Assembly: GCA_937965695.1 (NCBI GenBank)
Contig: CALCKW010000004.1
Span: forward strand, 62,001-126,000
DNA: 64,000 nucleotides
Origin: an uncultured Granulosicoccaceae bacterium
GTDB lineage: Bacteria; Pseudomonadota; Gammaproteobacteria; CALCKW01
Reading direction: 5' to 3'
The translations under genes and the position numbers were made by a program. The notes under the pieces are model-generated. The model saw only the letters and a program-made list of their open reading frames with translations, did not search any database and was not told the origin of the DNA. How positions within the stretch are numbered: position 1 is the stretch's first letter; the number at the start of each line of letters is the position of its first letter. Below, in pieces: positions 1-64,000 of the stretch.

Positions 1-399
1 GTAAACCTCGTTGGCTAGATCCAATCCGCCACCTTCATAGAACCAAGCGGTCTGCTCAGCTGAAGTCATACCAAATGGCATGGTGGTAAAGAATAGGGTG
101 TCTGGATCTTTACCTCCGTAGTAGTAAGAAGCGGATTGACCGATGTCGTATTGACCAGATTTTACAAAGTCAAAAATGCCAAAAGCTGATTTGTGTTTAT
201 TGCGACTATCGACTTTTACTTCGATACGTCCGTCGGATAGCTCTTTGACCAACTCTGCGTATTCGTCAACGGATGTTCCAAAAAGTGGGAATCCTTTAGG
301 CCAAGTGTGGGCCAGTTTGAGTTCAATATCTGCAGCTTGGACTGCGACACTACCAAACAGCGCAGAACTGGCAAGCACGGCTAGCATCAGCTTCTTCAT
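1..399 (-). CDS. TRAP transporter solute-binding protein, DctP family (partial, C-terminus cut by window edge)
   Basis: This is the N-terminal 133 residues of a periplasmic receptor for a tripartite (TRAP) secondary transporter, which delivers organic acids to a QM membrane permease. A Sec signal peptide is visible (MKKLMLAVLASSALFGSVAVQA, residues 1-22), followed by the family start IELKLAHTWPKGFP. A conserved segment further on reads FFTTMPFGMTSAEQTAW and ends in a YEGGG run. That segment recalls the receptor subgroup that binds 2-oxo acids or lactate, but the ligand cannot be decided from this fragment. The ATG sits at 397-399. The permease genes would lie beyond the left edge and are not seen. 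Confidence 0.88.
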   Translation of the reverse strand, partial: MKKLMLAVLASSALFGSVAVQAADIELKLAHTWPKGFPLFGTSVDEYAELVKELSDGRIEVKVDSRNKHKSAFGIFDFVKSGQYDIGQSASYYYGGKDPDTLFFTTMPFGMTSAEQTAWFYEGGGLDLANEVY

Positions 400-708
400 A
401 AAAATATAACTCACAATGTTTTAAGAAGATGCAGAATAATGTTTTTGCACGATTTATATAATCGGTACAAATTGGTAGGCGAGCTAAGTAAAAGTACTTA
501 GAAATTGGACATGAAGGGTCGGAAAAAGGCGAGTTCGTCCCCGATTGTCATCGTTATTTTTTAGTTATTGAAAGAGCTTGCTACAAGCAAGAAACATAGG
601 AATTTGTATCAGTTGTAGCTGTCACCAAATAGGCCTTAATTGCTTACGCCGTATGGCTTAACTTAATTTTCTGCTACAACTCGAAAATTGTATGGTCCTT
701 TTGGGTTA
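400..708. other. intergenic region upstream of the TRAP receptor gene
   Basis: About 309 bases without a credible gene. It must hold the promoter of the leftward TRAP receptor gene and the 3' end of the neighbouring leftward lipoprotein transcript. I see no clear terminator hairpin or operator. Confidence 0.5.
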
Positions 709-2004
709 TCACCCACCCGTGTACGTGCTAGCTGGAATCTCTAATCGAAAGCTGTTGATAACACCTAAGTTATTCCAGTCGGAGTTAAAATAGGCGCGTA
801 GACCGTCCCTGCTCAACGTGCCGTGCGGCTCTGCGTAGTAACCCTTGCCGGAGCTGTGCGTGCTTGTGACATCGATGATACGGGGGTTGGCTTTTAATTC
901 GACCAGAGTTAAGCGGTTACACTTTGCGGAGCTCTTGGATTCGACACAATTATAAGTAGACATTAATGCCCAACCCGGACGGTTGAGTGCGCGACCCGAC
1001 AAATGAAGAGATGTATTGCCTGTTCTGAATATGTTGAATAACCGTGTTTTATGGCCCGTTGTTAAATCGGTTACAAAGACCCAGCCGTAGTTTGCATTGC
1101 TCGCGTCATTAAACGAAACGGTTATATAACAATCATTGCCGCTTGCGTTGACACAAAGGTCTGAGTGTTGGGTCTCGTTTAAGAGAATTCGCTCTGCAGA
1201 AAAATCAACCGGATGAGCTGTTGTTTTTTCATGGGCGGAGATGACGACGTATTCGCCTGAAGGTGAAATGCTTAGATGGTCGTGCTCGCGTCCATCGTAG
1301 TCAAAGGTTCCCAGTACTTCACCGCCGTTCCGCACGTCAAAAGTAACAAAGCCGACGGTGTTTTCTGCGTTGTTTAGTCCTGATTCAATCGACCATGCCA
1401 TGCGGTTGCCGTCCGCACTAAAAGTGCCCTCCAGCCCTGTTGAGCCATATAGACTTGGCCCCCAGTCTGCGGGGAGTTTTCCGGTTAGATCAGAAAGCAC
1501 CGACACTTCGTTAGTGGCGATGTTGTACTCGAATACTTTGAGGCTACCAATATAAGAGTTTGACCCTTGTATGAATCTGATTATATTGGCGTCAGTGGGG
1601 TGCCAGCGGGCTTCTGTTTCGTCATGCAGTGTGGATTGACCGGAAACATTTCCGTCGGGCAAGTTAATTAAGTGGATGTCGCCACCTGTTGGTGCGAGTA
1701 GCGCGTATTGCAGCAGGCCCTGTGAGTTCACGCCATGCACTAGCAACAAGCTGCCGTCGGCGTTTTCAGGTTGTACTCGCGAGTACTCAATACGCGTGAT
1801 AAATCCGCCGGTGGTTTGCTCGCCTGACGAGCTATCGCTGAGGCGAGTAATCAGGCCACCAATGCCGGGGTTGGCAACCAACTCACCGAGAGCCGGTAGT
1901 GGCTGATTGTCTGCCGAAGTGTCTAGGTCACCAGATAGTCCACATCCCATCAAGGAGATGCATAGCGCCAAGCTAGTGATCAGCTGGATTTTAGGGCAGT
2001 GCAT
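709..2004 (-). CDS. predicted lipoprotein of unknown function with beta-propeller-like repeats
   Basis: This encodes a 431-residue exported lipoprotein. The N-terminus is a type II signal peptide ending in the lipobox LMGC (Cys about residue 21), followed by a Ser/Asp-rich linker. The mature part has several short stretches of the TolB/WD40 type, for example EARWHPTDANIIRF, LSISPSGEYVVISAHE and GTLSRDGLRAYFNSDW. These suggest a beta-propeller, but that is inference and no named family is certain. Several Cys residues sit in the C-terminal half (SDLCVNASGNDCYI, YNCVESKSSAKCNRL), consistent with disulfides in the cell envelope. It is a single gene, divergent from the operon that starts at 2341. 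Confidence 0.7.
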   Translation of the reverse strand: MHCPKIQLITSLALCISLMGCGLSGDLDTSADNQPLPALGELVANPGIGGLITRLSDSSSGEQTTGGFITRIEYSRVQPENADGSLLLVHGVNSQGLLQYALLAPTGGDIHLINLPDGNVSGQSTLHDETEARWHPTDANIIRFIQGSNSYIGSLKVFEYNIATNEVSVLSDLTGKLPADWGPSLYGSTGLEGTFSADGNRMAWSIESGLNNAENTVGFVTFDVRNGGEVLGTFDYDGREHDHLSISPSGEYVVISAHEKTTAHPVDFSAERILLNETQHSDLCVNASGNDCYITVSFNDASNANYGWVFVTDLTTGHKTRLFNIFRTGNTSLHLSGRALNRPGWALMSTYNCVESKSSAKCNRLTLVELKANPRIIDVTSTHSSGKGYYAEPHGTLSRDGLRAYFNSDWNNLGVINSFRLEIPASTYTGG

Positions 2005-2230
2005 TGGTTGGCCAATTCCTTTGATACGCGCTTTCTGAGACGCAGCGAAAAAGCGCTATCGATAAATGTCGGTGTTTTAGTCTAGCCGGTCCGCTAAACC
2101 AGCTTTATTCATGAGAATATCACAGGAACGTATTCTGATGGATGAGTGACAATTTAATGCTCATCTATTCGAGAATTGCTGAAATTATTTTTACTAAGCG
2201 TCCCAAAAACAATACGTCTGCGACGCGTTT

Positions 2231-2246
2231 TGTGACGCACGTCACA
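2231..2246. promoter_or_regulatory. CRP/Vfr-type operator TGTGA-N6-TCACA
   Basis: A perfect dyad TGTGACGCACGTCACA matches the CRP consensus half-sites TGTGA and TCACA with the standard six-base spacer. It lies in the 336-base divergent region between the lipoprotein (start 2004) and the gene at 2341, about 95 bases before the latter. That location fits an activator site for the rightward operon, or for both directions. Recognition by a CRP/Vfr homologue is inferred from the consensus only. Confidence 0.6.
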
Positions 2247-2340
2247 CCTCTCTGCCGCTGCCACTGAACGGGCTCCATCCGAGGGATCTTTGAATTTCGT
2301 ATTCTCGCCCATGAAAACGTTTGCTTTTTAAATTGGTATA

Positions 2341-2763
2341 ATGGCTGTTCAAAAGGTGAGCATTGGGTACATCAACTTGTTGTTATTGGATAAACTCGCC
2401 GAGAGAAAAATTGAGGAACACATCGCATCTTGCGACTGTGCACAAAATAGCTTTGCTGGCGAAGCGCTAGATTTGAACATCGATGCACTTGTCCCCGTGC
2501 AGGTACGGGCACTTTATCGCGTGCTCAAACACAACGGGTATCTTCCCGCTGAAGTGGTGTTGCGCAACGAGATTAACTCTCTCAACCAACTGATGCATTC
2601 AATCACCTGTGTACAGGAACGTGGATACGCGGCTAAACGGTTGCAGTTGTTAAATACTCAACTTGAATCGCAGGGTCGTGCCCTTTCACCGAAGCCAATA
2701 GCTGACTACCAACAGCAGCTGCTAGAGCGCATGCACGAGTCAAGTGCAGGTGGATCCAGATGA
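2341..2763 (+). CDS. hypothetical protein, translationally coupled to GFA-family gene
   Basis: A 140-residue soluble protein that I do not recognise. It appears mostly helical, with leucine-rich segments (INLLLLDKLAERKIEEHI, NSLNQLMHSITCVQERGY), and has a CDC pair near residue 32. No signal peptide or membrane segment is seen. Its stop overlaps the start of the next gene by four bases (ATGA at 2760-2763), so the two are almost certainly translated from one message. The ATG at 2341 has no convincing ribosome binding site, so the true start could be a little downstream. A CRP-like site lies about 95 bases upstream. Confidence 0.6.
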   Translation: MAVQKVSIGYINLLLLDKLAERKIEEHIASCDCAQNSFAGEALDLNIDALVPVQVRALYRVLKHNGYLPAEVVLRNEINSLNQLMHSITCVQERGYAAKRLQLLNTQLESQGRALSPKPIADYQQQLLERMHESSAGGSR

Positions 2764-3167
2764 TCTTCGGCGGATGTCTTTGTGGTCTGGTCCGTTATCA
2801 GTACGCTGGAGAACTGATTGAAGTGGTCGCTTGCCACTGTCAAATGTGTAAACGTGCTCAAGGTGGAGCCTTTGCGCTAAATGCGCCAATTCCTGTCAAC
2901 CTATTTAGGTTTGAATCCGGTGAAGAATCGCTGAAAGAATACCGGCACACCGAACACAAGAGACGAGTGTTTTGCGGTCGTTGCGCAAGCCCAATATTTA
3001 GTCAGCGCGACGATGCACCCGAGATCATCAGGCTGCGACTTGGTTCTCTTGATAACCAATGGCTACCTGAACCGACGGTTCACATACATCATGATAAGGC
3101 TGCCGTGTGGGTCCAGTTTGATGATTCACATGATCTTTATGGTGCGGACAAAAAAGACAGTGGTTGA
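2760..3167 (+). CDS. GFA/CENP-V family zinc-binding protein
   Basis: A 135-residue protein of the glutathione-dependent formaldehyde-activating (GFA/CENP-V) fold. The zinc-binding pattern is complete: GGCLCG near residue 4, CHCQMC with the following G near residue 26, and FCGRCASPI near residue 73. The length is typical of single-domain members. The family name comes from one enzyme, and most bacterial members have no proven glutathione or formaldehyde role. The fold and zinc binding are therefore secure, but the reaction is not. It overlaps the upstream unknown gene by four bases. Confidence 0.85.
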   Translation: MIFGGCLCGLVRYQYAGELIEVVACHCQMCKRAQGGAFALNAPIPVNLFRFESGEESLKEYRHTEHKRRVFCGRCASPIFSQRDDAPEIIRLRLGSLDNQWLPEPTVHIHHDKAAVWVQFDDSHDLYGADKKDSG

Positions 3168-3273
3168 CCGTTAAAGCGGTACTAAAAAATGTTTTAGGCA
3201 GACGTTGAATATCTTCGCGAAATGCAGTGAAGAGCCCTCGATATTTATTTTTTATTTGAAAGGCAGAGACGAT

Positions 3274-3660
3274 ATGGAGTATGAGCAATTAGCGTGGTTG
3301 CACTTCGTTACTATTTTTCCGGCTTTTCTGGTGGGCACTTGGTTGATGCTGCGCCGAAAGGGCACACCTGTTCACCGATTGCTCGGCAAAGGCTACATGA
3401 TTGTTGTGTTCTTTAGTGCTGGGTTAACGCTTTTGATGTCTGCGCAAATTGGCCCAACTCTTTTTGGTCACTTCGGGTTGATTCACATCTTGAGCGTTTG
3501 GTCACTCATCACGATTGTCGTTGCTTGGAGAGCTGTAAAGGCAAAGAAAATAGCGAAGCATCGAAATGCAATGATTGGGCTTTACGTTGGCGGGATGTTA
3601 ATAGCGGGCAGCTTTACCTTGATGCCCGGGCGTATGTTACACACGATGATATTCGGCTAG
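3274..3660 (+). CDS. DUF2306-type integral membrane protein
   Basis: A small membrane protein of 128 residues with four predicted helices. It shows the DUF2306 pattern: an N-terminal His in the first helix (LAWLHFVTIFPAFLVGTW), a loop GTPVHRLLGKGYM, and KHRNAMIGLYVGGMLIAG with an Arg/His pair before the last helix. I start it at ATG 3274, preceded by a GGCAGAGACG stretch, because the in-frame extension back to 3205 adds hydrophilic sequence unlike the family. The role is unknown. Spacing of about 100 bases from the GFA gene leaves co-transcription possible. Confidence 0.72.
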   Translation: MEYEQLAWLHFVTIFPAFLVGTWLMLRRKGTPVHRLLGKGYMIVVFFSAGLTLLMSAQIGPTLFGHFGLIHILSVWSLITIVVAWRAVKAKKIAKHRNAMIGLYVGGMLIAGSFTLMPGRMLHTMIFG

Positions 3661-3715
3661 CCCTGTAATCAGAGGTCGCTGGCGGCGAAGTGCCGCACAG
3701 CGTTTAGTCGTCGAA

Positions 3716-4762
3716 TTAGTAAGGCAGCGGGTTTGCCTTATGGGCGAGCTCAATTTCCTCTATGATTTCATCGGATAATTTAACATCAGCGGCAGACAGT
3801 GCCATGGCCAATTGTGCAGGGGTGGTACTGCCAAAAATCACAGATGCCATAAAAGGTCGTGTGATGCTCCAGGCTAACGCTAAGTGTACGGGTTCGATAC
3901 CGTGTTTATTCGCAATATCGATGTAGGCTTGCACAGCAGCGTCAGTTCGAGGCGTGCAGCGTTCGTTCAAGTTGGGGTTATGTGTCATGCGAGATTTTTC
4001 AGGGCATGCGCCGTTTAGGTATTTCCCCGTGAGCAGGCCAGTTGCCAGCGGCGAATAGGCCAGCAGGCCTACATCTTCGTTCACTGATAACTCGGCCATG
4101 TCGGTGTCGTATAGACGGCACATCAACGAGTATTCGTTTTGCATGCTGTGCAGCCGAGGGAGGTTTTTGTCTTCGCTGATGCGCAACCATTGAGAGGTGC
4201 CCCATGCAGACTCGTTCGATAAACCCATATAGCGTACTTTGCCATCTCGCACGAGTTTGTCCGCGGCTTCCAAAACGGATTCCATGTGCGCGAGCGTGGC
4301 GTCGCGATTTAGAGCAACTGGGTCATAGCGCCAATTTTGTCGAAAGTGATAAGAGCCTCGTTCGGGCCAGTGCAGTTGATAGAGATCAATGACGTCTGTT
4401 TGCAAGCGCTTTAAGGATGCTTCGCAGGCGCGGATCATTGAGTCGGCGTTGATGCCTTCGCCGTCCCGAACAAACTTGCCAGGGTTTGTGCCCGTTATTT
4501 TAGTGGCTAAAACGACGTCATTGCGGCGACCGGATTTTGCAAACCATTCTCCAATGACACTCTCGCTATCACCGCAGGTTTCGGCGGCGATAGGGTTGAC
4601 GGGATACATTTCGGCGGTGTCGATGATGTTCACACCAGCATCGAGCGCTTGCTCTATTTGAGCGTGGCCTTCGGCAGTCGTGTTTTGCGTTCCCCAGGTC
4701 ATAGAACCGAGGCAGAGAGCCGATACCTTGAGGTCGGTACGGCCAATCCTATTGTATTGCAT
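3716..4762 (-). CDS. tas: aldo/keto reductase, Tas-like
   Basis: A cytoplasmic NADP-dependent aldo/keto reductase of 348 residues, close in length and sequence to Escherichia coli Tas. The N-terminus MQYNRIGRTDLKVSALCLGS matches the Tas start. The AKR catalytic residues are visible: Asp and Tyr in NIIDTAEMYPV, Lys in VVLATKITG, and His in LYQLHWPERG. The cofactor end reads IFGSTTPAQL. Start ATG 4762 is chosen because it aligns with the family; a longer reading frame to 4846 would overlap the divergent neighbour. The physiological substrate is unknown. Confidence 0.88.
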   Translation of the reverse strand: MQYNRIGRTDLKVSALCLGSMTWGTQNTTAEGHAQIEQALDAGVNIIDTAEMYPVNPIAAETCGDSESVIGEWFAKSGRRNDVVLATKITGTNPGKFVRDGEGINADSMIRACEASLKRLQTDVIDLYQLHWPERGSYHFRQNWRYDPVALNRDATLAHMESVLEAADKLVRDGKVRYMGLSNESAWGTSQWLRISEDKNLPRLHSMQNEYSLMCRLYDTDMAELSVNEDVGLLAYSPLATGLLTGKYLNGACPEKSRMTHNPNLNERCTPRTDAAVQAYIDIANKHGIEPVHLALAWSITRPFMASVIFGSTTPAQLAMALSAADVKLSDEIIEEIELAHKANPLPY

Positions 4763-4891
4763 GCGAAAGCTCTCTCTGTTGTACGTATTATTCCATTGTA
4801 GCGAGTAAATCGGTGCGGTTGCACTTGAAGATTGCAACCAGCGCACGGTGCAGGTTTAATGTGGCTAACTCAGAACTATACGAGAGAATTT

Positions 4892-5443
4892 ATGGCACGC
4901 ACGCCTTCCACCATGTTGCCCCTGGGCACATCACTCCCTCTGTTTGAATTGCCTGAGCCGCGCACCGGCTCAATGATCAGCAGCGAAGATTTTAAAGGCC
5001 AGCCGCTGTTGTTGGGCTTTGTGTGCAATCATTGTCCCTTTGTTGTGCACATTTGGGATCAGTTTGTTGATTTCTCGGCTGAGTTTGCTGAAAAAGGGGT
5101 GCAGACGGTGGCGATAAGCAGCAACGACGTCGACAACTACCCTGCAGATTCGCCGGAAAAAATGGCGCAGCTTGCACACGAGTCTGGTGCAAGCTTTCCC
5201 TACCTTTACGATGAGTCTCAGCAAGTAGCCAAAGACTTTAGCGCCGCTTGCACACCTGATTTTTATCTCTTTGATGCCGCTGGTGTGTTGGTTTATCGCG
5301 GTCAATTTGACGGTGCGCGACCAGGCAATGGCGTACCCGTGGACGGAACCGACATGCGCGTGGCTATTGAAGCATTGATGTCTGGTGAAGCAATACCTAC
5401 AGAGCAGAAGCCGAGCATGGGCTGCGGCATTAAGTGGAAGTAG
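4892..5443 (+). CDS. thioredoxin-fold protein, AhpC/TSA-like, with CNHCPF motif
   Basis: A 183-residue protein with a peroxiredoxin/thioredoxin-like fold. It starts LPLGTSLPLFELPEP, as redoxin domains do. The conserved active-site segment is CNHCPFVVHIWDQF, with a CxxC pair near residue 47, and PDFYLFDAAGVLVYRGQFD forms the C-terminal strand region. The protein ends MGCGIKWK, carrying another Cys. Start ATG 4892 has an AGAG-rich ribosome site (CGAGAGAATTT) just upstream. This family of small cytoplasmic redoxins has no established substrate. It may act as a thiol oxidoreductase or peroxidase; that part is inference. Confidence 0.82.
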   Translation: MARTPSTMLPLGTSLPLFELPEPRTGSMISSEDFKGQPLLLGFVCNHCPFVVHIWDQFVDFSAEFAEKGVQTVAISSNDVDNYPADSPEKMAQLAHESGASFPYLYDESQQVAKDFSAACTPDFYLFDAAGVLVYRGQFDGARPGNGVPVDGTDMRVAIEALMSGEAIPTEQKPSMGCGIKWK

Positions 5444-5474
5444 AAACTCGGTGTGAACCTGCGTTGAAGAACAC

Positions 5475-6320
5475 TTGAAAACGGATCGTCGCCTGGGGTG
5501 GGGGTTGGCTGCGTTGGGGATGTTGCTGGTCTCTACCGATGCTGTCTTTGCGCGTATTTCCGGCACGGATACGTTTCACCTTGCGTGGATGTTGTCCTTA
5601 TTTTCATTGCCGGTTTGCTTGTTGATGAACCGACATTACGAAACTAAGAGACCTATGGAGGTCTTGCGAGCTGAGCCTGTAGCGCTGTTATCTATCGCTG
5701 CGCTTTTCGCGATCACCCAAATATCTTTCTTAACGGCGGTGAATCACACGCAGATAGCCAATGTAGTTGCGATAGTGGCGGCAGGTCCCGTTTTTGTGGC
5801 GGTCGGCGCTGGTATTTTTTTGGGTGAAAAAACTCGCGCGCAAGTTTGGCTCGGTATCGGCATCAGCCTGCTTGGTATTGCTCTTATCGTTTTACCTGCC
5901 ATAGGTGGTGGGCAGATGTTCGGTAACGGATTGGCACTGTTTACTATTGTTGGCTTTTCCGCAGGTTTATTGTTGTTGCGGCGTCACCCTGAGATGAGCC
6001 GTTATGTCGTTTTTAGTGCTAGTTCGGCGTTGGTGTTAGTTGTGTTGGCACCTTGGATGCAACCCCTACAACAGCCTACTAGCGCTTGGCTCAGTGCAGC
6101 CGCCATGGGGTTGTGTTTCAACACCGCAGGGCGTATTGCTTACGCCAATGCACCGCGTTTTGCGCCCAGCAGTGAAGTGGCTTTATTTAATCCCGTAGAG
6201 ACGATCGCAGCGACTTGTTGGGGGGTGTTGTTGTTTTCGGAAATTCCCTCATGGCAAACAGTGGCTGGCGCTTCGATTGTTCTTGTCGGTGTTTTTGTTG
6301 GCACGATGGGCCGTCATTAG
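5475..6320 (+). CDS. EamA/DMT-family transporter
   Basis: A 281-residue inner-membrane protein with about ten helices in two EamA repeats, the drug/metabolite transporter pattern. The first repeat contains ITQISFLTAVNHTQIANVVA and GIFLGEKTRAQVWLGIGISLLG; the second ends GVLLFSEIPSWQTVAGASIV. These show the conserved E-x-P/T turn and glycine-rich helices. It begins with TTG at 5475 after a GAAGA ribosome site, and no upstream ATG fits. The substrate is unknown. It follows the thioredoxin-fold gene by 31 bases and may be in the same transcript. Confidence 0.85.
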   Translation: MKTDRRLGWGLAALGMLLVSTDAVFARISGTDTFHLAWMLSLFSLPVCLLMNRHYETKRPMEVLRAEPVALLSIAALFAITQISFLTAVNHTQIANVVAIVAAGPVFVAVGAGIFLGEKTRAQVWLGIGISLLGIALIVLPAIGGGQMFGNGLALFTIVGFSAGLLLLRRHPEMSRYVVFSASSALVLVVLAPWMQPLQQPTSAWLSAAAMGLCFNTAGRIAYANAPRFAPSSEVALFNPVETIAATCWGVLLFSEIPSWQTVAGASIVLVGVFVGTMGRH

Positions 6321-6350
6321 TTGAGTTAGCCAACCGTTTTTGGCAGTCGC

Positions 6351-7523
6351 TTACACGAGTGCAATACGTTCCCAGGTCAAATATAAGCCAATGCCGGCGA
6401 TCAGCAGAGAGCTGGGAATAACGATTAAACGCCGATACCAAACTCGATCGCCAAACCACTTAGACAGCAATAAGTACCCTGTTAGCAGTATGGCCAATTG
6501 GCCTATCTCGACACCAATGTTAAAGCCGACCAGTGCGCTGAGAAATCTATCGTTGGGCATGCCGAAATCGGCTAAAACACTCGCAAAACCTAATCCGTGT
6601 AGCAGCCCAAACGCGAACACTACGACCAGCCGCATGCGGTTCAGGCCGCGATTAATTATATTTTCTACGGCAACCCAAGCTATAGACAAGGCGATCAGGG
6701 GTTCAACAAGTCTGGCAGGCAGGCTGAAAATTTCTGCCATGCCCAGACCCAATGTGATGGTGTGTGCCAAGGTGAACATCGTCACCTGCCAAATTAAAGG
6801 TTTGAGTCTGTTGCTCAATAAAAACAAGCCGAGAATAAACAGAATGTGGTCTAAGCCCCATGGAATAATATGTTTAAAGCCGATACTGATGTAGTCGGCA
6901 ATGACTGTCAGTGCAGGTCGTTGGGTAAACACCTCTGTCAGAGAATAGGGTGCGGTTGGCTCGTCGTCTCGTATCCACTGCCATTCGGACCAGTGCCATT
7001 GCTCGTCAACCGCATTGACTTGTCTAACTCGCACCGCGCTTTCACCGAATGCAGTGGGGTAATAGAGCTGCAGTGATTCAGCGCTGCGTTCTAGAGATCC
7101 ACTGAGATGCAACACACTAATTCGAGGGACTTTCACATAACCGGCCGCGGGAATTTCTACTGTCCCTAGCTTCAGCTGGACCGGCTGTGTGTCAGCGTGT
7201 AACCAGATTGAATCCAATAGCTGTGGGACAAAGCTGTTTAACCTAAGCTGCAATTCTTCCGACGGCAGTTTGCGTAATTCATCGTATTCATCCGCGTTAG
7301 GGGCTTCAGTCGTGTTTTTGTAGCGGCCGTTGATGCCTGTTAAAAGGGCTTCTACGCTAGCGCGGATCTCTAGCGAAACTGTGCCATCTACGTTGGCACT
7401 GATTTCGATCAGTGCAGGCTTGACCACGTCTGCATTTGCAGTGCTGACGCACAGGATCAATCCAATGATAAAGGCATACACTAAGCTGAATTTGCTTGTA
7501 GGAGGAGAGGTGTTTTTGAGCAA
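6351..7523 (-). CDS. HupE/UreJ-family membrane protein with exported N-terminal domain
   Basis: A 390-residue protein with a signal-peptide-like start (residues 1-31) and a periplasmic domain of about 170 residues. The C-terminal domain has six or seven helices of the HupE/UreJ_2 type, starting near GFKHIIPWGLDHILFILGLF and containing VVFAFGLLHGLGFASVLADF. The His and Asp residues in those helices are the family's metal-transport signature; relatives take up nickel or cobalt. The periplasmic domain is typical of the larger HupE/UreJ_2 subgroup. Start is TTG (7521-7523) with a weak ribosome site. It is divergent from soxB across about 200 bases, and a functional link is speculative. The metal is not determinable. 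Confidence 0.8.
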   Translation of the reverse strand: MLKNTSPPTSKFSLVYAFIIGLILCVSTANADVVKPALIEISANVDGTVSLEIRASVEALLTGINGRYKNTTEAPNADEYDELRKLPSEELQLRLNSFVPQLLDSIWLHADTQPVQLKLGTVEIPAAGYVKVPRISVLHLSGSLERSAESLQLYYPTAFGESAVRVRQVNAVDEQWHWSEWQWIRDDEPTAPYSLTEVFTQRPALTVIADYISIGFKHIIPWGLDHILFILGLFLLSNRLKPLIWQVTMFTLAHTITLGLGMAEIFSLPARLVEPLIALSIAWVAVENIINRGLNRMRLVVVFAFGLLHGLGFASVLADFGMPNDRFLSALVGFNIGVEIGQLAILLTGYLLLSKWFGDRVWYRRLIVIPSSLLIAGIGLYLTWERIALV

Positions 7524-7725
7524 AAGAGAGCCTGCAAGTCATTGAGTTAGAATCGATAAATGATGCATCAATGCGTTGATCTTGACCAGCTGGCCAATTT
7601 GGTGGCAAAACACCGGATTTTGGTATTGCCTTATGACAGAGCTCAACGCAGAATATAAACATATTCAAATAACAAACAATGTAGAATTGTTTTCTTGAGC
7701 TTACAGCGTGAGAGGAAAAGGGACA

Positions 7726-9645
7726 ATGGCGACAATAAGCAGACGTGCTTTGTTAAAGATGATGGCGGCCACTGGTGCGGGCGCCGCGGGCCTAGGTATT
7801 GGCCGTGTAGCTTTTGGCGAAAGCCACAGTGCAATGCCGAATCCTGAAACATTCTACGACGCACCCATGAAAGGGGATGCACGTATTATTCACCTCACCG
7901 ATGTGCATGGCCAGCTCAAGCCTATTTATTTTCGGGAGCCCAATGTCAATCTCGGTATTGCCGACGCTTATGGTCGCGCTCCGCACCTTGTGGGACGAAA
8001 ATTCCTTGAAGCGATGGGGATAGAAGAAGGTTCTCCTGAAGCCTATGCCTACACTTATCTCAACTTTGAAAAAGCGGCCAAGAAATACGGCCGAATGGGC
8101 GGCTTCTCGCATATCAAAACGCTGGTTGACCAGTTGCGTGAGCAGGCAGGCGGCGTCGACAGGACACTGACCCTTGATGGCGGAGACACATGGCAGGGCT
8201 CAGGCACTAGCCTGTGGACGCGAGGGGTAGACATGGTAGAGGCGTGCAATATTCTGGGTGTCGATGTCATGGTCGGTCACTGGGAGTTCACCTACCCAGA
8301 GGCCGAAGTTCTCAATAATGTCGCGCTCTTCAAAGGTGATTTCATTGGTCAGAATGTGCGGGTGACTGAAGATGCTCTGTTCAGCGATGAATACCCTGAG
8401 ATGGTAGAGAAATACGACGGTAACGGGCTCTTTGATGAAGACAGTGGTCACGCCTTTCAGCCTTACGTAATCAAAAACGTCAACGGCAAAAAAATCGCTG
8501 TGATGGGGCAGGCCTTTCCGCGAACTGCCAATGCAAATCCACCTGAATTTTTTCCTGACTGGTCATTTGGGCTACGCACAGGCGACATGCGTGATCTTGC
8601 CAAGACAATTCGCGAAGAACACAACCCTGATGCTGTCGTTTTGGTGTCGCATTCGGGCATGGATGTGGACATCAAGATGGCCCAAGAGATACCCGGCCTA
8701 GATGCCGTATTCGGCGGTCACACGCACGATGGTGTACCTAAACCACTCGAGATAAAAAATGGTGATGGGGGCACATGTTTTGTCACTAACGCAGGCTGCT
8801 CGGGAAAATTCATTGGTGTGATGGATTTTGCTTTCGACGATGGTAAATTAGCCAATGTCGATTATAAGATGTTTCCCGTCTTTCAAGATATGCTGCCAGC
8901 TGACCCAGAGATGGAAGCCTTCCTGACGCAACTTGATAACACGATTTATGATGAGAATGTGGTAGAGAGTCGCGCGGAGGATCGCAAAAACAGTGCGGCG
9001 CGTCTAGGTAAAACATTTGGCGAAATCACGGGTGAAGAATTGGCCATTGCCGGTGAAACACTTTATCGCCGAAGCAATTTTATGGGCACTTGGGATCAAG
9101 TCATATGCAACGCATTGCGAGAAGAATTCTCTGCCGATGTCGCTATGTCCGCAGGCGTGCGTTGGGGTACCACGGTGCCCGAAGGTGAAATGATCACCAT
9201 GGATGAAGTGCTAAACCAGTGTTCGATGACTTATGGTGAAACCTATAGTAACGAGATGACCGGAAAGCAGTTGCTGGATGTATTAGAACAAGTTGCCGAC
9301 AACTTGCTTGATCCAGATCCGTATTTGCAATCCGGTGGAGACATGGTTCGTGTTGGTGGCTTGGACTACACCATCGATCCGACTCAGGCACTGTATAGTA
9401 GAATCACGGATGCTCGCCTTGACGACGGCAGTGCCATCGAACCGGACAAAACATATAAAGTAGCTGGATGGGCGGTGGTTAGTAACACACCAGATGGCCC
9501 AATGATTTGGGATGTTATTCGTAACTACATCATCAAAAATCGTGACAATAACAAAGTGCTTTTTTTACCAAAAGTAAACTACCCGAAGCTTGTTGGAGTG
9601 GGCGATAATCCTGGTGTTGCCGACTATCCTGGTGAGTTAGCTTAA
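7726..9645 (+). CDS. soxB: thiosulfohydrolase SoxB (periplasmic, Tat-exported)
   Basis: SoxB hydrolyses the terminal sulfate from thiosulfonate groups carried on SoxY during thiosulfate oxidation. This 639-residue protein starts with a twin-arginine signal (SRRALLKMMAATG, then an Ala/Gly-rich helix). It has the two-metal phosphoesterase motifs in order: HLTDVHGQ, GGDTWQGSG, MVGHWEFTY, LVSHSGMDVD and GGHTHDG. The GHWEFTY form separates SoxB from 5'-nucleotidases, which read GNHEFD. The C-terminal domain (YGETYSNEMTGKQLLDVLE) is intact. Start ATG 7726 follows an AGAGGAAAAGGG stretch. No soxXYZAC genes are adjacent, so its partners must be encoded elsewhere. A strong terminator follows. Confidence 0.93.
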   Translation: MATISRRALLKMMAATGAGAAGLGIGRVAFGESHSAMPNPETFYDAPMKGDARIIHLTDVHGQLKPIYFREPNVNLGIADAYGRAPHLVGRKFLEAMGIEEGSPEAYAYTYLNFEKAAKKYGRMGGFSHIKTLVDQLREQAGGVDRTLTLDGGDTWQGSGTSLWTRGVDMVEACNILGVDVMVGHWEFTYPEAEVLNNVALFKGDFIGQNVRVTEDALFSDEYPEMVEKYDGNGLFDEDSGHAFQPYVIKNVNGKKIAVMGQAFPRTANANPPEFFPDWSFGLRTGDMRDLAKTIREEHNPDAVVLVSHSGMDVDIKMAQEIPGLDAVFGGHTHDGVPKPLEIKNGDGGTCFVTNAGCSGKFIGVMDFAFDDGKLANVDYKMFPVFQDMLPADPEMEAFLTQLDNTIYDENVVESRAEDRKNSAARLGKTFGEITGEELAIAGETLYRRSNFMGTWDQVICNALREEFSADVAMSAGVRWGTTVPEGEMITMDEVLNQCSMTYGETYSNEMTGKQLLDVLEQVADNLLDPDPYLQSGGDMVRVGGLDYTIDPTQALYSRITDARLDDGSAIEPDKTYKVAGWAVVSNTPDGPMIWDVIRNYIIKNRDNNKVLFLPKVNYPKLVGVGDNPGVADYPGELA

Positions 9646-9656
9646 CGTGTAATAAC

Positions 9657-9687
9657 AAAGCAGTCTTTATTGAGGCTGCTTTTTTTA
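9657..9687 (+). terminator. rho-independent terminator of soxB
   Basis: The arms AAAGCAG and CTGCTTT flank a short loop, extended by further pairs, and are followed by a run of eight T. It lies 12 bases after the soxB stop, so soxB is a single-gene transcript at its 3' end. Confidence 0.85.
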
Positions 9688-9985
9688 ATTAAAAACTCCT
9701 TCTCCTCCAATATTTCCTTTTGCCTCCACTTCGGCAACCGCTCCCACGACTTCGCCAATATATTTGTCAGCACTAAAATAAAAATTTTTGTATGTAACTG
9801 GTTTTTGATCAATATTAGATTTGTATGCCCAACAAACAGTATTCCATACTTGTCATATAGACTTTAAGTCTGGACTTGGCTCGCCGATATTAGCATAAGA
9901 ATAAGGACTATTTGATTCTCGCTATTCAGAAAACTTTATTCTAAGCGGGTTAATGTTAAAGAGTTTGAGTCAGGCGAAAACTGCT
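9688..9985. other. AT-rich leader region of the H-NOX/c-di-GMP operon
   Basis: About 298 bases of AT-rich sequence with no credible gene. It must contain the promoter of the H-NOX operon. I see no clear operator, and a possible 65-codon frame inside has no coding character. Confidence 0.5.
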
Positions 9986-10570
9986 ATGTACGGAATGATT
10001 AATCGGGCAATAGAAGACTTAGTCGTCGCGACAGACGGTCGCGAGACATGGGATGAAATTCTAGACAAAGCCGATATCAATGTGGGCGAATTTAATGACT
10101 GTGAAAGTTATGATGACGCTTTGACTTTCAAACTTGTTGCGGCTGCGAGTGAAGTCACTGGACAGTCTTCTGATTCAATCTTACACGCATTTGGTCGTCA
10201 CTGGATTCTATACACTGGCCGGGAAGGATGGGGAGCTGTGTTTGACTCAGCCGGCAATAACTTTATCGATTTTATTCGTGGACTTGATGCTATGCATTCG
10301 CGTGTTCAGCTTGCAATGCCGCATCTAAAAATGCCCAGCTTCTCAGTGATTCCTACAGAAATTGACGGCCAGTTTACAATCGGATATCGCTCTGATAGAG
10401 AAGGATTCTCACCCATGGTTGTAGGCTTACTCACCGGTCTCGCGGAGCAATTCAATGAGCGTTGGGACATCGAACAGACTGGATGGCGTTCGGAAAATGG
10501 ATTTGACAGCTTCACGGTCAGAGACGTCTCAATAGATTGCGCTCAAGAGAGGGCTATCAGTGCAGGCTAA
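9986..10570 (+). CDS. H-NOX heme-based NO/O2 sensor protein
   Basis: A 194-residue heme nitric-oxide/oxygen-binding protein. The start MYGMINRAIEDLVV matches the family N-terminus. The proximal heme ligand is His about 104 in GLDAMHSRV, and the heme-propionate motif YxSxR is present as YRSDR (Tyr about 134). These numbers agree closely with characterised bacterial H-NOX proteins, which supports ATG 9986 (AGG 11 bases upstream) over the in-frame ATG at 9953. No Tyr needed for O2 binding can be assigned by eye, so NO selectivity is likely but unproven. It overlaps the next gene, a GGDEF-EAL protein, by 11 bases and probably controls it. Confidence 0.92.
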   Translation: MYGMINRAIEDLVVATDGRETWDEILDKADINVGEFNDCESYDDALTFKLVAAASEVTGQSSDSILHAFGRHWILYTGREGWGAVFDSAGNNFIDFIRGLDAMHSRVQLAMPHLKMPSFSVIPTEIDGQFTIGYRSDREGFSPMVVGLLTGLAEQFNERWDIEQTGWRSENGFDSFTVRDVSIDCAQERAISAG

Positions 10571-12338
10571 AGACCAACAACCGTTGCAGCTCAAGCAGCT
10601 TTTCCCTTTCTTTGTTCAATTTCAAGCGGGCCCTGCCGGTAAAATTATTTCCTGTGGATCGGCTATTGGGAAAATATTTGATCGCTCTTTGACCGATCAA
10701 AATTTTAGTGAACACTTTGAAATCACCCGCCCGGCAAATGCAAGTAACAGTCACCGTTTTTTTCAACAGCAATCTGCAAGTGTTTTGTTTATAAATTGCT
10801 TGAATACATCTGCACGATTGCGTGGGCAAGTGGTGCGCTACGATGAAAAAAGTTATATTTTTATTGGTTCGTTACTAGTATCTGAAGCGACAACCATTGA
10901 AAAAAATGGTCTCAAAATAACTGATTTTGCTTTACACGATACTACCCCCGATGTTGTCATACTCCATCGATTCAGAGAAATGCAGTTAGCCGGCCTTGGG
11001 CGGAAGTCCGCCGCTTTGCAAGCGGCGCTTAATGAACGAGATTTGTACAGTGAAAAAGCAGCAACCGATCCTTTAACTGGATTGCTCAATCGCCGTGCTT
11101 TTTGGGAACAGTGCGAACCCATTTTAAGTAAAACTGATGCGGAATATCCTGCAGTTGTTTTGGCGCTGGATCTAGACGGTTTTAAACAAATAAACGATGA
11201 GCATGGCCATCGCGCAGGTGATAGGGTCTTGGTGGAGGTCAGTAAACGCCTTATTCGTTCAGTCCGTGCAAGTGATGTTGTTGCCCGAGTGGGAGGTGAT
11301 GAATTTGCGGTTCTTTTGGCTGGATCTCCAGATGTTGAAATTAGTGGCTTGATTGAACGCTTGCATAAAGTGCTTTCTGGGCCACTGATCCACGGAGGTG
11401 TGTCCTATAAAGTTAGTGCCAGCATTGGCGCCGTAGCCGCTGTGAATGCAGAAAGCCTCGATCAACTTGTGTCTGATGCTGATATTGCTATGTACAACGG
11501 CAGAGTTGATCGGACGAACAGTGCCACTTGGTTTACCGCAGAAATGCGTACAAAACACAGAGAACAAAAAGAGTTAACTCAGGACTTATATACCGCTTTA
11601 AAAGAAGGAGGAATCCAACAGGCATACCAGCCGATCGTCGATTATGACAAAAGAAACATATCGGCTTTTGAGGTTCTGGCTCGCTGGCAGCACCCGACAC
11701 ATGGCAATATTGGCCCTGACAAGTTTATAGACTTTGCTCAGCAAGCGGGGATTGTTCCAATGCTTGATAGAGCCATGCTCTCAGCTGCGCTAGAAACACT
11801 TCAGGACTGGCATAAAATAGGACACCGCGTTGGCATGCAAGTGAATCTTTCAGGGCTCTCTGTCACACCAGACTTGCCGGAGTTTGTCGCTGAGCAGATG
11901 AGAAAAAATGCTGTGCCGGCCAGGTATCTTACCTTGGAACTGACTGAAACGTGGCTTGTACAGAACGAGAAAGAGTTGGGGATCATCCTAGGTGAATTAT
12001 CTGAGTTAGGCGTGAATTTACATTTAGATGATTTTGGTACTGGATTTTCCTCACTGTCGCATTTGCAATCGATGCCTATCAATGGAATAAAGATAGACCG
12101 TTCTTTTGTAGCACTGGCACTTGAAGACGACCGTTCCCGGCAATTGATTGAAGCGACGCTTGCAATATCTCGGTTACTGAATCTTGAAGTTGTCGCTGAG
12201 GGCATTGAAAACGAAAAGCAATCTCAACTGATCCAGCGATTGGGTTGTGATTTTGGTCAGGGGTATTTGTATTCAAAGCCATTGAATCGTGATCGAGCAA
12301 CATCGTTATTAGCTTCAAATTTTAAGCTTGCTGCTTGA
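10560..12338 (+). CDS. H-NOX-associated diguanylate cyclase/phosphodiesterase (HNOBA-GGDEF-EAL)
   Basis: A 592-residue soluble enzyme of c-di-GMP turnover, made from a GTG start inside the H-NOX 3' end. The N-terminal part, roughly residues 10-135 (LFPFFVQFQ onward), resembles the H-NOX-associated HNOBA domain that docks the sensor. The GGDEF domain starts near residue 168 (DPLTGLLNRRAF). Its active site GGDEF is at 245-249, and an inhibitory RxxD site (RASD) lies five residues before it. The EAL domain has EVL-A-R near 371, NLSG, ELTE, LDDFGTGFSSL, KIDRSF, VAEGIEN and GQGYLYSKP, so all catalytic residues appear intact. Both activities are possible. The expected role is gas-controlled biofilm or motility switching. 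Confidence 0.92.
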   Translation: MQAKDQQPLQLKQLFPFFVQFQAGPAGKIISCGSAIGKIFDRSLTDQNFSEHFEITRPANASNSHRFFQQQSASVLFINCLNTSARLRGQVVRYDEKSYIFIGSLLVSEATTIEKNGLKITDFALHDTTPDVVILHRFREMQLAGLGRKSAALQAALNERDLYSEKAATDPLTGLLNRRAFWEQCEPILSKTDAEYPAVVLALDLDGFKQINDEHGHRAGDRVLVEVSKRLIRSVRASDVVARVGGDEFAVLLAGSPDVEISGLIERLHKVLSGPLIHGGVSYKVSASIGAVAAVNAESLDQLVSDADIAMYNGRVDRTNSATWFTAEMRTKHREQKELTQDLYTALKEGGIQQAYQPIVDYDKRNISAFEVLARWQHPTHGNIGPDKFIDFAQQAGIVPMLDRAMLSAALETLQDWHKIGHRVGMQVNLSGLSVTPDLPEFVAEQMRKNAVPARYLTLELTETWLVQNEKELGIILGELSELGVNLHLDDFGTGFSSLSHLQSMPINGIKIDRSFVALALEDDRSRQLIEATLAISRLLNLEVVAEGIENEKQSQLIQRLGCDFGQGYLYSKPLNRDRATSLLASNFKLAA

Positions 12339-12370
12339 ATAGGAAATACTTCAATTCGCGATGAATTAAC

Positions 12371-12560
12371 CAGGGAGCCTCAGATTAAGTCTGTTCAGTG
12401 ATGTCGACGTGGAAAATATGGACCCAGAAAGGCGCGAATCGACGGCAAGTGAGGCGCTATTATTGTCTAGATGCGCGACGCGGCTGGGCCAAATTTAGCG
12501 CGTCGATGGAGCGAGCCTGACTTGATCTGATCTGATCTGATCTGATCTGAGGTTCCCTAA
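12371..12560 (+). repeat. MITE-like intergenic repeat, copy A
   Basis: A non-coding element of about 190 bases bounded by imperfect inverted repeats. The left arm contains GAGCCTCAGATTAAGT at 12375-12390. The right arm contains ACTTGATCTGA and, after an expansion, GGTTCCCTAA. Its interior (GGAAAATATGGACC, GGGCCAAATTTAGCGCGTCG) is recognisably the same as the reverse complement of copy C at 49408-49573, and its right part matches copy B at 43271-43353. It fills the gap between two convergent genes, and its right end supplies the stop codon of the leftward gene at 12557. No protein is encoded. Confidence 0.72.
12524..12550 (+). repeat. tandem pentanucleotide repeat (GATCT)5 plus GA
   Basis: Five perfect head-to-tail GATCT units followed by GA. 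The unit is present once at the matching place in copies B and C, so this is an expansion inside the right terminal repeat of copy A, most simply by replication slippage. Confidence 0.9.
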
Positions 12561-13192
12561 CTCTCTACAGGCAGGGCAAATACAATTAGCACTGCATAGT
12601 CCTTCTTGTTGCAACCTGTTACCGACGGAGGGCTCTCGCCCGGTGCAAGTGGAAATACCGACTGAGCCGCTTTATCTGGCGTGCATGTGCCCGTAGCCGA
12701 TTCAGGGGTGTATCGTGCAGACCTACAAGGGCCATGTGTTACGTCGGCGATTGTCTTGCCACTGTCTAGATACCAGCTTTGTTTACCTTGTGTGTCTGGC
12801 GATTTTACGGTTAACAAGGAGATGTTTTCTTCGCCATTGGTCACTAGGTATTGACCCGCTGGCATAGGGAACTCTGGTGCTTTCATAATCAACCCGTTTT
12901 CGTCGAGCCACCAATCATCTATGTCGAACTGCCATCCCGTAGGTCCTATACCTCCTTCTTTTTTGAATGCCTTGTATTGCTTTAACCAAACTCCAATGGG
13001 TCCCGGGTCATTACGCCAGAGGCCCCAAGTTTCAGCGCCGGTGCCGGATGTCGCGCCTTCAGGGGCGAGGACAGCTATATATTGGTAGGGAATACGTCTG
13101 AACTTCCCTGCAAAAGCGGGTAAGGAGAAGACGACTGATAGAGAGGCTATTGCCTTTAGCCAGCCGCGTCTAGTGAGTTTTGTATTTGTCAT
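12557..13192 (-). CDS. hypothetical Tat-exported protein
   Basis: A 211-residue protein that I do not recognise. The N-terminus has a twin-arginine signal: TRRGWLK at residues 6-12, then the hydrophobic run AIASLSVVFSLPAFA. The mature part is rich in Trp, Gly and Pro (WGLWRNDPGPIGVWLKQY, FDIDDWWLDENGLIM) and has three Cys near the C-terminus (GPCRS, GTCTP, GCNKK). It ends in a hydrophobic strand, YAVLIVFALPVES. I start it at ATG 13192 so that the Tat motif is N-terminal; the frame is open to 13288. A folded or cofactor-bearing export product is possible. Its stop codon lies in the end of repeat copy A. Confidence 0.65.
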   Translation of the reverse strand: MTNTKLTRRGWLKAIASLSVVFSLPAFAGKFRRIPYQYIAVLAPEGATSGTGAETWGLWRNDPGPIGVWLKQYKAFKKEGGIGPTGWQFDIDDWWLDENGLIMKAPEFPMPAGQYLVTNGEENISLLTVKSPDTQGKQSWYLDSGKTIADVTHGPCRSARYTPESATGTCTPDKAAQSVFPLAPGESPPSVTGCNKKDYAVLIVFALPVES

Positions 13193-13338
13193 TTTTAGAA
13201 CTCTTTGTTCAGTCTTAATCGTCGAACCGAGATCGTTGAAAGTATCCAATGATATAATCAGGGTCAAGACCTTGCGAATGTTAAACACTTAGCTATAGAT
13301 TGAAACAGGAATTGCTCGTTGCTTAGAAGCCCGCTGGT

Positions 13339-15204
13339 CTATCTAAAAAAATATCTAAAACTCAGTTCTGAACGGTCTTGCCATTCTAATTCTAGAGATT
13401 TCCGTTGCTGCAGACTAAATGCAATACTGCTATTTTTTGCAAGTCGATAGTTTGCATTAAGCGCTATAGAACTGACCGGCGTGTCTCCATTAAAATGATG
13501 CAGAGCCTCTGCATGTAAACTGATCGGATCGACTGTGGCGAGTATTCCAACTTTGGGTCCAGCCGCAATGGCAAATTTGCCATCGCGGTGATTGAATTCA
13601 CTGTGTATATCCAGTAATCCATACAGGCCGATACGATCAGAGAGTGCGCGACTATAACCTACGCCACCGCCGAGCTGCGCAACTGTTTTGTCCGATTCTC
13701 CCAGCTGCATCGGTGAAAATCCCAGTTTAACTTTCCACGCGACGTGTGGAAAATACCTTCGGCTAGGCACCAGTGAGGCAATATCGATTAGGTCAAGTTT
13801 ATTCAGTTCAACTTCATCTTCTTCAATGCGCAACTGCAAGTCCAGCATATTTATTTGTGCACCTGCCAGGTAACCAGGGCTATTGTCATCGAGACTATGA
13901 AAGGCCATTCGGCCCGAGATAAGCCAACTGTTTTGCCTCTCGGTTTGTTGATAACTGAGTTGAAGGCGGCGGGAATAATGCCCGTCTTCGGGTGCCGAAG
14001 GGGTCGAATCGCCTGAAACATTTTGTAGCATCTCACGTGCTTCAGACGGCAAAGAGCTGATACGGCGCAAGAGTTTGATGCGATTTGCGGCCGCTTGCCT
14101 ATTACCGGTGGTATCTTTAAAGCGTGTGTACCCATAGGCCGCTTGAAGCAATTTGGCTCGCGTCAGCTCGGGTAGTCGTTGAAAATCATCGCCCATTGCC
14201 CGATCTGGGTTATCTCGTAAAAGTGGCATCCAGTCGTGAAGATTTGAATCAATTTTTTCCAACAGATTATGTAGTTGACGCTCCTGAGATGGTCTAAATT
14301 TTCGTGTGATAATCAAGTTTTGATCGGCCAACTCCCGAATAGTGTCCACGGGTATTGCAGTTAGTTCAAATGTCTGGGTGAGTTCAAGCGTTGGTCTCGC
14401 GACTTCCAAAAGCTCTAACAGACGATACGAACAGTTTTGATCAAAAAAATAATAGCCAAACTCAATACCACGCAGTTCCCAGAGGTGGGTCACCATCCAG
14501 TCAGTTTCGGCTTCGCTAAAATCCAGTTCGTATTCCCAGATATCACGGTTTTCTGTATGGCCGTACTCTTTTATTTTTTGAAAATACGGCATGACGGCAA
14601 AGCTGCCTGAGTAACCTCCTGAAATTCCTTTAAACGCGTAGGCCGCAGAGCCATCTTGATCTGTGTTAACCGCTCCAAAATTTACGGCTTGTGATAACCA
14701 AGTTGCGTGGTTGTCTGTGTCCACTGGGTCAACCCTTAAAAGGGTGTGGCCAAACATCGACGACGGGCTATTTAGTTGGTATGAAGGGAATATCAATACC
14801 AACTTACCTGCAGGCATCTGTTCACGCCATTGTTGGTACTCGTCACAAGCAGTGAGGCCCTCATTGTCCACAATATCAAATAGGTGAGACAACCACGTAT
14901 ACCGAGCAGGAAATCGGCAACGAAGCATTCGTTGCGTAGGGTCTTGAGACCAAAATGCTAGTTTATTCGCGTGAAATTCTGACGCCGGGTTTGAGTGCCC
15001 GTCCTCTGCCAAAAAAAAATCGGCGTCTCTGACCATACTGATGCCAGTTGAATTTTTTGATGTATGGAGTAGACGTTGCCAGATGACACTTTTCCATGGC
15101 TTTTCGTGGACAGTAAAACGGGACAAAATAGAGTTGCTGGCGGCGTGCGAGAGCAAGGGAGTTCCGCTAAGGGCCAACAGCAAAAGGCTAAGCAGAATTT
15201 TCAA
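13339..15204 (-). CDS. DUF4105 (Lnb-type) exported protein
   Basis: A 621-residue exported protein. A signal peptide ends near residue 21 (SGTPLLSHAAS). The middle holds the DUF4105 domain, now often named the Lnb N-terminal periplasmic domain. Its signature is visible in SSMFGHTLLRVDP and in FFDQNCSYRLLELLE, giving a conserved His and Cys that resemble a papain-like catalytic pair. The last 200 residues alternate strand-like segments (RLQLSYQQTERQNSWLISGR, ELSFRYFFR) and may form a small beta-barrel. The start is TTG 15204; no ATG is close, and the ribosome site is weak. It lies 68 bases after the DUF3015 gene, and the two may be co-transcribed. Confidence 0.85.
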   Translation of the reverse strand: MKILLSLLLLALSGTPLLSHAASNSILSRFTVHEKPWKSVIWQRLLHTSKNSTGISMVRDADFFLAEDGHSNPASEFHANKLAFWSQDPTQRMLRCRFPARYTWLSHLFDIVDNEGLTACDEYQQWREQMPAGKLVLIFPSYQLNSPSSMFGHTLLRVDPVDTDNHATWLSQAVNFGAVNTDQDGSAAYAFKGISGGYSGSFAVMPYFQKIKEYGHTENRDIWEYELDFSEAETDWMVTHLWELRGIEFGYYFFDQNCSYRLLELLEVARPTLELTQTFELTAIPVDTIRELADQNLIITRKFRPSQERQLHNLLEKIDSNLHDWMPLLRDNPDRAMGDDFQRLPELTRAKLLQAAYGYTRFKDTTGNRQAAANRIKLLRRISSLPSEAREMLQNVSGDSTPSAPEDGHYSRRLQLSYQQTERQNSWLISGRMAFHSLDDNSPGYLAGAQINMLDLQLRIEEDEVELNKLDLIDIASLVPSRRYFPHVAWKVKLGFSPMQLGESDKTVAQLGGGVGYSRALSDRIGLYGLLDIHSEFNHRDGKFAIAAGPKVGILATVDPISLHAEALHHFNGDTPVSSIALNANYRLAKNSSIAFSLQQRKSLELEWQDRSELSFRYFFR

Positions 15205-15272
15205 GTGAGTGCCGTCTTGAAGGGGGATAAAAGCACCGCTGAAGTCAGCGATGCTTGACTGATCAAACCCGT

Positions 15273-15758
15273 TTAGGCCACATAGGCCGAGAGTTTGGCA
15301 TCAGATTTAAGCAGATCATAGAGGTTTTGAGAAACCTGCTCAGCTGTCACGTCGGCAGACGGAAACAGCGTTTCGAAGTTGTTGTGGGTCAGATTTGCAA
15401 AAACAGCTACATCTTCAGCGTTTTTGATTCCGTACATGCCGGCTACTGCTGTAACTGCTTCACCTTGGCCAATAGCAACGTCTTCAGAAAAATCATCCAA
15501 AACGCCAGACAGATCAACCATTGCTTGCCCGTCATACGTCAAAATAGCACCTGCATCACAACCGTTTGTACCAAAAGTCAGTCCAAAAGACGCGTTGCCA
15601 GAAGTACCGTTTGTGGTTGCTGCAAAAATGTGAGGTCCTAAGCCACTCTGACCTTGAAACAACATATTGCCCCAGCCGCATCCTGGTCCACCTGGGGCTG
15701 CCGCGCCAGCTATTCCAGAACATGCGAGTAACGTTGATACCGCAATTATTTTTTTCAT
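15273..15758 (-). CDS. DUF3015 exported protein
   Basis: A 161-residue secreted protein of the DUF3015 family. A signal peptide ends near residue 19 (LLACSGIAGAAA). The family core follows: GPGCGWGNMLF, then TNGTSGNASFGLTFGTNGC and a C-terminal helical part (AEQVSQNLYDLLKSDAKL). The two conserved Cys (GCGWG and NGCDAG) probably form a disulfide. Start ATG 15758 has a GGACATCCT leader. The role of this family is unknown. It is the first gene of a leftward pair with the DUF4105 protein, an arrangement that suggests an envelope function. Confidence 0.85.
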   Translation of the reverse strand: MKKIIAVSTLLACSGIAGAAAPGGPGCGWGNMLFQGQSGLGPHIFAATTNGTSGNASFGLTFGTNGCDAGAILTYDGQAMVDLSGVLDDFSEDVAIGQGEAVTAVAGMYGIKNAEDVAVFANLTHNNFETLFPSADVTAEQVSQNLYDLLKSDAKLSAYVA

Positions 15759-15927
15759 AGGATGTCCGATAGGGTTGAAGGTTGGCAGACAAATTCTAAG
15801 TTGAGTAATAGTACTTAGTCAGCGCTGTCGTCTAAGCATAGATAGTTCTGAAAGTTTTTTCAACGGCTTAACGTGGGACTAGAAATTGTCCAAATATCTA
15901 GTATCTGTTGTTGTGTACCGGCGCGCT

Positions 15928-15943
15928 TGTCACTCGCGTGACA
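15928..15943. promoter_or_regulatory. perfect 6-bp inverted repeat TGTCAC-N4-GTGACA
   Basis: TGTCACTCGCGTGACA has perfect six-base arms around four bases. It lies about 170 bases before the DUF3015 start, in the gap behind the Mrp operon. It could be an operator; the regulator is unknown, and it is not the CRP consensus. Confidence 0.35.
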
Positions 15944-16004
15944 TAAGTGATTGCTCATTCATGAGAGTAACAAGACGCAGACCGATTTATGCACAGAGAT
16001 ACTT

Positions 16005-17717
16005 TTAGAGATATCCCCATAACAGGGCCGCAGCAAATACGATCATTGCTATTCCCACCATTGATGCGCTGCCCGCGTCTCTGACGAGATATCCGTTACT
16101 GAATTGTCGACCAAGCCATACGCCGGCTAGGCTTGTCACTTGGTCAATGGATTCTTTCACCCGATCGACAAGAGAAAAACTGTAGTTCAACACGGGAGTG
16201 AGTGCTCGCGGAATAAGACGGCGGTAGACCCAGTCCGTGTCTAGGTTGGTGCTGCGAATCTCTGGAGGATAGAGACCGGTTCGAAACAATACAACGAATG
16301 CCAGTGCTGAGAAAAAGAGCAGTTGCAGTTGTGCAACCACATGATCACTGGTGTAGGGGTTGTATTGCATAGCCAACTCTGGGTTTGGCAGTAAGGCGTA
16401 AAGAGGGGCGGGGTAAACGCCAATAGCGACGCATAAGAATGCGGTGATTCCCATGGCCCAAAGCATGTTAGTGGGTGCTTCCTCTACTTTATGACCTTGA
16501 TCATGCGCAAAAAAAGTAAAGAACGGAATCTTAATGCCCGAGTGGTCCATAACGCCAGCAGAAGCCATCAACAGTACACACCACACAACCCACATATGTT
16601 CCTCGGCCGCGGCGGTGAGAATCATCGATTTGGAAACAAAACCTGAGAACATGGGGAAAGCCGATATCGACATCGCACCAATGATGCAGAAGAAAGTCGT
16701 CAGCGGCATAGATTTGTACAGGCCCCCAAGCTCGGATGCTTTCATAGTGCCTACGCGGTGCAAGACCGCACCCATCGACATAAATAATAGAGCCTTATAT
16801 AGGATATGACAGAAGGCGTGGGCGGCTGCACCGTTGATGGCGAGGTCCGTTCCTATACCGACACCAACCACCATAAAACCGAGTTGGTTGTTTAGGCTAT
16901 AGGCGAGAACACGACGCAGATCGTTCTCGATGACGGCAAAGAATATAGGGAAGGCGGTCATTGTCGCGCCTATCCAGATTAATATTTCTTCACCGGCAAA
17001 GCCGCGGGCCAATGCGTAGACAGCGAGCTTGGTGGTGAACGCTGATAGTACAACAGTGCCTGTTGGGGTTGCTTGAGGATAAGAGTCTTGCAGCCAGTTG
17101 TGCAGCAGTGGGAATGCGCACTTGATGCCAAAGGCCAAGAAAATGAGTTTGCCACCCGTGGTTTCTAGTCCGATGTGGTCAAATGCAATGCTTCCTGTGG
17201 TGTTGAGCAGCAACAATGCGCCGGCGAGCAGCAGTACGCCAGAGCCCACTTGTATAATTAAATAGCGGATACCGGTTTGAATCGCCTTCTCAGTTCGACT
17301 GGCCCAGATTAAAAACACTGACGCAATGGCAGTCAATTCCCAATAGACGAATAGTGTGATGAGATCACCCGCCAATACGGCACCAACACCGGCACCTGCG
17401 TAGATCAAACCGGAAGCGTCTTGCAGTCGACCCATCTCGGCACCTTGGCGCAAGTGTTGGGAATAGAGACTGTTTATACAGGCGGCAATACAAAAGATAA
17501 GCGCCCAGATGAACGACAGACTATCCACCCGTACGGTGACGAGTTGGTGCCCAAAGAGTTCCCACAACACGTGGTTGCCAGGTGTCATGAGACACAGTTG
17601 CGTCAATGCGGCTATTGGCGCACCGAACAACACAATATTACGGCCATTGCGGGGCAGTAGCGGCATCAGCGCACCGCCGAAGATAAGTATTAGCGCGGGG
17701 CTGAGATCATCAATCAT
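16005..17717 (-). CDS. third Mrp D-type (NuoL/M/N-like) antiporter subunit
   Basis: A 570-residue proton-antiporter-type membrane subunit and the last gene of the Mrp-like operon. About 14-16 helices are expected. The conserved helix-5 Glu is in TLFVYWELTAIASVFLIWAS. Lys and His residues of the central half-channel are in GIKCAFPLLHNWLQDSYPQA and TTKLAVYALARG. A C-terminal extension (VDRVKESIDQV, then a final helix) recalls the longer L-type subunits. Canonical Mrp has only MrpA and MrpD of this class, so this is a third paralogue. It overlaps the preceding small gene by eight bases. Its job is presumably Na+/H+ or H+ translocation within the complex. Confidence 0.87.
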   Translation of the reverse strand: MIDDLSPALILIFGGALMPLLPRNGRNIVLFGAPIAALTQLCLMTPGNHVLWELFGHQLVTVRVDSLSFIWALIFCIAACINSLYSQHLRQGAEMGRLQDASGLIYAGAGVGAVLAGDLITLFVYWELTAIASVFLIWASRTEKAIQTGIRYLIIQVGSGVLLLAGALLLLNTTGSIAFDHIGLETTGGKLIFLAFGIKCAFPLLHNWLQDSYPQATPTGTVVLSAFTTKLAVYALARGFAGEEILIWIGATMTAFPIFFAVIENDLRRVLAYSLNNQLGFMVVGVGIGTDLAINGAAAHAFCHILYKALLFMSMGAVLHRVGTMKASELGGLYKSMPLTTFFCIIGAMSISAFPMFSGFVSKSMILTAAAEEHMWVVWCVLLMASAGVMDHSGIKIPFFTFFAHDQGHKVEEAPTNMLWAMGITAFLCVAIGVYPAPLYALLPNPELAMQYNPYTSDHVVAQLQLLFFSALAFVVLFRTGLYPPEIRSTNLDTDWVYRRLIPRALTPVLNYSFSLVDRVKESIDQVTSLAGVWLGRQFSNGYLVRDAGSASMVGIAMIVFAAALLWGYL

Positions 17718-17970
17718 AATAATTTTCGTCGCGTTTCAGGATGCGTCGCAGTTGCTTGGCGCTAAGCACAATGAAGCAGTAGGCAACAAAGCCGTAAACT
17801 GCGTAGAAAGCTGGTATTTCCTCAAAGCTAAAGTGGCCATGTCTCGACCAGACGAAATCGGCTAATACCGATAAAATGCAAGCAGCGACCAAAAGGTAAA
17901 CCAGTTTGCTGACATTTTTCGGGTTGTCCAGCCAGCGCTTTTCGTCCCCGTCTTTTTTTTGATTAGACAT
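17710..17970 (-). CDS. small two-helix membrane protein of the Mrp-like operon
   Basis: An 86-residue protein with a charged N-terminus (MSNQKKDGDEKRWLDNPKN), two hydrophobic helices (VYLLVAACILSVLADFVW and AFYAVYGFVAYCFIVLSA) and a basic C-terminus. I do not recognise a named family. Its place between two D-type subunit genes, 14 bases after one and overlapping the other, argues that it is an accessory subunit of this antiporter. Confidence 0.8.
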   Translation of the reverse strand: MSNQKKDGDEKRWLDNPKNVSKLVYLLVAACILSVLADFVWSRHGHFSFEEIPAFYAVYGFVAYCFIVLSAKQLRRILKRDENYYD

Positions 17971-17984
17971 CGGTTTATCTCAAA

Positions 17985-19448
17985 TTAACGCAGCGGAATC
18001 AGCTGCACAAAACTGTAAATGGCATCGCCAAACAAAAACGCGAGAAGGCACATGCTGGCAGTCACGCAAAGCGGAATCACCATCATCAGGGGTGCTTCAT
18101 CTATGCCTTGTTTTTCGTTGTCTTCGCTGGGTCGAAAAAATCCGTTGGCGACAATTGGCAAAAGGTAAGCAATATTGAGCAAAGAGCTTATGATCAACAC
18201 GGCTGCCATTATCCAATGACCGGTGTCAAAGGAGGCTGTGATGAGAAACCACTTACTCCAGGCCCCACCCAAGGGGGGAAGGCCAATAATACAAAGGGCC
18301 GCGACAAAAAATGCACCGAAGGTAAAGGGCATTTTTCGACCGAGACCATTGAGCTCGCTGATTTTGGTCTTTTTGGTGTGCACGTAGATAGCACCGGCAC
18401 AGAAAAAGAGTGTTATTTTTCCGACGGCGTGCATCACGATATGCATGGCGGCGCCATAAACACCTGCCGCCACAGCAAGCATGGCTCCCAGCACCACATA
18501 GCTGAGTTGACCAATTGTGGAATAGGCCAAGCGGGCTTTGAGGTTGTCTTGGCGCATGGCGATTATTGATGCGGCCGTTAGTGTAAATGCCGCAACCCAC
18601 ATCATTGCTTCACCAGCGCCTGTCTCGGCAAGGAAATCCACACCGATCACGTAAACAACGACTTTGGTGATCGTGAATACGCCTGCCTTAACAACCGCCA
18701 CCGCGTGCAGTAAGGCACTCACGGGGGTGGGGGCGACCATTGCACCGGGTAACCAGCGGTGAAAAGGCATCAGTGCGGCCTTTCCAACACCAAAGGCAAA
18801 CAGAGCGACCAACCAAGGAAGATAAACGGGATCTAAATTGCCCTGCAAAATGCCACCCGCTTTAAAATCGAGTGTTCCGGTAACGCCCCAAGTGATGATG
18901 ATTGCTGGCAGTAGAAAACCAATCGAAGTGGTCAATAAAAGAGACAAATAGGTTCTGCCACCTCGTTGTGCATCTTCGGTGCCTTTGTGCGTCACCAGCG
19001 GGTAGGTGGCGAGCGTCAGCATTTCGTAGAAAATAAATAGAGTGAGTAGATTGCCGGCTAATGCGATGCCCATCGTTGCGCCAATGGAAACAGCAAAACA
19101 AAAGAAAAACTGCGTGTGATGTTCTTCTTTGTTTTTGCGCATATAGCCGATGGCGTAAAGTGTCGTCGGAATCCAGAGTACGGCCGCTACCGTGGCAAAC
19201 AACAGACCCAACGGTTCAACCGTGAGTCGAATAGCAATGTCTTCAATAGGCGCCAGTAATACCCAGTCTAAGTTTTCCCCGCGCAACGTGGCGGGGTAGA
19301 GTACGATCGTGCAAATTAAAGTGAGGATTGTGCCTACGATGCTGACACCGTCTCGCACATTGGCGCGTGACATATTGGCAGCGCCTAACAGGGCGACAAA
19401 AACCGGCACCGCGATAAGCAGAGCGGGTGCAATACTTTCGATTGTCAT
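17985..19448 (-). CDS. second Mrp D-type antiporter subunit
   Basis: A 487-residue NuoL/M/N-type membrane subunit. Helix 5 carries the conserved Glu in LLTLFIFYEMLTLATYPLVT, and the half-channel Lys/His set is in FGVGKAALMPFHRWLPGAM and ALLHAVAVVKAGVF. A further Lys is in MHAVGKITLFFCAGAIY. The ATG overlaps the stop of the preceding D subunit by four bases. It is closer to the N-terminal part of MrpA than to MrpD in motifs such as APTPVSALLHA, so it may stand in for the missing MrpA N-domain. That assignment is inference. Confidence 0.88.
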   Translation of the reverse strand: MTIESIAPALLIAVPVFVALLGAANMSRANVRDGVSIVGTILTLICTIVLYPATLRGENLDWVLLAPIEDIAIRLTVEPLGLLFATVAAVLWIPTTLYAIGYMRKNKEEHHTQFFFCFAVSIGATMGIALAGNLLTLFIFYEMLTLATYPLVTHKGTEDAQRGGRTYLSLLLTTSIGFLLPAIIITWGVTGTLDFKAGGILQGNLDPVYLPWLVALFAFGVGKAALMPFHRWLPGAMVAPTPVSALLHAVAVVKAGVFTITKVVVYVIGVDFLAETGAGEAMMWVAAFTLTAASIIAMRQDNLKARLAYSTIGQLSYVVLGAMLAVAAGVYGAAMHIVMHAVGKITLFFCAGAIYVHTKKTKISELNGLGRKMPFTFGAFFVAALCIIGLPPLGGAWSKWFLITASFDTGHWIMAAVLIISSLLNIAYLLPIVANGFFRPSEDNEKQGIDEAPLMMVIPLCVTASMCLLAFLFGDAIYSFVQLIPLR

Positions 19449-20923
19449 GGTGTCGCTCCCAGTAGTGCTTGAACTACGCGATCAGCGGCGCCCAAGGTGA
19501 CACCTGTGTCTATGCCGAAATATATACAAGTGAAGCTGAGAAGAGCTGCAGGTATAAGAATAGTTCTCGGTGGCCGGGCACCATGTGCAGCGACCTTTTC
19601 TGACATGGGTTTGAACCAAAGGTAGTCGAGCACGCGCCAGACATAAGCCACCGCCATGAGAGAGGAGATGACGAGCACCATTGCCAGCGGCCACCAACCA
19701 TACTCGATGACCGCCAAAATAAGGTACCACTTAGTGATAAACCCAGCGGTTAAAGGCACTCCCACTAGGCTGATGCCAGCGACAGCAAAGGCCGCTACGG
19801 TCCAGGGCATACGTTTGGCTGCGCCGGACAAGTCTTCGAGCTTGGAGGAGCCAACGCTGTACACCATAGCGGCAACGCACAAAAACAAAGCGCTTTTAAC
19901 CAATCCGTGGTTAAAAATATGTACCACGCTTGCAGTGAGACTGGTCTCGCTGGCTATTGATATACCAAGGACAATGTACGACAACTGCGCGACTGATGAA
20001 TAAGCGAGCACACGTTTGATGTCGTCTTGATAAATGGCAGCCATTGAGCCAACCAAGATGCCTGCGACAGCCATAGGCATCAGGACATGTTGTACTTGTA
20101 TTACTTCAAAAGAAAAGTCTACACCGAATATGCCGAAGATAAATCGCAGCATGACATATAGGGAAACTTTGGTTGCAGTACCTGCTAAGAAAGCACTGAC
20201 GACTGATGGGGCATAGGTGTATCCATTCGGAAGCCAGTAGTGCAAGGGATAAAGCGCAACTTTAATACTGACACCCAAAATAAAAAAGCCAAAGGCTGCC
20301 TGCATGACACGGTTACCGTGCAGCGCAGGTAGACGCTCAGCGAGATCTGCCATATTGAGCGTGCCTGTTAGCTGGTAGAGCAAACCGATACTGATCAATA
20401 TAAAAGTAGCGCCGATGGTACCCATGATTAGATAGCGAAAAGTTGCTATCAGAGCTCTCCGATCGCGACCCATTGCAATTAGCGCATAGGTGCTCAAAGA
20501 GGAAATTTCTAGAAAGACAAATACATTAAAAGCATCGCCGGTGATACAGATGCCGATCATTGAGGCGAGCAACAACAAGTAAGCTGTGTAGTAGAGCGGA
20601 ATTTTTTCTTCGTCGATCTCTTTACGGATGCTCTCACGTGCGGCCGTTATCACGACGGCTGCTATGCCTGTGATCAGCAGCAATAGCATCGCATTTAAAC
20701 TGTCTATGCGGAGCTCAATGCCCCAAGGTGGCGCCCAGCCACCGAGTTGGTAGCTGATTGGGCTTTGTTCCAACACCTGGGAGTTGAGTACAATAGCCAC
20801 CACTAGTGCACCCCAAGTAATAATTGCAGCCAAAGCCCAAGCGAATTTTTCGCGGGTGACCAAGGCGCACAAAGGCGCGGCTATTAGAGGTAAAAGTATT
20901 TGTATGACGGGCCACTGATTCAT
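19445..20923 (-). CDS. mnhD: Na+/H+ antiporter subunit D (MnhD/MrpD)
   Basis: A 492-residue core antiporter subunit of the multisubunit Mrp/Mnh complex in the cytoplasmic membrane. Its conserved Glu is in VFVFLEISSLSTYALIAMG, and the Lys-containing helices are KVALYPLHYWLPNGYTYAPS and LAGTATKVSLYVMLRF. The segment SVVHIFNHGLVKSALFLCVA is also typical of MrpD. It sits directly after mnhC with an ATGA overlap, the usual order. All residues needed for proton transfer appear present. Confidence 0.92.
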   Translation of the reverse strand: MNQWPVIQILLPLIAAPLCALVTREKFAWALAAIITWGALVVAIVLNSQVLEQSPISYQLGGWAPPWGIELRIDSLNAMLLLLITGIAAVVITAARESIRKEIDEEKIPLYYTAYLLLLASMIGICITGDAFNVFVFLEISSLSTYALIAMGRDRRALIATFRYLIMGTIGATFILISIGLLYQLTGTLNMADLAERLPALHGNRVMQAAFGFFILGVSIKVALYPLHYWLPNGYTYAPSVVSAFLAGTATKVSLYVMLRFIFGIFGVDFSFEVIQVQHVLMPMAVAGILVGSMAAIYQDDIKRVLAYSSVAQLSYIVLGISIASETSLTASVVHIFNHGLVKSALFLCVAAMVYSVGSSKLEDLSGAAKRMPWTVAAFAVAGISLVGVPLTAGFITKWYLILAVIEYGWWPLAMVLVISSLMAVAYVWRVLDYLWFKPMSEKVAAHGARPPRTILIPAALLSFTCIYFGIDTGVTLGAADRVVQALLGATP

Positions 20924-21270
20924 GGTTGAGCCTCGTCTTCTGCTTGTATGTCACTTTCTTCAATGGAACTGTAGGACTCGCGGATACGGATGACGAGAGC
21001 CAGTGCCAAGGCGGTCGTTGCAACGCTGACAACGATTGCCGTGAGAATCAAAACATGCGGTAAAGGGTTGCTATAAAGTGTGTATTGGCTATCAGCGATC
21101 GGAGCGGTGCCGCCTCCAACCTTACCCATGGTGATGAATAAGAAGAATACGGATGTCTGAAATATATTCAGGCCCACGACTTTCTTGACAAGATTGTCAC
21201 TAGCGATGGTGGCATAGAGCCCCAAGAGCATAAGCGCAAATACAGCCCAATAGTTAAAATAGGCACTCAT
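20920..21270 (-). CDS. mnhC: Na+/H+ antiporter subunit C (MnhC, NuoK-like)
   Basis: A 116-residue NuoK-like subunit with three helices. It has the family segments YATIASDNLVKKVVGLNIFQ and PLPHVLILTAIVVSVATTAL, the latter being the conserved P-x-ALxLTAIVI region. Start ATG 21270 overlaps the mnhB stop by four bases; the frame runs further back, but only within mnhB. It probably contributes to the ion path between subunits A/B and D. Confidence 0.92.
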   Translation of the reverse strand: MSAYFNYWAVFALMLLGLYATIASDNLVKKVVGLNIFQTSVFFLFITMGKVGGGTAPIADSQYTLYSNPLPHVLILTAIVVSVATTALALALVIRIRESYSSIEESDIQAEDEAQP

Positions 21271-21722
21271 GTGTTTCGTCCTCCGCCAACAAAGGAGTAA
21301 AACAATAAAATCATCACACTGGCTACGGTGATACCTACACCCAGCTCTATGCTGAGTATGCCGTAGTGTTGGCCGTGCAAAGGGTCGTGCACCAAGGCAC
21401 TGTAATTTAGAAACTCCGCACCTCGCCACATAGAGATCACCCCAGTCATCAGATAGAGCATCCATCCGATCACCGCGCCGATGCGAACTGCATCTGGGCT
21501 AATCATGCGTTGGGTGGCACGCACGCCAAAGATCAAGCCGTGGGCTATTATTCCAACCGCGAATATAACGCCAGCTTGAAAGCCACCACCAGGCCCATAG
21601 TCGCCGTGCCATTGCACGTACAATGCGAATAACAAAATGGGGGCCATCAGCAGCACCGTAACACCGCGAATAATCGGGTTGCCGACCAGTGAAGTTGGTT
21701 TATTCAGCATGTTTTTTTCCAT
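21267..21722 (-). CDS. mnhB: Na+/H+ antiporter subunit B (MnhB domain)
   Basis: A 151-residue subunit with the MnhB domain. Diagnostic segments are LYVQWHGDYGPGGGFQAGVI, which carries the invariant GPGGGF, and LGVGITVASVMILLFYSF at the end. Four helices are expected. An internal ATG at 21710 preceded by GATGGA is an alternative start. The gene overlaps the 3' end of the upstream DUF4040 gene, so the two are translationally coupled. Confidence 0.92.
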   Translation of the reverse strand: MEKNMLNKPTSLVGNPIIRGVTVLLMAPILLFALYVQWHGDYGPGGGFQAGVIFAVGIIAHGLIFGVRATQRMISPDAVRIGAVIGWMLYLMTGVISMWRGAEFLNYSALVHDPLHGQHYGILSIELGVGITVASVMILLFYSFVGGGRNT

Positions 21723-22254
21723 CTTTTGGTGCGGGTAAGTCGCGGCGATATCGACGTCTCAATCCCGGACCGAGTAACAGCAAAACGCCTACACCTGCGG
21801 TAAACACGACGCCGGTCTCTCCGAGAGTGTCGTAACCCCGATAGCTGGCAAGCACCGACGTGACCATATTGGGAGGCCCAACTTCATTCGGTGATGTCTC
21901 TGTATAACGAGGCGCAACGTGCTGATGTACAGGTGCCAAAGGATCGCCGTAATCGGGCATATCAAAGCTGGCGTAGACTAAAAGAGCTGCAACAAGGCTG
22001 CACAGACCTATGGCAAACCAAGGTTTATTTTTTGGCTTTCGCTCTGTTCTTCCAACTTGAGACATAGTGGCGAGAAATAAAATTGTTGTGATGCCTGCAC
22101 CAACCGCCGCCTCTGTGAAAGCGACATCTACCGCGTCTTGCAGCATGAAAAAACAGGCTGACAATAAACTGTAGATACCTGTCAGCATGGCAACTGCAAA
22201 AAGATCGCGAATCAGCACCAGTGCAAAACCTACTACGAGAAGCATGACGAGCAA
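21700..22254 (-). CDS. DUF4040 (MbhD/MbhE-like) subunit equivalent to the MrpA C-terminus
   Basis: A 184-residue membrane subunit. The first part is a DUF4040 domain (SLLSACFFMLQDAVDVAFTE, then AAVGAGITTILFLATMS), the module called MbhD in membrane-bound hydrogenases. The last part, VTSVLASYRGYDTLGETGVV, is the MbhE-like segment normally found at the end of MrpA. This gene therefore supplies as a separate protein what is the C-terminal third of MrpA in canonical operons. It begins 11 bases after mnhG. Confidence 0.88.
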   Translation of the reverse strand: MLVMLLVVGFALVLIRDLFAVAMLTGIYSLLSACFFMLQDAVDVAFTEAAVGAGITTILFLATMSQVGRTERKPKNKPWFAIGLCSLVAALLVYASFDMPDYGDPLAPVHQHVAPRYTETSPNEVGPPNMVTSVLASYRGYDTLGETGVVFTAGVGVLLLLGPGLRRRYRRDLPAPKDGKKHAE

Positions 22255-22265
22255 GCTTGTATTGA

Positions 22266-22607
22266 TCAGGAATTCGATGGGGAATCCTCCGAGTTGTCTT
22301 TAGAGGAGGGTAGCAAAGGGATGTCTCCACTATGCACCGCTGCCCTGGCAAGCGCGTGAATAGCGGCAGGCCCAGTCAGCAAAACAAATAGATAGATAAA
22401 TAGCAGTTTAATAATGACTAGGTAGTCTGGCGCTTGTAGGGCCATACCAAAAAACAACATGCCCACGCCAAGGGAATCCATGATGCCGCCCGCATGCGTG
22501 CGGCTAAAAAAATCTGGCAACCGCAAAAGACCTAGACCGGCCGTGATGCAGAAAAAGCAGCCAGCCAATATAAATATCCAGCTGAGAAAATCGAGGAAAA
22601 CACTCAT
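22266..22607 (-). CDS. mnhG: Na+/H+ antiporter subunit G (MnhG)
   Basis: A 113-residue subunit with three helices and the PhaG_MnhG pattern: LAGCFFCITAGLGLLRLPDF, then FSRTHAGGIMDSLGVGMLFF. The conserved R-L-P-D-x-x-x-R-x-H-A segment is intact. ATGA overlap with mnhF. It belongs to the peripheral EFG group needed for complex assembly or activity. Confidence 0.92.
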   Translation of the reverse strand: MSVFLDFLSWIFILAGCFFCITAGLGLLRLPDFFSRTHAGGIMDSLGVGMLFFGMALQAPDYLVIIKLLFIYLFVLLTGPAAIHALARAAVHSGDIPLLPSSKDNSEDSPSNS

Positions 22608-22891
22608 GCTTCTTCCTCCTCGCCATCTTTGTCGCTGTAGCCTAAGCTGCCATATTTGAAAAACTTGAGCACAGCAATAGTACCTATGAAGTTGATTAGC
22701 GCGTAAACCAACGCAATATCGAGAAATTCGGGTCGATCTGTCAGGAAACCTAGCACAGCGATAAACAAGATAGAGGCAGTGCCAAAAGTATTAACCGCAA
22801 GGATACGGTCATACACGGATGGTCCCATCAGCGCGCGTGTTAATGCCATGATCATGGAAACTAAAACAGCTAGCATAGCGAAGCTAAACAT
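22604..22891 (-). CDS. mnhF: Na+/H+ antiporter subunit F (MnhF)
   Basis: A 95-residue three-helix subunit. It shows the MrpF/PhaF pattern: ALMGPSVYDRILAVNTFGTA, with the conserved P-x-x-x-D-R-I-x-A-x-N, followed by DIALVYALINFIGTIAVLKF. A charged tail ends GEEEEA. One-base overlap with the mnhE stop. Confidence 0.92.
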   Translation of the reverse strand: MFSFAMLAVLVSMIMALTRALMGPSVYDRILAVNTFGTASILFIAVLGFLTDRPEFLDIALVYALINFIGTIAVLKFFKYGSLGYSDKDGEEEEA

Positions 22892-23361
22892 TATTCAGGC
22901 TCCAGTGCGGTAACTCGCCGATCCATTTCTTGGAAGCCATCTTCTTCGAAACTGCTGGCTTCCAAAGCATGTACCAGGACAGAACCGTGCTTGGCATCGA
23001 TGCTTAAAGTGCCTGGTGTAAGAGTGACGGAATTGGCATATACCACGAGACCGAGGCTGCTTTTCTGAGTTGCCGCTACATTTTCTACGGCAGGGCTTAG
23101 ATTCATATCGCGGCGCCAAAGTATCTTGGCGACTGCTAGATTAGAGAGCACTATCTGCCATAAAAGCCAGGGCACATATTTTGGCATCTTCATGAAAATA
23201 TGAAACGACTGAGGGTTTGTATTCACGACCTCAAGGCGAATCAGTAAGTAGTACACGAAAGCACAGGACAAAAGCCCAAAGCTGAGCATCAGAGGATCAA
23301 AATGGCCTGACCACAGGAGCCAGGTAATCACTAGTAGCGCTAGAGTTGCATGCTTCTTCAT
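22891..23361 (-). CDS. mnhE: Na+/H+ antiporter subunit E (MnhE), first gene of the operon
   Basis: A 156-residue subunit: N-terminal membrane helices, then a cytoplasmic domain with the MrpE signature SVTLTPGTLSIDAKHGSVLV and the following VHALEA. The segment VPWLLWQIVLSNLAVAKIL, carrying the WQ-I-x-x-S-N pattern, is also typical. It opens the operon E-F-G-DUF4040-B-C-D-D-small-D, the gene order known from archaeal MBH/MBX modules rather than from the Bacillus mrpABCDEFG order. The promoter must lie within 23362-24022. Confidence 0.9.
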   Translation of the reverse strand: MKKHATLALLVITWLLWSGHFDPLMLSFGLLSCAFVYYLLIRLEVVNTNPQSFHIFMKMPKYVPWLLWQIVLSNLAVAKILWRRDMNLSPAVENVAATQKSSLGLVVYANSVTLTPGTLSIDAKHGSVLVHALEASSFEEDGFQEMDRRVTALEPE

Positions 23362-24022
23362 GACGTAAAAACTTTTCCTCTTTTTTCGGTGGCTGCTGCC
23401 TCAATGTCTTCTGGCAGCTGCTGCAAATCGAGTGAATAACTGTCCTATATTAATCTGAATCGGCTACAGGCTCCATCTTCAGAGAAGATTGTTTGCCTTG
23501 GCGTTATTCAAAATTGCGCGGGTATCGCGTGATTGAGACGTGGCATATTTCCTAGCCGTGTGTGCTGGGCTTCTACCAGCAAGCTAGAAGGCTTCAAACC
23601 CGGACACGCTGTCTCAATCAATCTTGTTTTTAGAGCAATAAGGCTTGCTTAATAATTGCAATAGTTGCGTTTGGCACTTTATTTCGTACGGAAAAACCGT
23701 AAGAGAAGCGCGGGAATAGCAAGGTTTGCTGCTTGGGCGTTCCTAGTTGGTCTTCCGAACCATCTGAAAGCTTGAGGTATAGCCTTATAGCGTTCCGTGC
23801 TTCGGCTTTTTGGTGGTTTTTCCAATAGCTGTAAATTCAGCAATAAACGTACCGAAGTGTGAGAGTTTTAGTCTCGTCGATATGACTGTTTTTTTAACGC
23901 GAAGAGGGGCTAGGGTCTCTAAACCCTAAATCATGGCGATGCGATGGTCATTCTGCTAGTGAGGAGTAGCTGCAATGGCGTTCAAACGGACAATTGTAGC
24001 TGCACGCCTAGAAGGGTTTTCG
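23362..24022. other. 661-base non-coding region upstream of the Mrp-like operon
   Basis: No credible gene on either strand. It holds the leader and promoter of the leftward antiporter operon and the 3' flank of the leftward SGNH gene. The main visible structure is the nested inverted repeat at 23531-23619. An AT-rich block with T-runs lies at 23690-23900. Confidence 0.6.
23531..23628 (+). ncRNA. candidate structured RNA or cruciform: nested inverted repeat with T-run
   Basis: The perfect outer arms GATTGAGAC (23531-23539) and GTCTCAATC (23611-23619) enclose a second pair, CGTGT...GGG with CCC..ACACG, and a third, CTTCTA (23570-23575) with TAGAAG (23585-23590). A T-run (TTGTTTTT) follows at about 23623, which suits a small RNA ending on the plus strand. 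Read leftward, it would instead be part of the antiporter operon leader. No known riboswitch class is recognised. Confidence 0.35.
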
Positions 24023-24742
24023 TTAGTCGACAACGTTTCTGATGGCACTGGACCACATGTCGGCGATAACTTGCTCACCTTCTGCATTGGGGTGTAAGCC
24101 GTCATAAAGCTGCGACTGGGGATCCAAAGGCTGCTTAAACTCTGCCAGTAAAACGTGGCTGTCTGATGTGTGTAATCGGCTGACAATCTGCTTTAAACCT
24201 TGGTTTATCTTTGTTAGGCATTCGCTGCCTTTCCAGGTGGTTGGGCCCAAGGGCGAAAAGATGACATCGATATTTGGGTTGTCTTGACGTAACAGGGTGA
24301 CTATTTGCTCAAGCTCTGCAAGGGTTTCTTCGACTGGCTGGTTCTTAAGGCAGTCATTGGTGCCTAAGTGAACAAGGCTGATATCAGCGCGGTAATGTTG
24401 TAACCACTGTGGCAGCTTTTCTAGTACCTCGTCTGTGCGCCAACCCCAGTGACCTTGATGGTTAAGATCAAAAGTGGGTGGGTAGTCGGGATTTCCTTCA
24501 TGGTTGCTGTCTTGTGTACCGACAAAATCGGCGGCAATGTTTTGTTCTGCTAGATTATTCCAGAGCCAATATCGGTAGCTGAGGTTTTGATCATTGGCCT
24601 GAGTTATGGAGTCGCCCAGTGGCAGAATACGTATTGCTTTTGGGTTGTTACTGTTAACACCCGTTTGAGGGGCGGGGGAGTCACTGCAACCGAGGGTCGG
24701 CAGAAAAACGAGCAGAAAGCACAGTCCGATGATTTTTTTCAT
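24023..24742 (-). CDS. SGNH/GDSL-type esterase lipoprotein
   Basis: A 239-residue exported lipoprotein with a signal peptide ending in the lipobox TLGC (Cys about residue 19). The SGNH hydrolase blocks are in order: LPLGDSITQ with the nucleophile Ser (block I), a Gly-rich GHWGWRTDEVL region (block II), LVHLGTNDC (block III, Asn) and DGLHPNAEG (block V, Asp-His). The pattern RILPLGDSIT with DFVGTQ and HQGHWGW resembles carbohydrate esterase family 3, so a sugar O-acetyl esterase is a reasonable guess. It lies 50 bases downstream of aapP with a hairpin between them. Confidence 0.85.
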   Translation of the reverse strand: MKKIIGLCFLLVFLPTLGCSDSPAPQTGVNSNNPKAIRILPLGDSITQANDQNLSYRYWLWNNLAEQNIAADFVGTQDSNHEGNPDYPPTFDLNHQGHWGWRTDEVLEKLPQWLQHYRADISLVHLGTNDCLKNQPVEETLAELEQIVTLLRQDNPNIDVIFSPLGPTTWKGSECLTKINQGLKQIVSRLHTSDSHVLLAEFKQPLDPQSQLYDGLHPNAEGEQVIADMWSSAIRNVVD

Positions 24743-24757
24743 TCTACAAATTTAGCA

Positions 24758-24778
24758 CAGCCCACCGTGTGTGGGCTG
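24758..24778 (-). terminator. hairpin between aapP and the SGNH gene
   Basis: A perfect eight-base stem CAGCCCAC/GTGGGCTG with a five-base loop, located 14 bases after the aapP stop. No strong U-run follows on the minus strand, so it is either a weak terminator or an mRNA-end stabiliser. Confidence 0.5.
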
Positions 24779-24792
24779 ACCTTCGCATTGGC

Positions 24793-25563
24793 TTAGTGCG
24801 AAAGGATTTGACTGAGGAACTTCTGAGTCCGCTCAGACTTAGGGTTGTTAAAGAATTCTTCTGGTTCGTTCTCTTCGATGATTTGGCCTTCATCCATAAA
24901 GATGACCCTGTCTGCCACAGTGCGAGCAAATCCCATTTCGTGGGTAACGCAGATCATGGTCATTCCCGTGCTGGCGAGCTCGACCATAACATCCAGCACT
25001 TCTTTGATCATCTCGGGATCAAGAGCAGATGTTGGTTCGTCAAACAGCATGATTTGTGGGTTCATGCAGAGTGACCGCGCGATCGCTACACGCTGTTGTT
25101 GACCACCGGACAACTGACCTGGGTATTTAAATGCCTGATCGGGGATCTTTACGCGCTCTAAATACTCCATTGCAGAAGCCTCTGCTTCTTTGCGCGGAGT
25201 TTTGCGTACCCATATAGGTGCCAAGGTGCAGTTTTCCATCACCGTTAGGTGAGGGAAAAGGTTGAAGTGCTGAAAGCACATACCCACATCGCGGCGGATT
25301 GCTTCGATGTTTTTGAGGTCACCTGATAGCTCTGTTCCATTGACGGCGATAAGACCGTCTTGGTGTTCTTCCAAGCGATTGATACAACGTATGAGCGTTG
25401 ACTTACCTGAGCCTGAAGGGCCGCAGATAACAATCCGTTCGCCTTGTTTGACATTCAAGTTGATGTCGCGCAGTACGTGGAATTGCCCGTACCATTTGTT
25501 CATGTTCTCGATTTTGATCACCGTCTCACCAGAGACTGCCGTGTTCTTATTTTCAGTAGTCAT
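24793..25563 (-). CDS. aapP: general L-amino acid ABC transporter ATP-binding protein
   Basis: A 256-residue ATPase of the polar amino acid ABC family. Walker A is GPSGSGKST near residue 53, the Q-loop is [10 protein letters not shown], the signature is [15 protein letters not shown], and Walker B is [14 protein letters not shown] with the H-loop VTHEMGF. The protein energises uptake of amino acids by AapQM. It is last in aapJ-Q-M-P, 10 bases after aapM. All catalytic motifs are intact. Confidence 0.95.
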
Positions 25564-25573
25564 TTCATTAATC

Positions 25574-26956
25574 TCAGCGTTTGTGGCCAGTGTCGAGCTT
25601 GCGTTCTAGATGCAGCGAATAGCGCGACATGGAGAAGCAGAAGGCCCAGAACATCGTGGCGGCTACTAAATAGCCCGTTGGGGACATGACCGGGGTGGCC
25701 CAGCCTGCATCGGTAAAGGTCGACTGAATTGTTCCAAGAAGATCGAACAAGCCGATGATCAATACCAGTGTGGTGTCTTTGAATAAACCTATAAAGGTGT
25801 TGACGATACCGGGAATGACTATTTTTAGTGCCTGCGGCAAAATGATCAAACGCGTCATCTGCGGGTAAGACAGTCCAAGCGCCATCGCACCTTCATATTG
25901 ACCTTTTGGAATGGCCTGCAATCCACCGCGCACTACTTCCGCCATATAAGCCGCCGAGAATAACGCGACACCTATCAGTGCCCGTAACAGCTTGTCGAAC
26001 TCGACCCCTTCGGGCAAGAACAACGGCAACATCACAGAAGACATAAACAGCACAGTGATCAGCGGTACACCACGCCAAAACTCTATAAAACCAATGCATA
26101 GATAACTGATTAAAGGCAATTTAGAGCGTCGACCTAAGGCCAGTACTATACCCAATGGCAGCGAGGCCACTATGCCGGTAATCGCAACGACCAGTGTGAC
26201 CAGTAAACCGCCCCAGTTAGCTGTTTCCACATGCACAAGGCCTAGATCGAGACTGGTCACAAACATAGCAATCAACGCTGCCGCGACGAACATCCCGAAT
26301 ACGATAAAAAAGCCAGAAAGAGCAAACATTACCTCTCCCAGCAGATTTCTCGCGCCGACTAAACCGCCCCCTAAAAATATGACCGTCAGGGCTATAAAGG
26401 TGGTCCATGTGCCGCTGCTGTAATGTACGTTGCCGCCAGTCAGAAGAATGAATGCAGCCAACGGGAACACCGTTAGCATTAAAATACCGACTTGGCGACG
26501 GAAGGGCGCGCGTTCCCACACCATCCAGAGAATACCGACGGCGAGCCCAACAAACAGTGCATTGACACGCCAAAGCTCCATCTCAGGGTATCGGCCATAG
26601 ATAATTAGCTTGCCTTTGGCTCCAATAAAAGGCCAACAAGCACCGACGTTGCCTTCGGCGACACCGCCTTGAGCTACAGTCGCACAGATGCCTCTTTTAA
26701 GAGTGTCGGGATCGGACCACACGGCATCGATCAATGCGAATTTAATTAACGACCAGATGACAGTGAGACCAAAATACAACAAGGTGACGGTCAGCAATAT
26801 GATCAACACAGACCGAATGGCAGCACCAATGGAGCCGAAATTAGCCATGGAAGAGAACATGTTGTCCCAGAGCCATTTGCGCCAACCAACGTGCGACGAT
26901 GGTGGTGGTAAGGACGGCGCGTCTTCGGTACGAATAAAAGCAATAGATTTAGACAT
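25574..26956 (-). CDS. aapM: general L-amino acid ABC transporter permease AapM
   Basis: A 460-residue permease. The long N-terminal half has extra helices and a periplasmic loop, as is typical of AapM. The C-terminal half is a HisM-type domain with the EAA-like loop [20 protein letters not shown] and [20 protein letters not shown], which contacts AapP. The segment [19 protein letters not shown] precedes it. About nine helices are expected. It starts 12 bases after aapQ and pairs with that subunit in the membrane. Confidence 0.93.
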
Positions 26957-26968
26957 TATGCAACCCTC

Positions 26969-28195
26969 CTAGCGCTCAACAATGCGCATTCTGTTGTTAA
27001 ACCAATTCATGATCGCCGAGGTGCCTACGCTCAAGACCAGATAGACCAGCATCATCATAAATATCATTTCGATTTCCTGACCTACTTGATTGAGCGCTGT
27101 ACCTGCGAACACAGAGACTATGTCCGGATAGGCAATCGCAACCGCAAGTGAGGAGTTCTTGGTCAAATTAAGGTACTGGGATGTCAGTGGTGGAATAATG
27201 ACGCGCATGGCCTGTGGTATGACGACCAGCTGCAACGTGCTGCTTGCTTTTAGACCAAGTGCACTCGATGCTTCGGTTTGCCCGTGAGAAACGGCCAATA
27301 TACCTGAGCGCACGTTTTCTGCGATAAAGGAAGCGGTATAAAGAGACAACGCCAGCCAGAGTGCAATCATTTCTGGCTTTATCACCATGCCAGATGCTTG
27401 AAAGCCTTGTCTAAGTTTTGGGCCAGTGTCTCTAAACTCGGGCATTTCCCAGAGCAGGGGTGACCCGTTGTACATATGGACTATCAGTGGAAGTCCGATC
27501 AAGGTTGCCGCAGATAGCCAAAAAACTGGCAGGCGCTTGCCGGTATTTTCCTGAAGCCTTTTTGCAAATTTTGCTAGTGCCCAGATGAGAAAGAAAGCCG
27601 CCAAAAGGGCGTACATTGTCCAGCGAAAACCCTCTTGCGGAATCGGCTCAGGGCCGTAAAGTCCTGTGATGTTTATCGCGAAATTCTCTGTGCCCAGCTC
27701 TAGCTTATCGCGCTTGTTTGGTAGAGCGCGCAACACAAAAAAGTACCAGAAAAATATCTGCAAAAGTAGCGGAACATTGCGCAGTATTTCTATATACACA
27801 GTGGCAAAACTGTTAAAAACCGCATTTTTCGATAGGCGCATTACACCCATCATGAAACCGATAATCGTCGCCATGATGATACCGGATATAGCCACCGCCA
27901 GCGTGTTGATGATGCCGATGATAAATACATCCCAATAGGTAGAAACACCGGCGGTGTAGTCGACCAAACTGGTGCCGAGCGAAGAAAGTATTTGAAAGCC
28001 TGCTGTTTGCCCGAGAAAACCAAATCCAGACTTTTTATCTTGTTCTTGGAGGTTATCGAGGGTGTTACCGACGATCCACCAAACAATTGAAATAAGGGCC
28101 ACTGCCACAACAATCTGATAGACAATGCCACGAAACTTTTCATCATAAATTAGGGTGGACAGGGAACGTCTGCCCGTGCCGCTTGTATCTGCCAT
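26969..28195 (-). CDS. aapQ: general L-amino acid ABC transporter permease AapQ
   Basis: A 408-residue permease paired with AapM. Visible family segments are the N-terminal helix after YDEKFRGIVYQIVVAVALIS, IEILRNVPLLLQIFFWYFFV, and the cytoplasmic loop NVRSGILAVSHGQTEASSAL with LVVIPQAMRVIIPPLTSQYL. The large loop between helices 3 and 4 is usual for AapQ. A hairpin with a T-run separates it from aapJ, so aapQMP is probably expressed less than the binding protein. Confidence 0.93.
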   Translation of the reverse strand: MADTSGTGRRSLSTLIYDEKFRGIVYQIVVAVALISIVWWIVGNTLDNLQEQDKKSGFGFLGQTAGFQILSSLGTSLVDYTAGVSTYWDVFIIGIINTLAVAISGIIMATIIGFMMGVMRLSKNAVFNSFATVYIEILRNVPLLLQIFFWYFFVLRALPNKRDKLELGTENFAINITGLYGPEPIPQEGFRWTMYALLAAFFLIWALAKFAKRLQENTGKRLPVFWLSAATLIGLPLIVHMYNGSPLLWEMPEFRDTGPKLRQGFQASGMVIKPEMIALWLALSLYTASFIAENVRSGILAVSHGQTEASSALGLKASSTLQLVVIPQAMRVIIPPLTSQYLNLTKNSSLAVAIAYPDIVSVFAGTALNQVGQEIEMIFMMMLVYLVLSVGTSAIMNWFNNRMRIVER

Positions 28196-28307
28196 AAATT
28201 TCTTCCGGAGCGATCTTGTTGTTACTCAGCAAATCACCATCTGCCACTGGCTGGGCGGAGGGTCATTTTGCTTTGCACGCTGAGGGTCGCCATGCCGTTG
28301 ATTAAAA

Positions 28308-28340
28308 TAACAAAAAAGGGCGAGCCAATTTGACTCGCCC
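28308..28340 (-). terminator. partial terminator between aapJ and aapQ
   Basis: On the minus strand, GGGCGAG and CTCGCCC form a seven-base GC-rich stem followed by six T (28312-28317). It lies about 175 bases after the aapJ stop and 110 bases before aapQ. It probably lets only part of transcription continue into the permease genes, a common way to overproduce the binding protein. Confidence 0.8.
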
Positions 28341-28515
28341 CATTGGGACTTAGTGCTTATCGCAAATTGCGGGTAGAACGCTGCTTCCTAACCCGGCTTG
28401 ACTAGTCGTAGAGGTGTTGTACCTGATCTCCGAGTCATGCCGAGGAAAGTCGATATCGCCTCCTGCTGCAAAGTGTTTCAATATTAAAGCCCCGTGTACT
28501 CAGAGCAAGTAGCTC

Positions 28516-29535
28516 TTATCGTACAGGTGGTGCGTACATCAAGCCACCGTTGCTCCAAAGAGCATTGACGCCACGCTCAAGCTGTAGAGGGGTGTCTGGA
28601 CCAACATTGCGGTTGTAGCTTTCTTCGTAGTTGCCTACCTGGCTGATGATGTTCATTGCCCAATCGTTGCTCAAGCCAAGCTCACTACCGAACTCGCCTT
28701 CAGTGCCCAAAAGGCGCTTGATAGCCGGGTTGTCAGAACCGCCCATTTCAGCTGCGTTTGCAGAATTAACACCTAGCTCTTCAGCGTTGATCATCGCATT
28801 GTGGGTCCACTTAACGATGTTGAACCACTGATCGTCGCCTTGACGAACAACAGGGCCTAGAGGCTCTTTAGAAATGATTTCTGGCAAAACGATATGCGCA
28901 TCAGGATCGGTCATGCGGAGACGCTGTGCAGCAAGGCCTGAACGGTCAGTCGTGTAGATGTCACAACGGCCGGAATCATAAGCAGCAACAACTTCGTCAG
29001 CTTTTTCAAAAGCGACCAACTCGAAAGTCATGTTATTTGTGCGGAAAAAGTCAGTGATGTTCAGCTCAGTTGTAGTACCTGTGTTGGTGCAAACTGAAGC
29101 GCCGTCAAGCTCAGTGGCCGAAGTGACTTCCAATGCTTTAGGAATCATCATGCCCTGACCGTCGTAGTAGTTGACGCCAGCGAAGTTTAGTCCCAGCTGA
29201 GTGTCACGGGTCATTGTCCACGTTGTGTTACGTGAAAGAATGTCGATCTCACCAGAAGAAAGAGCTGTGAAACGCTCTTTAGCTGATAGCGGGGTGAATT
29301 TTACAGCGCTAGAATCGCCAAAAACAGCAGCGGCAACGGCTTGGCAAAGCTCGACATCAAGACCAGTCCATGCACCTTTGTCATCTGGGTTTGAAAAACC
29401 AGCCAGGCCCTGACTTACGCCGCACTGGACGTGGCCGCGGCCCTTGACTGTTTCAAGGGTAGTCGCGGCTTGAGCCTGACCTGCCATGAGGCCAGTCATT
29501 GCTGCAGCCAGCGCGAATTTTTGAATAGATTTCAT
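28516..29535 (-). CDS. aapJ: general L-amino acid ABC transporter periplasmic binding protein
   Basis: A 339-residue periplasmic receptor. The signal peptide is residues 1-23 (ending LMAGQAQA). The mature protein starts with VKGRGHVQCGVSQG, typical of AapJ. Ligand-pocket segments include GAWTGLDVELCQAVAAAVFG, LSRNTTWTMTRDTQLGLNF and CDIYTTDRSGLAAQRLR. Two Cys (VQCGV and VELCQA), with further Cys at SVCTNTG and GRCDIY, match the family's disulfides. It binds a broad range of L-amino acids in characterised relatives. The gene has its own promoter region upstream. Confidence 0.95.
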   Translation of the reverse strand: MKSIQKFALAAAMTGLMAGQAQAATTLETVKGRGHVQCGVSQGLAGFSNPDDKGAWTGLDVELCQAVAAAVFGDSSAVKFTPLSAKERFTALSSGEIDILSRNTTWTMTRDTQLGLNFAGVNYYDGQGMMIPKALEVTSATELDGASVCTNTGTTTELNITDFFRTNNMTFELVAFEKADEVVAAYDSGRCDIYTTDRSGLAAQRLRMTDPDAHIVLPEIISKEPLGPVVRQGDDQWFNIVKWTHNAMINAEELGVNSANAAEMGGSDNPAIKRLLGTEGEFGSELGLSNDWAMNIISQVGNYEESYNRNVGPDTPLQLERGVNALWSNGGLMYAPPVR

Positions 29536-29581
29536 TTAATACTCCAAACTAACGGACAAGAGGCTCAGAAACGAGCCGTAG

Positions 29582-29609
29582 GGATTAGCCTCTGCCTAGA
29601 GACTGTCAA
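29582..29609 (-). promoter_or_regulatory. predicted sigma-70 promoter of aapJ
   Basis: On the minus strand TTGACA (29604-29609) and TAATCC (29582-29587) are spaced by 16 bases. The -35 is consensus and the -10 is imperfect. The hexamers lie about 50-75 bases before the aapJ ATG. A small hairpin (GGCTC/GAGCC) lies in the leader. Confidence 0.45.
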
Positions 29610-29688
29610 CGTGAAAATTACCACATATGAGATGTGGACTGAAAGAAAAAATAGGCACTATTCTTGTGTATCTGCGACACGCCTGAAG

Positions 29689-29709
29689 GCACAATAATAG
29701 TTATTGTGC
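29689..29709. promoter_or_regulatory. perfect 9-bp palindrome upstream of aapJ promoter
   Basis: GCACAATAA-TAG-TTATTGTGC has perfect nine-base arms with a three-base spacer. It lies about 80 bases upstream of the predicted -35, where an activator or repressor of amino-acid uptake could bind. The cognate protein is unknown. Confidence 0.5.
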
Positions 29710-29873
29710 AGTGCAATAATTATTTATGGAGTTAATGAAGGGAGCTGGCTGCTGTTAGCTAGAAATTATTTGTGCGGCGCAGCAGTTTTTTCGTTGCAAA
29801 AATTTTATGTGGAACGAGTAGGTTGCGATGTTGCAATATAGTACTTAGCTAAATTGAGGCCTAATTCTCGGAC

Positions 29874-30620
29874 TTAATTGCTCAGCGCGGCTGCACGTGG
29901 TGTTGATTGCAGCGGTATTACTCGAGCGAGTTCACCGGTTTCTTTTGAGAACGCTGCCACACCGCTACCATGCATGCTCCTGAGCGCGTAATAGTCGAAC
30001 TTGATATCTGCTTTTTTGCCTATTTTAGCCAACAGCGTTTCTTCGCTGAGCTTTGAGTTCGCTAGTGTAGCTGCCGCTTCATCTAAACTTTGGTATCTAT
30101 CTGCCCTGTGAACTAGTTCCAAGCCACTGTTAAGAACTGACTCAAGGTATTTGCCAAACTCTTCTGCTGAGAAGGGCTCTGCAACGACAACTGGAGGTAA
30201 GTTTTGATCGAGAACTGCCGGATTTTTGGCGTTAAGTTTATCAGCCGCTAATTTTATCTTTGCTTCACGATAATCTACTGGTGTGAGTGTATTTAGTTGA
30301 CCTTCTGCCAGTATAAGAGCTTGCGGGTGTTGAGAATATACGGCATAGACACCAAAGCTTAGTGCGGCCAGTTGCACGCAGGCGATTGCGCTTAGATCAA
30401 TGACTGCACTTTTTTTGCCAGGCTTGTAAAATAAAAAGGTTAAGACAGGGCCGAGTACCATATCGATGGGCAGTAAGATTTTAAGCCCATCCCAGCCACC
30501 TGCAATTCCAAATAGACCTTTGGGGTACCACCAAAGCAACATCACACTCAACAACACCAGCATGATTGTTGTGCTGAGTGCTATGTGGACAAGCATGACT
30601 TTGGACTTCGGGGTTTGCAT
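29874..30620 (-). CDS. TfpX/TfpZ-family type IV pilin accessory protein
   Basis: A 248-residue inner-membrane protein. The N-terminal half has the TfpX/TfpZ pattern: an LLWWYPKGLFGIAGGWDGLK region, then ILLPIDMVLGPVLTFLFYKP and two more helices. The C-terminal half is soluble and helix-rich. Family members act beside pilin genes and help pilin stability or assembly. Here no pilin gene is adjacent, and the other pilus gene in this window (pilU) is about 7 kb away. The function is inferred from the family alone. Confidence 0.8.
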   Translation of the reverse strand: MQTPKSKVMLVHIALSTTIMLVLLSVMLLWWYPKGLFGIAGGWDGLKILLPIDMVLGPVLTFLFYKPGKKSAVIDLSAIACVQLAALSFGVYAVYSQHPQALILAEGQLNTLTPVDYREAKIKLAADKLNAKNPAVLDQNLPPVVVAEPFSAEEFGKYLESVLNSGLELVHRADRYQSLDEAAATLANSKLSEETLLAKIGKKADIKFDYYALRSMHGSGVAAFSKETGELARVIPLQSTPRAAALSN

Positions 30621-30759
30621 GGAGGACCTATTGGTGATGTTCGTTGGCGATTATCATAGGTCAAGCAAAATAGTTGCCAGCCAGCTAGGCATCGATATCA
30701 CATCAAAGGCTTGTTTTGGTCCGGCTTTATAGTTGGACATGCATGCGCTGATTGCCCGA

Positions 30760-31662
30760 CTATGCGTGCAGTAGAAACTCCACTAGGGCTTTTTGCGCGT
30801 GAAGTCGATTGCCCGCTTGTTCCCAGACAATACTGCGATCGCCATCTATCACAGAAGCTGACACCTCCTCCCCGCGGTGGGCTGGCAGGCAGTGCATGAA
30901 CAGAGAGTCTTTTTTAGATTCGTTCATCACGTTGTCATCAACACAGAAGCTTGCTAGCGCCAAATTTCGTGCTTTTGCATCGTCTTCTTGGCCCATGCTG
31001 GCCCAGACATCGGTCGCAATGAGGTCAGCACCTTGAGCCGCTTCTCGCGGGTCCCGAACGACTCGAATGCGGTTGCCATCGCTCTCACGTCGCTCGGCCG
31101 GTTCAAATCCCTCAGGGCAGGCGATTACCAGATTAAAATCCAGAAGGCGTGCTGCTCTGATATAAGAATTGCACATATTATTTCCGTCACCAACCCAAGC
31201 GACCGTGGCACCTTGGATATCTCCTCGGTTGTCGAACCACGTCTGCATATCAGCCAGCAGTTGGCAGGGATGGAATTCATCCGTCAGCCCATTAATCACA
31301 GGGATGGTTCCCGTTTCAGCCATTGTCTCAACGGTGCGATGCGCGAAGGTTCGGATCATCACAATGTCCACCATTTCGCTGAGCACGCGGGCGGTGTCTT
31401 CGACAGGTTCACCTCGCCCCAATTGCGTGTCGCGTGAGCTGAGGTAGAGCGCATGACCTCCTAGCTGGAACATGCCAGTTTCGAAGGAAATGCGCGTGCG
31501 GGTCGATGATTTCTCGAACACCATTGCCATTGCCTTGCCCGCACAGGTGTGATGCAAAGCTCCGTTCTTTTGCAGTTTTTTTAGTTCAGCTGCACGCGCT
31601 AATAGTTGTTTGTATTCTGCTGCTGACAGGTCGTCATCAGCTAAAAAGTGTCTCGTCGTCAC
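30760..31662 (-). CDS. argF: ornithine carbamoyltransferase
   Basis: This cytoplasmic enzyme makes citrulline from ornithine and carbamoyl phosphate in arginine synthesis. The 300-residue protein has the carbamoyl-phosphate motif [10 protein letters not shown], then [10 protein letters not shown], the [11 protein letters not shown] segment, VWASMGQE in the ornithine loop region, and the catalytic [13 protein letters not shown]. All active-site residues are present, and the length fits the short anabolic form. It lies 12 bases after argD in the same operon. Confidence 0.95.
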
Positions 31663-31674
31663 TTAAAAACTCCC

Positions 31675-32844
31675 TCAGGTGTGTACGGCGCTCAGCGCCT
31701 CGGCGAGTTTGTCTACCAGCGCGTCGGCATCGTCGTCACTGAGAATATAAGGTGGCAAAAGGCGGATCACATTGCCAGCAGCCGTCGTGACTAGTGCGCC
31801 GCGTTTGGCCGCAGCGTCGCGCACAGGGTTGGGGTCGCGATCTAGTTCTATACCGATCATCAAGCCTTGGCCACGTACTTCGACAACGCCAGGGATTTCA
31901 TCTAGAGCGTCTCGCAGGCGACCGACCATGCGCTCACCCAAATCTGAAGCGCGCGCAGGTAGGTTTTGTTCGTGCATCACAGCGATGACTTCAGTGGCGA
32001 CACGGCAGCTAAGCGGGTTTCCTCCGAAAGTGGTTCCGTGGTGGCCCGGCTGCATCAGTTCGGCTGCTGCACCACGTGCCAAGCTGGCGCCAATGGGTAC
32101 ACCATTGCCCAGTGCTTTGGCCACGGAAACCACATCGGGCAGGGCACTGGTGTGTTGATAGGCGAACCACTTACCCGTGCGGCCCATTCCGCATTGAATT
32201 TCATCCAACATGAGTAACCAATTATGTTGGTCGCAGAGTGATCTCAGGCCTTCAAGGTACGCCGGCGCCGGAACGTGAATTCCGCCTTCCCCCTGGATAG
32301 GTTCTACTAAGATCGCAACGATATCTCGGTGTTCTTTGGCCGCTGCTTCAATGGCTTGCAAGTCATTGAAGGGGACTCGAACAAAGCCATCAACAAGGGG
32401 TTCAAATCCCGCATGAACTTTGGGATTACCTGTAGCGGATAGAGTTGCGATGGTGCGACCGTGGAATGAGTTTTCCATCACCAGCACTTTGGGTAAGGCG
32501 ATATCGCGCTTGCGCGCGTGCAGGCGAGCTAATTTCAGCGCGGCTTCATTGGCCTCCGCCCCTGAATTACAGAAAAAAGCCTTGTCCATATTGGCAATGT
32601 CACAGAGTGCTTTGCCAGCTGTTTTCTGAGCCGAAATGTTAAAAATATTTGAGCTATGAATGAGCTTATGGGCCTGCTCAGCGATAGCGCGCGTAATGCG
32701 TGGGTGTGCATGGCCAAGCGCGGTTACCGCGATGCCACCAAAGCCGTCCAAGTATCGGTTGCCGTCTTCGTCCCAAACCCAAGCGCCTTCGCCATGGCTG
32801 AGAGAAATGGGGAGCGGGCTATAGGTAGTCATCAAGGCACTCAT
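31675..32844 (-). CDS. argD: acetylornithine/succinyldiaminopimelate aminotransferase
   Basis: A 389-residue class III PLP aminotransferase. It converts N-acetylglutamate semialdehyde to N-acetylornithine, and often succinyl-DAP precursors too. Motifs: YLDGFGGIAVTALGHAHP, FCNSGAEANEAALKLAR, the PLP Asp in LLMLDEIQCGMGRTGKWFA, and the Schiff-base Lys in SVAKALGNGVPIGA. Start ATG 32844 is chosen for its AAAGGA ribosome site eight bases upstream; the frame stays open to 32895. It forms an operon with argF. Confidence 0.93.
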   Translation of the reverse strand: MSALMTTYSPLPISLSHGEGAWVWDEDGNRYLDGFGGIAVTALGHAHPRITRAIAEQAHKLIHSSNIFNISAQKTAGKALCDIANMDKAFFCNSGAEANEAALKLARLHARKRDIALPKVLVMENSFHGRTIATLSATGNPKVHAGFEPLVDGFVRVPFNDLQAIEAAAKEHRDIVAILVEPIQGEGGIHVPAPAYLEGLRSLCDQHNWLLMLDEIQCGMGRTGKWFAYQHTSALPDVVSVAKALGNGVPIGASLARGAAAELMQPGHHGTTFGGNPLSCRVATEVIAVMHEQNLPARASDLGERMVGRLRDALDEIPGVVEVRGQGLMIGIELDRDPNPVRDAAAKRGALVTTAAGNVIRLLPPYILSDDDADALVDKLAEALSAVHT

Positions 32845-33086
32845 ATCTTTTTCCTTTAACTTATGGACAGCAGATGTCGCAAAGGAGTGCTTCACTATGC
32901 GACAGGCAATCTATCAGTGTATCTCTTGAATGACCTAAAGCAAAGAAGGGCTGAAAAGAGGTTTCCCTGGTGTTGATTTCCATCACTGCACACACCATGT
33001 AGAATGAGTGGACTGCCGCTCGAACTGAGAGTTGGCATTTATTAGACAATTTCCAAACACAGTTCAATTTTTATAGGTATGCCAAT

Positions 33087-33686
33087 ATGTCCTTTGAATT
33101 CCCGGATTTGCCCTATGACTTCTCTGCACTTGAGCAGTCTATCGATGCTCAGACGATGGAGATTCACTACGATCGCCATCATCGTGCATACCACACCAAC
33201 TTTATGGGAGCGATCAAAGACACTCCTTTAGCAGACCAATCTTTAGAGCAAATCTTGGCAGCCGCTGGAACTCACGCTCCTGCCGTTCGTAACAACGGTG
33301 GTGGATTCTACAACCACATCATCTATTGGAACTCCATGTGTAATGGTGGCAGCGCACCGAGTAGCGATTTGGCCTCTGCTATTGACGCTGAATTCGGTTC
33401 ACTGGACGCACTTCAGGAGAAACTAACGGTTGCGGGGATGACCCGGTTTGGTTCTGGCTTTGCTTGGTTGATCAAGAAAGATGGCAAACTTGTTGTCACC
33501 TCAACGCCTAATCAAGACAATCCTTTGATGGATTGCGCTGAAGTACAGGGTGCACCGCTGTTAGGGATGGATGTTTGGGAACACGCTTATTATTTGCGCT
33601 ACCAGAACAAACGCCCTGACTACATCAAAGCTTGGTGGGACGTGGTCGATTGGGCCAAAGTATCAGAGCGTTTCACTGCCTCTTAA
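33087..33686 (+). CDS. superoxide dismutase, Fe/Mn family (Mn-like signature)
   Basis: This 199-residue cytoplasmic enzyme dismutates superoxide. Metal ligands are His in IHYDRHHRAYHTNF, His in NNGGGFYNHIIYW, and Asp and His in GMDVWEHAYYL. The residues that usually separate the two metal classes point to manganese: GGG rather than AAQ before the second His, and NQDNP in the C-terminal half. Cambialistic members also look like this, so I avoid naming it sodA or sodB. There is no signal peptide. It is divergent from argD and is followed by a strong terminator. Confidence 0.93.
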   Translation: MSFEFPDLPYDFSALEQSIDAQTMEIHYDRHHRAYHTNFMGAIKDTPLADQSLEQILAAAGTHAPAVRNNGGGFYNHIIYWNSMCNGGSAPSSDLASAIDAEFGSLDALQEKLTVAGMTRFGSGFAWLIKKDGKLVVTSTPNQDNPLMDCAEVQGAPLLGMDVWEHAYYLRYQNKRPDYIKAWWDVVDWAKVSERFTAS

Positions 33687-33726
33687 TTTGAACACCGCGT
33701 GGTCGTTTTAAACGACTGAGCGATTG

Positions 33727-33757
33727 ACGGGCTGCCCTATAGAGCAGCCCGTTTTTG
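33727..33757 (+). terminator. rho-independent terminator of sod
   Basis: The arms ACGGGCTGC and GCAGCCCGT are perfect over nine bases with an eight-base loop, followed by T5. It lies 40 bases after the sod stop. Confidence 0.9.
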
Positions 33758-33856
33758 GGTGTTTTTTCGGTTTATTGTTGAAAAGTTTGTGCTTGTTGCT
33801 GCTTAGGTATTTGTTTGTTCCAGTAGCTGTTGTGCAGACTAGTGAGATTGCTTTAG

Positions 33857-35629
33857 ATGTGTGGAATTTGCGGCGAATTGCGATTAGACGGGAGCCGGCC
33901 CGATACCAGCGTGGTGACACGCATGTTGCCCGCTATTGAGCGCCGTGGTCCTGATGCCGCCGGACAACACACGGATGGCCCTATGCAAATGGGTCATCGC
34001 CGATTGTCGATCATTGATCTTTCAGATCGAGCTGCGCAGCCTATGCGTGACAAGCACAATGGCAATACCATCGTATTTAATGGTTCTATTTACAATTACC
34101 CAGAGCTTCGTAAAGAGCTTCAAGCACTTGGGCACGAATTCAACTCGACCGGTGATACCGAAGTCATCTTGCGCGCCTATGGCCAATGGGGCGAAAATTT
34201 TGTATCGCGTTTGTCTGGCATGTTCGCCTTTGCCATTTGGGATGCCCATGACCGCTCAGTTTTACTGGTGCGTGATCGCATGGGGATCAAGCCACTCTAT
34301 TACAGTCTGACGGGCGAATCTCTGCGTTGGGCCTCGAACACACAAGCCTTGTTGGCTAGCGGTGGTATCGACACCCGTATTGATCCCGTCGCTGTGCATC
34401 ATCAGTTGACATTGCATGCCTCAGTACCCGCACCGCATACGTTAATGATGGGTATCCGCAAGTTGGAACCGGGTCATAGCTTACGTATCAAAGCAGGCAG
34501 AGAGCCTAACAAAAGACGTTATTGGCAATTGACTGCGGCGCCTGGTACCGCACGCAGTGACGAAGAATGGCGTGAGGCGACACTTGCTGCGTTGCGCTTA
34601 GCCGTCAAACGTCGTTTGGATATTGCAGACGTCCCCGTCGGTGTCTTGCTTTCAGGTGGACTCGACTCCAGTATCCTAGTTGGGTTGCTGGCTGAAGCGG
34701 GAGCGACAAATCTTCAGACATTCACCGTGGGTTTTGAGGATCAACCTGAAGAACGTGGTGACGAATTCGAATTTGCCGATATGGTCGCCGAAAAGTACGG
34801 CACGCAGCACCATCAGTTCTCGGTTCCCAATGAAGACCTGATGAGGCGACTCCCTGAGGCGGTAGCTGCCATGGCTGAGCCCATGGTCGGGCAAGACGCA
34901 GCAGCATTTTATTTGCTGTCCGAACGTGTCTCGCAAGAAGTCAAAGTGGTGCAGAGTGGGCAAGGCGCTGACGAAGTGTTCGGCGGCTATTTCTGGTACC
35001 CCGAAATGCACAAGGCAAATGGTGAGCCGGACCTGTTGCGCTTTAGCAGCAGATATTTTGATCGCGATCACAGTGAGTGGTTGCAGATGATTGATCCGGC
35101 CTACCATACTGATAGAGATGTCAGCAGCGCCTATGTTTCTGGACTGCTGTCGTTATACGGTGAGGGTGAGTACGTCAATCGGGTGTTAGCCATGGACGTT
35201 GGCTCTTTGATTGTCGATGATCCGGTTAAGCGAGTCGACAACATGACCATGGCTTTTGGGCTTGAGGCACGTGTGCCTTTTCTCGACCATGAACTGGTCG
35301 AGCTTGTCGCAGGAATGCCATCACGACTCAAATTGGCTCAAGGTGGTAAAGGCATTTTAAAAGATGTATCGCGAGGGTTAGTGCCCGACGCGATCATCGA
35401 TCGGCCCAAGGCCTATTTTCCTGTCCCTGCGCTGAAGTTTGTGCGTGGAGAAGTTTTAGATTTTATGCGCGATATACTCAACGCTGACGCCTGTCGGCAC
35501 CGCGGGTTATTCAATCGCGCTTATGTGGATAAGTTGTTGGCGGAACCAGACCAGCACTTTACCCGTTTACAAGGCAGCAAGCTGTGGCACTTAGCTCTAC
35601 TTGAACTTTGGATGCAGCAGCACATTTAA
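33857..35629 (+). CDS. N-acetylglutaminylglutamine amidotransferase-type asparagine synthetase
   Basis: A 590-residue class II glutamine amidotransferase joined to an asparagine-synthetase ATPase domain. Cys2 (MCGICGE) is the glutaminase nucleophile. The GAT domain continues with RRGPDAAGQH, FNGSIYNYPELR and GDTEVILRAYG. The synthetase P-loop is LLSGGLDSSILVGLL. The segments SGQGADEVFGGYFWYPE, DPVKRVDNMTMAFGLEAR and DRPKAYFPVPALK closely match the enzyme that amidates the osmolyte dipeptide N-acetylglutaminylglutamine, more than they match AsnB. In other bacteria the partner ligase gene is adjacent; here it is not in the window. Start ATG 33857. Confidence 0.85.
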   Translation: MCGICGELRLDGSRPDTSVVTRMLPAIERRGPDAAGQHTDGPMQMGHRRLSIIDLSDRAAQPMRDKHNGNTIVFNGSIYNYPELRKELQALGHEFNSTGDTEVILRAYGQWGENFVSRLSGMFAFAIWDAHDRSVLLVRDRMGIKPLYYSLTGESLRWASNTQALLASGGIDTRIDPVAVHHQLTLHASVPAPHTLMMGIRKLEPGHSLRIKAGREPNKRRYWQLTAAPGTARSDEEWREATLAALRLAVKRRLDIADVPVGVLLSGGLDSSILVGLLAEAGATNLQTFTVGFEDQPEERGDEFEFADMVAEKYGTQHHQFSVPNEDLMRRLPEAVAAMAEPMVGQDAAAFYLLSERVSQEVKVVQSGQGADEVFGGYFWYPEMHKANGEPDLLRFSSRYFDRDHSEWLQMIDPAYHTDRDVSSAYVSGLLSLYGEGEYVNRVLAMDVGSLIVDDPVKRVDNMTMAFGLEARVPFLDHELVELVAGMPSRLKLAQGGKGILKDVSRGLVPDAIIDRPKAYFPVPALKFVRGEVLDFMRDILNADACRHRGLFNRAYVDKLLAEPDQHFTRLQGSKLWHLALLELWMQQHI

Positions 35630-35682
35630 TAAATAATAAAAGCACTGACGATATTCGATGGTGCAATTTTTTGGAGAAATCG

Positions 35683-36015
35683 ATGGAAGTTTTAGAGAAA
35701 ATCAAAGAGCAGGTTGAAAGTAACCCGGTCATTATTTACATGAAAGGTACGCCTGCAATGCCGATGTGTGGTTTTTCCTCACGCACCGCTGAAGTGTTAA
35801 AAAAATGCGAGCGTGAGTTTGCCTTTGTTAATGTCATTGCCAACCCTGACATTTTTGAGCACCTTCCTAGCTATGCAGATTGGCCGACTTTTCCACAGGT
35901 GTATGTAGGCGGCGAGTTGATCGGCGGCTGCGACATCACTGTTGAAATGTTCGACAAAGGTGAGCTTGCGCCAATGGTACAAGCGGCCGTTGATTCTGCA
36001 AAATCCGCTGAGTGA
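35683..36015 (+). CDS. grxD: monothiol glutaredoxin, Grx4 family
   Basis: A 110-residue cytoplasmic glutaredoxin with the monothiol CGFS active site (MPMCGFSSRTAEVL) near residue 32, the cis-Pro region WPTFPQVYVGGELIGGCDI, and the start VLEKIKEQVESNPVIIYMKG. Such proteins bind a [2Fe-2S] cluster with glutathione and pass it to other proteins. ATG 35683 has GGAG nine bases upstream. It follows the amidotransferase by 53 bases and could share its transcript. Confidence 0.94.
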   Translation: MEVLEKIKEQVESNPVIIYMKGTPAMPMCGFSSRTAEVLKKCEREFAFVNVIANPDIFEHLPSYADWPTFPQVYVGGELIGGCDITVEMFDKGELAPMVQAAVDSAKSAE

Positions 36016-36598
36016 ATAAACATTGTGTAGCTAAGGTTGAATCTACAGTTTCCCTATTGCTGATCCTGCTTTAGCTACGCTTTTCTTTTTTTGTTTTAAA
36101 GCAAGAGTGGCATTTGTATCGCATGCCCAAAAGTAGCACTTTCTGATACCAGCAATCAGCCTTTACGTGCAACCCATTGCTGGCTGATCGTGAGTTTATT
36201 CAGGCTACAATAATCCTCAGATCGGTTTTTGCCCACTGCATTGATCCCCTCAAGTGCTGTTGCTTTCGGATGGTACTTCGTTTCTGATCCAAAAATTAAA
36301 TGCTACCAATCAAGCCTAAACACTATAGGGCGAGTCTAGGTGTGGACCGACAACGCTGGTGTCTGACAATTAGCCGCTTCACCGCCTTTTCATCGAGCGG
36401 GCAGCAGTTGCTTTAGTGATGAGTGTAAAAGGTTCAGGGTTCCCAGCAAGAGTTGCGCGATTCAAGCGCTTATTGAACCTAAACGATGCAGTCAATGGTT
36501 TAAGCGAGTCAAAAACGCAGTATCTTGATTTTACATGTTGAGGGTAAAACCAGCGCACTGAGCAGTGAAATACTGTGATCAACTCGCCATAGCTCGTT
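36016..36598. other. 583-base non-coding region between grxD and ylqF
   Basis: This gap lies between convergent genes. Near grxD a long-looped inverted repeat, GTAGCTAAGG with CTTTAGCTAC, is followed by a T-rich run at about 36078-36097 and may be its terminator. At the other end the arms GGTAAAAC (36543-36550) and GTTTTACC (36596-36603) flank the ylqF stop and may terminate ylqF. ATCAGCC and GGCTGAT form a further inverted repeat at about 36153-36190. No credible gene is seen. Confidence 0.5.
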
Positions 36599-37525
36599 TT
36601 ACCAGTTCTTTTTACCCTTCTTGCGCCGTGCAATGCGTGCCTCCTTCTTTGCCGCGCGTTCAGCTTCAAGTCGTTCTGTTTCAATCATCTCGACACGGAC
36701 CATCTCAGGTGTTTCAAGGGTCAATCGTCCGAGTTTGCCACTGCGAAAATCTGTGAAAAGCACTTTAGCAACCTTGTCGAAATTGACGTCGCCACCGCTG
36801 CCCAAACAACCACGCCTGGCCCCGATGGCCTGTAATAGATCGATTTCTTGCTCGGGTAACTGTTCCAGCTCGTAACGCACTTTCAAAGCTTCTGGGTAGA
36901 GTGAACTCAAGGCCGCGGCTGCAAAGTAGGCGACGTCGCCATGATCTAGGGCGGTGTCCTTGATCGCACCGGTGAGGGCTAGTCGATAGCCGCTGGATTC
37001 GTTACGTACTTTGGCCCAGAGCATACCGGGCGTGTCTAAAAGCTGGAAGCCGTCGGCCAAGCCAACCCTTTGCTGGCTTTGAGTGACAGCTGGCTCATTG
37101 CCCGTTTTAGCGACGGTACGGCCCGCTAGGCGGTTGATGAGGGTGGACTTCCCCACGTTTGGAATACCCGCTATTAGTGCTGTTGGCGCAGGCTTGTTAT
37201 TCCGCTGTGGTAGGAGTGCATAACACCGTTCGATAATCTTTTTCTGTAAATCTGAGCTGTCTAGCTGGATCGCGATCGCGTCTTGGCCCGCTCTGCGTTT
37301 TATTTCTGACAGCCACAAATCGGTCGTGGTGCTGTCAGCCATGTCTGCCTTGTTTAGTATCTTAAGACTTGGCTTTTCGCCCCGTATCTCCGCGATCATG
37401 GGGTTTTCGCTGCTGAACGGGATGCGGGCATCCAGCACCTCGATAATGACATCGACTTGCGGCAGCACCTCCTCTATTTGCTTCCGAGCTTTATGCATAT
37501 GGCCTGGAAACCACTGAATCGCCAT
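36599..37525 (-). CDS. ylqF: ribosome biogenesis GTPase YlqF (RbgA-like)
   Basis: A 308-residue circularly permuted GTPase acting in late 50S ribosome assembly. The start AIQWFPGHMHKARKQ is typical. The permuted order is clear: the G4 motif LNKADMAD comes first (about residue 56), then the P-loop GIPNVGKSTLINRL and G3 LLDTPGMLW. The C-terminus is basic (AKKEARIARRKKGKKNW), suiting rRNA contact. An alternative GTG start exists three codons upstream with AGG close to it; ATG 37525 is taken for family agreement. Confidence 0.92.
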   Translation of the reverse strand: MAIQWFPGHMHKARKQIEEVLPQVDVIIEVLDARIPFSSENPMIAEIRGEKPSLKILNKADMADSTTTDLWLSEIKRRAGQDAIAIQLDSSDLQKKIIERCYALLPQRNNKPAPTALIAGIPNVGKSTLINRLAGRTVAKTGNEPAVTQSQQRVGLADGFQLLDTPGMLWAKVRNESSGYRLALTGAIKDTALDHGDVAYFAAAALSSLYPEALKVRYELEQLPEQEIDLLQAIGARRGCLGSGGDVNFDKVAKVLFTDFRSGKLGRLTLETPEMVRVEMIETERLEAERAAKKEARIARRKKGKKNW

Positions 37526-37798
37526 GTCAAACACTTACCTGTCTTGGAAATTGAATAGGGTAGCACCGTCGGCGTTGTTAGGGGCTTTTTAGCTATGGTG
37601 GCATGGTTCCTGCGGACTCTGAGATGATTAAAGACACGAATAACGTCTGGTTTACATCCTCGAAAATACTCATAAGTATTCTGATTATTGGTTGATCCGG
37701 CGTGAGGATTGCTAAAAGTTTGGAAATAGCTCCGGCTTGATGGCTAGACAGTCGGTAGCAAAAACAGTGGTTTACGTTGGATCGAAGAGGTAAAAATT

Positions 37799-39073
37799 TT
37801 GTCGATTGATATAGATATATGGTTGCGGCTGCTCGCTGAGAAAGATGGCTCAGATTTGTATTTGAGTACTGGCGCTCCGCCTTGTATGAAAGTTGACGGC
37901 GAGCTCAAGACTATAAGTTCTGAGAAATTGGCACCTGGTGAGATCATGGAAATCGCGCAGTCTGTTCTGGACGAAGAGCAGCGAGAAGCGTTTCACAACG
38001 ATCTGGAAATGAACTTGGCGCGAACGATCAATAAAGTGGGTCGTTTTCGTATTAACATTTTCCAGCAGCGCAATGAAGTATCGATTGTCGCTCGAAATAT
38101 TAAGATGGACATACCTTCTGCAGACGATCTCAAATTGCCCGAAGTCTTGCGCAAACTGGTGATGGTAAAGCGTGGCTTAGTATTGTTTGTCGGTGGCACT
38201 GGTACAGGTAAATCAACTTCGCTAGCGGCGCTGATCGATCTGCGCAATGCCACCACTGCCGGTCATATCATCACGATAGAGGATCCGGTGGAGTTTGTGC
38301 ATAACCACAAAAAATGTATCGTCAATCAACGGGAAGTAGGGGTGGACACACGCTCTTTCCACGCTGCTCTAAAGAACACCTTGCGTCAGGCTCCCGATGT
38401 TATTTTGATCGGTGAAATTCGTGATCGCGAAACGATGGAACATGCGCTCGCTTTTGCAGAAACGGGTCACTTGTGTATTTCGACGTTGCACGCGAATAGC
38501 GCGAACCAAGCACTTGACCGCGTCATAAACTTTTTCCCCGAAGAGCGACGACCACAGTTGCTTTCTGATTTAGCCAATAATTTACAGGGTTTTGTCTCTC
38601 AGCGACTCATTCCGACTGTGGACGGAAGCCGTGCAGCAGCATTTGAAATTATGTTGGGGTCACGCACGATCAAAGACAAAATTCAGCGCGGTGATCTCTA
38701 TAGCATTAAAGAGATCATGGAAAAATCTAATAATTTGGGCATGCAGACATTTGATCAGCATTTATTCAGATTGGTTAAAGAAGGAAAAGTTAGCGAAGAT
38801 ACGGCAGTTTCGTTCTCTGACTCTCCGAACAATTTGAGACTGAAATTCAAATTAGATAATCCAGATGCCGTTGCCAATGATGAAGAAGCAAACTCGTTGT
38901 CCTTGAGCTCTATTGACGGTGAAGAACCAGATGAGCCTATTGAAGTCGCGTTTGCTCCACCGGCTCCACCAGCAGAGGCGCCCCCCGTATCAGTCGCGCC
39001 AATGAATCTTGAATTACAACCGACAGACCAAGACATGGGTTCTCAACTTGGTGGAAAGTTAGGTAACGGTTAA
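37799..39073 (+). CDS. pilU: type IV pilus twitching ATPase PilU, with C-terminal tail
   Basis: A 424-residue hexameric ATPase of the pilus retraction family. Walker A is FVGGTGTGKSTSLAAL, the Asp box is ITIEDPVEFVHNHK, Walker B is PDVILIGEIRDRETM, and the His box is TGHLCISTLHANSANQALD. The forms CIVNQREVGVDTRSF and FFPEERR point to PilU rather than PilT. The start is TTG 37799, supported by GAAGAGG eight bases upstream. About 60 residues at the C-terminus are acidic and Pro/Ala-rich (AFAPPAPPAEAPPVSVAP) and exceed the usual PilU length. No pilT is adjacent, although the two are normally neighbours. Confidence 0.9.
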   Translation: MSIDIDIWLRLLAEKDGSDLYLSTGAPPCMKVDGELKTISSEKLAPGEIMEIAQSVLDEEQREAFHNDLEMNLARTINKVGRFRINIFQQRNEVSIVARNIKMDIPSADDLKLPEVLRKLVMVKRGLVLFVGGTGTGKSTSLAALIDLRNATTAGHIITIEDPVEFVHNHKKCIVNQREVGVDTRSFHAALKNTLRQAPDVILIGEIRDRETMEHALAFAETGHLCISTLHANSANQALDRVINFFPEERRPQLLSDLANNLQGFVSQRLIPTVDGSRAAAFEIMLGSRTIKDKIQRGDLYSIKEIMEKSNNLGMQTFDQHLFRLVKEGKVSEDTAVSFSDSPNNLRLKFKLDNPDAVANDEEANSLSLSSIDGEEPDEPIEVAFAPPAPPAEAPPVSVAPMNLELQPTDQDMGSQLGGKLGNG

Positions 39074-39173
39074 TAGTGTCCGGTAAAGAGCTGTTTAAAC
39101 AGCAGCTCTGCCTATCTTAACTATCTCACGGGCGGCGCTAAGCATTCTTGGCTCAGTGCAGCGAGAAAACCAT

Positions 39174-39749
39174 TCAACGCTTTTTATCACGATTATCAGG
39201 CAGTGCAGGAATCACCTCGACGGTTGAATCCATTTCTGCTTCGTCCGCCTTGACCCAGTCTCGCGCTAGACGTTTTTGATTATTTCTTCTCTCTTGTTTC
39301 AGCCTCATCAGATAACCAGCCAATCCTCCGCCGGCTGTGCTGATCATCAATATGCCCAGTGCAAACATCTGCGCCGCTATTAGCGCAACACCGCCGACTA
39401 CCGCGATGACTGCGATCAGACCTATCTTTGTATTGGCACGAGCGCTAGCTCTGGCTGCTTCACGCGAAACCAATTTGTGAGTGTCACGGACCATGTTGAG
39501 CTTTTCTTGCTCAGCTTGAACTTTTATACGCTCTCGCTCGCTTAAAAATTTCTCTCGCTCATTAGCGACGACATCTTTGACTCGAATGTCACTCAGTAAT
39601 TTAAGCCAATAAGAAAAAATAAAACTGCTGACCACTAAATAGATACCCGCGGCAATCCAGGCGTCTTGTGTGCCCAAATTGAAAACAGCTAGTGTGACAG
39701 CCGTCGCTGCCACTTGCACAAAGACACAGAACACAAATGAACGCATCAT
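39174..39749 (-). CDS. hypothetical four-helix membrane protein with central coiled coil
   Basis: A 191-residue protein I cannot assign. Two helices come first (SFVFCVFVQVAATAVTLAVF and AAGIYLVVSSFIFSYWLKLL). A charged coiled-coil-like segment follows (NEREKFLSERERIKVQAEQE), then SREAARASARANTKIGL and two more helices with a Gly-rich turn (ISTAGGGLAGYLMRL). The basic/acidic tail ends DNRDKKR. It is convergent with pilU. A cytoplasmic coiled coil between helix pairs suggests a scaffold or sensor, but this is only a guess. Confidence 0.6.
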   Translation of the reverse strand: MMRSFVFCVFVQVAATAVTLAVFNLGTQDAWIAAGIYLVVSSFIFSYWLKLLSDIRVKDVVANEREKFLSERERIKVQAEQEKLNMVRDTHKLVSREAARASARANTKIGLIAVIAVVGGVALIAAQMFALGILMISTAGGGLAGYLMRLKQERRNNQKRLARDWVKADEAEMDSTVEVIPALPDNRDKKR

Positions 39750-39946
39750 CGGCTTCTTAACCGGTGGTCTGTCTCATTACTTTTTAAGCGCCTATCAATC
39801 AGTTTTTTCATTAAGGTCGATAATACCAGACTGGAAGTGGGGAAAATCCTAGCAGGCTAATCTCTTGAACACTAGTTACCCTTTTGAATCAACTCTCATT
39901 TCTAGTTTGTGTCGTTGACTGAATTTCATTTACTTTCTCAAAGGCC

Positions 39947-39978
39947 AAAAAAAACCCTGATGCAATCAGGGCTTTTTT
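39947..39978. terminator. bidirectional rho-independent terminator
   Basis: The arms CCCTGAT (39955-39961) and ATCAGGG (39965-39971) have A8 on the left and T7 on the right, so the hairpin can end transcripts in both directions. It lies just downstream of the leftward SGNH gene, which it probably serves. Confidence 0.85.
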
Positions 39979-39995
39979 TATTTAACTAAGTTTTT

Positions 39996-41123
39996 TCAGG
40001 GACATTTATTCAGTTTGCCGCTGCCTTTCAATGCGTCAAACCAGACCGTCGCCATCTTTTCATATCCACCCGTGGTAGGGTGAAGACCGACTGAATCATT
40101 TGCCAAAGGTGTAAGATCTACTTCATTGTCAATGACACTGTATTGATCAACCAGCGAAACTGACGGCCAGCTGTTGTAGAGCAATTCAGCTAAATTACTG
40201 TTGAACTCTTCGACGGTATCTTCGAAAAAAGTGTCAGGACGCTGATCGACAATTGTAGCCAACAGCGTCTTTAAACCACCGTTATTAGCCGACCAATTGT
40301 TGAGGTTGTTCAGCATGGAGTTGATACCATCCGTTGTGACCTGATGGTCATTCGTACCGACATGTGCCAGGACCACATCTGATGGATTGGTGTCCAGCCA
40401 GTCTGTGATCGCATCCGAGATCTGCCAGCTTGTCCAGCCAGGCATCCCCTGATGATCTGGATCTGCAAGCCCCGCTTTACTGCCTGCTTGTTGATCACCA
40501 ACAAAATCGACCATATAGCCCTCAGAGACAAGGCTTTCATAGAGAGATTGACGGTACCCGACTGCAAAGTCAGCACTGGGTTGATCACCTGTTGCACTGG
40601 TGTAACCCGTTACGCCGTAGGTGATGGAGTTTCCTAATGGCATTATTCGTAGCGCACCGTAAACCAAGTCCACAGTGCCTTCCGCGATTCCTCCATTGAG
40701 ATCATCAACTTTGTAGGTGAATGAATCTTTGTAACCGCGTGATTCAACGGTTGGAAGGTAGTTGAAATCGCCCGTGGAGAGGTCCAACTGAACGCTGCCG
40801 CGAGCGGGTGCTTGAGTGACCGTAAAGTTGAACACGGTATTGTCCGCATCGTTGATCTGACCGGCGACGGAGCCGTTTAAGCCAAGAACACTGCCCGGAT
40901 TCGATACACAAAGAGCTGCAGCCGTTGGGATTGCATTGCTAACAGCGGTGTCGTCTGGCGTGTTGCCGTTGTCGTTAGCTGATCCACCGCCACCTTGGTT
41001 GTTTTGTTCGCCAGCATCTAAAGTATTGCTGTCTGCAGATAGGACGCTGGTCTGATTGCAACCCACAAGTGTAGTTGCGGTTAACATAGCAAAGCCGGCT
41101 GCTCGCAGAGTAGATAAAGTCAT
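39996..41123 (-). CDS. CE3-like SGNH hydrolase lipoprotein with Ig-like N-domain
   Basis: A 375-residue lipoprotein: lipobox LVGC (Cys about 22), a Gly/Asn/Asp-rich linker, then a short cadherin/VCBS-like domain (PARGSVQLDLSTGDFNYLP, DSFTYKVDDLNGG). The SGNH catalytic domain follows from RIMPLGNSITYGVTGY. Block I reads GNSIT (Asn replaces the usual Asp before Ser), block II is DHQGMPGWTSWQI, block III is LAHVGTNDHQ, and block V is VGLHPTTGGYEKMA. The order RIMPLG, DFVGD, DHQG resembles carbohydrate esterase family 3 acetylesterases. It is a clear paralogue of the protein at 41894, on the other side of greB. Confidence 0.85.
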   Translation of the reverse strand: MTLSTLRAAGFAMLTATTLVGCNQTSVLSADSNTLDAGEQNNQGGGGSANDNGNTPDDTAVSNAIPTAAALCVSNPGSVLGLNGSVAGQINDADNTVFNFTVTQAPARGSVQLDLSTGDFNYLPTVESRGYKDSFTYKVDDLNGGIAEGTVDLVYGALRIMPLGNSITYGVTGYTSATGDQPSADFAVGYRQSLYESLVSEGYMVDFVGDQQAGSKAGLADPDHQGMPGWTSWQISDAITDWLDTNPSDVVLAHVGTNDHQVTTDGINSMLNNLNNWSANNGGLKTLLATIVDQRPDTFFEDTVEEFNSNLAELLYNSWPSVSLVDQYSVIDNEVDLTPLANDSVGLHPTTGGYEKMATVWFDALKGSGKLNKCP

Positions 41124-41339
41124 GTTGTCTGGCCGTCATCAAAGGCAAACCCAAGTTCGGTTCGCGTAGTAAAGGGTGAGGCAACTCAGTCAAATGACTG
41201 GGCTTCCGTCGGCAGAGCGCATGATTTCTTCATATGCTTTTGCCATTGTTTATCTGACAAAGCAGTTAAAATGCCTAGAGCGTGTTATTTCCATGGCTTT
41301 TAGGTAATTAATTCTTTTATTGGTTTAGGAGGTGCTTCT

Positions 41340-41828
41340 TTGCGTTGGAAACCCGCTGGTCCGCGGTCGTCCGCTTACATCACACCTACCGGATATGCAG
41401 CCCTTGAGCGCGAGGTTGTCAGCCTGTGGGCGCGTAGGGCAGAGACCACGCTTGCGATCACTGCAGCAGCGGCGGAGGGTGATCGTTCTGAAAACGCCGA
41501 ATATATTTACCGCAAGAAAGAATTGCGCGAATTAGATCGACGCATCCGCTATCTGCAAAAACGCATGCCTGATCTCACCGTAGTACGAGAAGTAGGTGAC
41601 GTTAAACGCGTGTTTTTTGGCGCTAGAATTCAGCTGGAGAAAGAGAACGGAGACTTGGTGCAATACCGTATTGTCGGAGCTGATGAGCTCAATCCTTCGG
41701 CGGGCACAATCAGCATTGATTCGCCATTGGCTAAAGCATTGCTCAAAAAATCAGTAGACGATGAAGTTGAGCTGGTACTGGGTGATGCCAAGCAATTGTT
41801 TGTCATCGATAAAATCGAATACGACTGA
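41340..41828 (+). CDS. greB: transcription elongation factor GreB
   Basis: A 162-residue factor that enters the RNA polymerase secondary channel and stimulates cleavage of backtracked RNA. The N-terminal coiled coil carries the acidic tip GDRSENAEYIYRKKELRELD, where Asp and Glu are the catalytic pair. The C-terminal FKBP-like domain reads VFFGARIQLEKENGD through SPLAKALLKKSVDDEVEL. The start TPTGYAALEREV is typical. It begins with TTG 41340 after a strong AGGAGGTG site. Both neighbours are leftward SGNH paralogues, so greB stands alone. Confidence 0.93.
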   Translation: MRWKPAGPRSSAYITPTGYAALEREVVSLWARRAETTLAITAAAAEGDRSENAEYIYRKKELRELDRRIRYLQKRMPDLTVVREVGDVKRVFFGARIQLEKENGDLVQYRIVGADELNPSAGTISIDSPLAKALLKKSVDDEVELVLGDAKQLFVIDKIEYD

Positions 41829-41837
41829 TTCATTGTA

Positions 41838-41868
41838 AAAAAAGCCCTCCACTTGGAGGGCTATTTTT
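41838..41868. terminator. bidirectional terminator between greB and SGNH gene
   Basis: AGCCCTCC and GGAGGGCT form a perfect eight-base stem with a four-base loop, with A-run on the left and T5 on the right. It suits both convergent genes. Confidence 0.9.
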
Positions 41869-41893
41869 CAACTGTTCAATTGTTCAGCTGATC

Positions 41894-43000
41894 TTAATCA
41901 CATTTGGACAGTTCGCCCGACGCTGTAAGAGCGGTGTACCAGGTGCTAGCCATCTTTGCGTAGCCACCGGTGTTTGGGTGGAGGCCAACCGTGTCGATAG
42001 TTATATTCGTCAAATCAGAACCGGCATCAAGCGCACTGTAGTGGTCAACAATCTCAACCTGGAAGTCGGGGTTGAGAGAATTGTCAAAACTCGCGTTTAA
42101 ACTGCTTTCCATTTCACTGTTAAATGTGTTGATCGTCGCTAGAGCCAGCGAGGAGTCTCCTGAAGTTCCATGGTAGGAAGGGATTATCTTCGCGACGAGC
42201 ACACTCAACGGTTGAGAATTAGTAGTTTGCCAGCTGCTCATGTTTGCGACTAGATTATTGACATTTGCTGCAGCAGTTGCCGTAGCAATAGATTGGTATA
42301 AATCGTTGGTACCAGAATGAGATAGGATCAAATCGGGTGTGGCAGCATTAAGATTTGTGTTTATCTGGCTTGCCAATTCATCCGTTCTAAAGCCTGGGTG
42401 ACCCTGGTGTGCTGTTGCGGTGTCTGCCAGTCCTGCATCTGCGCCTGCTTCTTCAGAACCAACAAAGTCCACAATATAGCCGTCGTTAGTGAGTTGGTCA
42501 TATAGCGCTTTTCTATAACCAATCGCCTGCGCAGCTCCAGGTTGGTTACCTGTTGGACCACTAAAACGTGTTACGCCATACGTGATGGAGTCACCAAGAG
42601 GCATGATGCGTTTCGCGCCGTATATCAGCGATACTTCAGCTGTATCGACCTGCATACCGTTTTCTAGCACAGCATAGGTGAAAGATGTTGAGTAGCCCTG
42701 TGCGCCGTTGGTATCAGCGCTGTAAGTGTAGTCGCCAGTGCTTTCGTTCATTGTCACCGAGCCGCGATTGGGCTGCGAAACGATACTGTATTGAAAGGTG
42801 CTACCGCTGGTGTCAGAGACTAGATCGGAAACCGTGCCAGCGTAAGTTCGAGCGGCTTCTGCAGCAACGAACGAGCAAAAGTCGCTGGCCGTTGGAGACC
42901 CGCCGCCGCCAGCATCTTCGTCACCACTGTCGCAGGCAGACACAAGGACTGAGGTGGTTACTATGAGTGCCGCTTTTGAAAGTCTGTTATAAAATGACAT
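41894..43000 (-). CDS. CE3-like SGNH hydrolase lipoprotein, paralogue of 39996-41123
   Basis: A 368-residue lipoprotein. The lipobox is LVSAC (Cys about 23) followed by Asp-Ser-Gly and a Gly-rich linker; Asp at +2 is an inner-membrane retention signal in enterobacteria. An Ig/VCBS-like part follows (PNRGSVTMNESTGDYTYSA). The SGNH domain starts RIMPLGDSITYGVTRF, with the nucleophile Ser in GDSIT, HQGHPGFRTDELA as block II, LILSHSGTNDLYQ as block III, and VGLHPNTGGYAKMA as block V. The domain order matches the gene beyond greB, so the two arose by duplication. An esterase on acetylated glycans is the likely role. Confidence 0.86.
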   Translation of the reverse strand: MSFYNRLSKAALIVTTSVLVSACDSGDEDAGGGGSPTASDFCSFVAAEAARTYAGTVSDLVSDTSGSTFQYSIVSQPNRGSVTMNESTGDYTYSADTNGAQGYSTSFTYAVLENGMQVDTAEVSLIYGAKRIMPLGDSITYGVTRFSGPTGNQPGAAQAIGYRKALYDQLTNDGYIVDFVGSEEAGADAGLADTATAHQGHPGFRTDELASQINTNLNAATPDLILSHSGTNDLYQSIATATAAANVNNLVANMSSWQTTNSQPLSVLVAKIIPSYHGTSGDSSLALATINTFNSEMESSLNASFDNSLNPDFQVEIVDHYSALDAGSDLTNITIDTVGLHPNTGGYAKMASTWYTALTASGELSKCD

Positions 43001-43270
43001 TATTTTGACGAATCCCTTTTTAAGTCTGATCTAACAAACTCTTGAATAAATGTTAGTTGTCTATGAAAGACAAAAATGCACGTAATCGTGCCCTAGGACA
43101 TTCATAGCAAATGTCGATCCGCAGACAGCCTGTGTCTTTGAACAAGTATTACACCGTGTGTAACATCGTATTTTGAATGATTTGCTGAACGCAATCACTG
43201 TCAACCAAGTCCAAAGTTTAGTGGATAAGCGGCCGCCATCGACGAAACTGCAAAAAATATTGTAGAAAGC

Positions 43271-43353
43271 TAGGGAACCTCAGGTTTGCAACGTGGCCGG
43301 GCTGAATGAAGGCGCTTCAACAGCGCGAATATGACTCGATCTGAGATTCCTAA
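43271..43353 (+). repeat. MITE-like intergenic repeat, internally deleted copy B
   Basis: An 83-base element with imperfect inverted ends: TAGGGAACCTCAG at the left, CGATCTGAGATTCCTAA at the right. The interior ACGTGGCCGGGCTGAAT and GACTCGATCTGA follow the right half of copy A closely, base for base over about 53 positions with scattered changes. The left interior half of copies A and C is missing. It lies in the 567-base gap 43001-43567, which holds no credible gene. Outside the element that gap shows a TTACAC-CGT-GTGTAA dyad near 43150. Confidence 0.68.
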
Positions 43354-43567
43354 GGCTTATGCGTTCGATAGACTTGTTTTACATAGTTTTTGTATTATTA
43401 ATTTAATTTTATGTTTTGCCCCAGCACAATCCAGACTTAATACAATTAAGTTAATCCTTTGCAACGTAGCTCAATAACCAGACGTCATTTGTGCCACTCT
43501 AACTCTAACTTTGAATAGGTTCAGTATAGAGAGCGACACAGTCTTGTAAAAATCGATTGAATGCTCT

Positions 43568-44431
43568 TCAAAGCTTATTGTCAGCGACTTGTACGTTAGC
43601 TTGGATGTAGGCCTCCTGCAGTCGTGCTGTTACAGGTCCGCGTTTCCCGTCACCAATACTTTCTCCATCAATGCTTGTCACTGGAAGTGCAAAACAAGAG
43701 GCTGAACTGATAAATGCTTCACGCGCATTTTTTGCTTCGCTAAGGGTGAAAGGGCGCTCTTCAAATTTCATTTGCATTGATTCAGCGCAGAGCTTTAGCG
43801 CAGCTCGGGTTGTGCCGTGCAATATATCGTTGCTCAGTGGACGCGTGACAATCGTTCCGTCTGCAGTGACGATAAACGCATTGTTGCTGGTGCCTTCTGT
43901 AACATATCCGTCTTGGACTAACCAAGCGTCTGATGCGCCCTGTGCTTTAGCTTGCATTTTTACCATCGATGGGTACAACAGTTGTACTGTTTTGATATCA
44001 CGTCGACCCCAGCGCTTGTCTTCTGCGCTAATTATTTTGATGCCTTCTTCCAGTTTGGCGTAGTTTAGCGCTTCTTGTTGTTGGGTAAATGCAACCAGTG
44101 TTGCAGGGGTGTCGGCACTTGGATATAAAAAATTGCGATCTGCTTCGCCGCGGCTCACTTGCAAGTAGACCAATCCTTGATCGATATTATTCCGCGCAAT
44201 TAGTTCTAAGTGAAGTGCCAGTATTTCACTGTCATCCGCTGGGGATGGCATATCCAACTCATTGAGCGAACGACGCAGTCGCGTCAGGTGGCGATCAAAA
44301 CTAACTAGCTGGCCACCGACCACAGTGGTAACTTCATAGACGGCATCGGCGAACAAAAACCCTCGATCGAAGACTGAAACCTTAGCTTCGTTTTCCGGCA
44401 GGTAGTCGCCGTTTACATAGACAGTGCGCAT
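43568..44431 (-). CDS. dat: D-amino acid aminotransferase
   Basis: A 287-residue class IV PLP transaminase, which exchanges amino groups between D-amino acids (typically D-Ala) and 2-oxo acids to give D-glutamate. It has the start TVYVNGDYLPENEAKVSVFD, Arg residues in RHLTRLRRSLNEL, the Schiff-base Lys in WGRRDIKTVQLLYPSM, and the PLP-phosphate region YVTEGTSNNAFIV. It is third in the operon dgcN-dgcA-dat, two bases after dgcA, which ties it to D-glutamate metabolism. A branched-chain-type specificity is less likely given the NFLYPS and RRDIKT segments. Confidence 0.88.
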   Translation of the reverse strand: MRTVYVNGDYLPENEAKVSVFDRGFLFADAVYEVTTVVGGQLVSFDRHLTRLRRSLNELDMPSPADDSEILALHLELIARNNIDQGLVYLQVSRGEADRNFLYPSADTPATLVAFTQQQEALNYAKLEEGIKIISAEDKRWGRRDIKTVQLLYPSMVKMQAKAQGASDAWLVQDGYVTEGTSNNAFIVTADGTIVTRPLSNDILHGTTRAALKLCAESMQMKFEERPFTLSEAKNAREAFISSASCFALPVTSIDGESIGDGKRGPVTARLQEAYIQANVQVADNKL

Positions 44432-44433
44432 TT

Positions 44434-45411
44434 CTATCCCCAGAGTTTTGTTGATGCGGGTGCTATTTTTGAGCCGGTATAGTGTAGCCCTTCCGGACGA
44501 TCTTCAGCTAACAATAACGGGCCATCTAAATCGACGTAGCGTGTTCCCTCCGCAACCAACATTGCAGGTGCCATTGCCAATGAACTCGCAACCATACATC
44601 CCACCATTATGCCAAGATTGGATCGCTGCGCGGCGTCGCGCAGAGCGAGTGCTTCTGTCAGGCCACCAGTTTTATCGAGCTTTATATTGATAAAATCGTA
44701 TTTGCCTTGCAGATCGACTAAAGACGCCCGGTCATGGCAGGATTCATCAGCACAGAGCGGCACGGGTCTGTCTATACCCAGAAGCGCTTGGTCCTTAGCT
44801 GCGGGCAATGGCTGCTCCACAAGATCAACACCCAGTTTGATTAAATGAGGAGCTAGTGATTGATACAGCGCTAAATCCCAACCTTCATTGGCGTCGACAA
44901 TGAGTCTCGCAGTGGGAGCCCCTTTGCGCACCGCTTCGAGGCGAGCCATGTCTTCTTCACCACCTAATTTAATCTTTAGCAAGGGGCGGTGTGCTTCACG
45001 CGTTGCCTTTGCTTGCATCGCTTCGGGTTGTTCCAAAGGCAAGGTGTAGGCGGTGGTCAATGGGGTTGGTGCTGGGAGACCGAGTAACTGCCAAACAGGC
45101 TGGCCACTGTGCTTGGCTTTTAAGTCCCAAAGCGCACAATCGACTGCATTTCTAGCGGCTCCAGGCGGGAGACGTTCTTGAAGTGTGTTGTTATCTAGAT
45201 CTGCTAGACCGTTTTGCAGCGATTCAATTTGTTGCAACACGCTTTCGATTGATTCGCCGTAGCGAGCGTAAGGTAAGCATTCACCGCGCCCACAAAAACC
45301 ATCGGCATGCAGCTCGACTTCGACGACGTGCGCTTCAGTACGAGATCCTCTAGAAATACTAAATACTTCTGCCAGTGGAAAAGTGAGCGCGCGTGCAGTT
45401 AGTTTGATCAC
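44434..45411 (-). CDS. dgcA: N-acetyl-D-glutamate racemase DgcA (enolase superfamily)
   Basis: A 325-residue enolase-superfamily enzyme of the muconate-lactonizing/dipeptide-epimerase group. Catalytic Lys is in LLKIKLGGEED (KxK). Metal ligands are Asp in LIVDANEGWD, Glu in LVEQPLP and Asp in LCADESCHD, and the second acid/base Lys is in NIKLDKTGGLTEA. Relatives include L-Ala-D/L-Glu epimerase. Because it overlaps a DUF1611 (DgcN) gene by four bases, the better call is DgcA, which racemises N-acetyl-D-Glu to N-acetyl-L-Glu. That choice rests on context. Confidence 0.87.
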   Translation of the reverse strand: MIKLTARALTFPLAEVFSISRGSRTEAHVVEVELHADGFCGRGECLPYARYGESIESVLQQIESLQNGLADLDNNTLQERLPPGAARNAVDCALWDLKAKHSGQPVWQLLGLPAPTPLTTAYTLPLEQPEAMQAKATREAHRPLLKIKLGGEEDMARLEAVRKGAPTARLIVDANEGWDLALYQSLAPHLIKLGVDLVEQPLPAAKDQALLGIDRPVPLCADESCHDRASLVDLQGKYDFINIKLDKTGGLTEALALRDAAQRSNLGIMVGCMVASSLAMAPAMLVAEGTRYVDLDGPLLLAEDRPEGLHYTGSKIAPASTKLWG

Positions 45412-46403
45412 TGCAGGGCATCCGCAAGCCTAGTTCCACCGTGGCGATAGGGGTCTATGGTTGGCAGCCCCATGCGTTGCTCAGTCTGCTCAAGATAATG
45501 ACTGGCTGCGTCGTCATCCATCGCTGCGGTGTTAATAGAGATACCCACGACTTTGCAGGCTGGATTGACCACCTGCGCCAACGGCAAAGCGGTGTCTCGC
45601 AACTGTTCTAGAGTGGGTAGTTGATAGTGAGGCAGGCCGCGCATGTGTCCACGAGTGGGTTCATGACACAGAATCAGTGCGTCAGGGGCGGCACCGTGTA
45701 TCAACGCCATAGTGACGCCGCTAAAAGAAGGGTGAAACAAACTGCCTTGGCCTTCAACCAGGTCCCAATGATCGGTGTCGTTCGGGGGAGTTATAGTCTC
45801 GACTGCACCCGCCATAAAATCGGCCACAACCGCATCCAATGGAACACCGCCACCGGTGATTAAAATTCCCGTCTGGCCAGTTGCGCGAAAGCTTGCTTTA
45901 CGTCCCTGCGCGAGCATTTCTTTTTCCAAGGCTAGCGCCGTGTACATTTTGCCTACTGAGCAATCCGTACCTACAGCGAGACATCTATTTCCTGCACGCA
46001 GTCGACCGTCAGCGATGGGGTAAGCTTCAGTGGCTTCACGCACGTCTAAAAGGCGCCGGCCATGCGTTTTTGCGGCTTCAACTAAGCGTGGTTGATCGCG
46101 CAGGAGGTTGTGTAGGCCGCTCGCGATGTCTAGACCACTCGCCAGAGCTTGCTCAAATACCGTTAACCAAGAATCACTAATGACACCGCCGCGATTAGCC
46201 ACACCAACAATTAGTGTGCGAGCTCCTCTAGCTTGTGCTTCTTTAATGGTGAGATCGGCCAATCCTAGGTCTGCTTGGCAATCGGGTAGGCGAATCTGCC
46301 CGAGACAGCGGTCAGGTCGCCAATCGGCGATTCCGCGAGCCACTTTTGCCGCTAGTTGGTCGGCGGCATCACCGAGGAATAATAAATAAGGTGCTTCAAT
46401 CAC
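45408..46403 (-). CDS. dgcN: D-glutamate N-acetyltransferase DgcN (DUF1611)
   Basis: A 331-residue DUF1611 protein, the family now assigned to D-Glu N-acetylation with acetyl-CoA. It has the N-terminal segment LLFLGDAADQLAAKVARGIA and GVANRGGVISDSW. The P-loop-like GTDCSVGKMYTALALEKEML is followed by RATGQTGILITGGGVPLDAV and VEGQGSLFHPSFSGVTMALI. Length and all segments are typical. It is the first gene of dgcN-dgcA-dat; its promoter must lie in the 128 bases before cysH ends. Confidence 0.9.
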   Translation of the reverse strand: MIEAPYLLFLGDAADQLAAKVARGIADWRPDRCLGQIRLPDCQADLGLADLTIKEAQARGARTLIVGVANRGGVISDSWLTVFEQALASGLDIASGLHNLLRDQPRLVEAAKTHGRRLLDVREATEAYPIADGRLRAGNRCLAVGTDCSVGKMYTALALEKEMLAQGRKASFRATGQTGILITGGGVPLDAVVADFMAGAVETITPPNDTDHWDLVEGQGSLFHPSFSGVTMALIHGAAPDALILCHEPTRGHMRGLPHYQLPTLEQLRDTALPLAQVVNPACKVVGISINTAAMDDDAASHYLEQTEQRMGLPTIDPYRHGGTRLADALQ

Positions 46404-46531
46404 AGGCTGTCCTCTGCAAGGCTAGGCCCCATCGGCCCGTCAATGGAGATTATGGCACCGTCTGATCTTAGACAGGAAGTCTTTGCAGAGACTAGTGTGA
46501 GAAAAAATAGCGTGTTATCAGTGTTTTTTTC

Positions 46532-47179
46532 TCAACGGGGGGCGTGCAGACCACACTCTCTGCTCGACAATCCCTTGGTTGGGTCAAAATAATTGCTTTC
46601 GGCTGGCAAGTCTCGAGAGCTAAGGTAACCCTCCATTTCTGCTTCGCTGTAATTGAAAAACGGCGCTACCCGGATAAGGTTTTCGCGTGCTTCAGTGACG
46701 ATTGAAAGTCGACGTCGGTGTGCCGTCTCGTCGCGACGAATACCCGTTAGCCAAATATCGGGTTGCAGCTCCTTCAGCGCTCTGTCAAATGGCTCTAGTT
46801 TCACCTGCGTGGCAAAGTGGTTGTGCTGCGGATCATCGAGATCTGGTACTCCGCCTAGCTGAGCCAATATCCAAGCACTGGACTGCTTAGGTGAATAGAT
46901 ATGCATCACGGGGTTGTAGCGTTTAATTAGGGCTTTGGCAAATCCGTAAGTAGCAGTGGTGTTGAACCCGTGATCAACCCACAAGACAGGCACCGTCGAA
47001 TCAAGGCTAAGCACCGCATCCAATAGAACACCAGCGTGCGGGCCAAAGCTTGTTGTTAACAAGGGTTTTTTTGATGTATTTAATGCCCATTTAATGATCT
47101 GCTCTGGATTTGCAAGCGCGAGCTTTTGGCTATCAAGCTCGCATTGCGCTGACAAGGGCGATTGCTGAACTTGGCTCAT
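46532..47179 (-). CDS. cysH: phosphoadenylyl-sulfate reductase
   Basis: A 215-residue cytoplasmic enzyme reducing PAPS to sulfite with thioredoxin. The PP-loop is TTSFGPHAGVLLDAVL, substrate contacts are WLTGIRRDETAHRR, and the C-terminal catalytic Cys is in SSRECGLH. The paired Cys of iron-sulfur APS reductases (CC...CxxC) are absent, so the PAPS-using type is favoured. ATG 47179 overlaps the DUF934 stop by four bases; the frame is open further upstream only within that gene. Confidence 0.92.
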   Translation of the reverse strand: MSQVQQSPLSAQCELDSQKLALANPEQIIKWALNTSKKPLLTTSFGPHAGVLLDAVLSLDSTVPVLWVDHGFNTTATYGFAKALIKRYNPVMHIYSPKQSSAWILAQLGGVPDLDDPQHNHFATQVKLEPFDRALKELQPDIWLTGIRRDETAHRRRLSIVTEARENLIRVAPFFNYSEAEMEGYLSSRDLPAESNYFDPTKGLSSRECGLHAPR

Positions 47180-47616
47180 GCTGAAACTTGCACGCGCAAC
47201 TCCACCAAAGCTTTTTGCCAATCCGCTACATTGATATCTGCAGCGCACTCAAAACTGTCAATGCCCACCTGCGACATAAAGTCAATCTGATCACGGCGCA
47301 CATCGCCAGTCGCAATTAACTCACCTTCAAATTGGTGTAACTGCCGCAGATGGCGTGCGTGACTATAGCCTCGTCCATCCGTAAATACGGGAAAGGCTAT
47401 GCCTAGTTGCAATTGCGCAAGCAATTCGGCGGGGAACTGCTCGAGGTCATCATCGGGCTGGATAACAGCTAACCATGGACCTTTCAATTCCAACCATTGT
47501 TTGGGATCGCTCAGAAAATCTGAAAGTGCCACAAAGCGATCCGCTTGGGCCTTTTCGCCAGAGACATGTTGCACCCATTCCTGTTGTTCTAGTTTTCCAT
47601 TACGCAGCAGTGGCAT
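47176..47616 (-). CDS. DUF934 protein of the sulfite-reduction operon
   Basis: A 146-residue soluble DUF934 protein. The family core is visible: LAVIQPDDDLEQFPAELLAQ, then QLGIAFPVFTDGRGYSHAR and GELIATGDVRRDQIDFM. These proteins accompany siroheme sulfite reductases in many proteobacteria, and the biochemical role is not established. It overlaps cysI by 17 bases and cysH by four, so all three are coupled. ATG 47616 has GGAGAAAG upstream. Confidence 0.9.
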   Translation of the reverse strand: MPLLRNGKLEQQEWVQHVSGEKAQADRFVALSDFLSDPKQWLELKGPWLAVIQPDDDLEQFPAELLAQLQLGIAFPVFTDGRGYSHARHLRQLHQFEGELIATGDVRRDQIDFMSQVGIDSFECAADINVADWQKALVELRVQVSA

Positions 47617-49246
47617 AAACTTTCTCCTGAAATACTTCGATGCCTACTCGGTCTAGGGTCTCTATAAAACTCTCTTCAGGTTCGCGTTGAGCGAGATAAA
47701 CTGAAAGAATTTCATCGACCGTGTTTGCTACTTCGGTTTTGGCCACAGCTCGGCCAAGTCTTTTACCAATGCGTGCACCATCACCAGAGTGACCGCCGAG
47801 TGTAAGCTGATACCATTCGACGCCTTTTTTCTCGACACCGAGAACACCAATGTCAGCAACGTGATGATGCGCACATGCATTCATGCATCCCGATACGCGA
47901 ATTTTAATTTCGCCCAAGTCATGTAGAAAATCTAGATTGCTAAAGCGCTCATTGATTTGGTCCCAGATAGCAATAGAGCTAGCATTCGCCAGTGAACAGT
48001 AATCCATACCGGGGCAGATGATCATATCAGCCATAGTGCCAATGTTGGCTTCTGCAAGGTCAACCGCTAGTAAATCCTTGTAGAGACTGGGCAGGTCTTC
48101 GGTAGGCACATGCGCCAAGACTAAATTTTGATCGTGGGTTGAGCGCAATTCACCTTGGCTGTGTCGATCTGCTAGATCAGCGAGTGCTAACATCTGCTCT
48201 GAAGTAATATCGCCTGCAGGTAAGCGGGGTGACTTCAAGGATACGTTGACCACGGTGTAGCCACTTTTTTTGTGTGGCTGTGTATTTTGTGACAACCAAC
48301 CTTTGTACGTGTGGCTTTGCTCTGCAGCCACTTCTGGTTCACTGCTGCGCTCTGGGAGGTCTACTGCAAAATCCGCTTTTATTTCTGCGATGCGCGCCGG
48401 TTCCCAAGCGGGGGCAAACGCTCGGCTTTTAGCCCATTCAGCTTCCACTTGATCGCGAAACTTATCGATGCCGATGGCGTTGACCAGAATTTTGATACGC
48501 GCCTTGTATATGTTATCGCGACGTCCAGCCAAGTTATAGACTCGGAGGGTTGCTTCCAAATAACTCAACAAATGCTCTGGTGCGAGAGCTTCGTGCAACA
48601 CTTGGGCAATGTGTGGGGTGCGGCCTAATCCTCCACCGACGAGAACCTTAAAGCGGACTTCACCGTCTTCGTTGTGGAAAATACGCAACCCAATATCATG
48701 CACAGCCACCGCTGCGCGATCTTTGGTCGCACCGCTGACGGCTATTTTAAATTTGCGTGGTAGCCAGTTGAACTCTGGCTGAAAGTTTGCCCACTGACGA
48801 ATGTACTCACACCACGGTCGAGGGTCTTCAACTTCATCACCCGCTGCTCCCGCTAGGGGATCAGTGGTGACGTTGCGAATGCAGTTGCCACTGGTCTGGA
48901 TCGCGTGCATATCGACATCGGCGAGCGTCTGCAGTACATCAGGGATATCGTCCATCTCGATCCAGTTGTACTGGATGTTTTGACGCGTGGTCATGTGTCC
49001 AAAACCGCGATCCCACTTTGAGCCTATCGTCGCGAGTGCGCGCAATTGTTTGCTACTAAACAATCCGTAGGGAATAGCTACCCGCAACATGGGGGCGTGG
49101 CGTTGAACATAAACGCCGTTGCGCAGGCGCAATTGCTTAAATTCGTCTTCATCGAGTTCACCCGCGCGAAATCGACCGAGTTGATCGCGGAACTGGTCGA
49201 CGCGCTGCTGTACGAGGGCGCGGTCGACTGTTTGATATTGGTACAC
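47600..49246 (-). CDS. cysI: siroheme/4Fe-4S sulfite reductase hemoprotein (CysI-like)
   Basis: A 548-residue nitrite/sulfite reductase. Substrate-binding Arg/Lys segments include GHMTTRQNIQYNW and the ferredoxin-like half with TSGNCIRNVTTDPLAG. The metal centre is ligated by two Cys pairs: CPGMDYCSLA (C-x5-C) and SGCMNACAHHHVAD (C-x3-C), the last Cys bridging to siroheme. Location beside DUF934 and cysH argues for sulfite reduction in cysteine synthesis, not nitrite. Start is GTG 49246 with GGAG eight bases upstream. Confidence 0.92.
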   Translation of the reverse strand: MYQYQTVDRALVQQRVDQFRDQLGRFRAGELDEDEFKQLRLRNGVYVQRHAPMLRVAIPYGLFSSKQLRALATIGSKWDRGFGHMTTRQNIQYNWIEMDDIPDVLQTLADVDMHAIQTSGNCIRNVTTDPLAGAAGDEVEDPRPWCEYIRQWANFQPEFNWLPRKFKIAVSGATKDRAAVAVHDIGLRIFHNEDGEVRFKVLVGGGLGRTPHIAQVLHEALAPEHLLSYLEATLRVYNLAGRRDNIYKARIKILVNAIGIDKFRDQVEAEWAKSRAFAPAWEPARIAEIKADFAVDLPERSSEPEVAAEQSHTYKGWLSQNTQPHKKSGYTVVNVSLKSPRLPAGDITSEQMLALADLADRHSQGELRSTHDQNLVLAHVPTEDLPSLYKDLLAVDLAEANIGTMADMIICPGMDYCSLANASSIAIWDQINERFSNLDFLHDLGEIKIRVSGCMNACAHHHVADIGVLGVEKKGVEWYQLTLGGHSGDGARIGKRLGRAVAKTEVANTVDEILSVYLAQREPEESFIETLDRVGIEVFQEKVYATAA

Positions 49247-49407
49247 GGAGGAACTCCAGCAAAGTTAGTTTCAATGGAGTGTGCGGCGCGTCCGGCTGGA
49301 GTTGAAATACCGTTCGGATCTATGGTTATTCAGCTTTAAGTGGTGCGCGTTTAGTATTTGATTTAAAAGACAAAATAGACCATAGCCTCGAGTGGATACT
49401 CGCAATT

Positions 49408-49573
49408 TAGCGGGCTTCGGATTAAGTCATGCCCGCGCTGTCGACGCGCTATGTTTGGCCCGACCGCGCCCAACGTTAGCCAATAACATCAGTACTGGCG
49501 TTGATTAGCTCTTTCCTAGGTCCAAATTTTTCAAGCTGACGTCACTCAACGAACTTGATCTGAGGCTCACTAA
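49408..49573 (-). repeat. MITE-like intergenic repeat, copy C (inverted relative to A)
   Basis: An element of about 166 bases with imperfect inverted ends of about 23 bases: TTTAGCGGGCTTCGGATTAA at the left, and the reverse complement of GTTAGTGAGCCTCAGATCAA at the right. Read on the minus strand its interior lines up with copy A along its whole length, including GGGCCAAACATAGCGCGTCG and a GAAAAATTTGGACC block. It occupies most of the 340-base gap 49247-49586 and ends 13 bases before the aminotransferase stop. The gap holds no credible gene. Confidence 0.7.
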
Positions 49574-49586
49574 CTCTTTGTTTATT

Positions 49587-50948
49587 TTAGAGTTCGGCAG
49601 CCACTTCATCGAGTGATAGGGCCAACTTGTCGAAAAGCTCGTCAAGTTCTTGGGCTGTGATAATCAGCGGCGGGCAAATTGCGACTGAATCGCCAGGGGT
49701 CGGACGCAAAATAAGCCCATGGCTCTGGCATTTTGCAGCGACCTTAGCTGCCATCTTTTCTTCTGGCGGAAATTGCATTCTGCTTTCTTTGTTAGCGACT
49801 ATTTCAATAGCGCCGATCAAGCCGACGCCTCGCGCTTGGCCAACAAGCGTTTTGACTTCTAACTCGGCTAGCCTTGCCATGAACTGAGGTTCTAACGCTT
49901 TGACGTGCTCGATTAAATTGCGTTCTTTATAGAGGTTGAGCGTTTCTATGGCGACCGCCGCAGAGACTGGATGGCCCCCATAAGTGTTGCCTGTACCAAA
50001 GACCCCAAACTGACCGCTGTACTCTTCAATTGCGTTATAAACACGGTCTGCGACCAAAACGGCACCGATAGGCAAATAGGCAGACGAGAGTTGCTTGGCA
50101 GTCGTCATCAAATCGGGCTTGATACCAAATCTGTCTGACCCGAACATTTCGCCAGTGCGGCCAAAGCCACAGATAACTTCATCGGCGATCATCAGAATGT
50201 CGTGTTTGCGCAGTATTTTTTGCACGCCTTCAAAATACCCATCCGGTGGGATCAGCACACCGCCTGCTCCCATGACAGGCTCGGCGATAAAAGCACCAAC
50301 AGTCTCAGGACCTTCATGTTCGATCATTTGCTCCAATGATTCCACCAACCGCGAACTGTACTCAGCTTCGCTCTCACCAGGCAGGCTGTATCTGTAATAA
50401 TGGGGGGCATCCGCATGCAACGAACCAGCCGCTGGTAGGTCGAATCCTCCATGTACATAAGGCAGACCAGTGAGTGATGCACCGGCAACGGTGACACCGT
50501 GATAGGCGCGCTGGCGAGCGATGATTTTCTTTTTGTTGCTGCGTCCAAGTGCATTGTTGTAGTAACTAACCAGCTTTATCGCTGTATCTACTGCCTCAGA
50601 GCCGGAATTGACAAAAAAGGCGCGATTGACGCCCTCGGGAGCCAACTCTGCAAGCATCGCGGACAAAACGATAGCGGGTTCGGTGGAACGATGAGCAAAC
50701 ATGTGAGAGTAGGGCAGTTTAGCAAACTGCTTCGCGGCGGCTTCCGCTAGTCGTGATTCGCTGAAACCCAGCCCGGCACACCAAAGACCCGCCATGCCCT
50801 CTATGTACCGCTGACCTTTGTCGTCGATGACATAGACACCGTCACCACCGGTGATTATGAAGGGGCCTTGCTGTTGGTGTGCAGACAAATTGGTGTATGG
50901 GTGGAGCGCAAAGTCCCTGTCAAGTTGATCAAGCTGAGTGGTGGACAT
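49587..50948 (-). CDS. class III omega-amino acid:pyruvate aminotransferase
   Basis: A 453-residue PLP-dependent class III transaminase. The N-terminal segment HPYTNLSAHQQQGPFIITGG is typical of the omega-aminotransferase (putrescine, beta-alanine or taurine) group. PLP residues are in FFVNSGSEAVDTAIKLV, QRAYHGVTVAGASLTGLP and ILMIADEVICGFGRTG, with the Schiff-base Lys in LMTTAKQLSSAYLPIGAV. ATG 50948 is chosen for GGAG seven bases upstream. The gene stands alone, so the donor cannot be named; polyamine or beta-alanine catabolism are both reasonable. Confidence 0.88.
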   Translation of the reverse strand: MSTTQLDQLDRDFALHPYTNLSAHQQQGPFIITGGDGVYVIDDKGQRYIEGMAGLWCAGLGFSESRLAEAAAKQFAKLPYSHMFAHRSTEPAIVLSAMLAELAPEGVNRAFFVNSGSEAVDTAIKLVSYYNNALGRSNKKKIIARQRAYHGVTVAGASLTGLPYVHGGFDLPAAGSLHADAPHYYRYSLPGESEAEYSSRLVESLEQMIEHEGPETVGAFIAEPVMGAGGVLIPPDGYFEGVQKILRKHDILMIADEVICGFGRTGEMFGSDRFGIKPDLMTTAKQLSSAYLPIGAVLVADRVYNAIEEYSGQFGVFGTGNTYGGHPVSAAVAIETLNLYKERNLIEHVKALEPQFMARLAELEVKTLVGQARGVGLIGAIEIVANKESRMQFPPEEKMAAKVAAKCQSHGLILRPTPGDSVAICPPLIITAQELDELFDKLALSLDEVAAEL

Positions 50949-51300
50949 GCGTGACTCCAAAAAAAGTGAGTTTAAAAGATGCTTGCAGTGTGCAAGTTTG
51001 GTGAGGAATTGGCAATGTTGAATCTCTTAAGTAGTTGCTGCAAGTGCCTCTTTCGACGGCAGTTTTCAAGATGATTTTGAGGTGGCCGCTAGGACTGCCA
51101 AGAGCCGTATTTTAAAGCTTAGATCTTTAAGTAATTCAATAATTTAGACACAACAAATGGACGGTACAAAAACGGTGTGACAAGGCGAAAATTTGTTCAC
51201 CTATTAATTTGACCTAACCTTATGTTTGTATTGAATTTAATTCAATTTATTGCCTCCATCACTGTTTCTAAAGAGGCTACTTACCAGATGCTGGAACCTT

Positions 51301-54039
51301 GTGAAGTCGACCGACGAGAATATCGCCAGTGAACACGAACTGCACGCTCTAAAGGACGTGCGGCTAGTTTACCGTGGCTGTAGCTTAGCCTTTGCCGGTT
51401 GGCTGAATCAGGGCTCTGTTAGCGATGTTATCGGGCGAACTGACCAGCAGTTGTTGAACTCGACCTTTGCGCAACAGCTGAAGGCTGAAGAGTCCCTCGT
51501 TTTGCGGGATAGTGTACCGAGCGTTGCGACCGCTATTGTGCCGCCTGGCAGTTGCTTGTTGCGGCTCCCTTTGCGAGGTCGCAATCAGATTCAAGGTTTG
51601 GATCTGTTGCTGGTCGAAAATGAGCGCTTATATGACGTTTTGCTTCGACATTTCTTTCAGTCGGCTGAAGTCTGCTCGTCCTCCACGCCAAAAAATCTCA
51701 GTGTTTATAGTCTTGATGAGATTCTATATAACAGCAAGCTTGCAAGTGAGAACCAAAAGGATCCGGCCCGTTGGGAGAGTATTAAGCCTCAACTGCCCGA
51801 CGAAATTTTGGGATGGCTCGATGCCGACGGGTCTCAGCCGGATGTTCGTAGCCGCGCTGGAGTTTTGCAACGCTCGGAGAATGTCCAACACACTGATCAA
51901 AACATTTGGTGGTGCCTATTGTATTGGGGTACTGAACCCGCAATTGCTGTTATAGAAAATCTTTCACTGAATGATGTGACCGTTGGCTCGCAATTGTGGA
52001 ATCAGAAGCCCACTGTCGATGGATACCGCGGTTTAGTCGAGAAACATGCCGCTGGGTTGATACTTTTGAACAGTGGGCAGCCAGTGTTTGCAAATGCAAG
52101 TGCTGCTCTTATGCTTGGGTTTGCCGATGTCGAAACGCTGATTGAGCATGGAGACATCGTGGGTTTGGTGCCTCAAGAACTCAAAAACTATCTGTCGCTA
52201 GAAATCTTAGATTCGACTCAACAAGTACACCGGAGTGAAGGGGAATGGATTTCTCAGTCTGGTCGTAAAAGCTTTCTCATGTCGCATTGGCAGTCAATCG
52301 AATGGGCGAACCAATCTTGTATTTATCTGACCTTGACCGACATTAGCCACCGCCGTCGCGCCGAGCAGAGCCAACGCCGAAACCAACAGCGCTTTCAAGA
52401 TTTCGCCGAGCTTGCAGCAGATTTTTTCTGGGAATTAGATACTTCATTGCGCTTCAATTTTGTATCTCGTCGATTTGAGAACATTCTGCAAATTGCACCC
52501 CAAAATGTCTTGGGCTTGTCGATCAGACAGTTTTACGAGCGCTATTTTCCTCAGCCCGCACCGCCTCAGTGGCGACGACATTTACAGGCTTTGTCTCAGC
52601 ACAAGGCAGAACGAGAGTTTGAATACCGCTGGACCAGAGCTGATGGCAAAGAGCGGGTGATCGTGCACACTTGCCAGCCACTTTTTGATGCAGAAGGTAA
52701 TTTTGAAGGTTATCGTGGTGTTGGCCGTGATGTGACACACGATCGAGCATTGGCTGCACAAGTCCAGTTCCATGCGACACATGACGCGCTGACTGGTCTT
52801 GTCAATCGCCGAGAATTTGAACGCCTATTGGAAGAGGCCTTACACGACTCAGACAACAGGCAAAGGCACGCCTTATGTTATGTAGATTTAGATAACTTCA
52901 AAATTGTCAACGACACCTGCGGGCATTCTGCAGGGGATGAATTGTTGCGCCAGCTTGGTGATTTATTCAGGGAGCGTGTACGTCAGAGCGATGTAGTCGG
53001 TCGCCTCGGTGGGGATGAGTTCGGTATTTTAATTTATTCCTGCAGCATGGAGCAGGCTCTGGATCTCGCAGAAAAAATTAGACTGAGTGTGATGCAGTTT
53101 GAATTTTTATGGGAAAACAAGCGTTTTTCTATTGGGGCTAGCATTGGTTTATCCGGTATTGTTCCAGATACCTCTTCAGCGAACGAAGTCATGCGGGCTG
53201 CGGATACGGCTTGTTATGCGTCCAAAGAAAGTGGGCGCAATCAAGTCACGACAGCTTCTGAGGAGATGGGGTTACGTCGCACCGACGCAGAACGCGTTTT
53301 TCAAGTGGGCAATTTGCTTGACGAAGGGCAGTTCCGACTTTGGCGGCAACCCATTCTCGCCCTCAATGACAAACACTACCGTGGTGATCACTTTGAAATT
53401 CTGATGCGCTTGGTCAAACCCGATGGCACTTTAATCCTGCCTGAGACGATCATGCCGGCAGTAGAGCGATACGGCCTTTGCCCAAAACTTGACCGTCTGG
53501 TGTTTGACCGTTGTCTCGCATGGATTGTCTCTGCACGTGATCAAATAGAACAACTAGCTGTTTGCAACATCAATCTGAGTGGTCCGAGTCTGCTAGATCA
53601 AAACCTTGTTGCTCACATGGAAACCGAAATAAAGCGCAGTGGAATTCCTCCGCAAAAACTTTGTTTTGAACTCTCTGAAACAGCGACGATAGCCAATCTG
53701 AGTAGTGCACGTGATGTGATCGCTAGGTTGGGAAAAGTGGGTTGTAAGTTCGCATTGGATGACTTTGGCAGTGGTGTCTCTTCATTTACATTCTTGCAAG
53801 GTTTGCCCATTGATTTCGTGAAAATTGATGGCAGTTTTGTCACACGCATGACGGACGACAAGGTGTGTGAAGAAATGGTGGATTCGATCAACCGCGTCAG
53901 CCATGTCCTGAGGTGCTCGACGGTGGCTAAATCAGTTGAGAATGCTCGCACGCTAGACGCCTTAGAGAGCCTAGGAGTAGACTTTGCGCAGGGCAATTAT
54001 ATCGGCCCACCAGAAGCCATAGACGAGCGCTTGGTTTAA
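51301..54039 (+). CDS. PAS-PAS-GGDEF-EAL protein with degenerate EAL site
   Basis: A cytoplasmic c-di-GMP protein of about 912 residues. An unassigned N-terminal region is followed by two PAS-like domains (about 242-345, YRGLVEKHAAGLILLNSGQP, and about 364-485, RFQDFAELAADFFWELD). The GGDEF domain begins near 495 and has an intact GGDEF at about 570 and an RQSD inhibitory site. The EAL domain has EIL-M-R, NINLSG, ELSET, LDDFGSGVSS and KIDGSF. However, the AEGVE motif reads AKSVE at about 877, so the proposed catalytic Glu is Lys. It is probably a cyclase or effector. The start is uncertain: GTG 51301 is taken, and the frame extends to TTG 51250. Confidence 0.88.
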   Translation: MKSTDENIASEHELHALKDVRLVYRGCSLAFAGWLNQGSVSDVIGRTDQQLLNSTFAQQLKAEESLVLRDSVPSVATAIVPPGSCLLRLPLRGRNQIQGLDLLLVENERLYDVLLRHFFQSAEVCSSSTPKNLSVYSLDEILYNSKLASENQKDPARWESIKPQLPDEILGWLDADGSQPDVRSRAGVLQRSENVQHTDQNIWWCLLYWGTEPAIAVIENLSLNDVTVGSQLWNQKPTVDGYRGLVEKHAAGLILLNSGQPVFANASAALMLGFADVETLIEHGDIVGLVPQELKNYLSLEILDSTQQVHRSEGEWISQSGRKSFLMSHWQSIEWANQSCIYLTLTDISHRRRAEQSQRRNQQRFQDFAELAADFFWELDTSLRFNFVSRRFENILQIAPQNVLGLSIRQFYERYFPQPAPPQWRRHLQALSQHKAEREFEYRWTRADGKERVIVHTCQPLFDAEGNFEGYRGVGRDVTHDRALAAQVQFHATHDALTGLVNRREFERLLEEALHDSDNRQRHALCYVDLDNFKIVNDTCGHSAGDELLRQLGDLFRERVRQSDVVGRLGGDEFGILIYSCSMEQALDLAEKIRLSVMQFEFLWENKRFSIGASIGLSGIVPDTSSANEVMRAADTACYASKESGRNQVTTASEEMGLRRTDAERVFQVGNLLDEGQFRLWRQPILALNDKHYRGDHFEILMRLVKPDGTLILPETIMPAVERYGLCPKLDRLVFDRCLAWIVSARDQIEQLAVCNINLSGPSLLDQNLVAHMETEIKRSGIPPQKLCFELSETATIANLSSARDVIARLGKVGCKFALDDFGSGVSSFTFLQGLPIDFVKIDGSFVTRMTDDKVCEEMVDSINRVSHVLRCSTVAKSVENARTLDALESLGVDFAQGNYIGPPEAIDERLV

Positions 54040-54136
54040 TCAGAGCGCGTTGTTGTCGAACTGCTGTCTCTCTATATTGTCTACAATTAGCGTTCGGGCA
54101 AACACTCCGACCAAATTAGCGATGGAAGTAAAAAAT

Positions 54137-54787
54137 ATGAAGAAATTTGCAATGGCCTTAAGCGCGACATTGGTGCTCAGTGGTTGCGCGAGCGAAGGCG
54201 GCATGACCAAAAGCCAGCAAGGCGCTATCCTAGGTGCTGTCGTAGGCGCCGCGGTGGGTAATCAAACGGGTGATAATTCCCGTGATCGCAAACGCGATCG
54301 ATTGACAGGCGTGCTTGTCGGCGCCGCAGCGGGTGCAGGTGTTGGTCATGTTCTGGACAAACAAGAGCGTGAATTCAATGAGGCCTTAGCGCAAGAAAAG
54401 GCGAATAATCAAGTCGAAGTACAGCGCATCACCGATGAAATACTTCAATTGACTCTCTCCAGTGAAGTATCATTTGACATCGACAGTGCGACTATAAAAA
54501 GAAGTTTTAAGCCAAGTTTGGATAAGCTGGCGGATGTACTAGCGAGGTACACTGAGACTGATATTACGGTAGTCGGTCATACTGATTCATCGGGAAGTGA
54601 GGCACACAATCAACGGTTGTCGGTACGACGTGCACAGTCTGTCGTCAGCTACCTACGTCGCTACGGGGTTGATCGCGGAAGAATGCGCGCAGACGGAAAA
54701 GGTGAGTTAGAGCCACGTGAGAGCAACAGTACCCCAGCGGGCCGTCAGCTCAATCGACGTGTAGAGGTTTTTGTCCAGCAGCGATAA
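54137..54787 (+). CDS. OmpA-family lipoprotein with glycine zipper (YiaD-like)
   Basis: A 216-residue outer-membrane lipoprotein. Signal peptide with lipobox LSGC (Cys about 17). A glycine-zipper region follows (GAILGAVVGAAVGNQTG and GVLVGAAAGAGVGHVLD). The C-terminal OmpA domain has SFDIDSATIKRSFKPSLDKL, TVVGHTDSSGSEAHNQRLS and NRRVEVFV, and keeps the Asp and Arg that bind peptidoglycan diaminopimelate. Start ATG 54137 begins MKKFAMALSATLVLSGC. It links the outer membrane to the cell wall. Confidence 0.92.
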   Translation: MKKFAMALSATLVLSGCASEGGMTKSQQGAILGAVVGAAVGNQTGDNSRDRKRDRLTGVLVGAAAGAGVGHVLDKQEREFNEALAQEKANNQVEVQRITDEILQLTLSSEVSFDIDSATIKRSFKPSLDKLADVLARYTETDITVVGHTDSSGSEAHNQRLSVRRAQSVVSYLRRYGVDRGRMRADGKGELEPRESNSTPAGRQLNRRVEVFVQQR

Positions 54788-54797
54788 AACATCGATT

Positions 54798-54824
54798 AAA
54801 GTGCGCTTTATCTGGGCGCACTTT
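54798..54824 (+). terminator. perfect 9-bp hairpin after OmpA lipoprotein gene
   Basis: AAAGTGCGC and GCGCACTTT form a perfect stem with a nine-base loop, 11 bases after the stop. There is no T-run beyond the stem's own three T, so termination is likely but not certain. Confidence 0.6.
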
Positions 54825-54868
54825 ATGAGTCAGCCGATATGATTAAAAGTTTCGCGCTGCGTCCTTCC

Positions 54869-56401
54869 TTACTCGAGCGCCTCAGCCAGCATGTAGCCTC
54901 CGTAGCTGTGCTTTTCTAGCAGCGGGGGCAGTCCTGCAGTTTTGTGAATCGGCACAAAAACCCATTCACCGGCCAAAGGCCTACGCGAAGGAACATCGGC
55001 TTGTCTGTAAAAACCTAAGCTCGGCTTGTTGACTCTCCATTGGACTAGCTGAACATCTGCTTCAAGAGCTTTCTTAGCTGCTTTCTCAACCGAGCCCTGT
55101 TGGACCTCACCGACAACCGTTGCTAGGGTTGTTGCTATGAAGGCTGTCTGTACATAGGCGCCCAGCGTGAGGGCCTCAATTGGTTTAAATTTTTTGTTAA
55201 AGGCTAGCCAAACGCTGAGCAGCAAAAACAACCCTGCGGGCGCCCAGTAGTTGTCGTCAAATAAAACGATTCTGCCCAGCTCTACGATTGCGGTGTCAAA
55301 CGACCTTTCACCCGGATCGTAGGTATGAAAAATTAGCGGTAGTGCGGCACAAACGAGCGCAAAAAGTAACAGCGGGAGCATTGTCAGCGCTCGGTTGCTG
55401 TAGTCTTCTCGAAATTTCGCCATCAACAAGAAGAGGGCGGTACAGCCGTAAAGCAAGTAATTGGGTTGCATTTTTCCGCCTGCAGAAAAGCTCACCAAAA
55501 CAACGGAAAACCAGCACAACATAAACCTGTTGAAAGGGGTATTCCAAGTTTGTCCAGCGCGCCACAGAGCGACCATTGCTACCCAACTAAAAGGCAAAAT
55601 AACAAGTGGCAGGGTATAGAGATAATAGAGCGGAGAGCTGTTTTGGTCATAGCTTCGGGTGAACTGAAAGACAAAGCCATCCAGAAAAAATGCTCTTATA
55701 AAGTCAAGGCCGTGCAGAGAGTATTGAAAAGCATACCAAGGCAGGGTAATGGCGAGTAACGCGAGCCAACCCGGCCAGTAAAGAAGCGTGTTGAGAAGGT
55801 CGCGCCAGCGATTGGCGCTGAGTAAATATACGCTCACTACAAGTGCGGGTATCACGAGTGCGAGTAGTCCCTTGCTGAGCACACCCAAGCCGGTCCATAT
55901 AAATGCTTTAAATAAATGCCGCTTGCGCTCACCTTCGCACCAGCGGTAGAGATCAAACATACAGAGGGTTAACAGCAAATTGAACAGTGAGTCGGCTGAC
56001 GCCGAGCGGCCAATAATGACGACGGCTAGCGAGCAACTCATCAGCGCGACAGCGTAGCAAGCTGTCAGCCAACCGACTCGGGCTGCGGCAAACTGATAGA
56101 TAGCCAGCAGCCAGAGGCTGGCTGCCAGAGCAGACGGCAAACGCAGTGCGGCTTCAGTCATACCGAAAGCCCTTAAACTTAGACCCTGAAACCAGTGTAT
56201 TAACGGCGCATCCGCGATCAATAACAGACCGTCTGAAAATGCCCACAAGGGATCACCACTTTGCAGCAGCGCTAAGCTAGCGACGGCGTAACTGCCTTCC
56301 TCAGTATCAAACAGCGGAGCTTTGCCCAGGTGCAAAAAAAAGCATAGCCAAATGCTGGCGCCTAGAAAAAGCCACCGCAGAGCTTTGTCGCTAAGACTCA
56401 C
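54869..56401 (-). CDS. GT39/ArnT-like glycosyltransferase
   Basis: A 510-residue polytopic membrane protein of the ArnT/PMT glycosyltransferase family. The catalytic acidic motif near the N-terminus is FDTEEGSYAVASLALLQSGD; the family's periplasmic loop carries such Asp/Glu. More than ten helices follow, and the segment GKMQPNYLLYGCTALFLLMA matches the family's late membrane region. Such enzymes use polyprenyl-phosphate sugars to modify lipid A or other envelope glycans. The acceptor is unknown, because no arn genes are adjacent. Single gene, convergent with the OmpA lipoprotein. Confidence 0.82.
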   Translation of the reverse strand: MSLSDKALRWLFLGASIWLCFFLHLGKAPLFDTEEGSYAVASLALLQSGDPLWAFSDGLLLIADAPLIHWFQGLSLRAFGMTEAALRLPSALAASLWLLAIYQFAAARVGWLTACYAVALMSCSLAVVIIGRSASADSLFNLLLTLCMFDLYRWCEGERKRHLFKAFIWTGLGVLSKGLLALVIPALVVSVYLLSANRWRDLLNTLLYWPGWLALLAITLPWYAFQYSLHGLDFIRAFFLDGFVFQFTRSYDQNSSPLYYLYTLPLVILPFSWVAMVALWRAGQTWNTPFNRFMLCWFSVVLVSFSAGGKMQPNYLLYGCTALFLLMAKFREDYSNRALTMLPLLLFALVCAALPLIFHTYDPGERSFDTAIVELGRIVLFDDNYWAPAGLFLLLSVWLAFNKKFKPIEALTLGAYVQTAFIATTLATVVGEVQQGSVEKAAKKALEADVQLVQWRVNKPSLGFYRQADVPSRRPLAGEWVFVPIHKTAGLPPLLEKHSYGGYMLAEALE

Positions 56402-56520
56402 GTGGCGTCACTCGTGCGGCGATTAGATTGGCTAGTTTTGGCATAGAACTGTAAGTTTAGCGGCAATTCTGGATCCTATCACGGGCTTTGACGTCGCGAA
56501 CAAGCGACGAGGTTCTCTGG

Positions 56521-58245
56521 TCAGATCTTTGCGATGTGATCAATCATAAGTTGCAATGAGTCACGGCCACGCCAGTGGTTGATATCAAGCCGAAACACCG
56601 CTTCACAGCGTTGCATGCCGAGCTTGTCTGCTTGGCCAAAAGCTATGGCGTCCAAGCATAGGGAAGCGTCCTCAATTGGTGCTAGCGTGAGCTTGAGGTG
56701 CCGTTCCCCCACGATGCGCTCGGATTGCACCAAAAACTTGCCATCAAAAGTCGGCTCGGCAAAACCTTGGCCCCAAGGTGCAGCAAAGCGTAGCAGCTTG
56801 GCGAGCGGCAAGTTGAAATGCTCAGGTTCCAGCCCTCCGTCTGTGAGTAGCTCCCTTGTCGGCGGGTAGATGGCAAAATGTGCTTCCACGGCGTCCTGCA
56901 TAGCTAGCCTGAATCGAGGCAGGGCGGATTCCTCAAGCGTCAAACCGGCGGCCATGGCATGGCCGCCAAATTTATCGATAAGTCCAGGCTGTGTAGCATC
57001 GATATTTGCCATGATGTCGCGTACGTGGAGGCCCGGAATTGAACGAGCAGACCCTCGTAATTTGCCGTCATCGGCTTTGGCAAACACCAGTGTTGGTCTG
57101 TGGTAGCGCTCTTTGAGCCGACCAGCAATAATGCCACAGACACCTTGGTGCCAGTGAGCTTCGTACAGGCACAGGACGGCGGGCACATGGCCGTCAAGCT
57201 TTAGCTGCAAGTGCTCTGCTGCTTCTATAGCCGTGGCATGCATATCGGATTCAATTTCTCGGCGAGCAATATTGAGCGCGTCTAAGTCGGCAGCTAAATC
57301 TCGTGCAGTGGCACTGTCTTGCGCACGAAGACAATCTACTCCGCGCTGCATATCATCCAGACGACCGGCGGCATTTAATCGGGGAGCGACCGCAAAAGCT
57401 AGATCACTGGCAACAACCGTTTCAAGCCTGCGTTTTCCAAGTTCAAGCAGAGCGTTAATTCCCGGACGTGCTTTGCCAGCGCGCATTCGGCGTAGGCCTT
57501 GTTCGACCAAAATACGATTATTGCGATCAAGTGGTACTAAATCAGCGACTGTACCGAGTGCAACTAGGTCTAGCCATTCGGCTGGATTGGGTCGCTCGAT
57601 AGCACTATCATCAAAATAATTATTTTTCTCTAAATGCGTACAGACAGCATTCATCACGTAGAATATGACGCCAACACCGGCCATGTTTTTGCTCGGAAAC
57701 GTGTCATTTGCTAAGTTTGGGTTAACGATAGCGTCTGCATCTGGAAGCTGCTGGCTGGGAAGATGGTGATCAGTAACGACTACCTGCAAGCCCAATTGTT
57801 TGGCGAGAGCAACACCTGAAATACTGCTGACGCCATTGTCAACGGTAATAATGAGCTCTGTACCAGCATCCGCGGCGAGTTTTACTAGTTCGGGTCCCAA
57901 GCCGTACCCCATATCGAAGCGATTGGGTATCAGAAAGTCTACGCATTGCGCGCCGCATGCTTCAAGCGCTGTAATAGCCAGTGATGTGCTGGTTGCACCA
58001 TCTGTGTCGTAGTCACCAACAATCGTAATTTTACGTTGTTCGGTGATAGCTTTTGCAATAATAGCGCTGGCGTGATCAAGACCATTCAGGTCTTTTGAAT
58101 TCAGCAGATCGCGCAACCGATGGTCATCAGGATCCGAAGGTTGAACGCCTCTAGCGCTCAGCACTCTACTGAGTACCGCATTGGGGTGCAGTGACCTGTC
58201 AATGTTAAAAGGTCGGCGCACGATTGTCGGTTGGGAACTGATCAT
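56521..58245 (-). CDS. recJ: single-stranded-DNA-specific exonuclease RecJ
   Basis: This 574-residue 5'-3' exonuclease acts in recombination and mismatch repair. DHH-superfamily motifs are in order: IVGDYDTDGATSTSLA (Asp ligands), ELIITVDNGVSS, VVVTDHHLPS, LVALGTVADLVPL, and the DHHA1 motif KFGGHAMAAGLTL. The C-terminal OB-type domain ends RGRDSLQLMIDHI. Length is normal. It is divergent from the VTT-flavoprotein gene with about 65 bases between starts. Confidence 0.95.
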   Translation of the reverse strand: MISSQPTIVRRPFNIDRSLHPNAVLSRVLSARGVQPSDPDDHRLRDLLNSKDLNGLDHASAIIAKAITEQRKITIVGDYDTDGATSTSLAITALEACGAQCVDFLIPNRFDMGYGLGPELVKLAADAGTELIITVDNGVSSISGVALAKQLGLQVVVTDHHLPSQQLPDADAIVNPNLANDTFPSKNMAGVGVIFYVMNAVCTHLEKNNYFDDSAIERPNPAEWLDLVALGTVADLVPLDRNNRILVEQGLRRMRAGKARPGINALLELGKRRLETVVASDLAFAVAPRLNAAGRLDDMQRGVDCLRAQDSATARDLAADLDALNIARREIESDMHATAIEAAEHLQLKLDGHVPAVLCLYEAHWHQGVCGIIAGRLKERYHRPTLVFAKADDGKLRGSARSIPGLHVRDIMANIDATQPGLIDKFGGHAMAAGLTLEESALPRFRLAMQDAVEAHFAIYPPTRELLTDGGLEPEHFNLPLAKLLRFAAPWGQGFAEPTFDGKFLVQSERIVGERHLKLTLAPIEDASLCLDAIAFGQADKLGMQRCEAVFRLDINHWRGRDSLQLMIDHIAKI

Positions 58246-58310
58246 GAAGATTGCATTGCCATTTGGATCACTCGGCTTTTCGAGAGACCGTATTAGGGTT
58301 GTTAAAATTG

Positions 58311-60446
58311 ATGGATAGGAAAAAGCTGATTCTACTGGCCGTTGTGGTCGCTTTTATCGCTGTATTTTGGTTTTTTGATTTTGCGCGGTTTTTCAACTTC
58401 GAGTATATCAAGAGCCAGCAGCAAGCGTTGGCCGCTCAGGTGGCGCAAGCACCTGTGCTGTCCGCAGCGCTGTTTTTCTTAATCTACGTCGTCGTGACCG
58501 CGTTGTCGTTACCGGGTGCCGTCATCTTGACACTCTTGGGTGGGGCGTTGTTTGGCCTGTGGCAAGGATTGTTGCTCGTGTCTTTTGCTTCAAGCATCGG
58601 TGCGACGCTCGCCTTTTTGGTCTCTCGCTATCTTCTGCGTGACACTGTTAAATCGCGATTTGGTCGGCAGTTGGGGCCAATCGACGAGGGTATTGCTCGC
58701 GACGGACCGTTCTATTTATTTACGCTGCGTTTAGTGCCTGCTTTCCCCTTTTTCATTGTCAACTTGCTGATGGGTCTTACCTCTCTTGGTACGGGTGTTT
58801 TTTACCTGATCAGTCAGTTGGGTATGTTGCCCGGGACTTTTGTTTTCGTGAATGCTGGTACGCAGCTCGCGCAGTTGTCTTCACCGGGTGATGTTTTGTC
58901 GCCTGGATTGTTGTTTTCGTTTGCCCTGTTAGGCATTTTTCCTCTGATCGCCAAGTGGATCGTCGATATGTTTAAAGCTCGTAAAGTATATGAAGGCTGG
59001 GATAAGCCCAAAAAATTTGATCGCAACGTGATCGTTATAGGCGCTGGTTCCGGCGGTCTAGTGGCGTCTTATATTGCCGCTGCTGTCAAAGCAAAAGTGA
59101 CACTTGTTGAAAAACATCAGATGGGTGGAGATTGCCTGAATACAGGCTGTGTACCCTCCAAAGCGTTAATTCGATCGGCCAAGTTTGTCAGTCATGTCAA
59201 TCGACACAAAGAATTTGGTATGTCTAACGCGACCGTTGAAACTGATTTCGCTGCCACCATGGAACGAGTGCAGCGCGTTGTTGCCGATATCGCGCCACAT
59301 GATTCAGTAGAGCGATTCACAGGGCTTGGTGTGGAATGTATTCAGGGGGAAGCCGTGATGGTCTCGCCTTGGGAAGTCAAAATAGGTGAGCGCAGCTTAA
59401 CCGCGCGCACTATTGTGATTGCTACAGGCGCGTCACCCTTTGTGCCGCCGATTCCCGGCCTCGAAGAAACCGGCTACCTCACATCAGATAATGTGTGGGA
59501 CCTACGTGAGCAGCCTAAGCGTCTTGTCGTGCTCGGTGGTGGACCGATTGGTTCAGAGCTGACCCAAGCGTTTGCTCGACTCGGCAGCCATGTGACTCAA
59601 GTGGAAATGCTCCCGCGCATTCTTATCCGTGAAGACGAAGATGTCGCCGTGCTGGTCCAGCAACAGTTGCAAGCAGAAGGTGTTGACGTCATGACAAACA
59701 CCAAAGCTATGTCTGCCAAAGTCGTGGATGGGCAAAAGATCTTAGTGTGTGAGCGAGACGGCGAGACCTTAGAAGTGCCCTTTGATCAAATCTTAGTGGC
59801 TGTCGGCCGTAAACCTCGGACCAACGGTTCGGGCATCAGCGATCTGGGTGTTGAATTAACGCCGCGCGGCACTATTGCGGTGGATAAATATTTGCGCACC
59901 AACTTCCCTAATATCTTTGCCGTTGGTGACGTGGCAGGGCCTTATCAGTTTACGCATACGGCTTCGCATCAAGCGTGGTATGCAGCGGTCAATGGATTGT
60001 TCGGCACCTTTAAGAAGTTTGCTGTCGACTATCGCGTGATTCCATGGGCGACTTTTACCGAGCCAGAAGTTGCACGTGTCGGCCTCAATGAGACTGAGGC
60101 TAAAGAGCAGGGTATAGAGGTAGAAGTGACCCGCTATGGCATCGACGACTTAGACCGGGCTATTGCTGATGGTGAGGCACACGGGTTTATCAAAGTGCTT
60201 ACTCCGCCGGGCAAAGACAAGATCCTCGGTGTTACGATCGTCGGCGAGCACGCAGGTGATCTGATCGCTGAATACGTCATGGCGATGAAGCATGGATTGG
60301 GGCTCAATAAAATCCTTGGCACCATCCATATTTACCCGACCTTGGCTGAAGCCAACAAGTACGCCGCTGGCGAGTGGAAGCGTGCTAATGCACCGGAAAA
60401 ACTGCTCGAGTGGGTACAAAAATTCCACGATTGGCGTCGAGGCTAG
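58311..60446 (+). CDS. VTT/DedA-type membrane domain fused to pyridine nucleotide-disulfide oxidoreductase
   Basis: A 711-residue fusion. Residues 1-230 form a TVP38/TMEM64 (VTT) membrane domain: LGGALFGLWQGLLLVSFASS, then SRYLLRDTVKSRFG and GTFVFVNAGTQLAQL. From about residue 240 a full flavoprotein disulfide reductase follows. It has the FAD motif VIVIGAGSGGLVASY, redox pair GDCLNTGCVPSKALIRSAKF, NAD motif VVLGGGPIGSELTQAF, FAVGDVAG, and the C-terminal HIYPTLAEANKYAAGEW. It resembles the mercuric reductase/lipoamide dehydrogenase group but lacks a heavy-metal domain and C-terminal CysCys. ATG 58311 is used. It may pass electrons to a membrane or exported thiol; the substrate is unknown. Confidence 0.9.
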   Translation: MDRKKLILLAVVVAFIAVFWFFDFARFFNFEYIKSQQQALAAQVAQAPVLSAALFFLIYVVVTALSLPGAVILTLLGGALFGLWQGLLLVSFASSIGATLAFLVSRYLLRDTVKSRFGRQLGPIDEGIARDGPFYLFTLRLVPAFPFFIVNLLMGLTSLGTGVFYLISQLGMLPGTFVFVNAGTQLAQLSSPGDVLSPGLLFSFALLGIFPLIAKWIVDMFKARKVYEGWDKPKKFDRNVIVIGAGSGGLVASYIAAAVKAKVTLVEKHQMGGDCLNTGCVPSKALIRSAKFVSHVNRHKEFGMSNATVETDFAATMERVQRVVADIAPHDSVERFTGLGVECIQGEAVMVSPWEVKIGERSLTARTIVIATGASPFVPPIPGLEETGYLTSDNVWDLREQPKRLVVLGGGPIGSELTQAFARLGSHVTQVEMLPRILIREDEDVAVLVQQQLQAEGVDVMTNTKAMSAKVVDGQKILVCERDGETLEVPFDQILVAVGRKPRTNGSGISDLGVELTPRGTIAVDKYLRTNFPNIFAVGDVAGPYQFTHTASHQAWYAAVNGLFGTFKKFAVDYRVIPWATFTEPEVARVGLNETEAKEQGIEVEVTRYGIDDLDRAIADGEAHGFIKVLTPPGKDKILGVTIVGEHAGDLIAEYVMAMKHGLGLNKILGTIHIYPTLAEANKYAAGEWKRANAPEKLLEWVQKFHDWRRG

Positions 60447-60594
60447 ATGAAAAGTTGATGGGTGGGCGCGTCGAGGGATGCGTTGCCCTTCAACACGGCG
60501 AGGTGCAGAATTTTCCTTGCGGTGTTTTTTACAGGTGACTGCAGCATTTCGTGTTGACCACTAGGTGTGATCCCGTTATAGTTCGTGGTTCGGC

Positions 60595-60671
60595 AGGCGC
60601 GTAGCTCAGTTGGTTAGAGCACTACCTTGACATGGTAGGGGTCGGTGGTTCGAGTCCACTCGTGCCTACCA
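60595..60671 (+). tRNA. tRNA-Val (GAC)
   Basis: The cloverleaf folds completely over 77 bases. Acceptor AGGCGCG pairs with CGTGCCT (one G-T), the D arm is GCTC/GAGC, and the anticodon stem is CTACC/GGTAG around loop TTGACAT with anticodon GAC. The T arm is GGTGG/CCACT with loop TTCGAGT. Discriminator A and encoded CCA follow. It stands alone. Confidence 0.95.
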
Positions 60672-60716
60672 AGATTCTCTCTCTGAGTGGAGGTTTCTTG
60701 GCAGCGAAACAAAATC

Positions 60717-60751
60717 AGGTCGTCCAAAGGAAACTTAGGACGGCCTTTTTT
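60717..60751 (+). terminator. rho-independent terminator after tRNA-Val
   Basis: AGGTCGTCC pairs with GGACGGCCT (one G-T), with a 12-base loop and six T. It is 45 bases after the tRNA. Confidence 0.85.
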
Positions 60752-60772
60752 GTGGGCGTTACAAATCGATTT

Positions 60773-61780
60773 CTAACGCCAATTTGATACGGGCAATAAG
60801 CTGTTGTCAGACTGTTGCAACAACTCGTCGATAATGTGCAGCGAGTCTAAGACCACACCCGTGCCGCAGTCGCTTGGCACTGTCACGAGAGGATCTGCAG
60901 CGGCCAAAGGCTCTAGAAGATTTTGAGCGTGGCGAGCTGGTCCATAGGTGAGCAGTGGAGCACCGAAAAAATCTGGCTCACTGCTGCGCGGATAGTGAGA
61001 CCAATCGAAGGTATAAACCATCACATCGCCGACTTCTTGAAACTGCCAGAAAGTGTCACGGCTGCCTGTTGCGTCAATGTACATTGGATCACCAAGATAA
61101 GGACACGAGATAAACATACTCGATAGTGGGCGTTGGAACAAAGGACTCACAGCGCGCTCGTCACCACTGTGCAGAGCAATCAGATTATCACTGTTTTGCC
61201 AGACGCGATCTGACTCTATGTTGTCTCCACTTAATGACCATCGTGCTTCAGCGATGTTAGTCCACGCGTTGGCTTCGGAGCCGTAGCCTGTGATTCGAAC
61301 GTAGCGCGTCGTTACGCTTGCGTCCAAGCTGAAGAAGGTGCTTTCAGCTTGCGCTAGGTTCTGCGCACGGCGCCAACTCTGTTGCCACGTCAGCGCGTCG
61401 TCAGATTGTTCAATGGAAATCCACTCGGCACGTGCATAGCTCATCCAGAGATAAATGCCTTGTATGTATTGCGATGAACCAGCGTCGAGTACTAAGGTCT
61501 CCCCTTGATTCCCCGACCAACTAGAAGCGCTGTCAACGCAACCGTCTAGTGTAGCCGCAGGCGTAAAAAGAGGGTCTGATTGCTGCCCGGAAGCCGACTC
61601 GAACGCATGACCGAACTGAGCGGTATTTGCGCAAGTTGTTGGTTCCGCGGTTGTAATTTCCGGTTGCTCATCCAATTGCGCTTGTGTGTCATTTCCCGCA
61701 CTTTCTGTCAATGAAACAGAAGAACTATTACAAGCGGTTAATGCAGCAAGCATAAATGCGGCTGTTGTCTTTTTGATCAT
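60773..61780 (-). CDS. lipoprotein with discoidin-like (F5/8C) domain
   Basis: A 335-residue lipoprotein of unknown role. The lipobox is LTAC (Cys about 17), followed by a Ser/Thr/Glu-rich linker. Residues about 65-185 look like an F5/8 type C (galactose-binding) fold: ATLDGCVDSASSWSGNQGET, YIQGIYLWMSYARAEWISIE, TTRYVRITGYGSEANAWTNI, then AEARW. The C-terminal part has a second strand-rich segment with Cys at SCPYLG and DCGTG. A carbohydrate-binding surface protein is plausible, but no catalytic motif is seen. Single gene. Confidence 0.75.
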   Translation of the reverse strand: MIKKTTAAFMLAALTACNSSSVSLTESAGNDTQAQLDEQPEITTAEPTTCANTAQFGHAFESASGQQSDPLFTPAATLDGCVDSASSWSGNQGETLVLDAGSSQYIQGIYLWMSYARAEWISIEQSDDALTWQQSWRRAQNLAQAESTFFSLDASVTTRYVRITGYGSEANAWTNIAEARWSLSGDNIESDRVWQNSDNLIALHSGDERAVSPLFQRPLSSMFISCPYLGDPMYIDATGSRDTFWQFQEVGDVMVYTFDWSHYPRSSEPDFFGAPLLTYGPARHAQNLLEPLAAADPLVTVPSDCGTGVVLDSLHIIDELLQQSDNSLLPVSNWR

Positions 61781-61891
61781 TAGAGGGCTTCACCTTTGAC
61801 GGAGATAGTGAACGCGACAGCGAGTGTGCCGGTATCGCGTTTTTTAAGTTCGTCGCAAGCCGTATGCCAAACGTTGGAAAGTGGTATTCTT

Positions 61892-63505
61892 CTACTTTTC
61901 TTTAGCAGGCTCTAAGAGATAAAGACTCTTGATGTAGTGACGAGCGCTATCAGTCCACAAGAAACGTGCGCGCCCCGCCGCTTGTTTGATTTGTTTCCAG
62001 TCTCGTTGTTTGCTGCGATGCATCTGTAAGATCCCGCGCGAAGAAAGCACTAGCTGGTCGGCTTTTTCGGTTAGATTGTCTCCGCTAAAAACAAAGCCGT
62101 TTTTACCGTGTTGCACGGTATCTATCAATCCTCCCACCGAATGAACAAGGCAAGGCTGGCTCTCGCGCATCGCCAGCATTTGGCTGAGACCGCAGGGCTC
62201 ATAGCTCGAAGGCATCATAAAAAGGTCGCCATGATCGTAAAGTGCTTGGGCGAGTATTTCGGAGTAGCAATTCAAGAAAAGGAAGTTCGGATTCTGAGCC
62301 ATCGCTTTTGTCAGCTCGTGTTCCATTTCTCGCTGGCCATTTCCGAGAAAAATATACAAACCATCGTTGCCGAGGGCTGACAGAACGCCTTTCAAAGCGC
62401 TCGTTCCCAGACTGTCGTCTTGTAGCAGTAAGCCTATTTTCTGGCCGCTGACTCGGCTGACGCTAGTCAGTAAACGCGAGGGTTGGTGTTCTCGTAGTCT
62501 GGCAATGCGTCTTGATGCAATAAAAAAAGTGCTGCGTAATTGTTCTTCTTCGGCGGCAGCTGCTAATAACGCTGATTCGGCTGCATCAAGAAAAGCGGCC
62601 CAGTTATGAATTTGTGTTTCTCGTCTTCGCTCACTATCAGTGGGGTAGTGGCATCCATTGAGAATGCCTAATAGGCGTCCCTCAGAAGAGGCTGCTTGTA
62701 AGGCTTCCTCTAAACCCTCGCCACCGTGGTAGCCGCGCACTTCTACATCGTTAGGTTTCTGGATCTCTTCGGCATAGGTAGGAGATACGGTGTGCACCAA
62801 TGATGCCTCGCCAATGGCCATTAGCATTGGGTTGTAACAGTCTGGCCAACGCGGGTCTGCTATCGCTTTTTTGTCAAAAACTAGTTTAGGAAACCAACTC
62901 TCTAGCGAGGATGCATTTTTCTCGAAAGGTCTTACGCCTTGCAGTGCTAAGTTGTGAATGCTGTAGACACAGTGCAAATCTTTCAACGCACTGTATCTCG
63001 GATCATAGGCGCGCAGAAGTAACACGGCGGAGGCGTGCCAGTCGTGCAGATGTACAGCATCTGGCATCTGAGCTGGGTCATGCGTCAAGATTTCTGCAGC
63101 GGCTGCTCCAAACAGCGCAAATTTACTCGCGTCCGTCGCGAAGGGCTCGTGCGCATCGTCGTTATAGATACGGCCAGGTGAGCTGCCCGCAAATAAAGGG
63201 TGCTCCAAAACCCAATGGCGAATTTTTGTATTGTTGCCAACGGTTAAATCTATACGGTAGAGATCGACTGACTCAATCTCGTCACCAAACGAGACGTCAA
63301 AGCTGCTTTGTAGGGTTGATTGATGTTGCTTGTGCAGTGTGCCGTAACTTGGGGTCATCACTGTAACCATGCAGTTTTGAGCGACCAGAGCCGGCGGCAA
63401 ATCACGCAGTACATCTCCAATTCCGCCGACCTTGCCACCGACTAGGGCGCCGTTCTCGGCGGCGATCATCACAATATGTCGAGCTTCGGTCATTACATTG
63501 GGCAT
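61892..63505 (-). CDS. glgA: divergent glycogen/starch synthase-like glycosyltransferase (GT5)
   Basis: A 537-residue GT-B enzyme expected to extend alpha-1,4-glucan from ADP-glucose. Family motifs: VGGKVGGIGDVLRDLP (donor-binding KxGG near the N-terminus), AVHLHDWHASAVLLL, YSIHNLALQGVRPF, and the C-terminal MMPSSYEPCGLSQMLAMRES with SVGGLIDTV. It is longer than typical GlgA (about 480), and the usual NP-x-D and NK segments after ILNG are altered or missing (ILNGCHYPTDSERR). Activity is therefore likely but not certain. ATG 63505 is used; 63493 is an alternative. pgm lies upstream in the same direction. Confidence 0.8.
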   Translation of the reverse strand: MPNVMTEARHIVMIAAENGALVGGKVGGIGDVLRDLPPALVAQNCMVTVMTPSYGTLHKQHQSTLQSSFDVSFGDEIESVDLYRIDLTVGNNTKIRHWVLEHPLFAGSSPGRIYNDDAHEPFATDASKFALFGAAAAEILTHDPAQMPDAVHLHDWHASAVLLLRAYDPRYSALKDLHCVYSIHNLALQGVRPFEKNASSLESWFPKLVFDKKAIADPRWPDCYNPMLMAIGEASLVHTVSPTYAEEIQKPNDVEVRGYHGGEGLEEALQAASSEGRLLGILNGCHYPTDSERRRETQIHNWAAFLDAAESALLAAAAEEEQLRSTFFIASRRIARLREHQPSRLLTSVSRVSGQKIGLLLQDDSLGTSALKGVLSALGNDGLYIFLGNGQREMEHELTKAMAQNPNFLFLNCYSEILAQALYDHGDLFMMPSSYEPCGLSQMLAMRESQPCLVHSVGGLIDTVQHGKNGFVFSGDNLTEKADQLVLSSRGILQMHRSKQRDWKQIKQAAGRARFLWTDSARHYIKSLYLLEPAKEK

Positions 63506-63604
63506 CTTGTTTAAAAGTGTATTCTGCCTTGTGCGGCGGGGTGGCGGCAAGTGAGTGGCGCAAAGGAGGCTCATCAATGACTCGAATAAGCGCTACTGGA
63601 TACC

Positions 63605-63626
63605 AAAGGCCTGAAAAACAGGCCCT
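63605..63626 (-). terminator. hairpin downstream of pgm
   Basis: GGCCTG and CAGGCC form a perfect six-base stem with a five-base A/T loop, about 130 bases after the pgm stop. The minus-strand sequence after it has only three T, while a T9 run lies on the plus-strand side. It is a weak terminator candidate. Confidence 0.4.
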
Positions 63627-63755
63627 GATTAGGATTTTTTTTTGATGGGCGAAAAAATAGCCTGAGCCGAGGAGAAAATCGAATGAAACTTGCTCGGACT
63701 CAGCGAGAAATCTCTCTCTGATTTTGGTCCAAATCAGCGTTGCTGGTGGCGATGT

Positions 63756-64000
<245 letters not shown>

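Follow-up and report, generated by a model that had tools for sequence, protein, structure and literature searches.

A probable two-protein nitric oxide switch on c-di-GMP with an sGC-like H-NOX/HNOBA input and a GGDEF-EAL output in an uncultured Granulosicoccaceae bacterium

H-NOX proteins paired with c-di-GMP enzymes have been described in Shewanella woodyi, Legionella, Dinoroseobacter and Paracoccus, and in some of these the direction of NO control has been measured (passages of PMC8846402). In S. woodyi, SwH-NOX adjoins SwDGC (Swoo_2751/2750), a bifunctional GGDEF-EAL enzyme whose cyclase activity is lowered and whose phosphodiesterase activity is raised by NO-bound H-NOX, while NO-bound H-NOX inhibits the cyclases Lpg1057 and Dgc1 (same passages of PMC8846402). 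In Legionella pneumophila, Hnox1 and Lpg1057 are encoded by overlapping operon genes, H-NOX inhibits this GGDEF/EAL partner, and another H-NOX lies elsewhere with a histidine kinase (excerpts of PMC11237717); the PDE domain in this species is described as likely inactive in the relevant part of PMC8738867. Pairs of the Paracoccus/Dinoroseobacter type (group 5) have a GGDEF partner without EAL, which in the loci we sampled carries an HNOBA domain, and their genes overlap in Paracoccus (PMC5588039). Finally, sGC β1 and the Nostoc H-NOX with its HNOBA-kinase present H-NOX, an H-NOXA PAS domain and a signalling helix in this order, ahead of a guanylate cyclase and a kinase output respectively.

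We analysed a stretch of 64,000 nucleotides (hereafter the window; positions 62,001 to 126,000 of the forward strand of contig CALCKW010000004.1, assembly GCA_937965695.1) from an uncultured Granulosicoccaceae bacterium, in which an H-NOX gene runs into a gene for an HNOBA-GGDEF-EAL protein. The kind of switch to which such a pair would belong is already known, and the window pair adds a member: its genes adjoin and overlap with a GGDEF-EAL partner, as in the SwDGC type; they overlap as in Legionella, although the EAL residues in the window are complete, the two being compared by description; and the partner carries HNOBA, as in group 5, where genes also overlap in the loci we sampled. We consider it probable that the pair forms a two-protein NO switch on c-di-GMP with an sGC-like input, NO most likely lowering c-di-GMP. 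Its layout is as follows:

9986–10570, plus strand: H-NOX (HNOB) heme sensor, 194 aa (Pfam HNOB; PDB alignment to Alr2278)
10560–12338, plus strand: HNOBA-GGDEF-EAL partner, 592 aa (Pfam HNOBA, GGDEF and EAL, each above its cut-off)
10560–10570, plus strand: 11-base overlap, the partner GTG start lying within the end (TAA) of the H-NOX gene (sequence)
10546–10553, plus strand: putative Shine–Dalgarno-like purine-rich segment AGAGAGGG, within the H-NOX gene and before the partner GTG (sequence)

The H-NOX reading frame is open already from an ATG at 9953 in the ORF list; we take 9986 as the better start because the family begins with MYG there and Alr2278 aligned from residue 1. The 11-base overlap with a GTG start, reported in a previous sequence-only reading of this DNA, was confirmed at 10560, where it includes the H-NOX TAA and has AGAGAGGG ahead of it. 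Among 14 related H-NOX/HNOBA pairs measured, including the window pair and that of an uncultured Acidimicrobiales MAG (L005, with the likeliest start taken), the genes share 4 to 17 bases in 11, and in the other three they stand 2 to 12 bases apart. The stop/start overlap backs translational coupling at most, and we rejected the fixed H-NOX:partner stoichiometry also proposed in that reading, which an overlap does not imply. Taken with its domains and motifs, the overlapping gene pair is not a product of chance. That H-NOX and partner would be coincidental, non-interacting neighbours is very improbable, given that the genes overlap, that HNOBA is the H-NOX partner domain by name and by match, and that H-NOX/HNOBA pairing is retained across lineages.

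The product of the 9986 gene matched HNOB (PF07700) in Pfam with 154.7 bits against a cut-off of 25.5 (E 2.5e-45); no NCBIfam model matched it. Its best solved relatives in a PDB search were Nostoc Alr2278 (E about 1e-39) and then sGC β1. Two segments of the gene encode its heme-related residues:

10295–10297, plus strand: codon of the proximal heme ligand His104 (aligned to His105 of Alr2278)
10385–10399, plus strand: YxSxR motif, Y134 R S136 D R138 (alignment)

Pro117 is kept alongside these, and the claim that heme ligand and YxSxR are complete was borne out by His104, Pro117 and Y134/S136/R138. In the alignment, the distal pocket has Trp73 and Met144, coinciding with the Nostoc Alr2278 residues, and no O2-stabilising Tyr, Met144 being aligned to Alr2278 Met144. 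We take this Nostoc residue to occupy the position of Tyr140 in the O2-binding Thermoanaerobacter H-NOX. According to passages of PMC7356049, the apolar pocket of the Nostoc protein does not support a stable Fe–O2 complex, whereas in the O2-binding protein Tyr140 acts as the donor. The Nostoc-like pocket without such a Tyr points to NO as the likely ligand of a heme that the window H-NOX would bind, and makes the question of which activity NO or O2 controls less open than in the sequence-only reading. O2 binders do exist within the H-NOX family (same passages of PMC7356049), and oxidative activation of an H-NOX has been the subject of a paper, to go by part of its text; with no Tyr at the Alr2278 Met144 equivalent and pocket residues matching those of Nostoc, however, sensing of O2 or redox instead of NO is quite unlikely here, and we set O2 sensing aside.

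The partner begins with its input half:

10560–11069, plus strand: HNOBA region, a PAS domain (about residues 6–105) and a long signalling helix (129–169) (profile, fold match)

HNOBA (PF07701) was matched with 57.7 bits against a cut-off of 23.4 in Pfam, in agreement with the H-NOX-associated domain noticed earlier. A profile built from 14 HNOBA N-termini and searched against the PDB matched 2p04, the PAS domain (Nostoc H-NOXA) of a Nostoc punctiforme signal-transduction histidine kinase, at E 3.4e-20, and sGC β1 206–375, through the coiled coil, at E 9.8e-19. Moreover, the predicted model of residues 1–170 (mean pLDDT 85.4) aligned to human sGC β1 206–390 with Z 14.4 and rmsd 5.4 over 162 residues (VIA); the best 12 VIA rows were all sGC or 2p04/2p08 (Z 10.0–14.4), the next PAS row scoring 8.9, and each of the 22 Foldseek hits at E up to 0.001 was an sGC or Nostoc PAS entry. 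The full-length model (mean pLDDT 82.1, pTM 0.56) has the same PAS and a helix (129–168) running into GGDEF. As judged from profile and predicted model, the pair is the sGC β1 input half spread over two genes, the break falling between the heme domain and the PAS, and GGDEF-EAL takes the place of the cyclase; it differs from sGC in being two genes rather than one, and from both sGC and the Nostoc system in its output.

The output half contains the following features:

11058–11516, plus strand: GGDEF domain (Pfam, 137.3 bits)
11265–11276, plus strand: RxxD I-site (RASD), at the usual five-residue spacing to GGDEF (sequence)
11292–11306, plus strand: GGDEF motif (sequence)
11502–11504, plus strand: R315, replacing PleD K442 (alignment)
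11514–11516, plus strand: T319, replacing PleD R446 (alignment)
11580–12281, plus strand: EAL phosphodiesterase domain, every motif present (Pfam, 204.9 bits; motifs)

Applying what we take to be the checklist of EAL residues (EXLXR, N, E, DD loop, K, E, Q), we found EVLAR at 11670 together with NLSG, ELTE, DDFGTGFSSL, KIDR, AEGIE and QGY. None of the GGDEF and EAL motifs is lost in the alignment with MorA and a second solved GGDEF-EAL protein, and all GGDEF core, Mg, guanine-binding and RxxD residues compared are kept. The earlier claim that both sites are intact thus holds for GGDEF, RxxD and all EAL residues compared, but not for two further positions: PleD K442 and R446, which touch GTP phosphates (parts of PMC12943098 and PMC7288161), are here R315, a conservative change, and T319. 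This feature is related to activity and does not define the family; with two of the GTP-phosphate contacts changed in the cyclase site, equal bifunctionality is not to be assumed.

We compared these two positions across sampled proteins, near-duplicates being removed by their last 150 residues, incompletely for partial loci. K at K442 together with R or K at R446 was found in none of eight HNOBA-GGDEF-EAL rows from four genomes and three lineages (the window as three overlapping pieces, G453 and G1028 twice each, and the Acidimicrobiales MAG once), and in 40 of 42 HNOBA-GGDEF rows, the remaining two being alignment gaps. Almost all of these 42 rows belong to a single bacterial family, so that they are not independent of one another. 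The same combination occurs in 39/67 other GGDEF-EAL rows and 32/44 other GGDEF rows, with gaps counted as failures and both sets non-random, picked by window-protein patterns or chance neighbourhood. The Acidimicrobiales MAG protein has R and R, and the genus of G453 K and T. As far as the alignment goes, the departure is common among GGDEF-EAL proteins and no proof of lost activity.

A narrower form of the two-protein switch, overlapping with it, would be an NO-gated phosphodiesterase, whose GGDEF would bind GTP or c-di-GMP as a regulator without synthesising c-di-GMP and whose EAL alone would be gated by H-NOX. We hold this possible, if somewhat doubtful. The R and T at the K442 and R446 equivalents speak for it, as does the absence of at least one canonical residue in all eight HNOBA-GGDEF-EAL rows against none of the 40 evaluable HNOBA-GGDEF rows; likewise, loss of both residues was taken as evidence that the GGDEF of SgmT is inactive (part of PMC3509222). 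SgmT, however, carried a degenerate GGDEF motif as well, while the GGDEF, Mg, guanine-binding and I-site residues of the window partner are complete, R315 is conservative and R318 adjoins T319. Moreover, 28 of the 67 other GGDEF-EAL rows also lack the K plus R/K combination (gaps included), and the single-family origin of most HNOBA-GGDEF rows weakens the comparison.

Of 41 sensors beside HNOBA-GGDEF, four keep the proximal His and 37 have lost it, in agreement with a published figure of less than 10% retention for group 5 (part of PMC8738867); a complete YxSxR appeared in none of these 41 rows. By contrast, the window H-NOX keeps His, and the sensors beside HNOBA-GGDEF-EAL have His and YxSxR in 3/3 rows, their pockets holding Trp and Met (the near-identical G1028 having been removed as a duplicate). 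In loci L149–L167 and L190–L227, with sensors beside HNOBA-GGDEF, the operon is kept despite this loss of heme His (37 of 41) and of YxSxR, as noted for group 5 in the same part of PMC8738867. In an H-NOX tree of 41 rows, a hand-picked subset with seven HNOBA-GGDEF sensors retained, a 100/97 branch sets the HNOBA-linked sensors apart, and those linked to GGDEF-EAL, three sensors from three distant lineages, cluster at 87/96 (90% of 200 bootstrap trees). Lateral spread of the H-NOX/HNOBA-GGDEF-EAL pair would be the simplest reading of this tree. To test for recent insertion, a flanking Lnb-type gene was sought in the genus for an empty-site comparison, and gave a weak match (35% identity) in only one of three congeners. 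We regard as rather unlikely the more far-reaching proposal of a distinct, laterally spread, split sGC-like module in three distant lineages, in which GGDEF would be weakened to a regulator and NO would drive c-di-GMP hydrolysis.

The host genome, like Legionella, has a second H-NOX elsewhere (L002, C66:30113-30586), which is arranged as in an operon beside a short histidine kinase and falls in a different clade; congener G003 has an H-NOX and histidine kinase pair of this kind (L121). In L122 and L124 (G340 and G245), two H-NOX genes lie a few kb apart on one contig, the second with Arg at the proximal His.

Among the genomes sampled, H-NOX with an HNOBA-GGDEF-EAL protein was found in only three others, from two other lineages: the Acidimicrobiales MAG, whose L005 was so classed via locus L173 of its genome, and G453 and G1028, of one genus. 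H-NOX precedes the partner there too, with an overlap of 4 bases in L180 (G453) and probably 17 in L005, and the window partner is 36–38% identical to its nearest relative. HNOBA was found in one of the four genomes of the host family and order, that of the host. In the class, 4/369 genomes matched at E 0.001, two above the cut-off (the host and G314, an HNOBA-kinase), H-NOX being present in 26/369; in the phylum, 24/398 matched, 22 above the cut-off, several covering only the coiled-coil end of the profile; and in the family of G453, 135/394 matched, 126 above the cut-off. Among the loci opened in that family (ten long frames and the returned loci L190–L217, out of 135 matching genomes), GGDEF-EAL partners occurred in G453 and G1028 only, the HNOBA match in L180 scoring 23.2 bits, just below the cut-off of 23.4, and that in its sister L218 25.5 bits. 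A contig search with the whole partner returned mostly generic GGDEF-EAL proteins, L005 being the sole HNOBA-GGDEF-EAL among 80 kept loci. The literature searched, with neither the primary papers nor the 2003 paper on HNOBA among it, held no characterised HNOBA-GGDEF-EAL partner, and we do not claim that the type is unreported. The H-NOX/HNOBA-GGDEF-EAL pair of the window is real and well preserved, and pairs of its type are uncommon among the sampled genomes.

Upstream, the pair is preceded by:

7708–9645, plus strand: soxB (thiosulfohydrolase) (TIGR04486, 693 bits)
9657–9682, plus strand: intrinsic-terminator-like hairpin of 11 pairs with a T tract, lying between soxB and the pair and setting the two apart (scan)

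The scan gave four terminator-like sites, close to shuffles (2.8), and one weak plus-strand promoter-like match upstream of the pair (9752–9779), its promoter total of three comparing with 4.7 in shuffles. An FNR/DNR-like palindrome, TTGATNNNNATCAA, lies at 9805 with two mismatches. With up to two mismatches it occurs 57 times in the window against 36.8 expected (0/100 shuffles as high), and we rejected FNR/DNR-type control of the pair from the 9805 site, which proves nothing among 57 such matches; a perfect copy lies at 4376–4389. NirK had no match in the host genome, and neither had NnrS, for which the search controls were equally silent. Ten neighbouring proteins scanned around soxB contained no other sox-type domains and include HupE/UreJ-type and EamA-type membrane proteins, and Rfam found one tRNA and nothing else over the window. 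Elsewhere in the window are a second c-di-GMP protein (PAS-GGDEF-EAL, 929 aa, 51250–54039), a minus-strand cluster at 16005–23361 resembling an Mrp-type Na+/H+ antiporter (three Proton_antipo_M proteins, Oxidored_q2 and MNHE) and, at 58251–60446, a 731-aa frame fusing a VTT-domain membrane part to a pyridine nucleotide-disulphide oxidoreductase.

To the domains, residues and overlap, the sGC-like input (profile and predicted model) and the pairing in relatives, the two-protein switch adds the binding of heme and NO, an interaction of the H-NOX with its partner and a direction of control, which we infer. The ferrous heme of the H-NOX, held by His104, would bind NO and the fold around it would change; the changed H-NOX would act on the PAS (HNOBA) of the partner, as the sGC β1 H-NOX does on its own PAS and coiled coil; the long helix would carry the change from PAS to GGDEF-EAL; and NO would lower c-di-GMP by inhibition of GGDEF, release of EAL or both. 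By analogy, NO-bound H-NOX most likely tips the balance of the partner in the direction of lower c-di-GMP, and which activity is controlled seems less open than the sequence-only reading had it, SwDGC shifting from cyclase to phosphodiesterase with NO-bound H-NOX (passages of PMC8846402). The window sensor nonetheless differs from SwH-NOX in belonging to the HNOBA-linked, sGC/Nostoc-like clade, SwDGC being compared by description only. L128, the sole locus in our sample with PAS-GGDEF-EAL directly behind H-NOX, is without HNOBA, and the direction of control in other partner types may therefore not carry over; the phenotype sign of c-di-GMP can also differ, as in Paracoccus (PMC5588039).

The pair would offer a compact test system, in which an sGC-type input (heme domain, PAS and helix) is split over two soluble proteins with a c-di-GMP enzyme as output, so that signal transfer from H-NOX to PAS would be measurable with separate parts. 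It also ties sensors with an apparently intact heme site to an HNOBA output group in which the heme ligand is missing from the best-sampled members.
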